Positions 1-53,755 of a stretch of 53,755 nucleotides of DNA are shown here, in pieces; position 1 is the stretch's first letter; every line of letters begins with the position of its first letter. The position numbers and the translations under genes were made by a program. The stretch is from Bacteroidia bacterium. Its GTDB lineage: Bacteria > Bacteroidota > Bacteroidia > Cytophagales > Flammeovirgaceae. The DNA is taken from the NCBI GenBank assembly GCA_030425505.1, contig JAUIAB010000022.1, positions 1 through 53,755 on the forward strand, given 5' to 3'. The notes beneath the pieces are model-generated. The model had not been told where the DNA came from. It saw nothing but the letters and a program-made list of their open reading frames with translations, and made no database searches.

Positions 1-165
1 GGGTGGTAAGGCTCTTTTTTATGCCTTATCATTCAACTTCTCATAAAAATGTGCCTTAACAGCTTGGCACTTGTATCTGCTGACGAAAAGAAGACCGAAC
101 TCCACGCTTCCTCTCACCACATTGCTGCCTACCAGCAACCGCAGCGCTGGACTGAAGGGAGGGGA
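1..165. repeat. Left-arm repeat of mobile unit 1 (copy A)
   Basis: Positions 1-113 are identical to 9003-9115. From there to the stop codon of the adjacent passenger gene the two copies keep only a skeleton: a TTGCTG...CAGCAA hairpin (122-127/133-138 here), then GACTGAAGGGA, then GGGGATTATT at the passenger stop. Inside the identical part are two hairpins, GGTAAGGC/GCCTTATC near 5-30 and GTGCC/GGCAC at 51-55/66-70. The window starts inside the repeat, so its true left edge is unseen. It lies 3' of the leftward passenger gene, so it could be a terminator, the element end, or both. Confidence 0.8.
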
Positions 166-1206
166 TTATTCTTTTAGTTTTTTCTCTATTTCAATTTGAT
201 GTCTTTCTTTTTCTATTTCCCGCTGTAACTCTTCCTCTGTTGGCAGTTGTGTGATATATTTTGATGCAAAAATTTGCTTGCTATCACTCAATAAACTGTA
301 CTTAGCTAATGCTTTATTCTTTTCTGAGCATAACACTAACCCTATCGTTGGATTGTCACTCTCTTGCTTGATTGTCTCTTCAAAAACACGAACATAGGTA
401 TCCATTTGTCCAATATCCTGATGGGTTAACTTTCCTGTTTTTAAATCTATTAGCAAGAAGCATTTTAAGATGTAGTTGTAAAATACTAAATCAATATAAA
501 AGTGTTCGTGATCTAAGCTTATTCTCTTTTGCCTTTCCACAAAACAAAAGCCTTTACCTAACTCGAGTAAAAAGTCTTGTAACTTATCTATTATAGCTTG
601 TTCAAGCTCTTGTTCATAAAAGCTTTGATTGTGTTTTAGCCCAGAAAACTCTAAAACATAAGGATCTTTGATAAAGTCAACTGGCTTTAGGGCTTGTTTC
701 TTTTCTTCAGCTTCTTGCTTTACCAGCGATTGATTTTCTTTAGAAGTGGCTAAGATTCGCTTATAATAGAGGCTATCGATTTGTCTTTCTAATGTTCTTG
801 TACTCCAATTTTCGGCAATGCATTCATCTAAGTAAAAGTTTCGTTCCTCTTGATTATCAATTTTTATGAGTAATCTGTAGTGAGTCCAGCTTAATTCGGA
901 ACGCACTGCGTTCCATTTTGGGAAAGTAGTATAAAATTGCCTTATATAACGTAAGTTTCTGTTACTAAAGCTTTTTCCATATTCTATGGTTAATTTCTGT
1001 GCTAGTTCTTTTATGAGGTTTATTCCATACTCCGCTCTATTTTTTCCAGCTTGTTCTTCTTCTACGATTTTCTGACCAATATTCCAGTACGCTTTTACCA
1101 TTTCAAAATTAGCTGTCCTATAAACAGTATTCCTTGCTTCTTCTATGATTTTCGCTACTTTCTCATAAATGGTCTGTATTGTATCAGGTGTTACGTTTTT
1201 AGTCAT
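166..1206 (-). CDS. DUF1016/YhcG-type PDDEXK nuclease
   Basis: This 346-residue protein has the layout of the YhcG/DUF1016 family: a helical N-terminal half (about 1-150, including the NxG..I.EE and YGKSFS.RNLR segments) followed by a PD-(D/E)XK nuclease fold. Visible catalytic-type residues are D239 in YIDLVFYN, the D254-L-K256 pair in LLIDLKTGK, and Q267 in DIGQMDTYV. Family members are predicted nucleases, often carried on mobile or defence-rich DNA; the substrate cannot be told from sequence. The C-terminus is a charged helix rich in Glu and Lys. The gene is alone between the left-arm repeat and the recombinase genes of unit 1, the slot that holds YefM-YoeB in unit 2, so it is read as a passenger. 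The start is the first ATG. Confidence 0.85.
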   Translation of the reverse strand: MTKNVTPDTIQTIYEKVAKIIEEARNTVYRTANFEMVKAYWNIGQKIVEEEQAGKNRAEYGINLIKELAQKLTIEYGKSFSNRNLRYIRQFYTTFPKWNAVRSELSWTHYRLLIKIDNQEERNFYLDECIAENWSTRTLERQIDSLYYKRILATSKENQSLVKQEAEEKKQALKPVDFIKDPYVLEFSGLKHNQSFYEQELEQAIIDKLQDFLLELGKGFCFVERQKRISLDHEHFYIDLVFYNYILKCFLLIDLKTGKLTHQDIGQMDTYVRVFEETIKQESDNPTIGLVLCSEKNKALAKYSLLSDSKQIFASKYITQLPTEEELQREIEKERHQIEIEKKLKE

Positions 1207-1261
1207 GGTATTGAGTACTAAACTTATTTATTTTGGATAACTTGTAAAGTTAAAGGTTTAC

Positions 1262-2146
1262 TTATCCCAAGGGATGATATTTCTCTATTTCTTCAATTAA
1301 ACTATCCAGGTTGTTGATTTGATAACTCTCTGTAGAACTAATGTACCGATGCCCTGCCATGTATTGTACCTCTCTCAAGTTATAGCTTTTGATCCAGTGA
1401 GTAATTACGGATGCTCTGATCTGATACGCATTTTTTACTTTTGGGTGGATTTTTTGGGCTTTTAAAAGCACGTAGTTTAACAAGTTACTCATCCGATACT
1501 CTCTCCCTCCCTCTGCTACTATTAGTTGGTGGTTGTTTAGATCTTCTTTTTTCCCTAGTAGTCTCTTCCTTGATTTGGCGATGTAGTTGTTTAGGTTCAT
1601 GAACTGTTGGGGTTTTAGGTCTAGGACTCTGCCATTAGATCTCAAGGTTGCAGGGATGCATATATTGCCTTGCTCTAAGTTGATGTCCCGTAGTTCCAGT
1701 TTAGCTAGTTCTTTGGTCTGTATCCCCTGAAATAACAGTAACCCTAGTATTACTTTGTTTCGTATGTCTCTATCTGACTTGCTTGGATATTGGTAGTATA
1801 TCTGCTCCATCTCTTTTACATCTAGTAAGTCATATAGTTTTTTTCTTTGTATTCCTTGTATCTGTATCCCAATGGTTGGGTTGGTTTCTATAACCTCCTT
1901 TTTTATCAGGAACGCATAGTACTGCTTTAGGATGGCTACAATTTGCTGCAGGTATCTCTGCGATAGGTTTTCGTTTTTGAGGGTTTGTATGTAACCAATG
2001 ATCTCCTGATGTCTGACCTGATTATCTTTTATGCCCTCCTCCTCTAACCATTTTTGATACTTGGCTATTCTTTTCATATAGCCCTCAACCGTAGTAGCTC
2101 TGTAGTCTCTTTCTAAAAGGTATTTCTTATAGTCTCTAAAGCTCAT
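1262..2146 (-). CDS. Tyrosine recombinase, partner with degenerate active site
   Basis: The 294-residue protein has a SAM-like N-terminal core-binding domain (about 1-90) and a tyrosine-recombinase catalytic domain (about 105-290). R244, H250, H266 (in AGHRY) and the likely nucleophile Y275 are visible. Where Arg I is expected (GLRxxEL) it reads GIQTKEL (141-147), and the HxxR box reads YQIR (241-244), so Arg I and His are missing. The gene overlaps the canonical 317-aa recombinase by 11 bp, which suggests co-translation and a two-subunit recombinase. Five of six base differences from the other copy (9781-10662) are silent, which suggests selection keeps the protein. It may be a structural or strand-exchange partner rather than an independent enzyme. 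Confidence 0.88.
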   Translation of the reverse strand: MSFRDYKKYLLERDYRATTVEGYMKRIAKYQKWLEEEGIKDNQVRHQEIIGYIQTLKNENLSQRYLQQIVAILKQYYAFLIKKEVIETNPTIGIQIQGIQRKKLYDLLDVKEMEQIYYQYPSKSDRDIRNKVILGLLLFQGIQTKELAKLELRDINLEQGNICIPATLRSNGRVLDLKPQQFMNLNNYIAKSRKRLLGKKEDLNNHQLIVAEGGREYRMSNLLNYVLLKAQKIHPKVKNAYQIRASVITHWIKSYNLREVQYMAGHRYISSTESYQINNLDSLIEEIEKYHPLG

Positions 2147-3089
2147 GGTGTTGGGGTAAATGCGTATATCTCTGTGTGCTTTCCAGGCTGCTGTGTCCCA
2201 AGAATCGGGATATGGCTTCTATACGCATCCCTGTTTCCATCAGATGGGTAGCTATGGAATGACGTAGTGTATGTAATCCTATTTTCTTTTGTAGTAACTC
2301 TGGATCTTGTGTCGTAGTCTGTAGCCCCTTAAGCCGTAGGGAAAGTGTCTGCGCCTGTATTCTTTTAGCTGAGGGATGGGATATAAATAAAGCTTCTTGT
2401 TTTCTCCCTTTCAGTAAGTTTACTCTATGATCATAGATGTATTGGGTCAGATAGTATAGATTCTTTTTACTGATTGGTACTAGTCTTTGTTTGTAGTTTT
2501 TACCTTTCCTCACCTTTAATAGTCCTTTCTCAAAGTGTATGTCCGAGACATCTAGCTGTACACCCTCTCTACTTCTAAGTCCACAACCATAGTATACCGC
2601 CAGCATCGCTCTGTCTCTTGACTGTAGTGCCTGATAGGTTTTGACAGAGATGTATGCAGATGGTGTAGGGGTATGGTAGCTTGCCTCAAATAAGAGTTGT
2701 ATTTCTTTTAATGTAAGGTAGTTGATATACTGGGTAGTTTCTTCTCTTTGTAGTTCACTAAGACTTATGCTCACTTTACCACTTAGATGCAGGTAGTCTA
2801 TAAATCGCTTGATAGCTTGTATGTGTTTGTTCAAGTAGGCATTGCTGAGTCCTCCTTTCAGGTTTTGGTTTGCTCTGATCTTAAGCTTTTGGTAGTGGGC
2901 TAAGATGTGTGTTTGATTGAGCTGTTGTATGGGATAGACTCCCTCTTGCTCCAGGTAATGGAGTAGTTCCCGTATGTATACAGGCAAACTCTTAATTGTG
3001 CTTGCAGCATAGCCCTGGATGTCCAGCCATTCTTTGAAGCTCTGCTGCAAGTATCTGAAGCTCTGATTTTGTAGGTGTAGTCTTTTCAT
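2136..3089 (-). CDS. Tyrosine recombinase/integrase, canonical
   Basis: The 317-residue XerC/D-like enzyme has an N-terminal SAM-like DNA-binding domain (about 10-105) and a catalytic domain with the full residue set: R172 (GLRSREG), a Lys in the beta-hairpin around 195-200, H273-x-x-R276 (HTLRHS), H299 (LGHSS) and Y308. It should cut and rejoin DNA through a covalent phosphotyrosine. It is the first gene of a leftward pair with the degenerate recombinase and has its own 350-bp leader, so it is probably transcribed separately from the CHC2/AAA+ gene. Immediately upstream of the ATG lies a conserved sequence also found before an unrelated gene at 31649. The protein is the same in unit 2. Confidence 0.93.
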   Translation of the reverse strand: MKRLHLQNQSFRYLQQSFKEWLDIQGYAASTIKSLPVYIRELLHYLEQEGVYPIQQLNQTHILAHYQKLKIRANQNLKGGLSNAYLNKHIQAIKRFIDYLHLSGKVSISLSELQREETTQYINYLTLKEIQLLFEASYHTPTPSAYISVKTYQALQSRDRAMLAVYYGCGLRSREGVQLDVSDIHFEKGLLKVRKGKNYKQRLVPISKKNLYYLTQYIYDHRVNLLKGRKQEALFISHPSAKRIQAQTLSLRLKGLQTTTQDPELLQKKIGLHTLRHSIATHLMETGMRIEAISRFLGHSSLESTQRYTHLPQHHEL

Positions 3090-3185
3090 CTATTTAAATG
3101 TTTGTGACCTGCCTGGTTTTTTGGGTATACATCTTAATCATTGATTCCTGTGTACCTCTATTTTAAATCAGACATGGTCTGTTCC
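3087..3185 (-). promoter_or_regulatory. Conserved leader of recombinase operon
   Basis: From the start codon upstream, 99 bp align without a gap to 31647-31745, the leader of an outer-membrane protein gene, with 76 of 99 positions equal by my count. The best-kept blocks (plus strand) are TTTGTGACCTG at 3101-3111, TTAATCATT at 3134-3142 and CAGACATGGTCTGTT at 3169-3183. The last contains the palindrome AGAC-ATG-GTCT. I found no base pairing kept in both versions, so a shared DNA-binding or recombination site is more likely than an RNA switch. The rest of the gap (3186-3441) holds TTATTCT-type runs and a terminator-like hairpin but no gene. Confidence 0.6.
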
Positions 3186-3316
3186 TGTTTCTTGCCTATG
3201 CCCAGTCCGATGCAAACAGTGTTTGTTTTTTATTCTTTGTATGTTGGTGTAGTGGTGTAGTAAGATGGTGTTGAGTAGTTCCAATGTTTCTCTTTTAAAG
3301 GAAGCATGAGCTTCAT

Positions 3317-3334
3317 GAAAAAAAAGCCCCGCTT
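3317..3334 (-). terminator. Possible terminator after CHC2/AAA+ gene
   Basis: On the minus strand a short AAGC-GGG-GCTT hairpin is followed by a run of eight T. It lies about 110 bp past the stop codon of the CHC2/AAA+ gene and before the recombinase leader. A second small hairpin, GAAGC/GCTTC, sits at 3301-3314. The stem is only four base pairs, so the call is weak. Copy 2 has the same sequence at about 11833-11850. Confidence 0.4.
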
Positions 3335-3441
3335 GACCCTTTCCTGTTATTCTTGTTATTCTGTTATACTAGAACTTAAGTATCTGGTTTTGTGATTTCT
3401 GCATCTTTTATGAAAGGTGTTATACTTCTGTTACTCTTATG

Positions 3442-5349
3442 TTATTCTTGATTATTTTGTTGATTTTTAAGGTTTTCCAGTAGTTTGTCTAGTTGGTTGA
3501 TCCCATTTTGTAGTTCTTCGTATTCTTCCCATTGACTTATCTGGTATTCGTAGCCCTGTTTTTTGTTGCCCCCTTTTTTGCTGATGTAACCAAAGCTTAC
3601 CAGTGTCCTAATGTATCTGCTTAGTTTCATCGGATAGATCCTAAACTGTTGTCTCAATGCTTTGCTATAGAAGCTGTCCTGGTTTTGTCTTTTAAGGTAG
3701 GCTTTGATCTGTTCAAAGAGGCTGCGTATGGATTTTGGCAGTTCATCGCTTTTGGTAAGCAATACGTCTTTGATCAGATGATTGGCGATGGCTATGTCTT
3801 CCAGTGTGGTTTGTATATATACTTCTCCCGTCTCTTTATCTATTTTTTCTTCTCTCTGGTACTGGTGATACCAAGTGACCGTTTCTATGAATTGCAAGTA
3901 GTGTTGGTTTGTCCGTAATGGTTTGAAGCAGTAGCTCGGGATTTTTAGCTTTTCTGCATAGGGGTTGATTACTCTGGTAGGCTTGAGTACTCTTTGGATG
4001 TTTTGTAGTGTTCCTGTGGCTTCTCTCTCTTTTTGGATGTTTATTTTTCCTGCAAAGAGTTTTCTTTGGTAGTCCATGATTTGTTCTTGTTGGTGAGGGC
4101 TGTTATCCAGATGAAGAAGCAGGCATCTATTTGCATTGTCTTCGTAGAGTTTTTCCTGGGTGGTTGTTCCGCTTAAACAGATAGGTCCATATACTTCCAG
4201 TTTCTTTGTTTTGGTGATTCCCTGACTGTCTTTGATAGGTACTATTCTATTGATCCAATGTTTGGTTTGTAGTTCTCGTAATGGGTACAACAGGTACTGC
4301 GCTCCGTCCATGTCTTCTATAAGGACTAGTTTGTGGTAGAGGTCATAGGGTTCTAAGTAGTAAAAGGCGTTGCCTGTGCTGGAGGTAAAGGTGAACTTTT
4401 CTTCTTCGATGATGTATCTGGCTACTTTTTCCTGCAAATAGGTTTTCCCTGTACCAGATGCTCCCAGACAGATCACATGCAAGGGATTAGACAGTTTTCT
4501 GCTACTGTACACTAGCCATAGTATTTGTCTGTTTATCTCTTCTCCTACAATACCACTTTCTCCAAGTAGCTCATTGGTTCTTTGCATCAGATTGGGCTGC
4601 TTTAAGAATGCTATTGCTTCCTCTTTTTCTTCTGTTGTTAGTGGTGGGGTTTTGGGTGTAGCTTCTTTTTCTTCTTCTATTCTCTCCAAGCGATAGGCTT
4701 CCAGTTGATCTGTGAGTTTTTGAAGACTGCTTTCTATGATGCTTGTTCCCAGCTCTAATCGCTCTGCTGTTTTGCGAATCAGTTTTTGGATTTGGTCGTC
4801 ATTGTATAGATCCAAGCTGTGGCGGAGGCTTCTCTTATTTGGAGTAGATAGGTCTTTGATTTTAAGGGTACAGCGAAGTCTGTCCAAGCCCATCAGCTGG
4901 ATGCCGCCCAAGATGTCTATCCCAAGACTTTCGTCTCTGTACTGCAGATGCTCTGGGTTGGAAGTATCGAGCATCCCAGCTACAGAACTGCTTCCTGATG
5001 TAGAAGCAGTCCCTTGCTGAGAGTAGACCTGATCGGTCTGGGCTTCTTTACTGTCTTTACTCTCTGGCAGTATACCTATGATTTCTTTGGCTTTTTCTAT
5101 GGCTTCTTTTTTAGATATGTTTTCCATCTTTTCTATAAAATCAATTACATCTCCATTACCTGCACTACATTCTTTGTGGAAACAATGATACCTGTTACTG
5201 TCCTTGTAGACTTGCATCGTCTTCTTATTACTCTTCTTGGTGGGTGTATGGAAGGGGCAGCTTAGTGATCCACTAGCAGTAGCTTTTAAGTTGTAATGAC
5301 TTAGTACCTCTGTGATGGTGAGGTGGGTCTTGATTTTGTGGATGTGCAT
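3442..5349 (-). CDS. CHC2 zinc-finger plus AAA+ ATPase, replication-type protein
   Basis: The frame is open from 5412 (656 residues), but I prefer the Met at 5349 (635 residues), because the longer form would overlap the operator palindromes. Using 656-aa numbering, a DnaG-like CHC2 zinc finger is at C52-H55-C77-C82 (SCPFH...CFHKEC). A low-complexity linker (about 115-150) follows, then an ATPase with Walker A GASGTGKT (317-324) and Walker B VLIEDMD (363-369), and a likely winged-helix C-terminal region (about 570-640). No TOPRIM primase core was recognised. A DNA-binding ATPase acting in element replication or transposition is the likeliest role. It is divergently transcribed from the XRE gene. 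Confidence 0.75.
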   Translation of the reverse strand: MHIHKIKTHLTITEVLSHYNLKATASGSLSCPFHTPTKKSNKKTMQVYKDSNRYHCFHKECSAGNGDVIDFIEKMENISKKEAIEKAKEIIGILPESKDSKEAQTDQVYSQQGTASTSGSSSVAGMLDTSNPEHLQYRDESLGIDILGGIQLMGLDRLRCTLKIKDLSTPNKRSLRHSLDLYNDDQIQKLIRKTAERLELGTSIIESSLQKLTDQLEAYRLERIEEEKEATPKTPPLTTEEKEEAIAFLKQPNLMQRTNELLGESGIVGEEINRQILWLVYSSRKLSNPLHVICLGASGTGKTYLQEKVARYIIEEEKFTFTSSTGNAFYYLEPYDLYHKLVLIEDMDGAQYLLYPLRELQTKHWINRIVPIKDSQGITKTKKLEVYGPICLSGTTTQEKLYEDNANRCLLLHLDNSPHQQEQIMDYQRKLFAGKINIQKEREATGTLQNIQRVLKPTRVINPYAEKLKIPSYCFKPLRTNQHYLQFIETVTWYHQYQREEKIDKETGEVYIQTTLEDIAIANHLIKDVLLTKSDELPKSIRSLFEQIKAYLKRQNQDSFYSKALRQQFRIYPMKLSRYIRTLVSFGYISKKGGNKKQGYEYQISQWEEYEELQNGINQLDKLLENLKNQQNNQE

Positions 5350-5364
5350 AATGGAAAAATGTTG

Positions 5365-5411
5365 TGCGATATATTCAATAACAAGTTTAAAAATAAATTT
5401 ACTATATCGCA
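5365..5411. promoter_or_regulatory. Operator-like inverted repeat between CHC2/AAA+ and XRE genes
   Basis: TGCGATATA at 5365-5373 and TATATCGCA at 5403-5411 form an inverted repeat in the AT-rich divergent promoter region. A related ATCGA/TCGAT motif occurs farther right (about 5428-5463). This is where an XRE repressor would be expected to bind to control both directions. The same sites occur in unit 2 at 13881-13927. Confidence 0.5.
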
Positions 5412-5494
5412 ATAAATATATTGTATAAATCGAAATAAGTTGCTATAAGTTTTCTTTATCGATATTTTTATGATGTAGTACAAATCCTGCCAGT

Positions 5495-5860
5495 ATGAAT
5501 TTAGGTAGTATAATAAAGAGAATAAGAGAACAGAAGGGCATGCTTCAAAAACAGGTAGCAGCAGAGTTAAATATTGGAGCATCTAATTACAATAAACTGG
5601 AGAACGGCATTAGAGAACCTTCTGTGAAGGAACTGCAACTTCTGTCTAAGTTATTTGGTATGACCACAGATCAAATTTTGAATTATGAAGGTGCATTACC
5701 AGAGGAAGTTACTTTAGAGGACAAGCCAGGTTTTGAACAATTTAATATGATGAACAAGCTTGATGATGAGGATAGGTCAATTGTTTTGAAGATTATTGAT
5801 ACTATGCTTACAAAGAAGAAGTTCAAGGATTTTTTTGAGAAGAATATAGCTGCATTATGA
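5495..5860 (+). CDS. XRE-family helix-turn-helix regulator of unit 1
   Basis: The 121-residue protein starts with a Cro/CI-type HTH (about 5-62: IKRIREQKGMLQKQVAAELN, then the recognition-helix segment around NYNKLENG) and ends in a short alpha-helical tail (about 80-121) that may mediate dimerisation. It is divergent from the CHC2/AAA+ gene, with an inverted repeat between them, which suggests it is the unit's repressor. Its TGA overlaps the ATG of the next small ORF (ATGA), so the two are translationally coupled. The copy at 14011-14376 encodes the same protein. Confidence 0.88.
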   Translation: MNLGSIIKRIREQKGMLQKQVAAELNIGASNYNKLENGIREPSVKELQLLSKLFGMTTDQILNYEGALPEEVTLEDKPGFEQFNMMNKLDDEDRSIVLKIIDTMLTKKKFKDFFEKNIAAL

Positions 5861-5991
5861 ATGAACAAGATGAGTTGATATTACCTCCTACTAATTCTAT
5901 AGAAGAGAACGCCAGGATTTGGGCAGAGCATTTTAACTCTACCATCTTACCAGGGCATGGAATCTTCTTTGACTTTAACAAATTACCCTGA
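5857..5991 (+). CDS. Small ORF (44 aa) coupled to XRE gene
   Basis: The frame starts at the ATG that shares an ATGA overlap with the XRE stop. It encodes a 44-residue acidic peptide beginning MNEQDELILPP and ending FFDFNKLP. I do not recognise a family. The tight overlap and the identical copy in unit 2 support translation. The C-terminal third overlaps the next small ORF in another frame, so one of the two may be the product of a former frameshift. Confidence 0.5.
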   Translation: MNEQDELILPPTNSIEENARIWAEHFNSTILPGHGIFFDFNKLP

Positions 5992-6088
5992 ATTTGAAAT
6001 ACCTTGTCTGGAAGCTTTGCAAAAAAACCATGGGTGGATTCTCGAAAATCCCTACTTTATCCGTAAACAAGAATATACAATTATCTAA
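5957..6088 (+). CDS. Small ORF (43 aa) at right end of unit 1
   Basis: A second frame begins at the ATG at 5957, overlaps the 44-aa ORF by 35 bp, and ends exactly where homology between the units ends. The peptide reads MESSLTLTNYPEFEIPCLEA onward to IRKQEYTII. The only two base differences from unit 2 in this stretch (AAT/AAC, CCC/CCT) are both silent third-position changes in this frame, which argues that it is coding. If the two small ORFs were one gene, a +1 shift near 5960-5985 would join them into a protein of about 75 residues. Function is unknown. Confidence 0.5.
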   Translation: MESSLTLTNYPEFEIPCLEALQKNHGWILENPYFIRKQEYTII

Positions 6089-6145
6089 ACCAGTAACCCA
6101 AAGCACCTGACCTCCTTAAATCTTAAGGGTAATAGAGGGCATCAA

Positions 6146-6514
6146 TTACCAAATATTCCATCCACCATTTGTTTCAACCTGAAGCATGACAGCTTCTACA
6201 CAATTCCTATCTTCAGATTTTAAAGACACTAAAAGCTCTGTATCATCTTCAAATTTAATTGCAATTTTTTCTTCTTTTTCCTCCTCAAAGGCAGATATAA
6301 TTTTTTTACCTATCAATGAGTGTAAAGTATCATAATAGCCAAAGTCTTTTGATGTAATAGTTTTATCTTTAGTTTTTAGCCTAGGTAAAGTATAAGTATT
6401 TAAAATTGACTCCTCTACTAAAAACTGAATATAACCTCTGATAAAAGTTATTCCTACTAGTTCAAGGGTCTCCAACAGTTCTAAAATTGACTTATTTGAC
6501 TTTTGCTTTTCCAT
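6146..6514 (-). CDS. Putative orphan immunity protein
   Basis: The 122-residue acidic protein (from the ATG at 6514; a TTG five codons upstream would start inside the MITE) has no signal peptide. Its ending, EAVMLQVETNGGWNIW, resembles small cytoplasmic immunity-type proteins found downstream of polymorphic toxins, but I cannot name the family. It lies in line with the RHS orphan tip and its immunity gene upstream, and 57 bp from the right end of mobile unit 1. A MITE inserted directly before the start codon has separated it from its original 5' region, so its expression is doubtful. Its cognate toxin is not in the window. Confidence 0.55.
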   Translation of the reverse strand: MEKQKSNKSILELLETLELVGITFIRGYIQFLVEESILNTYTLPRLKTKDKTITSKDFGYYDTLHSLIGKKIISAFEEEKEEKIAIKFEDDTELLVSLKSEDRNCVEAVMLQVETNGGWNIW

Positions 6515-6518
6515 AACT

Positions 6519-6799
6519 AGTGTCTGCAAGAAAATTCATTTTTATTCACTTAAACTATGATTATCAGTATTTTATATTTAAAATCAAATTAATTTTTGCC
6601 TCGAATCTAATGAGGTAAAATGGTATCTCTCATATATTTTTTCTCCTACAAACCATACAGGCAGCATTTATCAGGGTTTTACATGAAATAGCATCCATTT
6701 ATTCGTTTGAGATTCAAATGAAAAATTGGCTCATTTTTTAGTGTTACAATCTTATTATCAATATTTTACTTAAAAATATACAGTTTTCTTGCAGACACT
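6519..6799. mobile_element. MITE, 281 bp
   Basis: Perfect 16-bp terminal inverted repeats, AGTGTCTGCAAGAAAA at 6519-6534 and its complement at 6784-6799, bound a 281-bp AT-rich non-coding segment. A 4-bp target duplication AACT lies on each side (6515-6518 and 6800-6803). Near each end is a related ATTATCA(A/G)TATTTTA stretch in the same orientation. No transposase remnant is visible, so it would have been moved by an IS elsewhere. It fills most of the gap between two immunity-like genes. Confidence 0.85.
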
Positions 6800-6855
6800 A
6801 ACTAAATTAATTTGCAAGTATGTGCCACCATAGATTAGATAGCAGGAAAAGGAAT

Positions 6856-7254
6856 TTACAAGCTTAATTCATGAAGTTTTGAGATACTATTTATCATAAT
6901 TTCTTTACAGAAAAAACTAATAGTATCATTTTCATAATCTTCAATTTGATAGCTTATATTTTCTAAACCATCTTTAGAAATATCCAAAATATCAAAGCCA
7001 GATATTTGATGGATTTTAGTATTTCCCCATTCTATCTTTAGGTTACATACATTTAAAAAAATTATTGAAATCTCAAAAAATGCTTTATTTAAATCTGGCC
7101 ATTCGCATTCAAAAGAATTATTCCTCTGTTGGGAGTAACAACACAGTTCTAAGTTTCCCATTGATAGCCCTAGCTTTGAAATAAATGCTATGTCTGAAGG
7201 TTTCCAACTTTTATTAACCTTCATTATTTTATTTATACCTTTTATTTTCCTCAT
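6856..7254 (-). CDS. Putative immunity protein for the orphan RHS tip
   Basis: The 132-residue protein has no signal peptide or membrane segment and no family I can name. Its ATG overlaps the TGA of the RHS tip gene (ATGA, 7251-7254), the normal arrangement for a polymorphic toxin and its neutralising partner. A cytoplasmic immunity protein fits a tip whose C-terminus looks like an intracellular-acting enzyme. Composition is typical of small immunity proteins, rich in Ile, Asn, Ser and Glu. Assignment rests on position rather than on homology. Confidence 0.65.
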   Translation of the reverse strand: MRKIKGINKIMKVNKSWKPSDIAFISKLGLSMGNLELCCYSQQRNNSFECEWPDLNKAFFEISIIFLNVCNLKIEWGNTKIHQISGFDILDISKDGLENISYQIEDYENDTISFFCKEIMINSISKLHELSL

Positions 7255-8561
7255 TGTCCAAAGAAGTTAAATACTGACTCTTTACCAAAGTTTGACCATT
7301 TGTAACCATATTGATATTGATGAAGGTGAGGAACACTATGATTTAATGGTCTCATGTGATTTGAGAAATCTACTCGATAAATTTGACGACCAAAATCATC
7401 ATATATTACTCGTGAACTTTCAAGTCTTCCTGTTCTACCACTAATTCTCGTCCAATCTAATCTTTTAGTTCCTGGGGAAACTTGCTTTGAAGCATATTTA
7501 GTCCAGTACTTATTATACCTAGCTGCTTCGGAAGCATCCATCATTGAACTGAAGCTTTTCCCACTTCCAAAACTAAACTTCTTACCAGCAAAATCGCCTC
7601 CAAGTTTGATGTCTTTAGTGCTTAACAGAGACGCATCTTTATTTAGAGTATTTGGTACTTTTAGTTTAGTAGTTAAGTTATCTAACTTAATATCTGCTTT
7701 TATAGCAGCAGGTTTATTATTGAGAGGAGTAATTTTAGGCTTAGGAACAGATAGCTTACCTTGCGAAATTTTATCATTTATATTAGCTGCTTTTAAGCTA
7801 TTTGCTACCTTCCCTAAACCATAACCCGCAGCGCCCATTGCAGCTCCAGTAATTCCTCCCATTACAAAACCAGTAGCGGTAGCTTGCACTGTTTCTCCAA
7901 AATTATTACCACCTAATATAGAGTTGCCACCGCTAGAGATCGCACCGCTGAGCGCTCCCGAAGCAGCTCCCGCATATATAAAACTACCTAAAGCACTCGC
8001 TCCAGTAGCAGCCGCCGAAGCAGCTGCAGGATTGAAGGTAGCAGCTCCAACTGCACCAGCTGCTGCGCCTACTGCAAAGTAGCCTAACCCTTCCCAAAAA
8101 TTATTTACATTATTAGCATTCACGGCAAGATTAATCACCCCTCCAATTACTGCCCCAGCAACAATATGCCAAAACTCTCCATCAGGATCAATTCCATTAA
8201 ATGGATTATTCCCCATAGCCAGGTAAGGAGAGTGGAACTGAGATTGGGGGTCTGTGGCATTCCATCTGCCCAGCTGCGTATCGTAGAACCTAGAACCAAA
8301 GTCATCATAAACGAAACTTCCTACCTTCTCCCGCTCTTTGCCTTGGAACTGCCAGTTGTAGTTGTAGGCTAAGTAGTTCCTTGAAATACCCTCCAGCTTC
8401 TGCCCGAATGGTGAATACCCAGTACCTCTTTTTGTACTACTACTTTTGCTTCCTGATCCCTTCCAGACAGTGAAGGTTTTTCCCTCTAAACCCTCCTTCT
8501 CATAATATGTCAACTTCAAGCAGCCCACTACCACTAAGGTATCACTTTTTTTAGAGTACAA
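7251..8561 (-). CDS. Orphan RHS C-terminal toxin tip
   Basis: The 436-residue product lacks a signal peptide and the YD-repeat shell. Residues 49-120 are an RHS core end (FQGKERE, YDDFGSRFYDTQLGRWNATDP, SPYLAMGNNP) almost identical to that of the full-length protein encoded at 15603-22976. Directly after AMGNNP the sequences part. A glycine/alanine-rich, probably membrane-inserting region follows (about 128-265), then a C-terminal domain (about 335-436) with GRQIYRVDF and a cluster NHMRPLNHSVPHLH. That His-rich segment recalls polymorphic-toxin nuclease domains, but I cannot name the family with confidence. DNA homology to the full gene covers 8204-8411 versus 16514-16721. This is a displaced tip with its immunity gene, available for recombination into the main gene. 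Confidence 0.8.
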   Translation of the reverse strand: MYSKKSDTLVVVGCLKLTYYEKEGLEGKTFTVWKGSGSKSSSTKRGTGYSPFGQKLEGISRNYLAYNYNWQFQGKEREKVGSFVYDDFGSRFYDTQLGRWNATDPQSQFHSPYLAMGNNPFNGIDPDGEFWHIVAGAVIGGVINLAVNANNVNNFWEGLGYFAVGAAAGAVGAATFNPAAASAAATGASALGSFIYAGAASGALSGAISSGGNSILGGNNFGETVQATATGFVMGGITGAAMGAAGYGLGKVANSLKAANINDKISQGKLSVPKPKITPLNNKPAAIKADIKLDNLTTKLKVPNTLNKDASLLSTKDIKLGGDFAGKKFSFGSGKSFSSMMDASEAARYNKYWTKYASKQVSPGTKRLDWTRISGRTGRLESSRVIYDDFGRQIYRVDFSNHMRPLNHSVPHLHQYQYGYKWSNFGKESVFNFFGQ

Positions 8562-8612
8562 GCTTAGAATGTGGGCTGTATTGAAGCAGCTTACACTCTA
8601 AAAAAAGTATCC
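8514..8612. repeat. Interleaved inverted repeats upstream of orphan tip
   Basis: Two inverted repeats overlap in the order L1-L2-R1-R2. L1 is CAGCCCAC at 8521-8528 (with CTTCAA just before), paired with GTGGGCTG at 8571-8578 (with TTGAAG after). L2 is the TTTTTTTAGAGT region at about 8538-8566, paired with ACTCTAAAAAAA at about 8590-8612. Pairing in RNA would be pseudoknot-like; in DNA it could mark a recombination joint. It sits at the start of the orphan tip frame. Confidence 0.55.
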
Positions 8613-9002
8613 AACCGATTGCTATATTTATGTGTTCTTGGGCAGTTGCAGAGGGCGGAAGATGGCAAAAGTGTTTGTTTTAAGGGAGCTTTAAGGCTGT
8701 GGAGCATATGCGTAATAGCCCGATAGCGAGCCGCCAGCGAGTGGAGCAAGTGCCTGACAAAAAAATTGTTTTGTAAAAACATATTTTGTCTGTGGCTCTG
8801 CTTGGGTTTTGACTTTATTAGATAAATCATTCTAAACCCAACACGCTGCGACCCGAGAGGCGAGCTAAAATCTTGGGCAGTGAATGGATGCGATATGGCT
8901 GAGCATAGCGAAGCGATAGAAGCAGACAGAAAAAACTGCCGTGAGGACTGACCGAGGAATAGCAATACACGTGACAAGCTCGAAGCGGTAGCGTAGACCC
9001 TT
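8613..9002. other. GC-richer non-coding stretch left of unit 2
   Basis: No convincing gene is seen here. The base composition is clearly more GC-rich than the neighbourhood, with short words such as AGCGAAGCG and AGCGAG and an inverted repeat GGCAGT/ACTGCC (8876-8881/8935-8940). A 147-codon open frame on the minus strand (8591-9034) has low-complexity, unfamilylike content and is probably an artefact. The stretch continues without a break into the left-arm repeat. It may belong to the mobile unit's left end or be an oriT-like remnant of a conjugative element. Confidence 0.4.
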
Positions 9003-9182
9003 GGGTGGTAAGGCTCTTTTTTATGCCTTATCATTCAACTTCTCATAAAAATGTGCCTTAACAGCTTGGCACTTGTATCTGCTGACGAAAAGAAGACCGA
9101 ACTCCACGCTTCCTCCTTTGCTGCTCCAAGCAGCAACCCTAAGGGGGACTGAAGGGATTGGGAACCCTTGTGCTGGGGGGGA
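9003..9182. repeat. Left-arm repeat of mobile unit 2 (copy B)
   Basis: 9003-9115 equals 1-113. Beyond that only the hairpin skeleton is kept: TTGCTGC at 9118-9124 pairs with GCAGCAA at 9130-9136, then GACTGAAGGGA and GGGGATTATT at the stop codon of the passenger toxin. An extra AAGGG/CCCTT hairpin is present near 9151-9170. The stem is preserved while its loop and flanks differ from copy A. Confidence 0.8.
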
Positions 9183-9461
9183 TTATTTGTCTCCATAATG
9201 AGACCATGCGCTTAATACATATACAGTAACGACTTTTTCATTGATAGAATAAACCAAGCGGTGCTTTTTATTAATTCTGCGAGAATATAAGCCCTGTAAA
9301 TTATGTTTGAGCTTTTCTGGTTGACCAGTTCCTGTAGTAGGATGATCCATTAGCTCATTGAGTAACTTTTCAATCTTTTTTAGTGTAGGAGTATCCCCTG
9401 ATTTCTTGTGTTTCCCAATATCTGCTAATGCTGTTTTAGAAAATTCTAATGTATAACTCAT
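9183..9461 (-). CDS. yoeB: Txe/YoeB-family mRNA-interferase toxin
   Basis: The 92-residue protein matches the YoeB/Txe branch of the RelE fold: GTGQPEKLKHNLQGLYSRRI, then NKKHRLVYSI and a C-terminal VLSAWSHYGDK with the family's catalytic-type Glu, Arg, His and Tyr residues. Such toxins cut mRNA at the ribosome and are held inactive by a YefM/Phd antitoxin. Its ATG overlaps the antitoxin stop by 4 bp, giving the standard antitoxin-first operon. It is the passenger of unit 2, between the left arm and the recombinases, and may stabilise the unit by addiction. Confidence 0.93.
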   Translation of the reverse strand: MSYTLEFSKTALADIGKHKKSGDTPTLKKIEKLLNELMDHPTTGTGQPEKLKHNLQGLYSRRINKKHRLVYSINEKVVTVYVLSAWSHYGDK

Positions 9462-9709
9462 AAACCCAATAAATCGCTGATTTCATCAGGGGTTGATATA
9501 GTTTGGACTTCTCCTTGTTGAACTTCTAAAATACTTTGCTTGATTTTCTTAACCATCTCGGAATTGAAGTACATATCATCTGCACTAATAGGAGTTAATG
9601 CATAGGCTTTATTTTTTCCTCTCTGAACTATAATATGCTCTCCCTTATCTACTTTCTCAAAGTACTCTTTCTGGTTTTGTCTAAATTCTCTACTGCTTAT
9701 TATTAACAT
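9458..9709 (-). CDS. yefM: YefM/Phd-family antitoxin
   Basis: Starting at the internal ATG at 9709 gives an 83-residue YefM/Phd protein beginning MLIISSREFRQNQKEYFEKV, the family's usual N-terminus. The open frame extends 11 codons upstream, but that part runs into an operator palindrome. The N-terminal half should bind DNA (about 1-50, including GEHIIVQRG) and the C-terminal half (about 50-83, ending DEISDLLGL) should wrap the toxin. It overlaps yoeB by 4 bp and probably represses its own operon through the site at 9725-9741. Confidence 0.9.
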   Translation of the reverse strand: MLIISSREFRQNQKEYFEKVDKGEHIIVQRGKNKAYALTPISADDMYFNSEMVKKIKQSILEVQQGEVQTISTPDEISDLLGL

Positions 9710-9724
9710 ACTCTTTTTAATTAG

Positions 9725-9741
9725 TGTACCATAATGGTACA
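9725..9741. promoter_or_regulatory. YefM operator palindrome
   Basis: TGTACCATAATGGTACA is a near-perfect palindrome (arms TGTACCAT/ATGGTACA around a single base) just upstream of the chosen antitoxin start. YefM proteins bind TGTACA-like half sites, and these arms differ from that by one base. It therefore supports both the autoregulation and the downstream start codon. Confidence 0.75.
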
Positions 9742-9780
9742 AATATACTGATTCTTTAACAAGAATTTCATGATTATGGT

Positions 9781-10662
9781 TTACAGTGGATGATATTTTT
9801 CTATTTCTTCAATTAAACTATCCAGATTGTTGATTTGATAGCTTTCTGCAGAACTAATATACCGATGCCCTGCCATGTATTGTACCTCTCTCAAGTTATA
9901 GCTTTTGATCCAGTGAGTAATTACGGATGCTCTGATCTGATACGCATTTTTTACTTTTGGGTGGATTTTTTGGGCTTTTAAAAGCACGTAGTTTAACAAG
10001 TTACTCATCCGATACTCTCTCCCTCCCTCTGCTACTATTAGTTGGTGGTTGTTTAGATCTTCTTTTTTCCCTAGTAGTCTCTTCCTTGATTTGGCGATGT
10101 AGTTGTTTAGGTTCATGAACTGTTGGGGTTTTAGGTCTAGGACTCTGCCATTAGATCTCAAGGTTGCAGGGATGCATATATTGCCTTGCTCTAAGTTGAT
10201 GTCCCGTAGTTCCAGTTTAGCTAGTTCTTTGGTCTGTATCCCCTGAAATAACAGTAACCCTAGTATTACTTTGTTTCGTATGTCTCTATCTGACTTGCTT
10301 GGATATTGGTAGTATATCTGCTCCATCTCTTTTACATCTAGTAAGTCATATAGTTTTTTTCTTTGTATTCCTTGTATCTGTATCCCAATGGTTGGGTTGG
10401 TTTCTATAACCTCCTTTTTTATCAGGAACGCATAGTACTGCTTTAGGATGGCTACAATTTGCTGCAGGTATCTCTGCGATAGGTTTTCGTTTTTGAGGGT
10501 TTGTATGTAACCAATGATCTCCTGATGTCTGACCTGATTATCTTTTATGCCCTCCTCCTCTAACCATTTTTGATACTTGGCTATTCTTTTCATATAGCCC
10601 TCAACCGTAGTAGCTCTGTAGTCTCTTTCTAAAAGGTATTTCTTATAGTCTCTAAAGCTCAT
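9781..10662 (-). CDS. Tyrosine recombinase, degenerate partner (unit 2)
   Basis: The 293-residue protein equals its unit 1 counterpart except for one Thr-to-Ala change (SSTES to SSAES, next to the nucleophile Tyr) and loss of the last Gly. As there, Arg I is replaced (GIQTKEL) and the HxxR box reads YQIR, while the distal Arg, His and Tyr remain. It overlaps the 317-aa recombinase by 11 bp. The differing codons all lie in the last 30 residues, which suggests a conversion or exchange junction near 9870. Confidence 0.88.
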   Translation of the reverse strand: MSFRDYKKYLLERDYRATTVEGYMKRIAKYQKWLEEEGIKDNQVRHQEIIGYIQTLKNENLSQRYLQQIVAILKQYYAFLIKKEVIETNPTIGIQIQGIQRKKLYDLLDVKEMEQIYYQYPSKSDRDIRNKVILGLLLFQGIQTKELAKLELRDINLEQGNICIPATLRSNGRVLDLKPQQFMNLNNYIAKSRKRLLGKKEDLNNHQLIVAEGGREYRMSNLLNYVLLKAQKIHPKVKNAYQIRASVITHWIKSYNLREVQYMAGHRYISSAESYQINNLDSLIEEIEKYHPL

Positions 10663-11605
10663 GGTGTTGGGGTAAATGCGTATATCTCTGTGTGCTTTCC
10701 AGGCTGCTGTGTCCCAAGAATCGGGATATGGCTTCTATACGCATCCCTGTTTCCATCAGATGGGTAGCTATGGAATGACGTAGTGTATGTAATCCTATTT
10801 TCTTTTGTAGTAACTCTGGATCTTGTGTCGTAGTCTGTAGCCCCTTAAGCCGTAGGGAAAGTGTCTGCGCCTGTATTCTTTTAGCTGAGGGATGGGATAT
10901 AAATAAAGCTTCTTGTTTTCTCCCTTTCAGTAAGTTTACTCTATGATCATAGATGTATTGGGTCAGATAGTATAGATTCTTTTTACTGATTGGTACTAGT
11001 CTTTGTTTGTAGTTTTTACCTTTCCTCACCTTTAATAGTCCTTTCTCAAAGTGTATGTCCGAGACATCTAGCTGTACACCCTCTCTACTTCTAAGTCCAC
11101 AACCATAGTATACCGCCAGCATCGCTCTGTCTCTTGACTGTAGTGCCTGATAGGTTTTGACAGAGATGTATGCAGATGGTGTAGGGGTATGGTAGCTTGC
11201 CTCAAATAAGAGTTGTATTTCTTTTAATGTAAGGTAGTTGATATACTGGGTAGTTTCTTCTCTTTGTAGTTCACTAAGACTTATGCTCACTTTACCACTT
11301 AGATGCAGGTAGTCTATAAATCGCTTGATAGCTTGTATGTGTTTGTTCAAGTAGGCATTGCTGAGTCCTCCTTTCAGGTTTTGGTTTGCTCTGATCTTAA
11401 GCTTTTGGTAGTGGGCTAAGATGTGTGTTTGATTGAGCTGTTGTATGGGATAGACTCCCTCTTGCTCCAGGTAATGGAGTAGTTCCCGTATGTATACAGG
11501 CAAACTCTTAATTGTGCTTGCAGCATAGCCCTGGATGTCCAGCCATTCTTTGAAGCTCTGCTGCAAGTATCTGAAGCTCTGATTTTGTAGGTGTAGTCTT
11601 TTCAT
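10652..11605 (-). CDS. Tyrosine recombinase/integrase, canonical (unit 2)
   Basis: Identical in sequence to the 317-residue unit 1 enzyme, with the full R172, H273-x-x-R276, H299, Y308 set. Because the copies are identical, both units could be mobilised by either enzyme, and which copy is active cannot be told. It is the first gene of the recombinase pair and follows the conserved leader. Confidence 0.93.
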   Translation of the reverse strand: MKRLHLQNQSFRYLQQSFKEWLDIQGYAASTIKSLPVYIRELLHYLEQEGVYPIQQLNQTHILAHYQKLKIRANQNLKGGLSNAYLNKHIQAIKRFIDYLHLSGKVSISLSELQREETTQYINYLTLKEIQLLFEASYHTPTPSAYISVKTYQALQSRDRAMLAVYYGCGLRSREGVQLDVSDIHFEKGLLKVRKGKNYKQRLVPISKKNLYYLTQYIYDHRVNLLKGRKQEALFISHPSAKRIQAQTLSLRLKGLQTTTQDPELLQKKIGLHTLRHSIATHLMETGMRIEAISRFLGHSSLESTQRYTHLPQHHEL

Positions 11606-11701
11606 CTATTTAAATGTTTGTGACCTGCCTGGTTTTTTGGGTATACATCTTAATCATTGATTCCTGTGTACCTCTATTTTAAATCAGACATGGTCTGTTC
11701 C
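11603..11701 (-). promoter_or_regulatory. Conserved leader of recombinase operon (unit 2)
   Basis: Same sequence as the unit 1 leader, so it also aligns without gaps to 31647-31745. The remaining gap up to the CHC2/AAA+ gene (11702-11957) holds the same TTATTCT runs and weak terminator as unit 1, and no gene. Confidence 0.6.
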
Positions 11702-11957
11702 TGTTTCTTGCCTATGCCCAGTCCGATGCAAACAGTGTTTGTTTTTTATTCTTTGTATGTTGGTGTAGTGGTGTAGTAAGATGGTGTTGAGTAGTTCCAA
11801 TGTTTCTCTTTTAAAGGAAGCATGAGCTTCATGAAAAAAAAGCCCCGCTTGACCCTTTCCTGTTATTCTTGTTATTCTGTTATACTAGAACTTAAGTATC
11901 TGGTTTTGTGATTTCTGCATCTTTTATGAAAGGTGTTATACTTCTGTTACTCTTATG

Positions 11958-13865
11958 TTATTCTTGATTATTTTGTTGATTTTTAAGGTTTTCCAGTAGT
12001 TTGTCTAGTTGGTTGATCCCATTTTGTAGTTCTTCGTATTCTTCCCATTGACTTATCTGGTATTCGTAGCCCTGTTTTTTGTTGCCCCCTTTTTTGCTGA
12101 TGTAACCAAAGCTTACCAGTGTCCTAATGTATCTGCTTAGTTTCATCGGATAGATCCTAAACTGTTGTCTCAATGCTTTGCTATAGAAGCTGTCCTGGTT
12201 TTGTCTTTTAAGGTAGGCTTTGATCTGTTCAAAGAGGCTGCGTATGGATTTTGGCAGTTCATCGCTTTTGGTAAGCAATACGTCTTTGATCAGATGATTG
12301 GCGATGGCTATGTCTTCCAGTGTGGTTTGTATATATACTTCTCCCGTCTCTTTATCTATTTTTTCTTCTCTCTGGTACTGGTGATACCAAGTGACCGTTT
12401 CTATGAATTGCAAGTAGTGTTGGTTTGTCCGTAATGGTTTGAAGCAGTAGCTCGGGATTTTTAGCTTTTCTGCATAGGGGTTGATTACTCTGGTAGGCTT
12501 GAGTACTCTTTGGATGTTTTGTAGTGTTCCTGTGGCTTCTCTCTCTTTTTGGATGTTTATTTTTCCTGCAAAGAGTTTTCTTTGGTAGTCCATGATTTGT
12601 TCTTGTTGGTGAGGGCTGTTATCCAGATGAAGAAGCAGGCATCTATTTGCATTGTCTTCGTAGAGTTTTTCCTGGGTGGTTGTTCCGCTTAAACAGATAG
12701 GTCCATATACTTCCAGTTTCTTTGTTTTGGTGATTCCCTGACTGTCTTTGATAGGTACTATTCTATTGATCCAATGTTTGGTTTGTAGTTCTCGTAATGG
12801 GTACAACAGGTACTGCGCTCCGTCCATGTCTTCTATAAGGACTAGTTTGTGGTAGAGGTCATAGGGTTCTAAGTAGTAAAAGGCGTTGCCTGTGCTGGAG
12901 GTAAAGGTGAACTTTTCTTCTTCGATGATGTATCTGGCTACTTTTTCCTGCAAATAGGTTTTCCCTGTACCAGATGCTCCCAGACAGATCACATGCAAGG
13001 GATTAGACAGTTTTCTGCTACTGTACACTAGCCATAGTATTTGTCTGTTTATCTCTTCTCCTACAATACCACTTTCTCCAAGTAGCTCATTGGTTCTTTG
13101 CATCAGATTGGGCTGCTTTAAGAATGCTATTGCTTCCTCTTTTTCTTCTGTTGTTAGTGGTGGGGTTTTGGGTGTAGCTTCTTTTTCTTCTTCTATTCTC
13201 TCCAAGCGATAGGCTTCCAGTTGATCTGTGAGTTTTTGAAGACTGCTTTCTATGATGCTTGTTCCCAGCTCTAATCGCTCTGCTGTTTTGCGAATCAGTT
13301 TTTGGATTTGGTCGTCATTGTATAGATCCAAGCTGTGGCGGAGGCTTCTCTTATTTGGAGTAGATAGGTCTTTGATTTTAAGGGTACAGCGAAGTCTGTC
13401 CAAGCCCATCAGCTGGATGCCGCCCAAGATGTCTATCCCAAGACTTTCGTCTCTGTACTGCAGATGCTCTGGGTTGGAAGTATCGAGCATCCCAGCTACA
13501 GAACTGCTTCCTGATGTAGAAGCAGTCCCTTGCTGAGAGTAGACCTGATCGGTCTGGGCTTCTTTACTGTCTTTACTCTCTGGCAGTATACCTATGATTT
13601 CTTTGGCTTTTTCTATGGCTTCTTTTTTAGATATGTTTTCCATCTTTTCTATAAAATCAATTACATCTCCATTACCTGCACTACATTCTTTGTGGAAACA
13701 ATGATACCTGTTACTGTCCTTGTAGACTTGCATCGTCTTCTTATTACTCTTCTTGGTGGGTGTATGGAAGGGGCAGCTTAGTGATCCACTAGCAGTAGCT
13801 TTTAAGTTGTAATGACTTAGTACCTCTGTGATGGTGAGGTGGGTCTTGATTTTGTGGATGTGCAT
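11958..13865 (-). CDS. CHC2 zinc-finger plus AAA+ ATPase (unit 2)
   Basis: Identical by eye to the unit 1 protein: CHC2 zinc finger, Walker A GASGTGKT, Walker B VLIEDMD and a C-terminal winged-helix-like region. I use the same downstream Met (635 residues); the frame is open to 13928 (656 residues), which would run through the operator palindrome at 13881-13927. It is divergent from the XRE gene. Confidence 0.75.
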   Translation of the reverse strand: MHIHKIKTHLTITEVLSHYNLKATASGSLSCPFHTPTKKSNKKTMQVYKDSNRYHCFHKECSAGNGDVIDFIEKMENISKKEAIEKAKEIIGILPESKDSKEAQTDQVYSQQGTASTSGSSSVAGMLDTSNPEHLQYRDESLGIDILGGIQLMGLDRLRCTLKIKDLSTPNKRSLRHSLDLYNDDQIQKLIRKTAERLELGTSIIESSLQKLTDQLEAYRLERIEEEKEATPKTPPLTTEEKEEAIAFLKQPNLMQRTNELLGESGIVGEEINRQILWLVYSSRKLSNPLHVICLGASGTGKTYLQEKVARYIIEEEKFTFTSSTGNAFYYLEPYDLYHKLVLIEDMDGAQYLLYPLRELQTKHWINRIVPIKDSQGITKTKKLEVYGPICLSGTTTQEKLYEDNANRCLLLHLDNSPHQQEQIMDYQRKLFAGKINIQKEREATGTLQNIQRVLKPTRVINPYAEKLKIPSYCFKPLRTNQHYLQFIETVTWYHQYQREEKIDKETGEVYIQTTLEDIAIANHLIKDVLLTKSDELPKSIRSLFEQIKAYLKRQNQDSFYSKALRQQFRIYPMKLSRYIRTLVSFGYISKKGGNKKQGYEYQISQWEEYEELQNGINQLDKLLENLKNQQNNQE

Positions 13866-14010
13866 AATGGAAAAATGTTGTGCGATATATTCAATAACAA
13901 GTTTAAAAATAAATTTACTATATCGCAATAAATATATTGTATAAATCGAAATAAGTTGCTATAAGTTTTCTTTATCGATATTTTTATGATGTAGTACAAA
14001 TCCTGCCAGT

Positions 14011-14376
14011 ATGAATTTAGGTAGTATAATAAAGAGAATAAGAGAACAGAAGGGCATGCTTCAAAAACAGGTAGCAGCAGAGTTAAATATTGGAGCATCT
14101 AATTACAATAAACTGGAGAACGGCATTAGAGAACCTTCTGTGAAGGAACTGCAACTTCTGTCTAAGTTATTTGGTATGACCACAGATCAAATTTTGAATT
14201 ATGAAGGTGCATTACCAGAGGAAGTTACTTTAGAGGACAAGCCAGGTTTTGAACAATTTAATATGATGAACAAGCTTGATGATGAGGATAGGTCAATTGT
14301 TTTGAAGATTATTGATACTATGCTTACAAAGAAGAAGTTCAAGGATTTTTTTGAGAAGAATATAGCTGCATTATGA
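14011..14376 (+). CDS. XRE-family helix-turn-helix regulator (unit 2)
   Basis: Same 121-residue product as in unit 1, with a Cro/CI-type HTH in the first 62 residues. With two identical repressors and identical operators, the two units should repress each other. It overlaps the next small ORF by ATGA. Confidence 0.88.
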   Translation: MNLGSIIKRIREQKGMLQKQVAAELNIGASNYNKLENGIREPSVKELQLLSKLFGMTTDQILNYEGALPEEVTLEDKPGFEQFNMMNKLDDEDRSIVLKIIDTMLTKKKFKDFFEKNIAAL

Positions 14377-14507
14377 ATGAACAAGATGAGTTGATATTAC
14401 CTCCTACTAATTCTATAGAAGAGAACGCCAGGATTTGGGCAGAGCATTTTAACTCTACCATCTTACCAGGGCATGGAATCTTCTTTGACTTTAACAAATT
14501 ACCCTGA
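14373..14507 (+). CDS. Small ORF (44 aa) coupled to XRE gene (unit 2)
   Basis: Same 44-residue peptide as in unit 1, starting at the ATGA overlap with the XRE stop codon. No family is recognised. It shares its last 35 bp with the following small ORF in a different frame. Confidence 0.5.
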   Translation: MNEQDELILPPTNSIEENARIWAEHFNSTILPGHGIFFDFNKLP

Positions 14508-14604
14508 ATTTGAAATACCTTGTCTGGAAGCTTTGCAAAAAAACCATGGGTGGATTCTCGAAAACCCTTACTTTATCCGTAAACAAGAATATACAATTAT
14601 CTAA
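14473..14604 (+). CDS. Small ORF (43 aa) at right end of unit 2
   Basis: Same 43-residue peptide as in unit 1 despite two base differences, both silent in this frame. Its stop codon is the last shared triplet of the two units, so the ORF defines the right edge of the core. Confidence 0.5.
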   Translation: MESSLTLTNYPEFEIPCLEALQKNHGWILENPYFIRKQEYTII

Positions 14605-14628
14605 TATGATAGAAGCAGAAAAACACCT

Positions 14629-15135
14629 CTAATTTAAGCTTCTAAAAAACAGTTCCTTATATTTTGGAATATGGTTTTTTGGCATACTAGAACTCTCTTT
14701 ATAAAATTGATAATCTAGTTTAACAAGAGAGTCAAACTCTGAATTAAAATCAAATTTTGTATTTAAGGAATCTTGCAATCTTCTAATTTCATTAAAAGCA
14801 TTGATTTCAAAAATTTTGCATCTTTGATAGTCTATTTCTGTTGAGTAGGATTTCTTTTTAAGTCTTATATTGATACCTAGCTCATCATTTTTATAAAACA
14901 AATTGCCTTTTTTAGTATAAAGTTTACTCCTCTTATGAGTTTTATCTAGATGCTTATCTTCACATTTTAGATAATCAAGATAACCATATTTGATCCCTCC
15001 AACTTCTACAACTGAAGGAGATTTTTTTGAATCATAATAGATTTGCCATCCAAAAGAGCTACCAGTATATATTTCCTCCACATCACCATTTAGTGTATAC
15101 AAGAAAATTAATGTAGCTAAAAATAACTTAGTCAT
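14629..15135 (-). CDS. Exported hypothetical protein, possible immunity partner
   Basis: The 168-residue protein starts with a signal-peptide-like stretch (MTKLFLATLIFLYTLNG) and is otherwise Lys/Asp-rich with no family I recognise. It follows the lipoprotein gene downstream of the big RHS gene in the same direction, with a 120-bp gap. An exported protein at this position fits a second periplasmic immunity factor, or one left by an earlier toxin tip. Mobile unit 2 ends 24 bp beyond its stop codon, so its coding sequence is intact. Confidence 0.5.
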   Translation of the reverse strand: MTKLFLATLIFLYTLNGDVEEIYTGSSFGWQIYYDSKKSPSVVEVGGIKYGYLDYLKCEDKHLDKTHKRSKLYTKKGNLFYKNDELGINIRLKKKSYSTEIDYQRCKIFEINAFNEIRRLQDSLNTKFDFNSEFDSLVKLDYQFYKESSSMPKNHIPKYKELFFRSLN

Positions 15136-15255
15136 TCAAATGAGGGTTAAGAAAGTAATGAGAAAACAAGGAAGGTCTAATCCCCATATTTGGAATCTTA
15201 ACAGATATAGATGTCTTCCAAAAACAAGTATTTTATCCTTACCTGCTAGCTAAAA

Positions 15256-15600
15256 TCAAAGATCTTTCAAATAAATAGGATATTTTCTTAAATGATAATT
15301 TTTCTGTTCAAACGGAAAATTATATTTTATTTCAAACTCTCTTACAGAAGTTTTGAGCCCAATAGTCAATTTTGTTATTCTATCCTCATAAAAAACAAAA
15401 TAATTATATGCAGAATCAGACCCAATATAGAATAGAGGTTTACTTTTTGGTAAATTATCTTTTAATTCTTTTAATGAAGAAAGACAGTATTTTTCACCTT
15501 CTTTAGTTTGAATATTTTTATGGCACTGCATTATATAGTTATTTTTCATGCAAGAGCTTATAGATAAAATGATAAAATAAAGAATTACAACTTTTTTCAT
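15256..15600 (-). CDS. Putative immunity lipoprotein of the RHS toxin
   Basis: The 114-residue protein has a lipoprotein signal peptide with lipobox SISSC (Cys at about 17), so it should be anchored in a cell-envelope membrane. It begins two bases after the stop codon of the 2457-residue RHS protein, the typical immunity position. The predicted toxin tip resembles a peptidoglycan-type cysteine hydrolase, which acts in the periplasm, so a lipoprotein inhibitor makes sense. No family is recognised and the assignment rests on position plus localisation. Confidence 0.65.
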   Translation of the reverse strand: MKKVVILYFIILSISSCMKNNYIMQCHKNIQTKEGEKYCLSSLKELKDNLPKSKPLFYIGSDSAYNYFVFYEDRITKLTIGLKTSVREFEIKYNFPFEQKNYHLRKYPIYLKDL

Positions 15601-15602
15601 GG

Positions 15603-18600
15603 TTATTTATTAATGAAAGATGTAAAGTATGTATTCTGTCTTAAAAACATTTGGAATTGTAGTAAAGATGGATGCCTCAAGAAAGGCATATTTAAAACTC
15701 CAGCTTTTAATAAAGCTCTTGATGTTTCAGTCACACAACTACGACCTATAGCTTTATACCTAAAAGCATTTGTCAATTTATCTTTAACATATTCATTAAC
15801 TTTATCTAATCTTACATTATGAATTTTTATTTTAGATACAGTTAATTTATCTATTCCAGTATCATCTAAATGATTATACCAATCATTCATTCCAGGTGCA
15901 TTCCAAAAACTATCTCCTTGAACTGCTCTGCTCCAATCAGGACCTACAGATACTATATTATTTCCGTTTTCGTCAACAAGTGCAGAGTGTCCTATAGGAT
16001 CATTCTTAGTTACCAAATCAATTTCGCTTGCTTTATTACCATATGCTCCTTTTATGAAACTATAAGTATCTGATAAATTAGCAAATAAACCCAATCCATA
16101 CCCAATGTTCTCTAAAGTAGAATTACCTTTTTTACCTAGATAGCCCCATTGGTTTTGTGTAAAACTATAAGAAGCAACTCCCAAACTTACCCCTATTTCT
16201 GACTGTCCGTAATATCCACCCTGGTAGATGCTAGTTCCTATGGAATTAACAAATGAAGCAGTAGCAATACTAAGTGTATTAGCAAATACACCTCCTGAAG
16301 TAGCTACAACATGTCCTAAAGCGCCAGAAGCCCCACCTACAACAGCTCCGCCAGCCATATACCCCCAAGTTCTACCCGATTGCCAATCCCATTTGCCAGG
16401 GTTGTACTGTCCTCCATTGGCTGCAACCCCACCAGAGTAAGCTCCTGCTACCGCCCCAATAATGATCGGTACAAACCATGCTAATTCTCCATTAGGGTCT
16501 ATGTAGCTAATGGGATTATTCCCCATAGCCAGGTAAGGAGAGTGGAACTGAGATTGGGGATCTGTGGCATTCCATCTGCCTAACTGGGTGTCATAGAACC
16601 TCGAACCAAAGTCATCATAAACGAAACTTCCTACCTGCTCCCTCTCTTTCCCTTGGAATTGCCAGTTGTAGTTGTAGGCTAGGTAGTTCCTTGAGATGCC
16701 TTGGAGTTTTTGCCCGAATGGGTAGTAGTGTGTCTCTTGCACTACTTTTATGCTAGCAACTTTTAGGTCATCAAACCATACAGGACTGCTTTCTGCCCAT
16801 ATTTTTACTTTTATGTAACTACCCTCTTCCCATTCTTCGCCTAAAGTGAGATCTGCTTCTAGCTTTTGCCAGCTATCCCAGGCATCTGCTTGTACTATTA
16901 CTTCTTCTAAAACCTGATCATTAGCACTGTAAAGAGTCACCGCAAGCTTACCAAGAGGGGTAGAAAGGGGTTTGTTACCTCCTCCAGGGAATATCCCTCT
17001 GGTTTGTGCCAAGCCTAAAAGGTTAACTCCTGTCTGCAATGGGTATTTTGCATTGCCCGTCTCACTAGAAGCTTTCGGCAAAGCACCTCCCGTAAAACTA
17101 AAGCTTGAAAAGAAATCATTTGCATTTCTATTTCTTCCGTCGGGGAACTCTCTTTCTGCTCCTTCCGCAGCTATGTATACCGAAGCAGTGTAAGTATAGC
17201 CCATTTGGGCAGAAATTGGCATGGTAAAAACATAACTAGCCTCTTCTTCTGGGTTGGAGTTAGCCAGGCGTACAGACTCTCTTCCTGACCTGCTTTGTTC
17301 ATTGTCTCTGTATAAAGCTAGGTTCATGAAGAAAGCTTCTTCCTCTTCAGCACTTTGCACTTCTGCCGTCATTGTGCCATGTACTTCTCCTCGGTAAGCC
17401 AATCGAAGATTGCCCAGATGGTCAGAGTAATGGTATTCGTACGTTGGAGTATCGGCATTCGCATTTCCTTCCTCTTCCAGCCAGGCAGGAAATACGATAC
17501 GCCCTTCTTCCATTTGTAAAAACTGCAATTCGTTGTTTTTGTAAACGAAACCTGCAATATAATCATATATTTCCTCAGGGTTGTTATTGTCATCGATATG
17601 CACCCTTCTTTGTAATCGCATACCACTGGCATCGTAGGTATAGGAAGTTCTATGAAAAATATTACCCATCACCTGAGTAGGTAACTGCAAGTGGTTATAG
17701 CCTATAGAGGTTATACCTCTTTTATCTGCTCGGGACAAAGCGCCAATGGTATTGTACTCAAAAGCTCTGTTGTTTATAGGAAAAGCTGCTTTCTTATAGT
17801 CATTGCCAACCCCTTGGATTTCTGCCTGCTCAAATACATTGGTAAGTAAATTACTATTTCCTCCATTGGCATAGCTATAATTGAGTTTATCTATTATACC
17901 AAACTCTTGGTTTTCCACATTTTGCAAACCATACCGGGAAAGCTGCTTTATGTTTCCATTATAATCGTAACGGATACCTGTTTCTCTATCTTCGGAGTCG
18001 AAACCTGTCACGGAGTAATTTTCGCCCCCTGCCCCACTAAAAAGAGCCTGACTTAGTTGGTTAAGATCATCGTAGCGGAAGCGATAGTTCCTTTGCTGCT
18101 GGTCAGTAACGCTTTTCCAATGGGCTTCGCCAATCTGCCCATTGTATTGCTCAAAGCCCTCTGCACTTTGATCGTACTGCAGAGAGAGGTGAAATAGCTT
18201 TTCCAGGGTAGCATTACTTTCTGGATCGTTAATTTTTTTCAGCCAGCCTCTTTGGTGGTATTCATACGAAACCTCTTGCAAACCATTCGCTACCGATTTG
18301 CCAATTTGCTGTCCCAGCTCATCGTATTGGTAGCTGGCAATTTCTTTAAACTCACCATCGTTTAGTCTGTGTTGAATACTCATCAATCTTCCAGCATGAT
18401 CGTATGCATAGACTTTTTGTAGTGTTACCCTCTGCTCTGCTACAGGGTTATGGTGGCTGAGATAAGTAGCCATAGTTTGTCCTGAATAGTCGTATTGGCT
18501 GGTGGCAATATCTACTCCGCCTTTGTGGTTTTCCGATTGCACCTGAATTACCCTTTGTTCCTCGTCGTAAAAGGTAATGGTCTCCAGCCATTGATCCGAA

Positions 18601-21600
18601 TCCAGAATTTTTGTCTTGCTCACCGTTGGTAATCCTTTTAGCTGTTGCAAATACAAAGCAGGTGCAGAATAGTTGGGGTTCAACTGTTCTGCCTGCACTT
18701 CTACAAATTCTTTTTCTGTGTCAATATATTCATCGAAATATTGGATACTCAATGGCTCGCAGTTTTCCGCAGGAGGAAAAGCAAGATCGCTGTACGCTCC
18801 AACTTTAGGATCTTGCCACTGTGGGTTTTCTTCTGTGAGAAATACATCCAGGTTTTCCCAGTCTTTAATCGTATTTGCCAACTCTTCTCTATCTCTCCCT
18901 TGTGGATCGGTAAATAGCCCTGTAATCACTTTTCTATCCTGGCGATCGTATTTGGTATACAGCCATTGGTCGTGCAATCGCATTTGCCCATCCTGCATGA
19001 GTACAGGTCTGTCCAAGCGATCATAAACAAAGTAAGTTGGCTGCGCACTAGGTATTTTTTCTTCTATTTTTCTTCCTCTCGCATCGTATCGGTAGGCATA
19101 GCCCAACTGTTCTATAATTGACTGATAGTGGGTTGCCAGAAAGTTATTAGCGATAGCCTTAGTTGCTTTGGGAGGAATGGTATATCGCAACTGCCCGAAG
19201 TGGTCGTATACATAGTAGGTATCGAGGTAATGGGTTTCTTCTCCTTCTCTATGAATGGCTCTTTTTAAGACAGTCTGTCCTAAGCCATTGGTATATTCAT
19301 ACATGGAGTGATGATGCTCATCGGTTACTTTGGTAACCCGAAGTGTTGCTTCCGAATGATAAGGCATATCAGAGTTCACTACCAACTGGGCATTTACCAC
19401 CTCCCAATCAATAACGGGCAGAAGGTTATCTTCATCGTGGTTTAAACTATATTCTACTTGTGTGTTTTTAGGATTTTCTGAGATAATGCTACCCATCCAG
19501 CTATCCCCAGGTGCAAAGCTTTTCTCTGCTCTTCGAAGTGGACTTTTCTCAGGTAATGTTAAGCTGTAAGGGTATCTGTTTTCTACAATACTGCTTTGAT
19601 CGTTTTGGTAAAATAATCTCTGGCTTTCAAATGCATTTTCCTGATAGTCAGAAGCCTGACTATCTGATACATAGGATTGATATTGTATATTTTCTGTGCC
19701 CGTAAGATCGTAGCTATGTATTTGTATGGCATCTTTTCGCTGTGGGCTAGCCTGCCAGCTGTTTTCCTGAATTTTTCTTCCCAAACCATCCAAATACTGG
19801 GTCTGTATGCTAACATTTTCAGGGTCAAAGTTATCTGGTGTCAATCTCCCATTTATATCTGTTTCTAAATCTTCCAGATAGGTCTCTTCATGAAAGGTAT
19901 AGCTTCGTACATAGTGCTTGGTTGGGTTCTCTCCAGCTAATACTTCGTTTACTTCATTGAGAAACATTGGCAGTATTTCTGGAAATCTTGCCTGTATATC
20001 AGGAAATACTACTCTGATATCCTCTTCTCCTGGTGGTAGTACTATAATTCTCTTGCTCCAAAGCTTGAGCTCACCTAATCGTATTTGAAGAGATCGTATT
20101 CCTATATCTTCCGCCTGAAATAAAATAGGAATGGATTGAGGATCATTTAATGGTATATCTGCTATATGCCGATCCTGTAGGTAAAGTTGTACATTTTGAA
20201 AAGCAGGGTCTATTTCTCCTTCCAATTGCAGCTGATAAGTATAATTTTGACCAGCATAGACGATACTGTCTCCTTCCATCCAAAGGTTGGGGAGCCGAGG
20301 CTGTGTTTCAAGTACTACAAAAATAGGTTGCGGTCTGTTGTTTAGGTAAATTAATGCAGATACCTGATGCTCTGTTTCCTGAAAATCCCAGCTAATATTG
20401 GTTTCCCATCGAGGAAATTCTTCCTGCATAGTACCACCTGTAACAAACCACTCTATGGATTGTATTTCGCTTTCTGGTGGGGTGTCTTCTAAGGTGTAGT
20501 TATAGACAATATTTGGTTGACTTATATTTTCTTCTCCTTCTATATACGGCTGGAAAGGGTTGAAATGGACAGGGCATTCCAAGGTTTCACTTTCCCACTC
20601 TGGGTTCTGATAATGGATGGTCAAATAGATCATACCCTGCTGTAATTCTTCATTTTCTTCCCAGACAACAGTAATACTTTGCTGGTCAGGGCTTTGTCTC
20701 CTTATTTCTCCGTTTTCTACCTGCCACTCTAATCTTTCGATCGGGTGTTCTGCCCATATTGGCAATGCCTGGTAGGTATATTCTTCATCAAATATTCGTA
20801 TGGTATCTTGCCCTGCAATTTGGATGGCATTCATTTGCACCGCCATTCTACAGGCAATCACTTCTTCCTCTACTAGAAGAAGATTAACGTTCACTATTGG
20901 CTCTTCGGCATATCTATCCCATTGTACTTCTATGCTTCTTTCGTTTTCTGCTATTATTTCTCCTCCTTCTACGCTCCAGTTTATGTTTTCTATTTCTTCG
21001 TTTTCAAATCGACTGTTTAATGCATAGGTATAGGTTTGACCATTGTAATAGATCTCTTCCGTTCCTGTAATGAGACAAGTTGGTCTGTCGTCTATTGCTA
21101 GGGTAATGGGATGACTTTGAAGGGTTAGCCTTGGGACTCTTGGGTTGGTGACCGTAACTCTGTAAATTCCAGCAGTCTCCTCTACCATATTTTCTAAAAG
21201 AAAACTATTTTCATTTCCTCTGCTAATTTCTTCATTGTCTTTGTACCACACATATTCATTATCTTCTATTTCTTCATCTATACCTAAGTTAATTAGGTAG
21301 TTTTCTCCTTCCCTGATATAAATGGTGGTGTCAAAGCCAAATGAGTTCTGACGCGAATAAATGTACCTTTGAAGAGGTAAGTCAATATAGTATTCTACAT
21401 CATCGAAAGTCAATTTATTGTCGTTAATATGAAGGTATCTAAGTGAAGGCCAGTCCTTGGTTTCTAACTCAGCTAAGTTATTGTTGTGTAAGTAAAGAAC
21501 TCTTAATGACTCCCAGTCCCCTACTTCTATTTCTTCTAGCTCATTTTGATGTAAAAGTAACTGCTTTAGTTTTGACCAATTTCTTCCTACAAAAGTTGTA

Positions 21601-22976
21601 AGCTGGTTATTATGTAAATGCAGCCATTCTAGTTCTGCCCACTCTTGTTCAGTCAGTTCTACCAGTCTATTGTCGTCAGCATAGAAACGAATTAACTGTG
21701 ACCATTCTCGAGTTTGCAGTGCTTCTAATTGGTTGTGGTTTACATGGAAATACCTTAACTCTAACCACTCTCGAGTTTCTAGCTCTGCTAAATTATTATT
21801 GTATACATAAAAAACTCGTAACGACTCCCAGTCTCCTACTTCTAGTTCTTCTAGCTCATTTTGGTGTAAGAGTAATTCTCTTAAGACAGGCCAATCTCTT
21901 CCTCTAAAGGAGGTAAGTTGATTGTTTTGCAATCGAAGCGACTCCAGCCTAGGCCATTCTTGTACTACAAATTCTATTAATCCATTATTGTGTGCATGAA
22001 GTCGTATTAACTGTGGCCATTCTCTACTTTCCAACACTTCTAACTGGTTGTGGTTTACATGGAAATACCTTAACTCTGACCATTCTCGAGTTTCTAGCTC
22101 TGCTAAATTATTGTTGTATAAATAAAGAACTCGTAACGACTCCCAGTCTCCTACTTCTAGTTCTTCTAACTCATTTTGGTGTAAGAGTAATTCTCTTAAG
22201 ACAGGCCAATCTCTTCCTCTAAAGGAGGTAAGTTGATTGTTTTGCAATCGAAGCGACTCCAGCCTAGGCCATTCTTGTACTACAAATTCTATTAATCCAT
22301 TATTGTGTGCATGAAGTCGTATTAACTGTGGCCATTCTCTACTTTCCAACACTTCTAACTGATTGTGGTTTACATGGAAATACCTTAATTCTGACCATTC
22401 TCGAGTTTCTAGCTCTGCTAAATTATTATTGTATAAATAAAGAACTCGTAACGACTCCCAGTCTCCTACTTCTAGTTCTTCTAGTTCATTTTGGTGCAAG
22501 AGTAATTCTTCTAAATTTGGCCAATTAAATGCTGGAAATAATCTAATTCGATTAGAAAATAGATGTACTTTTTTTATTGCATCTAGTGCATTTAAATCAT
22601 TTGGTATATTGGAAAGGTTCTTTCCATTTAGTAAGAGTCGTATAACTCTGTTACTTGCTATGACAACTCCTTCCCAGGTGTTTATTGGTTGTTCGAGATC
22701 CCAGCCCAAAGCATTTTCGGGGTTAGCTTCGTGGAGAGCAACAAGTGCTAAAGAGTCTTGTTCAGCTACCTGTGCCTGGTTTGGGGTATTTAGGAAGGCA
22801 AGAGTTATTAGTGTTATTAATGTTAGTTTTAGGATGTTTTTTAAGGAAGAACGCGTTTGGAAACGCGCTCCAGTGGTACTAGTTATCAGATCCTGAATCA
22901 AGTTCAGGATGACTTTCAAGGTTGGTTTTGTAATTTTATTTTTCATTTTTATGTAAAATGGATAAATATTTTTCAT
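15603..22976 (-). CDS. Giant LRR-YD-repeat RHS protein with hydrolase-like toxin tip
   Basis: The 2457-residue exported protein has a long n-region and hydrophobic signal (about 47-68, ending NQAQ). Leucine-rich repeats follow (about 140-530, 21-residue units in three 105-residue blocks), then Ig/PKD-like domains (about 540-1000), a DUF6443-like start (near VRSYTFHEETYLED), YD repeats, and the RHS core end LGRWNATDP...AMGNNP (to about 2155). The variable tip (2156-2457) has hydrophobic Gly-rich segments, then GHSAL (H2330) and SCVTETSRALL (C2414). His-before-Cys order is that of permuted NlpC/P60-like cysteine hydrolases, so a cell-wall amidase toxin is my inference. It sits 15 bp after the 1324-residue YD protein and before a lipoprotein immunity candidate. 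Confidence 0.82.
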   Translation of the reverse strand: MKNIYPFYIKMKNKITKPTLKVILNLIQDLITSTTGARFQTRSSLKNILKLTLITLITLAFLNTPNQAQVAEQDSLALVALHEANPENALGWDLEQPINTWEGVVIASNRVIRLLLNGKNLSNIPNDLNALDAIKKVHLFSNRIRLFPAFNWPNLEELLLHQNELEELEVGDWESLRVLYLYNNNLAELETREWSELRYFHVNHNQLEVLESREWPQLIRLHAHNNGLIEFVVQEWPRLESLRLQNNQLTSFRGRDWPVLRELLLHQNELEELEVGDWESLRVLYLYNNNLAELETREWSELRYFHVNHNQLEVLESREWPQLIRLHAHNNGLIEFVVQEWPRLESLRLQNNQLTSFRGRDWPVLRELLLHQNELEELEVGDWESLRVFYVYNNNLAELETREWLELRYFHVNHNQLEALQTREWSQLIRFYADDNRLVELTEQEWAELEWLHLHNNQLTTFVGRNWSKLKQLLLHQNELEEIEVGDWESLRVLYLHNNNLAELETKDWPSLRYLHINDNKLTFDDVEYYIDLPLQRYIYSRQNSFGFDTTIYIREGENYLINLGIDEEIEDNEYVWYKDNEEISRGNENSFLLENMVEETAGIYRVTVTNPRVPRLTLQSHPITLAIDDRPTCLITGTEEIYYNGQTYTYALNSRFENEEIENINWSVEGGEIIAENERSIEVQWDRYAEEPIVNVNLLLVEEEVIACRMAVQMNAIQIAGQDTIRIFDEEYTYQALPIWAEHPIERLEWQVENGEIRRQSPDQQSITVVWEENEELQQGMIYLTIHYQNPEWESETLECPVHFNPFQPYIEGEENISQPNIVYNYTLEDTPPESEIQSIEWFVTGGTMQEEFPRWETNISWDFQETEHQVSALIYLNNRPQPIFVVLETQPRLPNLWMEGDSIVYAGQNYTYQLQLEGEIDPAFQNVQLYLQDRHIADIPLNDPQSIPILFQAEDIGIRSLQIRLGELKLWSKRIIVLPPGEEDIRVVFPDIQARFPEILPMFLNEVNEVLAGENPTKHYVRSYTFHEETYLEDLETDINGRLTPDNFDPENVSIQTQYLDGLGRKIQENSWQASPQRKDAIQIHSYDLTGTENIQYQSYVSDSQASDYQENAFESQRLFYQNDQSSIVENRYPYSLTLPEKSPLRRAEKSFAPGDSWMGSIISENPKNTQVEYSLNHDEDNLLPVIDWEVVNAQLVVNSDMPYHSEATLRVTKVTDEHHHSMYEYTNGLGQTVLKRAIHREGEETHYLDTYYVYDHFGQLRYTIPPKATKAIANNFLATHYQSIIEQLGYAYRYDARGRKIEEKIPSAQPTYFVYDRLDRPVLMQDGQMRLHDQWLYTKYDRQDRKVITGLFTDPQGRDREELANTIKDWENLDVFLTEENPQWQDPKVGAYSDLAFPPAENCEPLSIQYFDEYIDTEKEFVEVQAEQLNPNYSAPALYLQQLKGLPTVSKTKILDSDQWLETITFYDEEQRVIQVQSENHKGGVDIATSQYDYSGQTMATYLSHHNPVAEQRVTLQKVYAYDHAGRLMSIQHRLNDGEFKEIASYQYDELGQQIGKSVANGLQEVSYEYHQRGWLKKINDPESNATLEKLFHLSLQYDQSAEGFEQYNGQIGEAHWKSVTDQQQRNYRFRYDDLNQLSQALFSGAGGENYSVTGFDSEDRETGIRYDYNGNIKQLSRYGLQNVENQEFGIIDKLNYSYANGGNSNLLTNVFEQAEIQGVGNDYKKAAFPINNRAFEYNTIGALSRADKRGITSIGYNHLQLPTQVMGNIFHRTSYTYDASGMRLQRRVHIDDNNNPEEIYDYIAGFVYKNNELQFLQMEEGRIVFPAWLEEEGNANADTPTYEYHYSDHLGNLRLAYRGEVHGTMTAEVQSAEEEEAFFMNLALYRDNEQSRSGRESVRLANSNPEEEASYVFTMPISAQMGYTYTASVYIAAEGAEREFPDGRNRNANDFFSSFSFTGGALPKASSETGNAKYPLQTGVNLLGLAQTRGIFPGGGNKPLSTPLGKLAVTLYSANDQVLEEVIVQADAWDSWQKLEADLTLGEEWEEGSYIKVKIWAESSPVWFDDLKVASIKVVQETHYYPFGQKLQGISRNYLAYNYNWQFQGKEREQVGSFVYDDFGSRFYDTQLGRWNATDPQSQFHSPYLAMGNNPISYIDPNGELAWFVPIIIGAVAGAYSGGVAANGGQYNPGKWDWQSGRTWGYMAGGAVVGGASGALGHVVATSGGVFANTLSIATASFVNSIGTSIYQGGYYGQSEIGVSLGVASYSFTQNQWGYLGKKGNSTLENIGYGLGLFANLSDTYSFIKGAYGNKASEIDLVTKNDPIGHSALVDENGNNIVSVGPDWSRAVQGDSFWNAPGMNDWYNHLDDTGIDKLTVSKIKIHNVRLDKVNEYVKDKLTNAFRYKAIGRSCVTETSRALLKAGVLNMPFLRHPSLLQFQMFLRQNTYFTSFINK
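21565..22509 (-). repeat. Three 315-bp tandem repeats coding LRR blocks
   Basis: Within the giant RHS gene, about 22195-22509 and 21880-22194 are nearly identical 315-bp units (105 residues, five 21-residue LRRs of the type W..LR.L.L..N.L..L). A third unit at about 21565-21879 is diverged. The period divides by three, so unit gain or loss keeps the frame and changes the length of the LRR array. Confidence 0.85.
22852..22910. repeat. REP-like palindromic pair inside signal-peptide coding region
   Basis: Two palindromes lie 22 bp apart: CGCGTTT-GG-AAACGCG at 22852-22867 and ATCCTGAA/TTCAGGAT around a 5-base loop at 22890-22910. The second belongs to a dispersed repeat type (GTCATCCTGAA...) common in many bacterial genomes. 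Here both are translated in frame as part of residues 20-43 of the giant RHS protein, before its hydrophobic signal segment. Confidence 0.7.
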
Positions 22977-22991
22977 TATCTTTAATTCTTT

Positions 22992-25900
22992 TTAATTACT
23001 CCCCTGAATACAGTTAGCTTTTTGTGCTTGACAGTCGTTTATACAGCGTTCTCTGTCGTTGTTTATATCTCCTTCATTTCGGCATCGAGAAGCACATTCT
23101 GTGTACTCTTCTTCGCAGACTTCCGCATTTCTTGCACTCTCTCTTTCTATGATGGATAGAAGACCTGAATTATTAGGGGCTTCTACTATTGGCACATCTG
23201 CATAGTAGTATTCGTATTTTTCTCTTAGTCTTTTTTTATGGTCTACTATGTTGATCAGGCGATTTTCCGCATCGTATTGATAGTAGGTAATGTAGTTGTT
23301 GGGGGCGTTTTCGGAGGTGATACCAACCATTGGATTGGTAGTATAACTTACCATTTCTGCATCTTTTGGGTGCAAGCGTATTTCGTCTATCTGTGTGCTT
23401 TCGCCAATAAGCTCGACAGTTACGAAATTGGTTTGCCCCAGATCAAATTCTAAAAGATGCCATTCATTATCTGGAGGAACTTCCTGCCTATTTTGCTGAC
23501 TGACTAATATGGATGAGTTAGCATTATTGCTTCTTGCCCACAGACTTAATTTGTAGTGTTTGCCTTCACTCCAGTTGATCAATGATTTGAATAGTATCCT
23601 TCCAGTAAAGTAGCAATTACCTGTTTTGGCCGTTGCATCGCAGATGATTTGTGACTCTAGGTCTTCTTCTTGCAATGAAATTGCCCAGTTACCTGTAACA
23701 AAAAAGTCTTCTTCTGAGGGAAACTCGTCTATTTGAGGCTCAAAGCTTGTGGCTGATATTTGTTTATGCTTAGCATTGGATGCTTTGGCAATTGGAGTGT
23801 TTGTAGCTGGGTCAAAGAGTTTGGCAGAGGTTTTTCCTTCTCTGTTTTCTGTCTGGATAAGTTGCCCATGGTCGTTGTATACAAAAGTTGCTTCTGACTC
23901 CTGGTATTGTGCTTCATCAAAAATGTAGTTTCCTTCTTCGCTTATGAAAGAGTAATTAAATTCATTTTCTGGTAAGGGTTCAGCTAGTTGAAGAGACTTT
24001 TTTTGTATAGGGCGAATGATATCTTCTGCAACTTCTTGATAATGGGTAATTTCTCCTCCCAGAATGTAGCGTTCTCCATTGGTTAGTTTGAGATTGATTT
24101 TTTCTACAGGCACTCCTATTTCTTGCCTTCTAAGTTCAAATAAACCTGATGTTATCGGATCTTGCACCGCACAACCATCAGGTATTTGGTTACAATCTGC
24201 TGAACATGCAATTCTTTCTGCTTCTGTTGGTAATATGTTGCATTCATTATTGCAGTTTTGAAAGTCTGCAAAGCAGTTTCTAAGCATCTCCTCAAAACTA
24301 TATTCATCTGATAATGTATATTTTATCTTTTGAATCAACGTATCTCCCGATGTAGTGGTAGTGGTAATTTCTTCAGGTAAGAGGTGTTCATTGTAGGTAT
24401 AGTTTTCTGTTTTTTGGGTAGAAATTTCGGGATTATCTTCATCGTAGATGGTAGTTCGAGAGGAAGATAAAAGAACGGGGCGGGAAGTGATCGTGTAGTA
24501 TCCTACTTTGCCGAAGTTATCGCTCATTAACCCACCTATTGAAATTGACCTAAGTTCCTCTATTTCAAACTGATATGCATTTTCCGTTTTTTGAATTACT
24601 TCATCTTCTTCGTTGATTACAAAGTGGTTTAAAAGAAGTCCTCTTTGCTCATCATTACTTTTCGAAGGGTAATATGGTTGGCGATCATAAGAACGCTCTA
24701 TGCTTCGAGCTGTTAGTATAAGTACATCTCGTCCATCTTCTTCTCCAGCTTGAGTATCATACGCTATTTCATACTTAGTAGTTGGAGTATTGGGGTGAGA
24801 GCCAAAGTGGGTATATGCGAACTCTTCATACCCTAGACCTCCAACAGTCTCCTTACTTAGGCTATTATAAACACGTACTTCAGCATACCCTATCTGACTT
24901 CCTTGTGTGGTAATGATTTCATTGATGCTGTAGTTACAGAGTATAGCTTCTTTGAGTTCTCTTCCAGCAGGAGTTTGCATTGGAATACTTCTTTTAAATT
25001 TGATAGTTACAGGTCTTTGAGCAATTTGACCGTTTTTGTACCTATAGTCTTGTACAGAAGCGAGGTTTTCTTCTTTGTCGTAGGTGGTTATTTGTTTTAT
25101 CCTTGCTCCAAATGCCTTGTAGTTGACTGGTTTATGTGGTTCAAATTCAAATTGGGTATATCCTCCAGTAGGTAGCACTATTTTTTGGAGCAGCCCAATA
25201 GTTCCATCTCCCATGTTTTCCGCATCATATACACCATACTTATCCTGAATTTTGAAGTTATTTTCTGTAGTAAGTATTGGATCAGTTTGTACTCTTCCAA
25301 ATACGTCTTGCAATACAGATGTTTTTCTCGGCAGTTTTTCTGGTCGATCATAGACAAACTGGTAAGGAGATAAGTTAGCCTGATTTTCTTCTGTTACACT
25401 TGCTAAAAAAAGTCGTTGGTAATTGCTTTTAGCAAAAGCCAATGAAATAAAGTTTCTTTCATTATCTGTAGGAATTCGATTTAACTGGGTAGCTAATGCT
25501 GGTGCATCAAAGCTTCCATCTGGGAGTGCTGCTTGCCTATCTAAATTAGCATCTTTGAAAAAAAGGAGTTCTAGTAACGAAAGAGGTTCAATTAGTTCAG
25601 GGTTATCCCAATATTCTGATGTGATTTTGTAATAATCAAAATTGTATTTTTTGATTCTATCCCCAATATGGTTGTAAATGCTTACTGATCGTAAAGCTCT
25701 ATCCGTATTAGTAGGTGTAAATTGGATGTATGCACCTGTACTAGCAGCTATTCGACTTAATCTCTTTGTCTTGGTTTGTGTTTTCGAGTGGTTTATCTGA
25801 TATCTATTTGTTTGAGAAGAAGCCGCTAGAAAAAAAGAATTTCCTGAAGGTATTACAGGCTCACCATTAGGAACTTCATTTAGAGGATTATTTTTCAATC

Positions 25901-26966
25901 TCAGAGATGCTATATCGTCAAAAGGGTTTCTATCTGAAAAATCTGCTGGAAATAACCCTAAAGCTCCCTGCATTTGATGTGTTGCAGTAATTAAACCTTG
26001 CTTTTCGATTCTTGGACTAGACAAGTTTGTAACTGTCCCTGCATTCTCGTATTCAAAAGTAATCTGATCTGTACGAAAGGGGGAGTTGATTTCTGTAATA
26101 TACCAGGTATCATTTCTATACTCTGTATATTCAGAGTATCTTAAATAATCTGGATCAAATTCAAAGTACCATTCTCCGCTTTCCCCTATTAAAAGTCTTC
26201 TCAAGCCATCTACCGGATTTTGAAGCTCATTGTATATGCCTCTTTTGGCTACTATTACTTCTAAGCTTCTACTTCTGGTTTCTTCTATGGCTTCTTCTCC
26301 TCCGAATCGGTATTTGACCCCATTTTCATCTGTTATATTAAAGTACATGATTTTGTCATTCTCTATAACAGGGCGTATGCTTATCTTTTGATAAGGAATA
26401 ACGATAGCATCTTCATGAAGGCTTGTTAAATAAAATTTACCTGTTCTGCCAAGGAAATTGAAATAGAAAATATCGGGTTCGCCATCCTTATCTTCTTCCG
26501 CTGCTTCGCCTCCATAAATTCTGGAATATCTGGAACCGACATTTGTCCATTGTGCCCACCTTCCTTTTTCTTCTATATCCATGTTTTCGAAGTCGCTGAT
26601 ATGGTCACTCACATAGATATAGCCTCTTTCCGGAGTTTCATCAGGAATTCCTCGGACTTGTCTGGTTATCATCCCACCAGCATTGAATGCCCATCCCATG
26701 CCTACCCAGCTTGACTCATCGGATACTCTGACTCCACCAGCATGGTAGGCTAAAGATATGGGTACGGAAAGCTCTTTGCTTTTCAGTTCTCCCAAGGGGA
26801 TGCTTATACCCGGGATTCCTGTATAGTTGCTTACTTGTGTTTGCGCAAATCTACCTAAGGAAGCTGCTGTTGGAGATTGCCCAAATGAGGTGAGATTAGC
26901 TACGATTATTGCAGTTGCAATAACTATATAAATAATTATTGATTTATACTTGTTTTTAGCTGACAT
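22992..26966 (-). CDS. Exported YD-repeat/SpvB-like RHS-associated protein
   Basis: The 1324-residue protein starts with a signal sequence (about 8-30, ending TSFGQ). The typical Bacteroidota YD-protein opening follows: YTGIPGISIPLGELKSKEL, PISLAYHAGGVRV and SWVGMGWAFNAGG at about 48-100. The long middle holds degenerate YD-like beta-strand units (YNYHG/YDxxxN motifs) and a carbohydrate-binding-like segment near 1130-1230. The C-terminus is Cys-rich (CEEEYTECASRC...CINDCQAQKANC) and lacks an RHS core end or toxin tip. It precedes the giant RHS gene by 15 bp, so it may be a shell or delivery partner for it. Confidence 0.75.
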   Translation of the reverse strand: MSAKNKYKSIIIYIVIATAIIVANLTSFGQSPTAASLGRFAQTQVSNYTGIPGISIPLGELKSKELSVPISLAYHAGGVRVSDESSWVGMGWAFNAGGMITRQVRGIPDETPERGYIYVSDHISDFENMDIEEKGRWAQWTNVGSRYSRIYGGEAAEEDKDGEPDIFYFNFLGRTGKFYLTSLHEDAIVIPYQKISIRPVIENDKIMYFNITDENGVKYRFGGEEAIEETRSRSLEVIVAKRGIYNELQNPVDGLRRLLIGESGEWYFEFDPDYLRYSEYTEYRNDTWYITEINSPFRTDQITFEYENAGTVTNLSSPRIEKQGLITATHQMQGALGLFPADFSDRNPFDDIASLRLKNNPLNEVPNGEPVIPSGNSFFLAASSQTNRYQINHSKTQTKTKRLSRIAASTGAYIQFTPTNTDRALRSVSIYNHIGDRIKKYNFDYYKITSEYWDNPELIEPLSLLELLFFKDANLDRQAALPDGSFDAPALATQLNRIPTDNERNFISLAFAKSNYQRLFLASVTEENQANLSPYQFVYDRPEKLPRKTSVLQDVFGRVQTDPILTTENNFKIQDKYGVYDAENMGDGTIGLLQKIVLPTGGYTQFEFEPHKPVNYKAFGARIKQITTYDKEENLASVQDYRYKNGQIAQRPVTIKFKRSIPMQTPAGRELKEAILCNYSINEIITTQGSQIGYAEVRVYNSLSKETVGGLGYEEFAYTHFGSHPNTPTTKYEIAYDTQAGEEDGRDVLILTARSIERSYDRQPYYPSKSNDEQRGLLLNHFVINEEDEVIQKTENAYQFEIEELRSISIGGLMSDNFGKVGYYTITSRPVLLSSSRTTIYDEDNPEISTQKTENYTYNEHLLPEEITTTTTSGDTLIQKIKYTLSDEYSFEEMLRNCFADFQNCNNECNILPTEAERIACSADCNQIPDGCAVQDPITSGLFELRRQEIGVPVEKINLKLTNGERYILGGEITHYQEVAEDIIRPIQKKSLQLAEPLPENEFNYSFISEEGNYIFDEAQYQESEATFVYNDHGQLIQTENREGKTSAKLFDPATNTPIAKASNAKHKQISATSFEPQIDEFPSEEDFFVTGNWAISLQEEDLESQIICDATAKTGNCYFTGRILFKSLINWSEGKHYKLSLWARSNNANSSILVSQQNRQEVPPDNEWHLLEFDLGQTNFVTVELIGESTQIDEIRLHPKDAEMVSYTTNPMVGITSENAPNNYITYYQYDAENRLINIVDHKKRLREKYEYYYADVPIVEAPNNSGLLSIIERESARNAEVCEEEYTECASRCRNEGDINNDRERCINDCQAQKANCIQGSN

Positions 26967-27023
26967 AAATAATTCTTTCTACCTGTTATAAAATTTCTTA
27001 AACTTTGTTTTTGTGCTTGAGGA

Positions 27024-27031
27024 CAAAAGTA
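27024..27031 (-). promoter_or_regulatory. Possible -7 box of RHS operon
   Basis: On the minus strand TACTTTTG matches the Bacteroidota -7 consensus TAnnTTTG, 58 bp before the RHS operon start codon. A matching TTG -33 element at the right distance is not obvious, so the call is weak. Confidence 0.35.
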
Positions 27032-27300
27032 TCAGCTAATCCTATACTCTACACCATACTTGTGGTTGATATTTATAAATTTCAACTACAAAAATCAATG
27101 CTTAATTAAATGATTTACAAATATTTATGATAGAAAAATGTCAAGTTTTCTGTTTTGAAAAAATGGAAGGTTTTTCTGTACTTTTTTGTGAAATTTAGTG
27201 CCAAACAGTAAGATTTTTAAAAGTATAAATGTGATTTTTATTAGAGTTTTAAACCTCATACGCGACATAAAATCCTATTAGTTTTGAGCTATAGTTTATT

Positions 27301-27400
27301 ACACTTGCACCCTGGTGAAAGAGGCGAAAGGCAAGACCGAAGTGGCCTTGTGGGCAGGCAGGCTTGACTCGCCGGGACGAGCGTTGCGGAGGGTGCCCTA
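27301..27400. other. GC-rich structured intergenic segment
   Basis: The 482-bp gap between the RHS operon and the channel gene has no gene. Inside it about 100 bp are strikingly GC-rich, bounded by an inverted repeat GCACCCT at 27307-27313 and AGGGTGC at 27390-27396. Smaller complementary words lie inside. It could be a dispersed repeat, a small RNA or an element remnant; the AT-rich flanks show nothing beyond a possible promoter. Confidence 0.4.
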
Positions 27401-27448
27401 GTTTTCTCTATTTAGTGTATGGCTCCACCTTTTTGTGGTTAAATCACG

Positions 27449-28525
27449 CTAGTTCTTCAATAAGTTATGCTCAGAAAGTACTATTTTCCACTCTATCTTT
27501 TCTGTTGTCTCTAATATTGCTATTGACAGTTTTTTCTTCAAATCATCCGATAGGTTCTGACTAAAACCCATAGCATAAAATTGCTCATTGTAAGTAATTG
27601 GTAACACTTTAAACCTATTTAGTGTATCTTGTGTAGCGATGCTTTGTAGTATTGGTCTGTCATATGCTATTGCATCAATTTCGCCAGATATTAAAGCTTG
27701 TGCTAGTTCCATTTCTGTTTCAAAATGCAGTTTTTGGTTGTAAAAATTATCTCGTAGCCACTTTTCCGTTCCTGATTTATTTATTGTACCTAGTTTTTTT
27801 GTTTTAAAGTCTTCTATTTTATTCTCATTTCCTCCCAGCTGATTTACTGTTAGGGAGGAGGCGATACTTGCAGTAAAGCCAGAAATGATGATTATCGCTG
27901 TAAACATCCAAATTAAAGCTACTATTCTACCCCCAATTGTTTTTGGGGACTTATCTCCATAACCTACTGTTGTCATAGTTACCGCTGACCACCAAAAGCC
28001 ATTCCATAGTCCTTTCATACCCGTCCCAAATTCTTCGTGGTTATGTTTTCTCTCAAAAAGCCACTCTAGAAACCCAAAAGTCAGTATTACGACAACTAAT
28101 GCGCTTAATGCCTTAAAAAAGTTTACAGAAAAAAACGACTTTACATAGCTTAATAACTTGGTAAAACGTGAGGTGTTAGTGGTTAAAATTGCAGAGTGCG
28201 CTGTATAATATGGTGGAGAAAAATCTATTTTTTCTGCTCTATCACTTGTAATCGTAAGAGGAGAAAGGCTTAAGTCAATAGTCCCTTTTTGAAGTTCTTC
28301 AATGAGGCGATCTAATGGTAGAGCTACTGTTTTGTATGGAAGTTTGTGTTTTTTTTGAATTTCATCCCACAGCCACACTGAGGCTCCTTCGAGCGTATTG
28401 TTTTTTTCTACTACAAATGGAGGAGCAATATTATACCCTATTGTAAGCGTATCCCTTTTTTGAGCGAATACTGGTGAAATTAGGTAAAGAGAAGTGAAAC
28501 AAGTTAGTGTTATTATTTTCTTCAT
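27449..28525 (-). CDS. Prokaryotic ionotropic glutamate receptor-like K+ channel (GluR0 type)
   Basis: The 358-residue protein has a signal peptide (1-21), the first lobe of a periplasmic amino-acid-binding domain (about 25-115), a membrane block (helix about 137-156, pore loop, helix about 200-222) and the second binding lobe (about 235-345). The pore loop carries TTVGYGD at 185-191, the K+ selectivity filter, which is the mark of GluR0-like receptors as opposed to ABC binding proteins. It should open a potassium path on binding an amino acid or similar ligand. It is alone, convergent with nothing close and divergent from the SulP gene. Confidence 0.88.
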   Translation of the reverse strand: MKKIITLTCFTSLYLISPVFAQKRDTLTIGYNIAPPFVVEKNNTLEGASVWLWDEIQKKHKLPYKTVALPLDRLIEELQKGTIDLSLSPLTITSDRAEKIDFSPPYYTAHSAILTTNTSRFTKLLSYVKSFFSVNFFKALSALVVVILTFGFLEWLFERKHNHEEFGTGMKGLWNGFWWSAVTMTTVGYGDKSPKTIGGRIVALIWMFTAIIIISGFTASIASSLTVNQLGGNENKIEDFKTKKLGTINKSGTEKWLRDNFYNQKLHFETEMELAQALISGEIDAIAYDRPILQSIATQDTLNRFKVLPITYNEQFYAMGFSQNLSDDLKKKLSIAILETTEKIEWKIVLSEHNLLKN

Positions 28526-28734
28526 TCTTTTTTCAAGGTTTTTTAGGCTACCTGAGTAATGTTAAAGGATAGCAATGCTATAATTATGTGCTTTATATTT
28601 TTTTACTGTCTAAAACAACTCTACTTTTGCATCTTCATTTTTTTAAAGAAATGGTACTCGTCTGAAAAATATTGTTTCAACTTATAAAAGTCTTTCAACG
28701 TATCCAATTTTAGTTTTATTTATCTGACATCTTG

Positions 28735-30282
28735 ATGAGAAAGTATTTTAATTTATTCGATTTATCTCAAAAAGTAAATTACCGCATAGAAATACTGTCA
28801 GGTTTGACTGTTTCTCTAGCTATGATCCCTGAGGCAGTTGCCTTTGCTATGGTAGCAGGGTTGTCCCCTATCACTGGTTTATATGCTGCTTTTGTGATGG
28901 GGCTGGTAACATCTATACTTGGAGGTAGACCTGGGATGATTTCTGGTGCTACTGGTGCTGTAGCTGTAGTAATAGTTAGTTTGGCTAAGTCTCATGGTGT
29001 TGAATATATTTTTGCCACTATCATTTTAGCAGGAATTCTGCAATCTACAGCTGGCTTTTTGCGGCTGGGTAAGTTAATGCGACTAGTTCCTCAGCCTGCC
29101 ATTCTGGGTTTTGTTAATGGTCTTGCTATAGTGATTTTTATGTCTCAGTTAGATCAGTTTAAAGTTTCTCCCGATGAGTGGCTTACAGGTAAAGGTTTGT
29201 TTATTATGGTAGGATTGGTTCTTCTTACCATGTTTATTATATGGGGTTTGCCTAAGTTAAGTAAAGCTATACCTGCATCTTTAGTTGCTATTTTATCCGT
29301 TTTTGGGATAGTTACTCTTTTTGAGGTCGATACAAAAACGGTAATCGATATGGTAAAATCGACGGATGAAAATGCTACTATTAGCGGAGGTTTTCCTCCT
29401 TTTCACATACCTAATATACCTTTCACTTTTGAAACATTGAAGCTGATTTTTCCATACGCAGCTATTGTAGCTGGTGTAGGTTTAATTGAAAGTTTACTTA
29501 CTTTAAATATTATCGATGAGATAACGGAGACCAGAGGTAGAGGAAATAAAGAAGCTGTTGCTCAGGGTTTTGCTAATATTCTTTCTGGTTTCTTTTCTGG
29601 AATGGGAGGCTGCGCTATGATAGGGCAAAGTCTGATTAACATTTCTTCGGGAGCAAGAGCAAGGTTATCTGGTATTTTTTCGGCTATCATGTTGCTTATT
29701 TTTATTATGTATGGGGCTAATCTTATTGAAAAGTTGCCTATGGCAGCCCTGGTAGGTGTGATGGTTATGGTTTCTATAGGCACTTTTGAGTGGGCTAGTT
29801 TTAGAACGTTAAATAAAATGCCAAAGTCTGATGTTCTAGTGATGGTTTTGGTAACTGTTGCTACGGTGTTTTTAGACCTTGCTTTGGCCGTTTTAAGTGG
29901 AGTAATAATAGCAGCCCTGGTTTTTGCCTGGGATAATGCTAAACGAATTAGAGCTAGAAAGTGGATGGATGAAGATGGTGTGAAGCATTATGAGATTTAT
30001 GGTCCTCTATTTTTTGCTTCTGTAACTGCTTTTAATGAAAAGTTTGATGTATTAAACGATCCTGAGGAAGTGGTAATTGACTTTGCTGAAAGCAGAGTTG
30101 TGGATATGTCTGCTATTGAAGCCCTAAATAAGATTACAGAACGATACCAAAAAGTAGGTAAAAAAATTCATTTGAAGCACTTGAGCCCAGACTGTAGAAA
30201 GCTATTGAAAAATGCCGAGGAAATAATCGATGTCAACGTGATTGAAGACCCTACATATAAGTTGGTAGTAGATAAAATATAA
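28735..30282 (+). CDS. SulP-family anion transporter with STAS domain
   Basis: The 515-residue protein (ATG at 28735; a TTG one codon earlier is less likely) has the SLC26/SulP membrane domain (about 15-400, with LTVSLAMIPEAVAFAMVAGL at the start and ETRGRGNKEAVAQGFANI in the middle) and a C-terminal STAS domain (about 420-515, with VVIDFAESRVVDMSAIEAL). Family members move sulfate, bicarbonate or other anions; the substrate cannot be fixed here. It is monocistronic and ends in a strong bidirectional hairpin. Confidence 0.9.
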   Translation: MRKYFNLFDLSQKVNYRIEILSGLTVSLAMIPEAVAFAMVAGLSPITGLYAAFVMGLVTSILGGRPGMISGATGAVAVVIVSLAKSHGVEYIFATIILAGILQSTAGFLRLGKLMRLVPQPAILGFVNGLAIVIFMSQLDQFKVSPDEWLTGKGLFIMVGLVLLTMFIIWGLPKLSKAIPASLVAILSVFGIVTLFEVDTKTVIDMVKSTDENATISGGFPPFHIPNIPFTFETLKLIFPYAAIVAGVGLIESLLTLNIIDEITETRGRGNKEAVAQGFANILSGFFSGMGGCAMIGQSLINISSGARARLSGIFSAIMLLIFIMYGANLIEKLPMAALVGVMVMVSIGTFEWASFRTLNKMPKSDVLVMVLVTVATVFLDLALAVLSGVIIAALVFAWDNAKRIRARKWMDEDGVKHYEIYGPLFFASVTAFNEKFDVLNDPEEVVIDFAESRVVDMSAIEALNKITERYQKVGKKIHLKHLSPDCRKLLKNAEEIIDVNVIEDPTYKLVVDKI

Positions 30283-30313
30283 GCAAGAGGATTTTTATAT
30301 ACCTCTTGCTTAT
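30279..30313. terminator. Bidirectional terminator
   Basis: A 12-bp stem, ATAAGCAAGAGG at 30279-30290 with its complement at 30302-30313, lies between the convergent SulP and DUF4625 genes and overlaps the SulP stop codon. Confidence 0.8.
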
Positions 30314-30325
30314 GTGAAGTTTAGT

Positions 30326-30727
30326 TTACATTGGATGTATGTGAAAATCAATAGTTTCAGTAGCAGAGTTGTTATTATGGTCGTCTGCACTAACTGTTAG
30401 CTCAAAGTTCGAGTGATCTGATACATTAATAACAACAGTTGTATCAAGTTCTATTTCTTTTCCATGGTTATGTTTTGAGTCTGATGCTATTATGGAATCT
30501 AATGTTGTGTTTCTTAACTCAAAACCATACGTGTGAAGTTCATCATTTTCTGTGATTAGCGCTGTGATTTTTAAGCTATGATTATTGTGAAATGTATCTC
30601 CATCTTGTGGTGATATAATTTGAATAACAGGTGCTTGTCTATCTGTAGTAGTTTGATTTGAATCATCATCACAAGCAAAAAATGTTATCCCTAGTGTTAT
30701 AAATAGTATATAATTTATCTTTTTCAT
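30326..30727 (-). CDS. DUF4625-type lipoprotein
   Basis: The 133-residue protein has a lipoprotein signal (lipobox TFFAC, Cys about 19) followed by an acidic spacer and one beta-sandwich domain of the DUF4625 kind (PVIQIISPQDGDTFHNNHSLKITA, ending ETIDFHIHPM). It contains several His residues, including KHNHGKE and HIHP, which fits a metal-binding surface lipoprotein. It ends the short leftward cluster with the CxxCxC barrel protein 19 bp upstream. Metal handling is inferred from neighbours and His content. Confidence 0.65.
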   Translation of the reverse strand: MKKINYILFITLGITFFACDDDSNQTTTDRQAPVIQIISPQDGDTFHNNHSLKITALITENDELHTYGFELRNTTLDSIIASDSKHNHGKEIELDTTVVINVSDHSNFELTVSADDHNNNSATETIDFHIHPM

Positions 30728-30746
30728 GTTTTCGAAATTTTAATGG

Positions 30747-31649
30747 TTAAAAAATGTAATTGAGTGATACAGAGAACTGTTCACTCATTTTTGAAGTACT
30801 GTTATTCAATTTCTGATATAGTGGCAAAGACAGATTTGTTTGAATATTAAGAGATTTAAAGAAGGCACTTAAGCCAATTTGCCCAAAATGTACTTTACCG
30901 CCTGTTTTTTCTCTAAAATAGCCGTTGCTTTCATCTCTCTGATTTTTGGTGTATACCCAGCCACCAAAAAAGTTTATCTCTTTGCCAAATACTTTTCGTG
31001 TTGTAAATAAGTTTACATTGAAAAGTAATTCGTTGCCAATTTTATAGTTGTCATGATTTTTTGGATTAATCTTATACGATGCAATCACATTCAACCCTAC
31101 ACTTTTATAGCGAATAAGGTACGAGCTATTTAGTATCCAGTCTAAAGTTTTAGAGTTATAAGTAGACAAACCTTCCTCCTCATTGCTTGTTTTATTTTCG
31201 CCCAACAAGGTACTTGGTGTAAACTCTATTCCTCCAGAAAGATTGAATTGATGATAAATATTACCAATTAGAGTATCTAAAATTACAATGGTAGACAGTA
31301 TCTGTGCATCTCTTATTCCCGAGTATTCTTTTGTATCATTTTCTTCTTTCACTGAAAAAGTATAGTACCCAGTTCTTCCTGTTATTGAAACTCTTTTATT
31401 TAAATTGATAGTGCTTATCAATTCAATAAGCTCCTGATGCTTTATTTCTGGACTTCCCACTAAAGAAGATGGATAGCTATTATAGTTACTTCTAAACCAG
31501 GAGAATCCTATGTAGTTTTTTTGCCTTAGCCACGATGACCCGTAGATGTATTGTGGATAGTTACACCCACATAGATTACAGGCATCGATTGCAAAATGGT
31601 GTAGACAAAAAAACAATAAGATCACTCCTCCTCTTATCATTTTTCTCAT
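30747..31649 (-). CDS. Outer-membrane barrel protein with N-terminal CxxCxC motif
   Basis: The 300-residue protein has a signal peptide (about 1-22) followed directly by DACNLCGCNYPQ, a Cys cluster that would be exposed in the periplasm. The rest alternates in short beta strands with aromatic ends and finishes in F (SVSLNYIF), as outer-membrane barrels do. Bacteroidota proteins of this layout sit with DUF4625 lipoproteins and small Cys/His proteins in probable metal-uptake clusters, as here. Its 99-bp leader resembles the leader of the mobile-unit recombinase operon. Substrate unknown. Confidence 0.6.
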   Translation of the reverse strand: MRKMIRGGVILLFFCLHHFAIDACNLCGCNYPQYIYGSSWLRQKNYIGFSWFRSNYNSYPSSLVGSPEIKHQELIELISTINLNKRVSITGRTGYYTFSVKEENDTKEYSGIRDAQILSTIVILDTLIGNIYHQFNLSGGIEFTPSTLLGENKTSNEEEGLSTYNSKTLDWILNSSYLIRYKSVGLNVIASYKINPKNHDNYKIGNELLFNVNLFTTRKVFGKEINFFGGWVYTKNQRDESNGYFREKTGGKVHFGQIGLSAFFKSLNIQTNLSLPLYQKLNNSTSKMSEQFSVSLNYIF

Positions 31650-31745
31650 CTAATTTAAAATTTGTGACCTGTCCAGTTTGTTTGGCACACATATTAATCA
31701 TTACTATGTGTATATCTCAATTTCAAACCAGACATGGTCTGTTTC
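31647..31745 (-). promoter_or_regulatory. Leader shared with mobile-unit recombinase operon
   Basis: The 99 bp from the barrel gene's start codon upstream align without gaps to 3087-3185 and 11603-11701. The strongest blocks are TTTGTGACCTG and CAGACATGGTCTGTT. A hairpin (ACACATA/TATGTGT near 31686-31713) is possible here but is not kept in the element version. The gap to the next gene (31746-31937) holds a hairpin and no gene. Confidence 0.6.
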
Positions 31746-31887
31746 ATTTTTATTAATGCATTAATTAAACAAGTTTTCCAGCATAGATCCTGGATTCATG
31801 TAGCTATGTAACGCTTATTTTTGATCAAAAAAGCACCTGCAATTCTATGATTATTTTGCAGTTATGCTACAATTTACAGGTATTTGA

Positions 31888-31911
31888 GCCAAACTTTATA
31901 TTGAGTTTGGC
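31888..31911 (-). terminator. Hairpin downstream of small Cys/His protein gene
   Basis: GCCAAAC at 31888-31894 pairs with GTTTGGC at 31905-31911, 26 bp after the stop codon of the leftward small gene. No strong T run follows, so it may be a weak terminator or an mRNA 3' structure. Confidence 0.5.
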
Positions 31912-31937
31912 GGTGCACTTTCTAGATCAAAAGTAAA

Positions 31938-32309
31938 TTATAGTACCAGCTGGGGAGGGTGAAAAACTTTATTGATATGAGAGTAATAGTATTTTTTTTT
32001 GATATAACTAAACTCTTCTAAAAGTTCTTCGGTAGGTTTAATTATTACTTTAGTTTGTTCAGCTACAAATAAGATTATTTCTAGTTTCCCAGAGAGATTT
32101 GAAATTATTTTTCTGTAAGGGTTTGGCTCTTCACTTGTATTCTCAAACTCTCTTATTTTGTCTTTCAAATAACACTTTCCATTACATTTAAGCTCTGGCT
32201 TTGACTGGTTTTTACATAGCTTTTGAATTATTTCTGTCTGATTTATCTTAAAGGCAAGAAATAAAATAAATCTGCTTTGTGTTTGTAACACAAAAACAAA
32301 TAAAGTCAA
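31938..32309 (-). CDS. Small membrane-anchored Cys/His protein
   Basis: The protein (about 123 residues from a TTG; the frame continues upstream as IIKNIAI, so the true start may be a non-standard codon about ten residues earlier) has an N-terminal hydrophobic anchor or signal. A KPELKCNGKCYLKDKI motif at about 38-53 follows, with HINKVFHPPQ at the end. Small Bacteroidota proteins of this kind, with CNGKC and a terminal HPP, occur beside metal-uptake genes. It precedes the barrel and DUF4625 genes in the same direction. I treat it as part of that cluster; function is inferred from context. Confidence 0.55.
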   Translation of the reverse strand: MTLFVFVLQTQSRFILFLAFKINQTEIIQKLCKNQSKPELKCNGKCYLKDKIREFENTSEEPNPYRKIISNLSGKLEIILFVAEQTKVIIKPTEELLEEFSYIKKKYYYSHINKVFHPPQLVL

Positions 32310-32405
32310 TATGGCTATGTTTTTTATGATTGAATAATGAATTATACAGCAAACATACTTATCAGAAAATAAAGGTTATTATTCTTTAACTAAAAAGAAA
32401 AAGAA

Positions 32406-32434
32406 CAAGGTGAAGTTTTAAACTCTTCACCTTG
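32406..32434 (-). terminator. Terminator after broken FN3 gene
   Basis: CAAGGTGAAG at 32406-32415 pairs perfectly with CTTCACCTTG at 32425-32434, directly downstream of the leftward FN3 gene, with A-rich plus-strand DNA (T-rich on minus) after it. Confidence 0.7.
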
Positions 32435-32444
32435 CTCTCTACAT

Positions 32445-34501
32445 CTACCTCTTAAGAATCTTTTTTGAGGCAATCAGTTTCCCATTTTCGAAAATAGTCA
32501 AAACGTATATACCATTTTCGAAATTACTGATATCAAAAGAAGCACTTGAGCTTATGTTTTCTTTTGAAAGTACTTTCTTGCCAAGGGCATTTAGCATAAC
32601 TACGCTAAAAGAAGTAAAGGCCTGATTCTCTCGCTTAATTGAGAAGGTAGTGCTGACTGGGTTTGTGAAGTTGTTACTTTCCTTGAGATTATGGTTAAAA
32701 ATACCTGTTGGAACTTCTGTTCTAAATATTCTCCATGACGTCCAGTCAGCATAAAAGCCTTTAGAAATAGCTCTTACCCTCCAATAGTAAACTTCTCCCT
32801 TTTTAAGGTTGTCAATGTTTACATAGCTTTCGCCTGTTATTCCTGTAATAGGGTCTGAAAAAGTACTATCTGTATCCACTTGATACTGATACCTTTGTGC
32901 ATTAACAAGAGTCCATGATAACTTTACTTCGGATGGAACATTTTCTTTTTCATCATCTGGTCCAAGCAGTTGAGGCATTGATGGTTCAATAAATCTATCT
33001 CCAGTTGAAAAGTGCGATTCAGACCAATTCGAGTAACCCTTTTGATTTACTGCTCTTATTCTCCAAAAGTATACTACATTATCTCGCATATTTAAGACAG
33101 TTAAGGTCTGTTCATCCCACCAGTTTTTTGTATTCGGGAGAGTAATCCTAAACCTAATGTTAGAGTTAAAGAGGTTAGTGGTATCATATTCTATCTGAAA
33201 GCTAGGTATATTTCCATTTTTATCTCTCCAAGTTAACTTAACCTTATCTCTTGAGACATTGTATGCTTCTTTCCTAGGGCTAATAATTTCTATTTTTTTA
33301 TCTGTGGTTATTTTTATTCCTTCTGACCACTGTGAATGATCGTTCCCATTCACAGCTTTTACTCTAAAGAAGTACGTTTTATTAAACTCTTCTAGGTTTA
33401 ACGTAGTCTCAGTGGTATCATAGTTAGTTTCTCCTATTAATTTATCGAAAGAATTAAAGTCTGGGCTTTTATCAACTTCATATATATATTTTTCTACCCC
33501 ATCAATTTTGAGCCATTTCACTGTTTTTTCTAGCCAAGAACTTTCTTCATGTTCTTTTGCCATTAAAGGAAATGTAGGAGAATAATAAACACTGGTCGTG
33601 CTCCAGTTCGAGGTATATTTATTATTGGAAGCTCTAACTCTCCAATAGTATTTTTTTCCAAAGCTTGCTATAAAGTTATATACACCAGAATACTCGTGTC
33701 TTCTAGGAGTTATTCTTTCTATAATAAGGTCTTCAGAGTTAAATACAGAGTCTGTATCTATTTGTATTTCGTATTGAGTTCCACCATCTTCATAATACCA
33801 TATAAAGTTTGGTGCTATCGAAGTTGTATCTTCATAAGGGCTAAAAATTGATCTGACTTCAACTTTATCAATAGTTTTAAAGGCTAATATTTTACTCCAA
33901 GAAGTGGTATCAAAGTCATGCCACCCCCTAACTCTCCAATAGTATTTCGTATTGTATTTAAGATCAGAAATAGAAGTCTTAGAAGAGCGGCTTTCAAGGC
34001 TTGGAGCATTACTGTGTATCGTAAATAGTAAATTAGAGTTAAAGTTTATAGAAGTATCAATTTGAATTTGATAGTCAGTAATTCCATGATGATTTGCCCA
34101 ATTAAAAGATACTTTAGTATCTAAAGGGGTGTAATATTCATATGTATCACTAGATAACAAAGGGTAAACATTATCAACAATGTAAAATGTTCTAACTTCA
34201 GACCATTCCGATTTATTTTCTCTCCTATCTACAGATCTGACTCTCCAGTATACATCACGACCAAATGAGAACCTAATTACAAAAGACTCATTAGTAGTAT
34301 CAAAAACCCATGATTTGGAAAATCACTTTTATATGCTACTTCTATTTCATAATAAGCTGCCCTTTTATCACTCCACTTAAACTCCACTCTGCTCCATGTA
34401 GATGCTTATTTTTTAGGACTATATAAACTAGGAGGGTTTATAGCAAATGTTGAAAGTGTAACAAAAAACAAGAGTATGAGCTGCAAAGCAATCTTTTTCA
34501 T
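32445..34501 (-). pseudogene. Broken FN3-repeat protein with T9SS sorting domain
   Basis: The intact part (32445-34160) codes five fibronectin-III-like repeats, each with a YYWRVRA...WS signature, and a C-terminal type IX secretion sorting domain (about the last 80 residues, with LNALGKKVLSKE and ENGIYVLTI). Upstream DNA continues the protein: a signal peptide starts at 34501 (MKKIALQLILLFFVTLSTFA), but an in-frame TAA stands at 34406-34408. The frame also shifts by one base around 34311-34325 before a sixth WRVRSVD repeat joins the main frame. Two lesions separate export signal and body, so it is probably dead unless both are sequencing errors. It would have been a secreted surface protein. 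Confidence 0.8.
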
Positions 34502-34563
34502 TTCCATATTAGTTAATTCTGGTTTATTAAAAACAATTAACTAACGGAAGGGTAACCCCTTTA

Positions 34564-35481
34564 TTATGCTTTTGTAGTGAGTTTGTGAAAAATATTTTCT
34601 AATGGAATCTCTTCAGATTTCATTTCCAATATTATTTGATTTAACTCTACTGCTTTTTTAAATATTGCAGGTCTTATATCAGAGTTAGTATTGGAGTAGA
34701 TATCAAAACTTGTTTGATTTTTTCTTTGCAGCTCTTCTATTCCTTCAATGTTTGAGAAAAACACTTTTTCTACAGGGTTTTTGAACTCTACACTTATTTT
34801 TCTCTTTTCAGTGGGGATAGAAATGTTTTCGATTTTATCGTCAATGATTAGTTTGCCATCATTGATAATAATTAGCCGATCACATAATGCTTTCACTTCT
34901 TGCATGATATGAGTCGAAAAGATTACGGTTTTTTCGCTGCTTATTTTTTTTATGACAGCTCTTATTTCTGACAGCTGATTTGGGTCTAAGCCAGAGGTTG
35001 GTTCATCTAATATCAGTACTTTTGGGTTATGTAATAAAGCCTGAGCTAGCCCAACCCTTTGTTTATATCCTTTCGATAAGTAACTGATTTTCTTATTTTG
35101 TTCTTTAGTTAATCCCACAAGGGATATTATATCATCTATTCTTTTTTTTAATTTTGAGCCGTTTAACTGATGAATTCTGCCAACAAAGGCAAGATACTCT
35201 CTTACATATAAATCCCCATAAAGAGGGTTGTGTTCTGGAAGGTAGCCAATCTGCTGTTTTACTTTTAATGGGCTTTTTTGGACATCTACTCCCATTACAT
35301 CTACACTTCCGCTAGTTGGAGATGTAAACCCAGTGATGATTTTCATGGTGGTGGATTTACCGGCACCGTTAGGTCCCAAAAAACCAACGATCTCGCCTTT
35401 ATCAACGGTAAAGGAGAGATCGTTTACTGCTATTTGCCGATCAAACTTTTTTGTTAGGTTTTTTACCTGCAAAAAGCTCAT
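34564..35481 (-). CDS. gldA: ABC transporter ATPase, GldA-like
   Basis: The 305-residue ATPase has Walker A GPNGAGKST (36-44), signature LSKGYKQR, Walker B VLILDEPTSGLDP and the switch His in STHIMQEV. Its YLPEHNPLYGDLYVREYLAFVG segment and C-terminal tail match GldA of the gliding-motility ABC transporter; generic drug-export ATPases lack that exact stretch. Partners gldF and gldG are not in the window. It follows nusA by 24 bp in the same direction, where infB is normally found. Confidence 0.75.
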   Translation of the reverse strand: MSFLQVKNLTKKFDRQIAVNDLSFTVDKGEIVGFLGPNGAGKSTTMKIITGFTSPTSGSVDVMGVDVQKSPLKVKQQIGYLPEHNPLYGDLYVREYLAFVGRIHQLNGSKLKKRIDDIISLVGLTKEQNKKISYLSKGYKQRVGLAQALLHNPKVLILDEPTSGLDPNQLSEIRAVIKKISSEKTVIFSTHIMQEVKALCDRLIIINDGKLIIDDKIENISIPTEKRKISVEFKNPVEKVFFSNIEGIEELQRKNQTSFDIYSNTNSDIRPAIFKKAVELNQIILEMKSEEIPLENIFHKLTTKA

Positions 35482-35505
35482 TTGCTTTGAAAGGTTGGAT
35501 TAACT

Positions 35506-36753
35506 CTATTCAAATTCTCTTTTGAAAATATCAAGAATGTAATCAACAGATTCTTCTTCCAAATCTGTTCTCCTTACTAAATCCTCTCTTTCTAATGCCA
35601 ATACACTCTTTGCTGTATCCAAACCTATCTTTTGTAGCTCTTCTAGCATCCAGTTATCTATCACGTCAGAAAATTCAGTAAGCTCTACATCTTCTTCAAA
35701 GTCTTCGTTTTGCCCCAGCTCTCTGAATACATCTATTTCTAAGTCTATTAATTTACTAGCTAGTTTGATGTTTTGACCATTTTTACCAATTGCTTTAGAA
35801 ACCTGATCTCTATCTAGGTAAACAGCAACTCTGCTTTTGTCTTCTTCCACTACTACTCTGTTGATTTTGGCAGGGCTTAAGGCACGAGAAATATATAGCT
35901 CCATATTTTCCGTGTAGTTAATTACATCTATATTTTCATTCTGCAACTCTCTAACAATCCCATGTATTCTAGAACCGTTAATTCCAACACAAGCTCCTAC
36001 TGGATCAATTCTATCATCATAAGACTCAACAGATACTTTTGCTCTTTCCCCAGGAGTTCTTACTACCTTTTTGATAGTGATTAAGCCTTCAAATACTTCA
36101 GGTACTTCACTTTCAAATAGTTTTTCCAAAAATTTAGGAGATGTTCTGGAAAGGATAATTTTTGGGCTATTATTGTTCATTTCTACACTATGAACAATTG
36201 CTCTTATAGTATCTCCTTTCCTAAATCGATCTTTAAATATTTGCTCATACTTTGGTAATGAAAGCTCATTTTGATCACCATCAACAACTATGATTTCTCT
36301 ACCCAACACCTGATAAACTTCTCCTGTTATTATTTCACCTACAAGATCTTTGTATTTATCAAAGATGAGATCTTTCTCAAGGTCTCTAACTTTTTGCACC
36401 AATGTTTGTCGGGCAGTAATTACAAGACGCCTTCCAAAATCCTCCAATTGTATTTCTTCGGCAACCTCCTCTCCTACTTCAAAATCAGACTCTATTTTCT
36501 GTGCTTTGCTAAGTTTAATTTGTATATTTTCATCTATATCTTCCATGTCATCAGGTACAATCTCTCTATAATGGAGTATTTCTAAATCCCCCTCGTCAAT
36601 ATTTATAATGACATCAAAGTTTTCATCACTTTCATACTTTTTTTTGATCATAGACCTAAATACATCTTCAAGAATACGAATCATCGTGGGACGATCTATA
36701 TTCTTAAGTTTAGCAAAGTCTGCAAACGATTCTATAAGTACGGAACTATTCAT
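35506..36753 (-). CDS. nusA: Transcription termination/antitermination factor NusA
   Basis: At 415 residues this has the usual bacterial NusA layout: N-terminal RNA-polymerase-binding domain (about 1-130), S1 domain (about 135-200), two KH domains (about 205-350, with VGACVGINGSRI and VSKAIGKNGQNIKLAS) and a short acidic tail with a helical repeat. It binds RNA polymerase and nascent RNA and controls pausing, termination and antitermination. It is 10 bp downstream of rimP, the conserved order. Confidence 0.97.
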   Translation of the reverse strand: MNSSVLIESFADFAKLKNIDRPTMIRILEDVFRSMIKKKYESDENFDVIINIDEGDLEILHYREIVPDDMEDIDENIQIKLSKAQKIESDFEVGEEVAEEIQLEDFGRRLVITARQTLVQKVRDLEKDLIFDKYKDLVGEIITGEVYQVLGREIIVVDGDQNELSLPKYEQIFKDRFRKGDTIRAIVHSVEMNNNSPKIILSRTSPKFLEKLFESEVPEVFEGLITIKKVVRTPGERAKVSVESYDDRIDPVGACVGINGSRIHGIVRELQNENIDVINYTENMELYISRALSPAKINRVVVEEDKSRVAVYLDRDQVSKAIGKNGQNIKLASKLIDLEIDVFRELGQNEDFEEDVELTEFSDVIDNWMLEELQKIGLDTAKSVLALEREDLVRRTDLEEESVDYILDIFKREFE

Positions 36754-36763
36754 CTTTTTGTAT

Positions 36764-37240
36764 TTAAAAGCTTACTAATATTTTTGAACTCTTTATTTGA
36801 CTTATTTCAACTTCTTCTTCTTTATGATCTTCTTTTTTCGGGTTTTTACTTTTTTCTTCTCTCAAAACCACCTTGCTACCTGTAACATTAACCAATGACC
36901 CCGTTTTTTCTGTTTTATCATTGAGTTGTAGTTTTATTTTTCTTCCAATATTGCTTTTGTATTGTCTGATATTTTTCAAAGGACTCCCAACTCCAGGAGA
37001 TGACACTACAATAGTGTATGGCGTATCTATCCATTCATTTTCCTCTACTCTATTAGCTACTTTTCTGCTCATTTTAGCACACTGATCAATGGTGATACCA
37101 CTGTCGCCATCCATTAATATCTCTATATTTCTGCTACTTTCCCCTTTTACGTTGATTTCCACAAGAAATAGTGTTTTATCGAAAATCTCTTCCTCAACTA
37201 TTTTATTCAATTTATCTTCTATTTCCTGGTTATTCATCAT
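36764..37240 (-). CDS. rimP: Ribosome maturation factor RimP
   Basis: The 158-residue protein has the RimP N-terminal domain (about 1-85, with VEINVKGESSRNIEILMDGDSGITIDQCAKMSR) and the SH3-like C-terminal domain (about 90-158), and the family landmark VVSSPGVGSPLKN. It assists 30S subunit assembly. It heads the rimP-nusA pair and starts 125 bp after the enolase gene, beyond a terminator hairpin. Confidence 0.95.
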   Translation of the reverse strand: MMNNQEIEDKLNKIVEEEIFDKTLFLVEINVKGESSRNIEILMDGDSGITIDQCAKMSRKVANRVEENEWIDTPYTIVVSSPGVGSPLKNIRQYKSNIGRKIKLQLNDKTEKTGSLVNVTGSKVVLREEKSKNPKKEDHKEEEVEISQIKSSKILVSF

Positions 37241-37264
37241 GCAAACAACTTCTACTCTATAAAA

Positions 37265-37288
37265 AAAGGGGCTTTACTGCCCCTTTCA
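37265..37288 (-). terminator. Enolase terminator
   Basis: On the minus strand AAAGGGGC pairs with GCCCCTTT around a short AGTAAA loop and is followed by a T run, forming a textbook intrinsic terminator between eno and rimP. Confidence 0.85.
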
Positions 37289-37364
37289 AATCTTAATCCC
37301 AATTTTCTATTACAAATATATGGATTTTAAATATTAATTATAAAGACTATAAAATTTAATTGTA

Positions 37365-38642
<1,278 letters not shown>

Positions 38643-38932
38643 CTAATAATTTTTTATTATTCTAATTAAAGCAAAGTAAACTCAATCTTTTAAAGGATCA
38701 TAAACTCATTTGTTATATTTTGATTAAGTCAATTCTATATGACTGACTTTTTTACTGGAATTCTTAAAAGCTGATTTTTTAAACTATAGCACTTATTTTT
38801 CAAAATAGGATTAATTTATATTGTGGTTTATGTTATATAAACTCTTGGTTTTCAGTAAAGAAAAAAGCTTTTTTTCTTTTTGGCCTTTACATACCTTAGT
38901 AAAGGTTTTACGTTTTCCTGTGAAGTAATAGT

Positions 38933-39991
38933 ATGAATAAATTTTTAAAGAGATTTTTTTTAGTATCAATTATACTTATTGCGCTATTTTCTATTGTTTT
39001 TATTAAGTATGCTTCGGATGAGGAGTATAGCTCAGATTATGTCACTGTTGCTTTTTACAATGTTGAAAATCTTTTTGACACCATTAATGATGATGGAATC
39101 AACGATGGAGAGTTTACTCCAAACTCTAAAAAGAAATGGAATGAAGAAAGATATACAAGTAAGCTTAATAGTCTTGCCAGAGTAATTGATAAACTGGGCG
39201 ACTCTAATGGTCCTGAAATACTTGGACTTTCAGAAATTGAAAATAGAGGAGTGCTGGTTGATTTGATTAAGAAAACAGAGCTTAAAAATAAAAATTATGA
39301 AATAGAACATTTTGAATCTCCTGATAGAAGAGGTATTGATGTCGCACTACTTTATAAAAAAAATGTCTTTGAGGTAACAAATAGCATTGCAATCCCAGTT
39401 AAAATGCCTTCAGATTCTAATTTTGTAAGCAGAGATATTTTGCATGTTACGGGTAGATTTGCTGATTATGATGAGTTTCATTTTTTTGTTAACCACTGGC
39501 CATCCAGAAGAGGAGGACTTGCTAAATCAGAGCCAAAAAGAACTGCTGCAGCTTTAACTTTAAGAACAGCTGTTTCTAGTTTGCTAACTTCAGATCCTAA
39601 TGCCAAGATTATTATTATGGGAGACTTTAATGACGAACCTGAGAATAATAGTATTAAAAACACTCTAATGGCTAGAGGAAAAGGGTTTAAACACTCGAAG
39701 CAAGAGTTATTTAACACTTCTCATAAAGCTGTAAAAAATAATAAAGGCTCTTACTGCTACCAAGGAGATTGGAACATGCTTGATCAGCTTATTATTTCTT
39801 ACGGGGCATACAAAGAAGATATTAAACTAAATTACGTAAAAGGGTCTTTCTTTATTTATAAACAAGAATGGATGCTACAAAATGGTGCTTATGGAGAGAA
39901 ATATAAAGGCTATCCGTATCGAACTTATGCTGGCAACAAATATTTGGGTGGATATAGCGATCATTTGCCAGTTTACATTCATCTTGATTAA
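38933..39991 (+). CDS. Exported endonuclease/exonuclease/phosphatase-family protein
   Basis: The 352-residue protein has an N-terminal membrane anchor or signal (about 8-27) and an EEP fold with the expected motifs: AFYNVENLFD, LSEIENR, VNHWPSRRGG, IIMGDFNDEP and YSDHLPVYI, covering the metal-binding Glu and Asp and the His pair. Family members are metal-dependent nucleases or phosphodiesterases; the exported form could scavenge nucleic acid or phosphoester. The gene is convergent with the glutamine synthetase gene, with a long terminator hairpin between them. Confidence 0.85.
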   Translation: MNKFLKRFFLVSIILIALFSIVFIKYASDEEYSSDYVTVAFYNVENLFDTINDDGINDGEFTPNSKKKWNEERYTSKLNSLARVIDKLGDSNGPEILGLSEIENRGVLVDLIKKTELKNKNYEIEHFESPDRRGIDVALLYKKNVFEVTNSIAIPVKMPSDSNFVSRDILHVTGRFADYDEFHFFVNHWPSRRGGLAKSEPKRTAAALTLRTAVSSLLTSDPNAKIIIMGDFNDEPENNSIKNTLMARGKGFKHSKQELFNTSHKAVKNNKGSYCYQGDWNMLDQLIISYGAYKEDIKLNYVKGSFFIYKQEWMLQNGAYGEKYKGYPYRTYAGNKYLGGYSDHLPVYIHLD

Positions 39992-39997
39992 TTTTAT

Positions 39998-40053
39998 CTA
40001 AAGAACTAAAAGTCTTAGCTCTTTTATTTTAGCTAAGACTTTTAGTTCTTTAG
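39998..40053. terminator. Bidirectional terminator, 23-bp perfect stem
   Basis: 39998-40020 and 40031-40053 are perfect reverse complements around a 10-base CTTTTATTTT loop, with AAAGAACTAAAAG at the base of the stem. It lies between two convergent genes and can serve both. Confidence 0.92.
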
Positions 40054-40062
40054 AAAGTTTAC

Positions 40063-41085
40063 CTAAGCCAAAGTATTTTCTGCTTCAGATACTGTTTGCA
40101 TAATTCGCGAAGCAATTCTGTAAGGATCTGCATTAGATGCAGGTCTTCTATCCTCCAAATATCCACTTTGCCAGTCACTTTCAATGGTAGGCACAGGAAT
40201 TCTAATAGAAGCTCCTCTATCACTTATTCCATAAGAAAACTTCTCTATATGCTGTGTTTCATGTAATCCTGTCAACCGTTGGTGATTATCAGAACCATAT
40301 ACAGCAATATGCTCTGCGTGATTATCAGAAAGGGTTTCACAAATAGATATAAATAGTTCTTTACTTCCATTCTCTCTCATGTTTTTATTAGAAAAGTTTG
40401 TATGAAGACCTGAGCCATTCCAGTCACCCTTAACTGGCTTTGGAGAAAACTCTATGTTTACGCCATATTTTTCTGCTACCCTAAATAGTAAGTATCTAGA
40501 AATCCATAAATCATCAGAGGATTGTTTAGCTCCTTTTCCAAAACATTGAAACTCCCATTGACCAAGCATAACTTCAGCGTTAATTCCTGTAATATCAATC
40601 CCAGCTTCAAGGCAAAGATCAAGATGTTCTTCTACAATTTCTCTTCCTGCCACATTTGTTGACCCTACAGCACAGTAGTACATACCTTGAGGAGCTGGAT
40701 ATCCATCGGAAGGAAAGCCTAGAGGGCGTCCACTTACTACTAATGTGTATTCTTGCTCAAACCCAAACCAGTAATCATTGGTGTTATCATTTTTAATTTT
40801 GGCTCTTGTATTCGATGGATGCGGAGTTCCATCAGGATTTAGAACTTCACACATTACTAACCAGCCATTGTTTCTATCAGCATCATAATACGTTCTAACT
40901 GGTTTGAGGATACAATCAGATTTATTCCCCTCAGCCTGCATGGTGGAGCTTCCATCGTAAGACCAAGAGGGTACTTTTTCAAGTTCTCCATTAAAGCTAT
41001 CCAGTTCTACAATTTTTGTCTTGCTTCTTAAGTTTGGTTCTGGCTTGTATCCATCTAGCCAAACATACTCGAGTTTTACTTTCAT
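40063..41085 (-). CDS. glnA: Glutamine synthetase, GSII (eukaryotic-type)
   Basis: The 340-residue enzyme has the short GSII form: beta-grasp domain (about 1-95, WSYDGSSTMQAEG) then catalytic domain with FGFEQEYTL, INAEVMLGQWEFQ, GDWNGSGLHTNFS, GSDNHQRLTGLHET and DRGASIRIP. It makes glutamine from glutamate, ammonia and ATP. Length and motifs exclude the 470-residue GSI and 700-residue GSIII types. It is alone, facing the EEP gene. Confidence 0.95.
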   Translation of the reverse strand: MKVKLEYVWLDGYKPEPNLRSKTKIVELDSFNGELEKVPSWSYDGSSTMQAEGNKSDCILKPVRTYYDADRNNGWLVMCEVLNPDGTPHPSNTRAKIKNDNTNDYWFGFEQEYTLVVSGRPLGFPSDGYPAPQGMYYCAVGSTNVAGREIVEEHLDLCLEAGIDITGINAEVMLGQWEFQCFGKGAKQSSDDLWISRYLLFRVAEKYGVNIEFSPKPVKGDWNGSGLHTNFSNKNMRENGSKELFISICETLSDNHAEHIAVYGSDNHQRLTGLHETQHIEKFSYGISDRGASIRIPVPTIESDWQSGYLEDRRPASNADPYRIASRIMQTVSEAENTLA

Positions 41086-41346
41086 TTATTTTATCTTCTT
41101 ATTTAAAATTTATTAGAACGTCAAAAAAACAATTTTGTTAAAGGATGTGATAATAATATATGATTTTTTAATTACTCATTACTTTTTTTTAATATAAAAG
41201 ATTAATAAGTAAGTTATTTTGAAGAATTATCAAAAAATCTATAGAGAGCTATTTGCAGTTTAAAGTGCTTTTTATCTTTTGTAATGGTAAATTTATGCTC
41301 TGAAGTATCGATGAGTTGCATAGGCTAAATAGATGTAGTAATAAAA

Positions 41347-44300
41347 ATGATTTGGGATAAGAAAGTTTTTGTTTTTTCAGGATTACTATTCTTCTTTTTG
41401 ATTTTTTCAGCTTTTTCTCAGAGTTACAAGCACGCTCTTGAGATATCAGAACGATATTATTCAGATGGTGACTACATAAAAGCTTTATCTAATCTTGAGA
41501 AGATAATTATAAAGGAAGAAAAAGTAAATAATGAAAGGTTGCTTTTAAAGCTTACTGCTAGAAAGTTAAAGTATTTAGTTGCTCTGGGAAAATATAGTGA
41601 GTTTGAGTCAGGTGCTGAGGAGTTGCTAGAAACACAAAAAAAAGAAGAAGAACCATCAATCTCATATGTTAAATCATTGCTTTTAGTTGCTTCTTACTAT
41701 ATAGATTACTCTGATTATTCAACTGCTTTTTCCTTTCTTGAAGAGGGGGAAAATATTCTAGAAAAAGTCAAGAAAAAAAGAAATGACTTAGAGCCCGAAG
41801 CATGGTCATTTTTTGATGATAAAATATTGTATTTACAGCTAAATCAAGAATTGGTTTTTGGTGAGTTTGAAAAGGCTGGAAAAACTATTGAGAAGTTGGA
41901 AAGCCTAAGAGAAGCGAGAACCCGATCTAAGGAGGTTTATTTTGAAGAAGAGACTTTAGAGTTTCAAGAAAGAAAACTGACTCCATTTGAGCTTAGGCAA
42001 AGAAAAAATGATTTAGCCGAAATTTTAACTCTAAAGGGCATATTAGAAAAGTTAAGGGGCAATATTTCCCTAAGTAAAGAGAGATTTCACGAAGCTGAAA
42101 ACTGGATAAAAAAGAACCTTAGCTTTAAGGGAGAAGCTTTTATAAGAAATAGGTATGAGCTCTGCTTAATGATGCTAGAAAATAATGTTCGTACTGAGGA
42201 AGCAAAAGATCTCTTGGAAAAAAATATATTCCTTGCAGAAAGATTTTTAGGTTTAGTTCATGAGGTTTATTTAAAAATCCATGAAGCTTTAATTGACTAT
42301 TATATTGAAAGCAGATATTTCAAAAAAAGTAGATTGCAACGATGGGAAATGGAAGTGAATACTTCCAGGTATTATGGTAAAGACACTAAGTATTATGCTA
42401 CTGTTGAACGATTAGAAGCCAAGAAAAATTTTTATTCAAAAAACTATGAGTTAGCTAGAAAAAAATTAAACCAACTACTTTCTGACTATAATAAAGTGCC
42501 TGCAAATCATGAAGAAAGAGGAGAAATAGTTCAACAGCTCTATTTAGTATCTATTGCTCAGGATAATTTTTCTGATGCACAAGGTTATTTGAATAAGCTC
42601 ATTAAAACGTATAAAAGAGTTTATGGTAATGAGTCCTTACCTTATTTAAAAGCGAAATTACTGCTCGCTAATTTTCTTGTTAGTTATACTAATGAAACAG
42701 AAAAAATAGGTCAAATTCTATCAGAAGATATAAATGTGCTAAAGTCAAAAATTGACTCTATTAGCCCACTATACATTAAAGTATTAGATGTTGAAGCTAA
42801 GTTTTTTGATCAGAAGGACAACGTGTTAAATGCGCTAAAGAAAGCTAGACAAGCAAGTAATATAGCCAAAGAAATATTTACTGAAAATAGCATTAATTAC
42901 GCTCTAAGTTTACAAAAGTTAGCAGATGTAGAAATAAAAGCAGGAAAGTTTAAAGATGTTGATTCGCATATTTTGAGTTCATTGAATATCTATGAAGAAT
43001 CTAATTTTAGAGAGCTTTTTGGGTATAAAAAGGATTATGCAAAAGCTTTAGAGACTGCAGCTACTTATTACTCCATGCTAGGTTTATTTGAAGAGTCTTC
43101 CCAGTACCTTTCTAAAGCTAAAAGGTTAAATAAAAGGTCGGTTTCTTCCCTTGCTAACTCTAATACAATTGATTTTTTGGCAAATGTGTATGTGCAAACT
43201 GGAGATTACAGATCAGCAAAAGAAATTTTAGAAAAGGTAATTGATCTAAGAAAGAAAAAATATGGTAATGATAACCAGTATTTAGTAACGCCTTACAGCT
43301 ATTTGGCCAGAGTTGCATTATTACAAGGCGAGTTTGTTAAAGCTGATTCACTATCGGAAAAAGCAATTGATATTAGTAATGGCTTTTTTGGCAAAGGCTC
43401 TCTTAGAGCAACTCCTGCTATGGTTATCAAGTCTAATGTGAATTTGGCTTTTGGTAATTTTAATAAAGCAGAAGAAATAATTAGAAATGTAATTACCACT
43501 CAGGAAAAAGTTTATAGTGAAAATCATATTGAACTTGCCCAGTCATATACACAATTAGCTATTGCTAAATCTTTCTCTAAAGAAAATGAGGATGAAGTTG
43601 AAGCTTTTTTACGAAAAGCAAAAGAGATTATTGTTTCTACTTTAGGTAATACAAACCCTTTGTATGCTAAGGCTTTGAAAGATCTGGCTGTAGTTCTCAT
43701 CCAAAGGAATAAACTGGAGGAAGCAGAAAACAATTTAACAATTGCAAGAGCTCTTTGGTCTACGCGACTCAAAGAAAAAGAAAATATCAGAAGTGCTGAA
43801 ATCGGATTGCATTTGGGAGATCTTTATATACAAAAGGGAGATATTGTTAATGCTGAAAGTGAATTTTTATTCTCTAAAAAGGTCTTTTCAAGTAAGCTGA
43901 GTAACCAGCACCCTTTATATGTAAAGGCTACTATAGGGTTAAGCAGAACATATTATGTAAATGGAGATTTTTCACGATCAAAAAAACATCTCGAAGATGC
44001 AATAAAAAAGCATTTGGAATATGTAGATGGATTTTTTCCTGTTTTGAGTGATCAGGAAAAAGCAAATTATTGGAACTTGATTAAAAGTGATTTTGAATTT
44101 TATGCAAATCTTGCCCAAAAAGATATTAGTGATGATAACTTAAGGTCAGAGCTTCTGAACTATGTGCTAAAAACTAAGTCTGTTTTACTAAGTAACTCAG
44201 CTAAAGTTAGAAACAGGATTATTAATAGTAATAATGAGGATCTAAAGAGAAACTATGCTCTTTGGAACAAAAAAAAAGATCAGCTTCTAAAAGCTCTTTC

Positions 44301-45603
44301 CTCTTCTCAAAAGCAATTAAAGCAAGAAGGCATTGATCTTAAAAAAATTGAGAATGAAGTTGAATCTATTGAAAAAAAGTTAATTCTTCAGTCGGGGTAT
44401 TTTTCAAAATTGAATAGAGAAAAGACTAACTGGAAAGAAATAAGAAACCTTTTGAAACCTGGAGAGGTTGCTGTTGAAATCTATCGATATAGGTTTTTTG
44501 ATAGAAGCTTCAAAGACTCTGTGATCTATTCTGCTCTTGTTATAACTGCTGAAGCAAATAAAGCTCCCTCAATGGTTATTTTACCAAATGGCAATGACCT
44601 TGAAAGCAAGCATCTGGCTTACTATAGAACATGTATGGAGTTCGACTTGAAAGATAAAGAGTCTTACTTAAATTTTTGGAAGCCAATAGAAAAAGAATTG
44701 AATGGTGCAACGAAAGTTTATTTCTCAGGAGATGGTGTATACAATCAAATTAACCTAGAAACTATTACTAATGAAGAAGGCACGTATTTGATTGATAGTA
44801 AAAACATTGTTTTAGTAACAAGCATAAAAGATTTAATTACCAAAAGATCAAGGACTACTCTTAATAGAAACATAGCCCTTTTTGGGAATCCAGTTTATTA
44901 TAAGGGGTTGATGAGTGATGAATATAATGCATATAATCAAAAACAAATCTCTCAGCTCCCAGGGGCTTATGAAGAAGTTGTATCTATCCAAAAACTTTTG
45001 GAGAAAAAAGGTAATTTAAAAGTTGACGCTTTTTTAAATATGAGTGCAACTGAGAGTAAAGTAAAAGCTCTTCAAAATCCTTCTATTTTACATTTAGCAA
45101 CTCATGGTTTCTTTTTGGAAGATAAAACTCAAGCTGAAAGCAATGAATTACTCAGTAATTTTTCTTTTTCCAGTCCTTTGCTAAGATCTGGTATAATAAT
45201 GAATCACGGAGGTGATCTCATGGATTCTGTAGAAAATTTTCTTAAGTATAATTCTGAAGACGGCATACTCACTGCCTATGAAGCTATGAGCCTTTCATTA
45301 GACTCAACCAGCACTGTTGTATTAAGTGCTTGTGAGACAGGCAGAGGTGAGTCAAAGGTAGGAGAAGGCGTTTATGGCTTACAAAGAGCTTTAATGATTG
45401 CTGGAGCCGAGTCCTTGATTATGAGCTTATTTGAAGTTCAAGACGAAGCAACTTTAAAGTTGATGCTTAACTTTTACCAAAATTGGATAGATAAAAAGAT
45501 GGGAAAAAGAGAAGCTTTTCTAGTTGCTAAAAAGACGTTAAGAGAAAGTTTTCCTGAGCCTAGGTATTGGGGAGCATTTGTTATGTTGGGAGGATTAGAT
45601 TAA
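41347..45603 (+). CDS. Giant exported TPR-CHAT protease-like protein
   Basis: The 1418-residue protein has a signal peptide (about 7-25, ending SAFSQ), a very long run of tetratricopeptide-like helical repeats (about 30-950, for example YFxxG..Y..A...LEKAI...), a coiled segment (about 980-1060) and a C-terminal CHAT caspase-like domain (about 1070-1418). The His-Cys dyad is H1253 in LATHGF and C1329 in LSACETG, followed by the GVYGLQRALMIAGAES motif. CHAT proteases act after target sensing by attached repeats. An exported form is unusual; it may act in the periplasm or on the surface. Substrate unknown. Confidence 0.88.
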   Translation: MIWDKKVFVFSGLLFFFLIFSAFSQSYKHALEISERYYSDGDYIKALSNLEKIIIKEEKVNNERLLLKLTARKLKYLVALGKYSEFESGAEELLETQKKEEEPSISYVKSLLLVASYYIDYSDYSTAFSFLEEGENILEKVKKKRNDLEPEAWSFFDDKILYLQLNQELVFGEFEKAGKTIEKLESLREARTRSKEVYFEEETLEFQERKLTPFELRQRKNDLAEILTLKGILEKLRGNISLSKERFHEAENWIKKNLSFKGEAFIRNRYELCLMMLENNVRTEEAKDLLEKNIFLAERFLGLVHEVYLKIHEALIDYYIESRYFKKSRLQRWEMEVNTSRYYGKDTKYYATVERLEAKKNFYSKNYELARKKLNQLLSDYNKVPANHEERGEIVQQLYLVSIAQDNFSDAQGYLNKLIKTYKRVYGNESLPYLKAKLLLANFLVSYTNETEKIGQILSEDINVLKSKIDSISPLYIKVLDVEAKFFDQKDNVLNALKKARQASNIAKEIFTENSINYALSLQKLADVEIKAGKFKDVDSHILSSLNIYEESNFRELFGYKKDYAKALETAATYYSMLGLFEESSQYLSKAKRLNKRSVSSLANSNTIDFLANVYVQTGDYRSAKEILEKVIDLRKKKYGNDNQYLVTPYSYLARVALLQGEFVKADSLSEKAIDISNGFFGKGSLRATPAMVIKSNVNLAFGNFNKAEEIIRNVITTQEKVYSENHIELAQSYTQLAIAKSFSKENEDEVEAFLRKAKEIIVSTLGNTNPLYAKALKDLAVVLIQRNKLEEAENNLTIARALWSTRLKEKENIRSAEIGLHLGDLYIQKGDIVNAESEFLFSKKVFSSKLSNQHPLYVKATIGLSRTYYVNGDFSRSKKHLEDAIKKHLEYVDGFFPVLSDQEKANYWNLIKSDFEFYANLAQKDISDDNLRSELLNYVLKTKSVLLSNSAKVRNRIINSNNEDLKRNYALWNKKKDQLLKALSSSQKQLKQEGIDLKKIENEVESIEKKLILQSGYFSKLNREKTNWKEIRNLLKPGEVAVEIYRYRFFDRSFKDSVIYSALVITAEANKAPSMVILPNGNDLESKHLAYYRTCMEFDLKDKESYLNFWKPIEKELNGATKVYFSGDGVYNQINLETITNEEGTYLIDSKNIVLVTSIKDLITKRSRTTLNRNIALFGNPVYYKGLMSDEYNAYNQKQISQLPGAYEEVVSIQKLLEKKGNLKVDAFLNMSATESKVKALQNPSILHLATHGFFLEDKTQAESNELLSNFSFSSPLLRSGIIMNHGGDLMDSVENFLKYNSEDGILTAYEAMSLSLDSTSTVVLSACETGRGESKVGEGVYGLQRALMIAGAESLIMSLFEVQDEATLKLMLNFYQNWIDKKMGKREAFLVAKKTLRESFPEPRYWGAFVMLGGLD

Positions 45604-45724
45604 TGAAGGAGTTATATTTTTCAACTTGCCTTACTTCTAATTTTGATTAAAATCCATAGATCACAAATAGCATTATTGATAATCTGATCTTATTTCACTT
45701 TCTTTCATAAAAATATCAAAAAAT

Positions 45725-47707
45725 ATGGGTGCTAAAGGAGTTCAAGTAGCAAAAACCAGAAAAGATGTTAATGCTTTTACCAAGTCTTTGTTGAAAGATG
45801 TGCAAGCATTAGAATACATGTTAAAAAATGACTGGTTTGAATGTGATGAAATTTGCATTGGAGCAGAACAAGAAGTTTGTTTGATAAATGAAAATAAAAA
45901 GCCTGCTCCAATATCTGTTCCTTTATTAGATGCATTAAATATTTCTCAGTTTACCACGGAACTAGCTCAGTTTAATGTTGAAGCCAACCTTTCACCTGTT
46001 CCTTTTACAGGGAACTGTTTTAGGCAGTTTGAAGATGAAATGGATAGTTTACTAGGTAAACTAGTTGAAATAGCAGATGACTTTGATGTAAACCCTGTTT
46101 TGACTGGTATTTTACCTACAATAAGAAAATCAGATCTAGAAATTGAGAATTTAACACCCATGGATAGATACCGTGCTCTTATTGAGGCAATTACAAGATC
46201 TAGAGGGAAAGAGTACGAGTTGAAAATAGAAGGTCTTGATGAATTGAACTTAAAGCACACATCAGCACTACTAGAAGCTTGTAATACAAGTTTTCAAGTG
46301 CACCTTCAAGTTAAACCAGATGAGTTTGTTTCTAAATACAATATTGCTCAAGCTATTGCAGGACCTGTCTTAGCTATAAGTACTAACTCTCCTATGCTCT
46401 TTGGTAAAAGACTATGGTATGAAACAAGAATAGCATTATTCCAGCAATCAGTAGATACTAGAATAACCGGAGAACATTTAAGAGAATCTAGCCCCAGAGT
46501 AGCCTTTGGAAATACTTGGCTTCATGACTCTATACTTAATCTTTATAAAGAGGATATTATAAGACATAGGCCATTACTGGTTACTGATGTACCAGATGAT
46601 GTTATGAAGCAGGTAGAAGAAGGGAAAACGCCTAAACTTTGGGCGCTAAATGTGCATAACTCTACTGTTTACCGGTGGAATAGACCTTGCTATGGTATCA
46701 GCAATAGTGGTAAACCCCATTTAAGAATAGAGAACAGGATTTTCCCTGCAGGTCCTTCCATTATAGATGAAGTGGCCAATGCTGCTTTTTGGATAGGACT
46801 AATGAATGGGTTTGAAGACGCTTACTCAGATATTACTAAAGTAATGGACTTTGATGATGCAAAAGCTAACTTTCACAAAGCTTGTAGAGCTGGTGTAGAA
46901 GCCAAGTTTGTTTGGACAAATAATAAAAAAATTAGTGATACAGACCTTATAGAAAAAGAATTGTTGCCGATTGCTGAGAATGGACTCAAAAAAGCAAATG
47001 TAGACTCTGGAGATATTGATAGATACCTTGGAGTGATTGTAGAAAGAACAAAATCTGCAAAAACTGGTTCAAGGTGGATTTTAGAGTCTTACTCAAAACT
47101 AATAAAGCAAACAACAAAAGATGAAGCTACAACGGCTATTGTTGCCAGTATGCATAAAAATCAAGTTAGCAAAAGACCTGTACATGAGTGGGATCTTGCA
47201 ATTTTAGAAGATATAGATGAATGGAAACCGTCTTCCTTACTAGTAGAAGAGTTTATGTCTACTGATATTAGTTCGGCTAATAAAGACGATATTCCCGAAT
47301 TTTGTGCCGATTTAATGGAGTGGCAACAGCTAAGATATATGCCTGTTGAAGATAACAAAGGTGAGCTTGTGGGGTTAATAACCTCTCATAATCTATTAGA
47401 CCATTTCAATGACATGTATAAGTCTAATACAAGAAAAGATAATATTACTTTAAAAGATTTAATGATAAGAGAGCCTTATACTGTAAAGCCTGAAGATGAG
47501 ATCATCGCAGCAATGGAATTGATGCGTAAAGAAAAGATTGGCTGCCTACCAGTAGTGAGTAATAAAAAACTAGTCGGACTTATTACTGAAGAAAACTTTA
47601 TTAATATTACAGCGAGTCTTCTTAAAAGAATACAAGCTAAATCAAGTAGACTCAAAATAGAGAAAACGGAAAGGTTAAAAGAAAGGAAAAGGAAATTGGT
47701 TTCTTAA
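45725..47707 (+). CDS. GCS2-like ligase fused to CBS pair
   Basis: The 660-residue protein has a glutamate-cysteine-ligase 2-like domain (about 25-400, with CIGAEQEVCLI, FNVEANLSP and LRIENRIFPAGPS). A helical linker follows, then a CBS pair (about 510-640, with LLVEEFMSTDI, VGLITSHNLLDHF, LKDLMIREPYTV and KIGCLPVV) and a basic tail. The first domain should join an amino acid to a glutamate-like substrate with ATP; the CBS pair usually senses adenine nucleotides. No operon partner is obvious. The product is not known to me. Confidence 0.8.
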   Translation: MGAKGVQVAKTRKDVNAFTKSLLKDVQALEYMLKNDWFECDEICIGAEQEVCLINENKKPAPISVPLLDALNISQFTTELAQFNVEANLSPVPFTGNCFRQFEDEMDSLLGKLVEIADDFDVNPVLTGILPTIRKSDLEIENLTPMDRYRALIEAITRSRGKEYELKIEGLDELNLKHTSALLEACNTSFQVHLQVKPDEFVSKYNIAQAIAGPVLAISTNSPMLFGKRLWYETRIALFQQSVDTRITGEHLRESSPRVAFGNTWLHDSILNLYKEDIIRHRPLLVTDVPDDVMKQVEEGKTPKLWALNVHNSTVYRWNRPCYGISNSGKPHLRIENRIFPAGPSIIDEVANAAFWIGLMNGFEDAYSDITKVMDFDDAKANFHKACRAGVEAKFVWTNNKKISDTDLIEKELLPIAENGLKKANVDSGDIDRYLGVIVERTKSAKTGSRWILESYSKLIKQTTKDEATTAIVASMHKNQVSKRPVHEWDLAILEDIDEWKPSSLLVEEFMSTDISSANKDDIPEFCADLMEWQQLRYMPVEDNKGELVGLITSHNLLDHFNDMYKSNTRKDNITLKDLMIREPYTVKPEDEIIAAMELMRKEKIGCLPVVSNKKLVGLITEENFINITASLLKRIQAKSSRLKIEKTERLKERKRKLVS

Positions 47708-47724
47708 TTGAAAATCTAGTCTAA

Positions 47725-47889
47725 ATGATAGGATATATTGGCCCAGGTTTGGGAGGAGGGATAGCAGCAATAATTGTAGGAGTAATACTAACATTTTTTT
47801 CATTTTTAGTAGCTGTTTTTTGGATTCCTCTGAAACGTCTTTTCAAATTCATTAAGAATAGAATGCAAAAGCAAAAGAATAATAATTAG
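47725..47889 (+). CDS. Small glycine-rich membrane protein (54 aa)
   Basis: The ATG at 47725 opens a 54-residue frame: MIGYIGPGLGGGIAA, one strong membrane helix (about 12-36), then KRLFKFIKNR and a basic tail. Short proteins of this GPGLGGG design occur beside arylsulfotransferase-like genes in Bacteroidota and other phyla. It starts 17 bp after the GCS2-CBS gene and ends 9 bp before the arylsulfotransferase-like gene, so it probably heads that group. The role is unknown. Confidence 0.7.
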   Translation: MIGYIGPGLGGGIAAIIVGVILTFFSFLVAVFWIPLKRLFKFIKNRMQKQKNNN

Positions 47890-47898
47890 ACGAAACAA

Positions 47899-49239
47899 GT
47901 GAGACTGAAGAAAATTAGAATAGTATTTATAGGAATTTGCTTAATCCTATTTTATACAATTTTCATTTCATCTACAGTTCGTAATATTTATTTATCTGAT
48001 CATGGCGGAGAAAAATGGTTTGGCGGCTTTACTACAATTTTTAAAACTCTTGCAGAACTTCCTTCTGACACTAAAAAACTATTTCTTGACCCTGAGTATT
48101 TAATAAGCAATATCACTCTGAAAGATGGTTTTACTTATTATGTTTCAAAAGATAGCTTACTTGGTTACCCTAAGCTATTGATATCCTATAAAAGGGAAAG
48201 GTTTGATAATATTTTTGAGTTATTAGATATTAAAACAGGAAAAACATTAAAAAAATGGATTCCAGACAGTAGGAAAATTTCTGAATTGACTTACAATAAG
48301 TCAAACACAAGAGCTTTACCTTTTGGAAGTGATTATAATTTTACGCACCCTCTCTTGGCTAAAGATAGCTCTCTTTTTTTTACCACATTGCACAGTTTAG
48401 TGAAAATTGATAAGAATAGTAAAATAATATGGGTAAAAAATGATAGAGAATACCACCATTCTATAGAGTCAGATGATCAAGGAAATATCTATGTTTGTAC
48501 TGCTCCCTTCAAATCAGCAGAGTTTGATTTTCTTCCTGAGAAGGAAAAATACAGAGAAAAGTTATTGGATGATGAAATAACGAAGATAGATGCAGAAACA
48601 GGTAAGGCTGTTTTTAGTAAATCTGTTTTGAAAATTTTAGAAGAAAACGGGTATGAAAATTTAATTCTTGCAAAAGGGCTAATTAGCAATGACCCAATTC
48701 ATTTAAATGATATTCAGCCGGCAACTACAAACTCTGACTTTTGGCTAAAGGGAGACCTCTTGGTTTCTTCTCGGCATTTGAGCTTAGTTTTTTTGTACAG
48801 GCCAACTACTAATAAAATACTGTGGTTAAAAGAAGAGCCTTGGTACAACCAGCATGATTGCGACTTTTTTGAGAATAATAAAGTGGTCGTTTTTGGAAAT
48901 GATGTAATAAGAGAAGAAACAAGAATTAAAGATCGTATAAGTAATACAAATAGTATAGAGGGTTTTTTGAGTAAAAAAAGACCCTATAATCAAGTATATA
49001 TATATGACTGTATAAATGACACAGTTTATACCCCTTATAAACAAATGCTTAAACAAAATAAAATTAAAACCCTTACAAGAGGGAGATGCGATATTCTATC
49101 TAATGGAGATCTTTTTGTTGAAGAAACAGATGCGGGAAGGACTGTTTTCGGTGACTCTACAAATAAAAAAATTGAGTTTGCAAGAAGAATAAACAATAAA
49201 AAAATAACAAGCTTAAACTGGAGTAGAGTTGTTTATTAA
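47899..49239 (+). CDS. Arylsulfotransferase-like membrane-anchored protein
   Basis: The 446-residue protein (GTG start, 9 bp after the small membrane gene) has one N-terminal membrane helix (about 7-28) followed by a beta-propeller-like body with repeats such as HHSIESDDQGNIYVC, LHSLVKIDKNSKIIW and NPIHLNDIQPA. That pattern matches the Arylsulfotran_2-type ASST family. ASST enzymes move sulfate between phenols without PAPS, but many anchored homologues are uncharacterised. The company of a sulfotransferase supports a role in surface-polymer modification. Confidence 0.7.
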   Translation: MRLKKIRIVFIGICLILFYTIFISSTVRNIYLSDHGGEKWFGGFTTIFKTLAELPSDTKKLFLDPEYLISNITLKDGFTYYVSKDSLLGYPKLLISYKRERFDNIFELLDIKTGKTLKKWIPDSRKISELTYNKSNTRALPFGSDYNFTHPLLAKDSSLFFTTLHSLVKIDKNSKIIWVKNDREYHHSIESDDQGNIYVCTAPFKSAEFDFLPEKEKYREKLLDDEITKIDAETGKAVFSKSVLKILEENGYENLILAKGLISNDPIHLNDIQPATTNSDFWLKGDLLVSSRHLSLVFLYRPTTNKILWLKEEPWYNQHDCDFFENNKVVVFGNDVIREETRIKDRISNTNSIEGFLSKKRPYNQVYIYDCINDTVYTPYKQMLKQNKIKTLTRGRCDILSNGDLFVEETDAGRTVFGDSTNKKIEFARRINNKKITSLNWSRVVY

Positions 49240-49260
49240 ACTGTTTTTTTAATAGAAGAA

Positions 49261-49656
49261 ATGATCTGGATTGCACTATTTATTTCAACTTTTATATCAT
49301 GCCTTATTTATGATATTCTTAAACCAAACTTCTTAATTAAAAAGCTTAGCAAATCGTATAAGTTACAACTCAAAATAATGCTTGATAAAAAAATGGAGGA
49401 TGGTGAAAGGCAGAAAAAACTATTGTGGTGTTTTCGGTATCAATTGAAAAAAGTCATTCAGTTAATAGTAACTATCATCTTAACACTAACACCTTTTACC
49501 ACATTACTATTGTGGCATACTTTTATCCAAAAAATTTCTATTGATCTGCTTTACAGTTGGGAAAGTATAGTCTTATCTTTATTTGCTATTTTCTTATTTG
49601 TATTGCTTAAAAACGGATATGTCAAAATATTCAAAAATAGAAAAGCTTTTACATAA
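49261..49656 (+). CDS. Small integral membrane protein
   Basis: The 131-residue protein has three or so hydrophobic helices (about 2-22, 65-85 and 100-120) and basic loops; I recognise no family. It begins 21 bp after the arylsulfotransferase-like gene and its last 38 bp overlap the sulfotransferase gene, so the four genes from 47725 to 50650 look like one operon. Confidence 0.6.
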   Translation: MIWIALFISTFISCLIYDILKPNFLIKKLSKSYKLQLKIMLDKKMEDGERQKKLLWCFRYQLKKVIQLIVTIILTLTPFTTLLLWHTFIQKISIDLLYSWESIVLSLFAIFLFVLLKNGYVKIFKNRKAFT

Positions 49657-50650
49657 GCTATATCTTTCCAACCACTTCATATCTAAGTCCTCTCTAGAAA
49701 TAGAAGAGCTTTTATTTGGCAGTCAGATAAAAAGGGTAGAAATAGATCAATATATATTTGTGACAGGCTTAGCGAGATCTGGAACAACTTTTTTAACAAA
49801 TAAGATATATGAAACATCAGACTATGCTTCTCTACAATACTCAAATATGCCTTTTCTTTTCTTACCAAATTTGTGGAAAAACAATAAAGAAATAACATCA
49901 AAAGAAAGAGCACATCAAGATGGAATAATAATTAACAGTCAGAGTCCAGAAGAATTTGATGAATACTTCTGGAAGGTGTTTTTACTGAACTCATATGTAA
50001 AAAAGGGACTTCACCCCCACCCCATTTCTCAAAGTATCCTTCAGAAATATCTTACTTATATTTCTTTAATATGTCTATCGAAAAACAAGAAAAGATATCT
50101 TTCAAAAAACAATAACAATATTTTACGATTAGACTCTCTTTCTAAAGTTAAAAATAGTAAAATAATAATCCTTTACCGAAATCCATTAGAACATGCTTCT
50201 TCACTAATGAAAATGCATAATAAATTCATGAAAATGCAAAGAGAAGATGTGTTTGTAAAGCAGTATTTTGATTTTTTAGGCCATTATGAATTTGGGCTAA
50301 ATCATAAACCTTTTCTATTAACAGAATATTTTTTAAAAGAAAAAGAGAAGTATTCTTTGAGCGATATCAATTATTGGTTATTGAATTGGATTAATTACTA
50401 CAGCTACCTTTTGAAAAACTTCAAAGAAGATTATATTCTAGTATCTTTTGAGGATTTAGTAAACAACCCTAAACAAATTTTTCTTTCTATAAGTAAAAAG
50501 CTAGGATGCCAAGAAATCTGCACCCAAGGAAAAACTCATGCACCCTCTAAATACAGTTATGACCAGTATGATAAAATTCTGCTTAGAAAAGCAGAAAATA
50601 TTTATGAAAAGCTTGAAATTTTGAAATTAGGTCAATTTACTTCTACTTAG
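49619..50650 (+). CDS. PAPS-type sulfotransferase
   Basis: The 343-residue protein (ATG at 49619, MSKYSKIEKLL; an earlier in-frame ATG at 49583 adds 12 residues) has the 5'-phosphosulfate loop TGLARSGTTF at 49-58 and a 3'-phosphate-binding segment KIIILYRNPLEHASSLM. Both are hallmarks of sulfotransferases using PAPS. The body carries a conserved NYWLLNWINYY and an EDLVNNP motif. It should sulfate a sugar, lipid or polymer. It is the last gene of a small membrane cluster with an arylsulfotransferase-like protein. Confidence 0.85.
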   Translation: MSKYSKIEKLLHKLYLSNHFISKSSLEIEELLFGSQIKRVEIDQYIFVTGLARSGTTFLTNKIYETSDYASLQYSNMPFLFLPNLWKNNKEITSKERAHQDGIIINSQSPEEFDEYFWKVFLLNSYVKKGLHPHPISQSILQKYLTYISLICLSKNKKRYLSKNNNNILRLDSLSKVKNSKIIILYRNPLEHASSLMKMHNKFMKMQREDVFVKQYFDFLGHYEFGLNHKPFLLTEYFLKEKEKYSLSDINYWLLNWINYYSYLLKNFKEDYILVSFEDLVNNPKQIFLSISKKLGCQEICTQGKTHAPSKYSYDQYDKILLRKAENIYEKLEILKLGQFTST

Positions 50651-50660
50651 ATTAGAAACC

Positions 50661-51107
50661 TTATTCTCTTTTCTCAAAAGGAACTATAATTCCTTTTTCT
50701 ACATAATTTTTTAATCCATTTAAAAGCATTGCCCAACAAAAAGACGATCTTTTAAAATGCGCATTACACTCTGGCCAGCCTATATGCCAAAAGCTAACTT
50801 GAACAGCATCTCCATCTTTCTTTAAATCAAAACCAAAAGAAGTGGAGTCCCAATCTGGGTCAGACTTAATCATTTTTACATGGAAAGCCTTACCTTTTTC
50901 AAATTCTGTAACTTTTCCGTACCAATCGTATTCAGGTGTAAAGAAAAAGTTATATTCTTCATTTTCTCTAGGAGTTCCTTTACACTTTAGTGGCCACCAG
51001 TTTTCTAAGTGCTTAGGTTCAGTTATAGCTTCAAATACTTTATCTATAGCTGCATTAATCACTAAATCATGATTAATCGAATATGTTGAGCCATTTGATG
51101 TTTTCAT
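50661..51107 (-). CDS. SRPBCC/AHSA1-family protein
   Basis: The 148-residue protein has the SRPBCC fold signature: INAAIDKVFEAITEPKHLENWWP near the start and a C-terminal helix, CWAMLLNGLKNYVEKG. Such proteins form a hydrophobic pocket and bind lipids or small molecules. It is convergent with the sulfotransferase gene, only 10 bp apart. Ligand unknown. Confidence 0.85.
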   Translation of the reverse strand: MKTSNGSTYSINHDLVINAAIDKVFEAITEPKHLENWWPLKCKGTPRENEEYNFFFTPEYDWYGKVTEFEKGKAFHVKMIKSDPDWDSTSFGFDLKKDGDAVQVSFWHIGWPECNAHFKRSSFCWAMLLNGLKNYVEKGIIVPFEKRE

Positions 51108-51164
51108 TTTATAAAATCTATTTACTTTACTACAATTCTACCTTCAAATGCTTCTATCATTTTA

Positions 51165-51239
51165 TCAAGAGATAAAAATAGCTAGCCCTAAAGTAAGACA
51201 AAGTAGTAAGAGTGTCATAAATTTTGTACTATCTTCCAT
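51165..51239 (-). CDS. Possible 24-aa single-helix microprotein
   Basis: An ATG lies directly after the fatty-acid-hydroxylase stop (TAGATG) and opens 24 codons: MEDSTKFMTLLLLCLTLGLA, then IFIS. The product would be one membrane helix with a short polar head. The abutting stop and start allow translational coupling. Such microproteins often stabilise a membrane enzyme, but with only 25 codons this could be chance. Confidence 0.3.
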   Translation of the reverse strand: MEDSTKFMTLLLLCLTLGLAIFIS

Positions 51240-52112
51240 CTACTTTTTGGTTAGAGGATAAATTATTTGAGACTGAAAACTCTTTGGGAACTTTTCGTCT
51301 TCCTCGAAGCCTAGTTCAATATCTCTACCTGATTTAGGGACATAACAAGTCTTGAAAATATAGTCCCAAACACTAAGCGATATCCCGTAATTAACACCAT
51401 ATTTATGATTTTCTGGTAGTGCTTTCGCATGATGCCATATATGCATATTTGGATTATTAATTATGTATTTTAAAGCACCATAATTCCAACTAAGGTTAGC
51501 ATGATTCAAATGACCTATTGTTACAGCAATAATGTGAATGATAAAAAAATCATCAATGCCAAAGCCAATCATTGCAAGGGGAATATATTGAATTGTTTTG
51601 TAAAAAATGGTTTCCATCCAATGAAACCGAAGGTGTGCAGCAAAACCCATTTCTTTTACAGAATGGTGAACTTTGTGAAACTCCCACATCCAGGGTACAC
51701 GATGTAGCAACCGGTGAACATTCCAATGTATAAAGTCAGCTACTACGAAAGCAATAGCTAGCTGTAAAAAAACGGGCAAAGAACTTATTTCAATTGCTAC
51801 AATATTTTTAAGTCCAAAAAGGTGAAGAAAGTCATTAAAAGCCTTTACTGCTACATTCGATAGCCCATTATAAAGTATTAAAGAAAATAGAAAGAAGTTG
51901 AAAAACATGTAAAACCCATCCAACCAGAAGTCTTTTCTAATAATGGACTGTTTTTTTCGCCAGGGCATTATTATTTCTAGTAACCAAACCGATATCGAAA
52001 GACCAATAAGCCAATAAAAGTAATTCCCCCAGGAAGGATACATGATTTCATTGATCAGATAATTCCAATAGCCTGTGTAGCTATTTTTAACTATTTCCCA
52101 ATATTCAGTCAT
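51240..52112 (-). CDS. Sterol desaturase/fatty-acid hydroxylase family membrane enzyme
   Basis: The 290-residue protein has about five membrane helices and the di-iron His boxes of the family: HWNVHRLLH, HKVHHS, and HLNH...HIWHHAKALP. It should use O2 and a di-iron centre to hydroxylate or desaturate a lipid. The gene overlaps the rhodanese gene by 8 bp, making a rhodanese-rhodanese-hydroxylase operon. Lipid substrate unknown. Confidence 0.88.
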   Translation of the reverse strand: MTEYWEIVKNSYTGYWNYLINEIMYPSWGNYFYWLIGLSISVWLLEIIMPWRKKQSIIRKDFWLDGFYMFFNFFLFSLILYNGLSNVAVKAFNDFLHLFGLKNIVAIEISSLPVFLQLAIAFVVADFIHWNVHRLLHRVPWMWEFHKVHHSVKEMGFAAHLRFHWMETIFYKTIQYIPLAMIGFGIDDFFIIHIIAVTIGHLNHANLSWNYGALKYIINNPNMHIWHHAKALPENHKYGVNYGISLSVWDYIFKTCYVPKSGRDIELGFEEDEKFPKSFQSQIIYPLTKK

Positions 52113-52617
52113 ACACTTTTTCGCCCTTTTTTAGCCAAATTCCCCAGGTTCTACTATAAGCATGAACTTTTTTGGTCGGCTTTCCATGCTCATCTACTAC
52201 AGGCTTCTCCTGATTAACCCATTCAAATAAGCTTCCATAAAGGTTGCTCACATTGGTATAACCTTCTTCAATCAGTATTCGGGTTATTTTTTCGCTTCTG
52301 GCACCAACAGAACAGTATGCAATAATCTGAGCATCTTTGTCAACTTTCTCTACTCGCTCCAAGTCAAAGTCATCATAGCCAACCCATACTGCACCTTCTA
52401 TATGGCTTACTTCATATTCCTTCTTTTCCCTAGTATCAATGAATATAATATTGCTATTTGCTTTTTTAAGACTATCTGCCTCTTGAATGCTTACTTCGGG
52501 TACATCACTTTTTAGAATAGTTTTCAGCAGTGCATTATAAGCTTTGCTTTTAACCTTTTGAGCATTGCTATAAAAAACCACCATCAGTAAAAAAACGAAT
52601 ATACCAATGCCTCTCAT
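52105..52617 (-). CDS. Exported rhodanese-domain protein
   Basis: The 170-residue protein has a signal peptide (about 1-19) and one rhodanese domain (about 40-150) with active-site loop AYCSVGARS, so Cys is present. The C-terminus (KKVHAYSRTWGIWLKKGEK) is a typical extension of this Bacteroidota group. Rhodaneses carry persulfide sulfur. It sits between a second rhodanese (4-bp ATGA overlap) and the hydroxylase (8-bp overlap). Confidence 0.88.
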   Translation of the reverse strand: MRGIGIFVFLLMVVFYSNAQKVKSKAYNALLKTILKSDVPEVSIQEADSLKKANSNIIFIDTREKKEYEVSHIEGAVWVGYDDFDLERVEKVDKDAQIIAYCSVGARSEKITRILIEEGYTNVSNLYGSLFEWVNQEKPVVDEHGKPTKKVHAYSRTWGIWLKKGEKVYD

Positions 52618-53024
52618 GGCATGACTGTTTTCATTTTTTTCTGTTTCCAGAGGGTTATCCCACCTTGTAAGTCGTACACTTCTTTAAAACCGAGTTGTAG
52701 GAATTTCTTTTGCGCTCTGGTACTTCTTCCGCCCGATGCGCAGTAAACTATCACAGGTTTTTCTTTGTCCAATTGCTCTGAAACTAACTGCTCAAACTCT
52801 TTATCAAACCAGTTAATACGAGTAGCGTTTTCTATGATGCCACTTTGCCATTCCTCTGGTGTCCGTACATCTACTATTTGAACTTGCTCCAATGAGTCAC
52901 AATAAGCTTTAAAAGCTTCTGGGCTTAACAAATGCTGCTTTGCCGTTTTTTCTTGAGCGCAGCAAGCTAGCAAACCAACTGTAATTACTAACCAGATGCT
53001 AAAAATTGTGGTTATCTTTATCAT
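52614..53024 (-). CDS. Rhodanese-domain lipoprotein
   Basis: The 136-residue protein has a lipoprotein signal with lipobox LLACC (Cys about 21) and one rhodanese domain with active-site loop VYCASGGRS (Cys present). It heads the three-gene operon and overlaps the next rhodanese by ATGA. Periplasmic sulfur transfer is the likely theme. Confidence 0.88.
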   Translation of the reverse strand: MIKITTIFSIWLVITVGLLACCAQEKTAKQHLLSPEAFKAYCDSLEQVQIVDVRTPEEWQSGIIENATRINWFDKEFEQLVSEQLDKEKPVIVYCASGGRSTRAQKKFLQLGFKEVYDLQGGITLWKQKKMKTVMP

Positions 53025-53060
53025 TTTTTACGTTTTTAATTTCTCTATGAAGAGAATTAT

Positions 53061-53360
53061 TTATAATTCAATAGAAATTTTAACTTTTCCTCCAAAACCT
53101 TTTTCTACAATATCAAACAAGGTTTTTAAAGTCAAATTACTTCCATTGTTTTCAACTCTCGAAATATAGGTTCTTTTCTTATTGATAAGCTCTGCTAGTT
53201 GTTCTTGTGTTAACTTTTTCTCTTCCCTTGCTTTGCGAAGCAGCAATCCTATCTTAAAAGATTCAAAGTCTCTTTCGAGCTCATCTCTTCTGCTGGTTTC
53301 TTTTTTCCCATAGACAGAATCTTTAATTTCTTTCCATGTGCTAATATGTTCTTTTTTCAT
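53061..53360 (-). CDS. XRE-family antitoxin (HigA-like)
   Basis: The 99-residue protein has an N-terminal charged region and a C-terminal XRE HTH (about 33-85: LRKAREEKKLTQEQLAELIN, then KRTYISRVENNGSN). Placed 57 bp after the toxin-like frame in the same direction, it matches the toxin-first HigBA order. It should bind the toxin and its own promoter. The toxin seems damaged, so the module may be decaying. Confidence 0.8.
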   Translation of the reverse strand: MKKEHISTWKEIKDSVYGKKETSRRDELERDFESFKIGLLLRKAREEKKLTQEQLAELINKKRTYISRVENNGSNLTLKTLFDIVEKGFGGKVKISIEL

Positions 53361-53417
53361 TTTTCTACATTTAAAATATCCCTAAAAGCGGTATCTACTT
53401 TAGTAAATATTATATAG

Positions 53418-53755
53418 TTAGTTATAGTACTCTTTCACTAGTGTAAGAGCTTTTTCTATTTCTTTTTGAGGAGTTTTTTGTGTCTTTTTAGTAAACCCAT
53501 TCAAGAGTATAACTAGTTTGCCTTTATCGAAGAAACAAAATACTCTCCAAATATTTGAGGCAAGTTGAACCCTCGCTTCGTATAAGCCTTTAGTTCCAGT
53601 AACAGCTTTAAGGTAATTTGATGGAATTCTTTCAAGGGTTTCAATAGCTTCAATTACCTTATATATCTTATCTTGAACCTTCTTCCTGAGTTTGACACGA
53701 TTTTGGGATAAGATACTGGTATTGAGTCATTTAAAAAACGGCTTTCGATATACAA
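53418..53755 (-). pseudogene. HigB/RelE-type toxin, interrupted and edge-truncated
   Basis: Reading leftwards from the window edge, the frame continues over 110 codons to a stop at 53418-53420. It shows RelE/HigB landmarks: KVQDKIYKVIEAIETLERIP, then GTKGLYEARVQLASNIWRVFCFFDKGKLVILLNGF and a KKTQKTPQKEIEKALTLVKEYY tail. An in-frame TGA at 53727-53729 interrupts the N-terminal part, with no in-frame ATG after it. The 5' end is outside the window. Either it is inactive, or a base error is present. Confidence 0.65.

Follow-up and report, generated by a model that had tools for sequence, protein, structure and literature searches.

The 99-bp leader shared by a tyrosine recombinase gene and a barrel-labelled outer-membrane protein gene in the DNA studied here very probably represents a small, non-autonomous mobile element, dispersed through the genome, that inserts at ATGAA(A), mostly at start codons, where it keeps the start of the gene. 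The genome has at least 114 copies, and the leader is specific to neither of the two genes. The window, i.e. the whole stretch that was analysed, comprises 53,755 nucleotides of contig JAUIAB010000022.1, from a bacterium of the Flammeovirgaceae.

RESULTS

Three copies of one leader in the window

The leaders are read on the minus strand of the window, as are their genes. Gapless alignment of positions 31647–31745 with 3087–3185 gave 76 identical positions out of 99, whereas the top identity reached anywhere in the window by 40 shuffled queries was 50/99; the likeness of about 77% claimed in the first-pass annotation is thus real. The two near-invariant blocks that it described were confirmed too, and both are exact at three places of the window, not two: TTTGTGACCTG at 3101, 11617 and 31661, and CAGACATGGTCTGTT at 3169, 11685 and 31729. 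The third copy (11603–11701), overlooked in that annotation, is identical to the one at 3087–3185, and exists because a 4.8-kb recombinase unit occurs twice in the window.

Before the barrel gene, the element occupies 91 nt (31654–31744, minus strand; AAACAGACCATGTCTGG...CACAAATTTTAAA on the gene strand), with boundaries drawn by per-column variability inside a covariance-model match at 31641–31753 (117.5 bits). Its left ATG (31745–31747, minus strand) forms, with the next AAA, the ATGAAA of the upstream junction. Variable bases (31650–31653, minus strand), four here and usually three, separate the element from the start codon of the 300-aa gene (30747–31649, minus strand), which begins at the element 3' end; the encoded protein, labelled a barrel protein earlier, had no Pfam match in a scan of eight window proteins. 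In copy A of the recombinase unit, the element (3093–3184, minus strand) has lost its left ATG, its upstream reading frame (uORF) is interrupted by TAG, and the gene beginning at its 3' end encodes a tyrosine recombinase of 317 aa (Phage_integrase; 2136–3089, minus strand). The element in copy B (11609–11700, minus strand) is identical and precedes the second recombinase gene (10652–11605, minus strand). Elsewhere in the window, repeat units of about 315 bp, 82–89% alike, were seen at 21460–22509 within a 2457-aa ORF (15603–22976).

A family of 114 or more copies in the genome

With the leader as query, BLAST of its own genome (2.95 Mb, 41 contigs) gave at least 42 matches, with 40 of 132 candidates scored. 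A covariance model, built on 38 sequences (36 of 37 listed copies, the unit copy and L053), gave at least 114 copies at E ≤ 0.01 among the best 150 of 1959 candidates, and 112 of the 114 lie outside the two recombinase-unit copies. The genome-wide block search suggested in the first-pass annotation was run as two separate patterns allowing up to 3 mismatches: the 30-base left block had 77 matches and the 24-base right block 74, the reversed control pattern having none in either case, and all of these matches fall within the 114 model copies. They concentrate at start codons, and the picture of a plain dispersed repeat, scattered alike over coding and intergenic DNA, was not seen.

The model listing included three tandem sets of the element with a period of 95–97 nt, which fit insertion before the element's own ATGAAA. 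A second subfamily (CAGACATGTCTG...GACACACAGAGGGATGATTAAGCTGTGTGCC) keeps the inner hairpin with other bases. In a third, at C9:3574 and C21:346245, the 5' half of the element is the same, the 3' half is different (CATTGATTTTYAGTTAATTAGTAAA) and the right end is similar; the copy at C21:346245 had been considered as an insertion inside an acidic ORF, a case that was dropped as the copy is too degenerate.

Anatomy and boundaries

The gene-strand consensus is (ATG)AAACAGACCATGTCTGATTTAAAATTGAGGCACACACGAAGCAATGATTAAGATGTGTGCCAAACAAACTAGGCAGGTCACAAATTTTAAA-NNN-ATGAAA, the element itself reading AAACAGACCATGTCTGATTTAAAATTGAGG...CACAAATTTTAAA. The shared part comprises 91 nt, with 5' end AAACAGACC and 3' end AAATTTTAAA; after it come three bases that vary freely, then ATGAA. 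Boundaries were estimated from the per-column difference in 176 pairs of close copies (less than 10% different, 54 copies). Flank columns 1–6 differed at 0.46–0.72 between such copies and columns 10–100 at 0.00–0.43, mostly low, whereas columns 101–103, the three bases before the start codon, differed at 0.53, 0.26 and 0.66 and were thus flank-like, which sets the length of the element at 91 nt. The right ATG differed at 0.10–0.19 and the left ATG at 0.16–0.36. Despite their flank-like variation, columns 101–103 were biased to CAG and CAC among the 114 copies. Within the element, the nine G/C columns of 13–38 differed about 4-fold less than the 24 G/C columns of 39–90 (hand-averaged means of 0.05 versus 0.19 between close copies). 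No terminal inverted repeats were seen by eye when AAACAGACC was compared with the reverse complement of the 3' end (TTTAAAATTTGTG); the subterminal match TTTAAAATT/AATTTTAAA is the sole inverted match of the ends in the consensus.

Filled and empty sites indicate insertion

Two element copies, C23:21223 and C19:104022, lie within another dispersed repeat of the same genome. This host repeat (TCAACTAACCTCG...AAGCAAGCTTCGAGG...; L189–L193, C23:21178–21366 and C19:103993–104152), which thus carries two element insertions, was found by a search with 22 matches, of which those with E up to 0.01 (all but 13) were considered. Five of its copies are without the element, and ATGAA is present at the corresponding point in four of them, the fifth (L191) being diverged there. 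The empty sites are paralogous copies of the repeat, compared with one fully filled site and with a second, C19:104022, which has lost its right end. An empty site reads ...CATAATAATGAAAAACATTTTTATAATTGG... (L190), and the filled site at C23:21223 reads GGTATAATA-ATGAAACAG...TTTTAAACAG-ATGAAAAAC (right side also written TTTTAAACAG-ATGAAAAACTTTTTATAATTG...). ATGAAA is thus single in the empty site and present at both junctions of this one filled site, where the element end may itself supply it. The comparison of empty with filled copies indicates that the element inserted at ATGAAA, and there not at a gene start. The copies C10:21555 and C25:9498 differ in about 1% of the compared columns and lie in flanks that do not match each other, a sequence comparison that points to recent movement.

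Three origins had been offered for the shared leader in the first-pass annotation: a regulator site, an attachment site or the scar of a former insertion. The last was the right one: the element is very probably a small non-autonomous mobile element, and neither a regulator site nor a recombinase attachment site is supported. As the two window leaders are separate copies and both of their genes are targets among the 114, the link between recombinase and barrel protein is accidental.

Most copies end at the start codon of a gene

Of the 114 copies, 87 have at their 3' end an ATG (85) or GTG (2) that opens an ORF of 60 aa or more in the sense direction; this ORF has at least 100 aa in 82 of them, and the start is at the identical model position in 83. 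The other 27 copies comprise four upstream units of tandems, 11 next to a start that has changed, is damaged or lies nearby, and 12 without a gene start, the last being classed by reading and not by program. For ten out of ten chosen housekeeping genes (MnmA, PfkA, GltX, FabD, RpiB, Asd, TrxB, MtaB, CinA and YidD), the best NCBIfam model begins at residue 1–8 of the ORF, and therefore the ATG at the element is the native start of these genes. Further element-led genes encode RimM and an integrase; the scan that included these two gave no Pfam family for four of its ten proteins. Family scans covered 20 chosen proteins of the 84 listed, and the downstream genes inspected have no common theme. 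AAN is the second codon of 68 of the 87 element genes, versus 76 of 270 starts in element-free DNA. A long open frame enters from upstream in 14 of the start copies, and in a non-systematic reading of the copies none was recognised as splitting a gene. Relatives of the barrel protein in three other genomes (G006, G020 and G025) are without the element.

The excess at starts was assessed against 353 kb of other stretches, which were picked by hand, proved to be element-free and serve as a control, not as a random sample. With a minimum ORF of 60 aa, ATGAA occurs there 76 times at starts, 124 times at non-coding non-start positions and 1193 times in coding DNA; with a minimum of 100 aa, the figures are 73, 151 and 1169. 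Among harmless ATGAA sites, the observed share of starts is 87/99, versus an expected share of 0.33–0.38 raw or 0.47–0.53 after weighting for local context. A conservative count on element-centred loci, whose denominator counts element-bearing starts as available sites (the earlier element-centred background being biased), gave an expected share of 0.75 versus an observed 0.81 (50/62), which weakens the excess. Copies away from starts scored a median of 105.7 bits versus 110.8 for copies at starts (p = 0.41, n = 12 versus 87, low power); off-start copies are thus not younger, and this small set (n = 12) lends no support to loss with age. A preference for initiation sites is likely, though not proven; the excess at starts would mean that either insertion prefers such sites or the host keeps the copies that sit there.

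RNA structure, upstream reading frame and promoter signals

When nine copies were folded, most gave the long hairpin of the consensus. Pairing of the long helix was evaluated in an alignment of 105 of the 114 copies, all but an identical unit copy, a truncated copy and the last seven of 112 listed; 87.0% of cells were paired, only marginally more than the 86.6% after shuffling, and 22 of 500 shuffles reached the observed value. The earlier statement that base pairing is not conserved therefore holds in that pairs are lost near-independently, and fails in that the consensus does fold. For hairpin 1 (CAGAC-CAT-GTCTG), covariation is weak, with a score reached by 1 of 500 shuffles, and both arms are altered together (CAGTC/GACTG) in copies from two genomes of another genus, G004 and G009. 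These also have a longer pairing, CAGTCCATG/CATGGACTG, before a gene read as trkA-like from its translation. We interpret this as a role of hairpin 1 and the 5' part either in the moving copy or in the host, with decay of the remainder. A search against Rfam 15 gave nothing at gathering threshold in the window, and nothing at E ≤ 1 in three loci with copies.

The consensus also contains a uORF open over 17 codons (MKQTMSDLKLRHTRSND) with nested hairpins. Its left ATG is intact by triplet count in 72 of 114 copies, about 10 more having a one-base shift, and type B copies break the first-ATG frame. In the 78 ungapped copies of the 114, premature stops occur in 20, versus 21.3 expected from shuffles, no excess of changes at third codon positions was found, and the ratio of nonsynonymous to synonymous changes is 0.51, a value that points towards selection but is confounded by base composition. 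Selection on the peptide was rejected, with no signal in stops or codon positions. The G009 peptide (MKRSIAEFKLSHTKSYN, translated by eye) shows conservative changes, a point for translation in an ancestral element.

The consensus of the Bacteroidota -7 box is TAnnTTTG. It matched none of 73 elements and 18 of 73 upstream flanks, versus 9.9 in shuffled sequence; with a TTG box at 17–23 nt, the counts were zero elements and four flanks versus 1.1 shuffled, and with a looser pattern one element and seven flanks versus 5.9 shuffled. A promoter within the element was rejected on the lack of a consensus match in the 73 elements.

Recombinase unit and candidate movers

The integrative unit (1272–6088 and 9788–14604) is present as two copies 99.8% identical over 4817 bp, which bracket about 3.7 kb, and encodes two tyrosine recombinases in overlapping genes, a primase-like protein with a CHC2 zinc finger and an HTH protein. 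Its ends (1272 and 6088) are without the element, which is internal at 3093–3184. Contig C33 carries two copies of a related recombinase gene about 8.9 kb apart; these two (41% identical) and a third related gene in G004 are also without the element, and a recombinase-specific leader or attachment site was rejected on these grounds.

No transposase or parent element linked to the copies was found, nor was a longer autonomous copy, all 77 left-end and 74 right-end matches being inside the 114 short copies (draft assembly, estimated 95.71% complete, from which a parent may be missing). The one Y1_Tnp match found, at C32:30880, comes with a palindrome, CATAGCCCACGAATT/AATTCGTGGGCTATG, unrelated to the element, the nearest copy of which in that contig is at C32:24025. 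The locus (L172, 1408–1917, in C32) has a RAYT-like setting, in which a 142-aa Y1 transposase gene lies beside a perfect palindrome of 30 bp and an ORF of 458 aa, read here as methylase-like. Mobilisation by Y1/RAYT was rejected, since the one Y1 gene found carries another palindrome and has no element copies at its sides.

Distribution beyond the genome

A family-level search of 18 genomes (best 150 candidates scored out of 1606–7440 per genome) gave at least 114 copies in the genome of origin, at least three in G009 and at least two in G004. The last two represent one other genus of the family, and two of their loci are orthologous by eye; the other 15 genomes had no matches among the candidates scored. 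At class level (395 genomes), a degenerate pattern gave one stray match (L176) outside the genome of origin; the same pattern picked up a single copy in G004 and another in G009. An exact 20-mer, in a search that may omit records very near this genome, gave three single matches in genome contigs of unrelated taxa (L173–L175) and none in viral contigs.

DISCUSSION

Alternative explanations

A host-encoded, translated leader of an attenuator-like regulon, in which the uORF (MKQTMSDLKLRHTRSND) and hairpins would control translation of about 90 genes, is an unlikely account. The open 17-codon frame with its nested hairpins, the conservative peptide of the relative (MKRSIAEFKLSHTKSYN), the co-change of the hairpin 1 arms between genera with its covariation, and the N/S ratio of 0.51 would all suit it. 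Yet the left ATG is often lost and differs between close copies; premature stops come at their shuffled rate with no third-position excess, long-helix pairing barely exceeds that of shuffles, and type B copies disrupt the frame, while the genes examined are themeless and 12 copies precede no gene start. A shared regulator site is not supported either, given these themeless genes, the two copies in a non-genic repeat and the decay of the stem pairs. Nor do we give much credence to a DNA operator or promoter cassette, with CAGAC-N3-GTCTG as a repressor or activator site and TAAAATTG as a promoter box, which we judge very improbable: the palindrome is conserved and TAAAATTG resembles the -7 box, but TAnnTTTG itself is absent from the 73 elements, the palindrome changes symmetrically between genera, as suits a hairpin better than a fixed operator, and two copies sit in a non-genic repeat. 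That the leader belongs to the tyrosine-recombinase unit, as its attachment site or leader, and was copied to the barrel gene can be given almost no weight. Insertion by tyrosine recombinases can use short shared cores, and the unit does have the element beside its recombinase gene, but the element is internal to the unit and absent from its ends, three related recombinase genes go without it, and nearly all copies (112/114) are found elsewhere.

A more serious contender, possible although we would not presume it, accepts the mobile element and replaces targeting by host retention: insertion would be random among ATGAAA sites, copies at starts would persist as genes came to depend on the element's initiation region, and others would be deleted. 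Genes for GltX and FabD, usually essential in bacteria, carry the element; its A/U-rich end before the start (AAATTTTAAA) is near-invariant except for one column; and the conservative background count leaves little start excess to explain. Against retention, off-start copies are not younger, in a comparison of low power (n = 12 versus 87). That the element actively seeks start codons, reading ATGAAA at an initiation site exposed in transcription or translation, inserting one way, keeping a usable start for the gene and providing a portable leader harmless even on essential genes, is likewise a tentative proposal.

A model for insertion

The element inserts at ATGAA(A) in one orientation, with ATGAAA then at the upstream junction and, after three variable bases, at the downstream junction too, as the one site compared shows. 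With a start codon as target, an ATG would remain beside the gene and both start and protein would be kept, while the native leader would be displaced by about 100 nt and the A/U-rich end of the element would become the translation initiation region. Insertions elsewhere in genes would halt translation and presumably be lost. Transcription would start upstream of the element, as the distribution of TAnnTTTG (18/73 flanks, 0/73 elements) suggests. Either a target duplication of 3–6 bp or recombination within the shared ATGAAA core fits these junctions. The triplet at the right junction recalls the carry-over of tyrosine recombinases, but its CAG/CAC bias misfits simple carry-over; the flank-like variation of the three bases before the start is predicted by no simple insertion model and counts against this account, as does the failure to find a transposase, a parent element or terminal inverted repeats. 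The low difference in columns 13–38, together with the covariation of hairpin 1, could reflect a host function and also speaks against it.

Relation to known elements

The transposons Tn916 and Tn554, which move by tyrosine recombinases, share a short core between target and junction and vary in a few bases at one of their ends; unlike them, the element encodes no recombinase, and its triplet is biased to CAG/CAC and does not resemble the A-rich left flanks. Putative mobile promoters, treated under the title 'Promoter propagation in prokaryotes', are reportedly similar upstream regions before non-homologous genes, whereas here there is a bounded element with empty sites and no consensus promoter. 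With REP/REPIN sequences and their RAYTs, and with IS200/IS605 (Y1 HUH), the element shares a hairpin near one end and no need for inverted termini; it differs in that the one Y1 gene found in its genome has an unrelated palindrome, with no element copies on either side.

Among small dispersed elements (Correia/NEMIS, RUP, ERIC and YPAL), Correia copies are often just upstream of genes (PMC10969869, PMC2229807). The element is like prokaryotic MITEs and other small elements in its size of about 100 bp, its roughly 100 copies per genome (as RUP), its long-hairpin consensus, the lack of an encoded mover and its mostly extragenic location (PMC10969869, PMC2229807). It is unlike those MITEs in lacking both terminal inverted repeats and a TA target, in inserting at ATGAAA, in usually stopping three bases before a start codon and in having no promoter consensus. 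As a MITE should be, it is a short non-coding repeat, dispersed in 114 or more copies and seen at both filled and empty sites, but neither terminal inverted repeats nor an autonomous parent with matching ends was found in its own genome, so it is MITE-like and not a MITE in the strict sense. Rickettsia palindromic elements (RPEs) offer a further likeness, as small palindromic elements tolerated by conserved genes (PMC2229807). RPEs lie in frame inside ORFs, whereas the element described here leaves the protein unchanged because a start codon remains next to the gene. Searches of the open-access PMC literature listed no report of elements inserted at start codons; the start-codon habit looks new, while the MITE-like kind is already known.

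The survival of small dispersed elements is generally put down to insertion into intergenic DNA, where they do no harm. The present element persists at the start codon, among the most sensitive sites that a gene has, because a start codon remains there. About 4% of the genes would thus share one leader, an estimate from 87 start copies and a total of about 2,250 starts, itself an extrapolation from the element-free DNA. This makes two questions testable: how much of the 5' untranslated region is swappable genome-wide, and what aims insertion at start codons.
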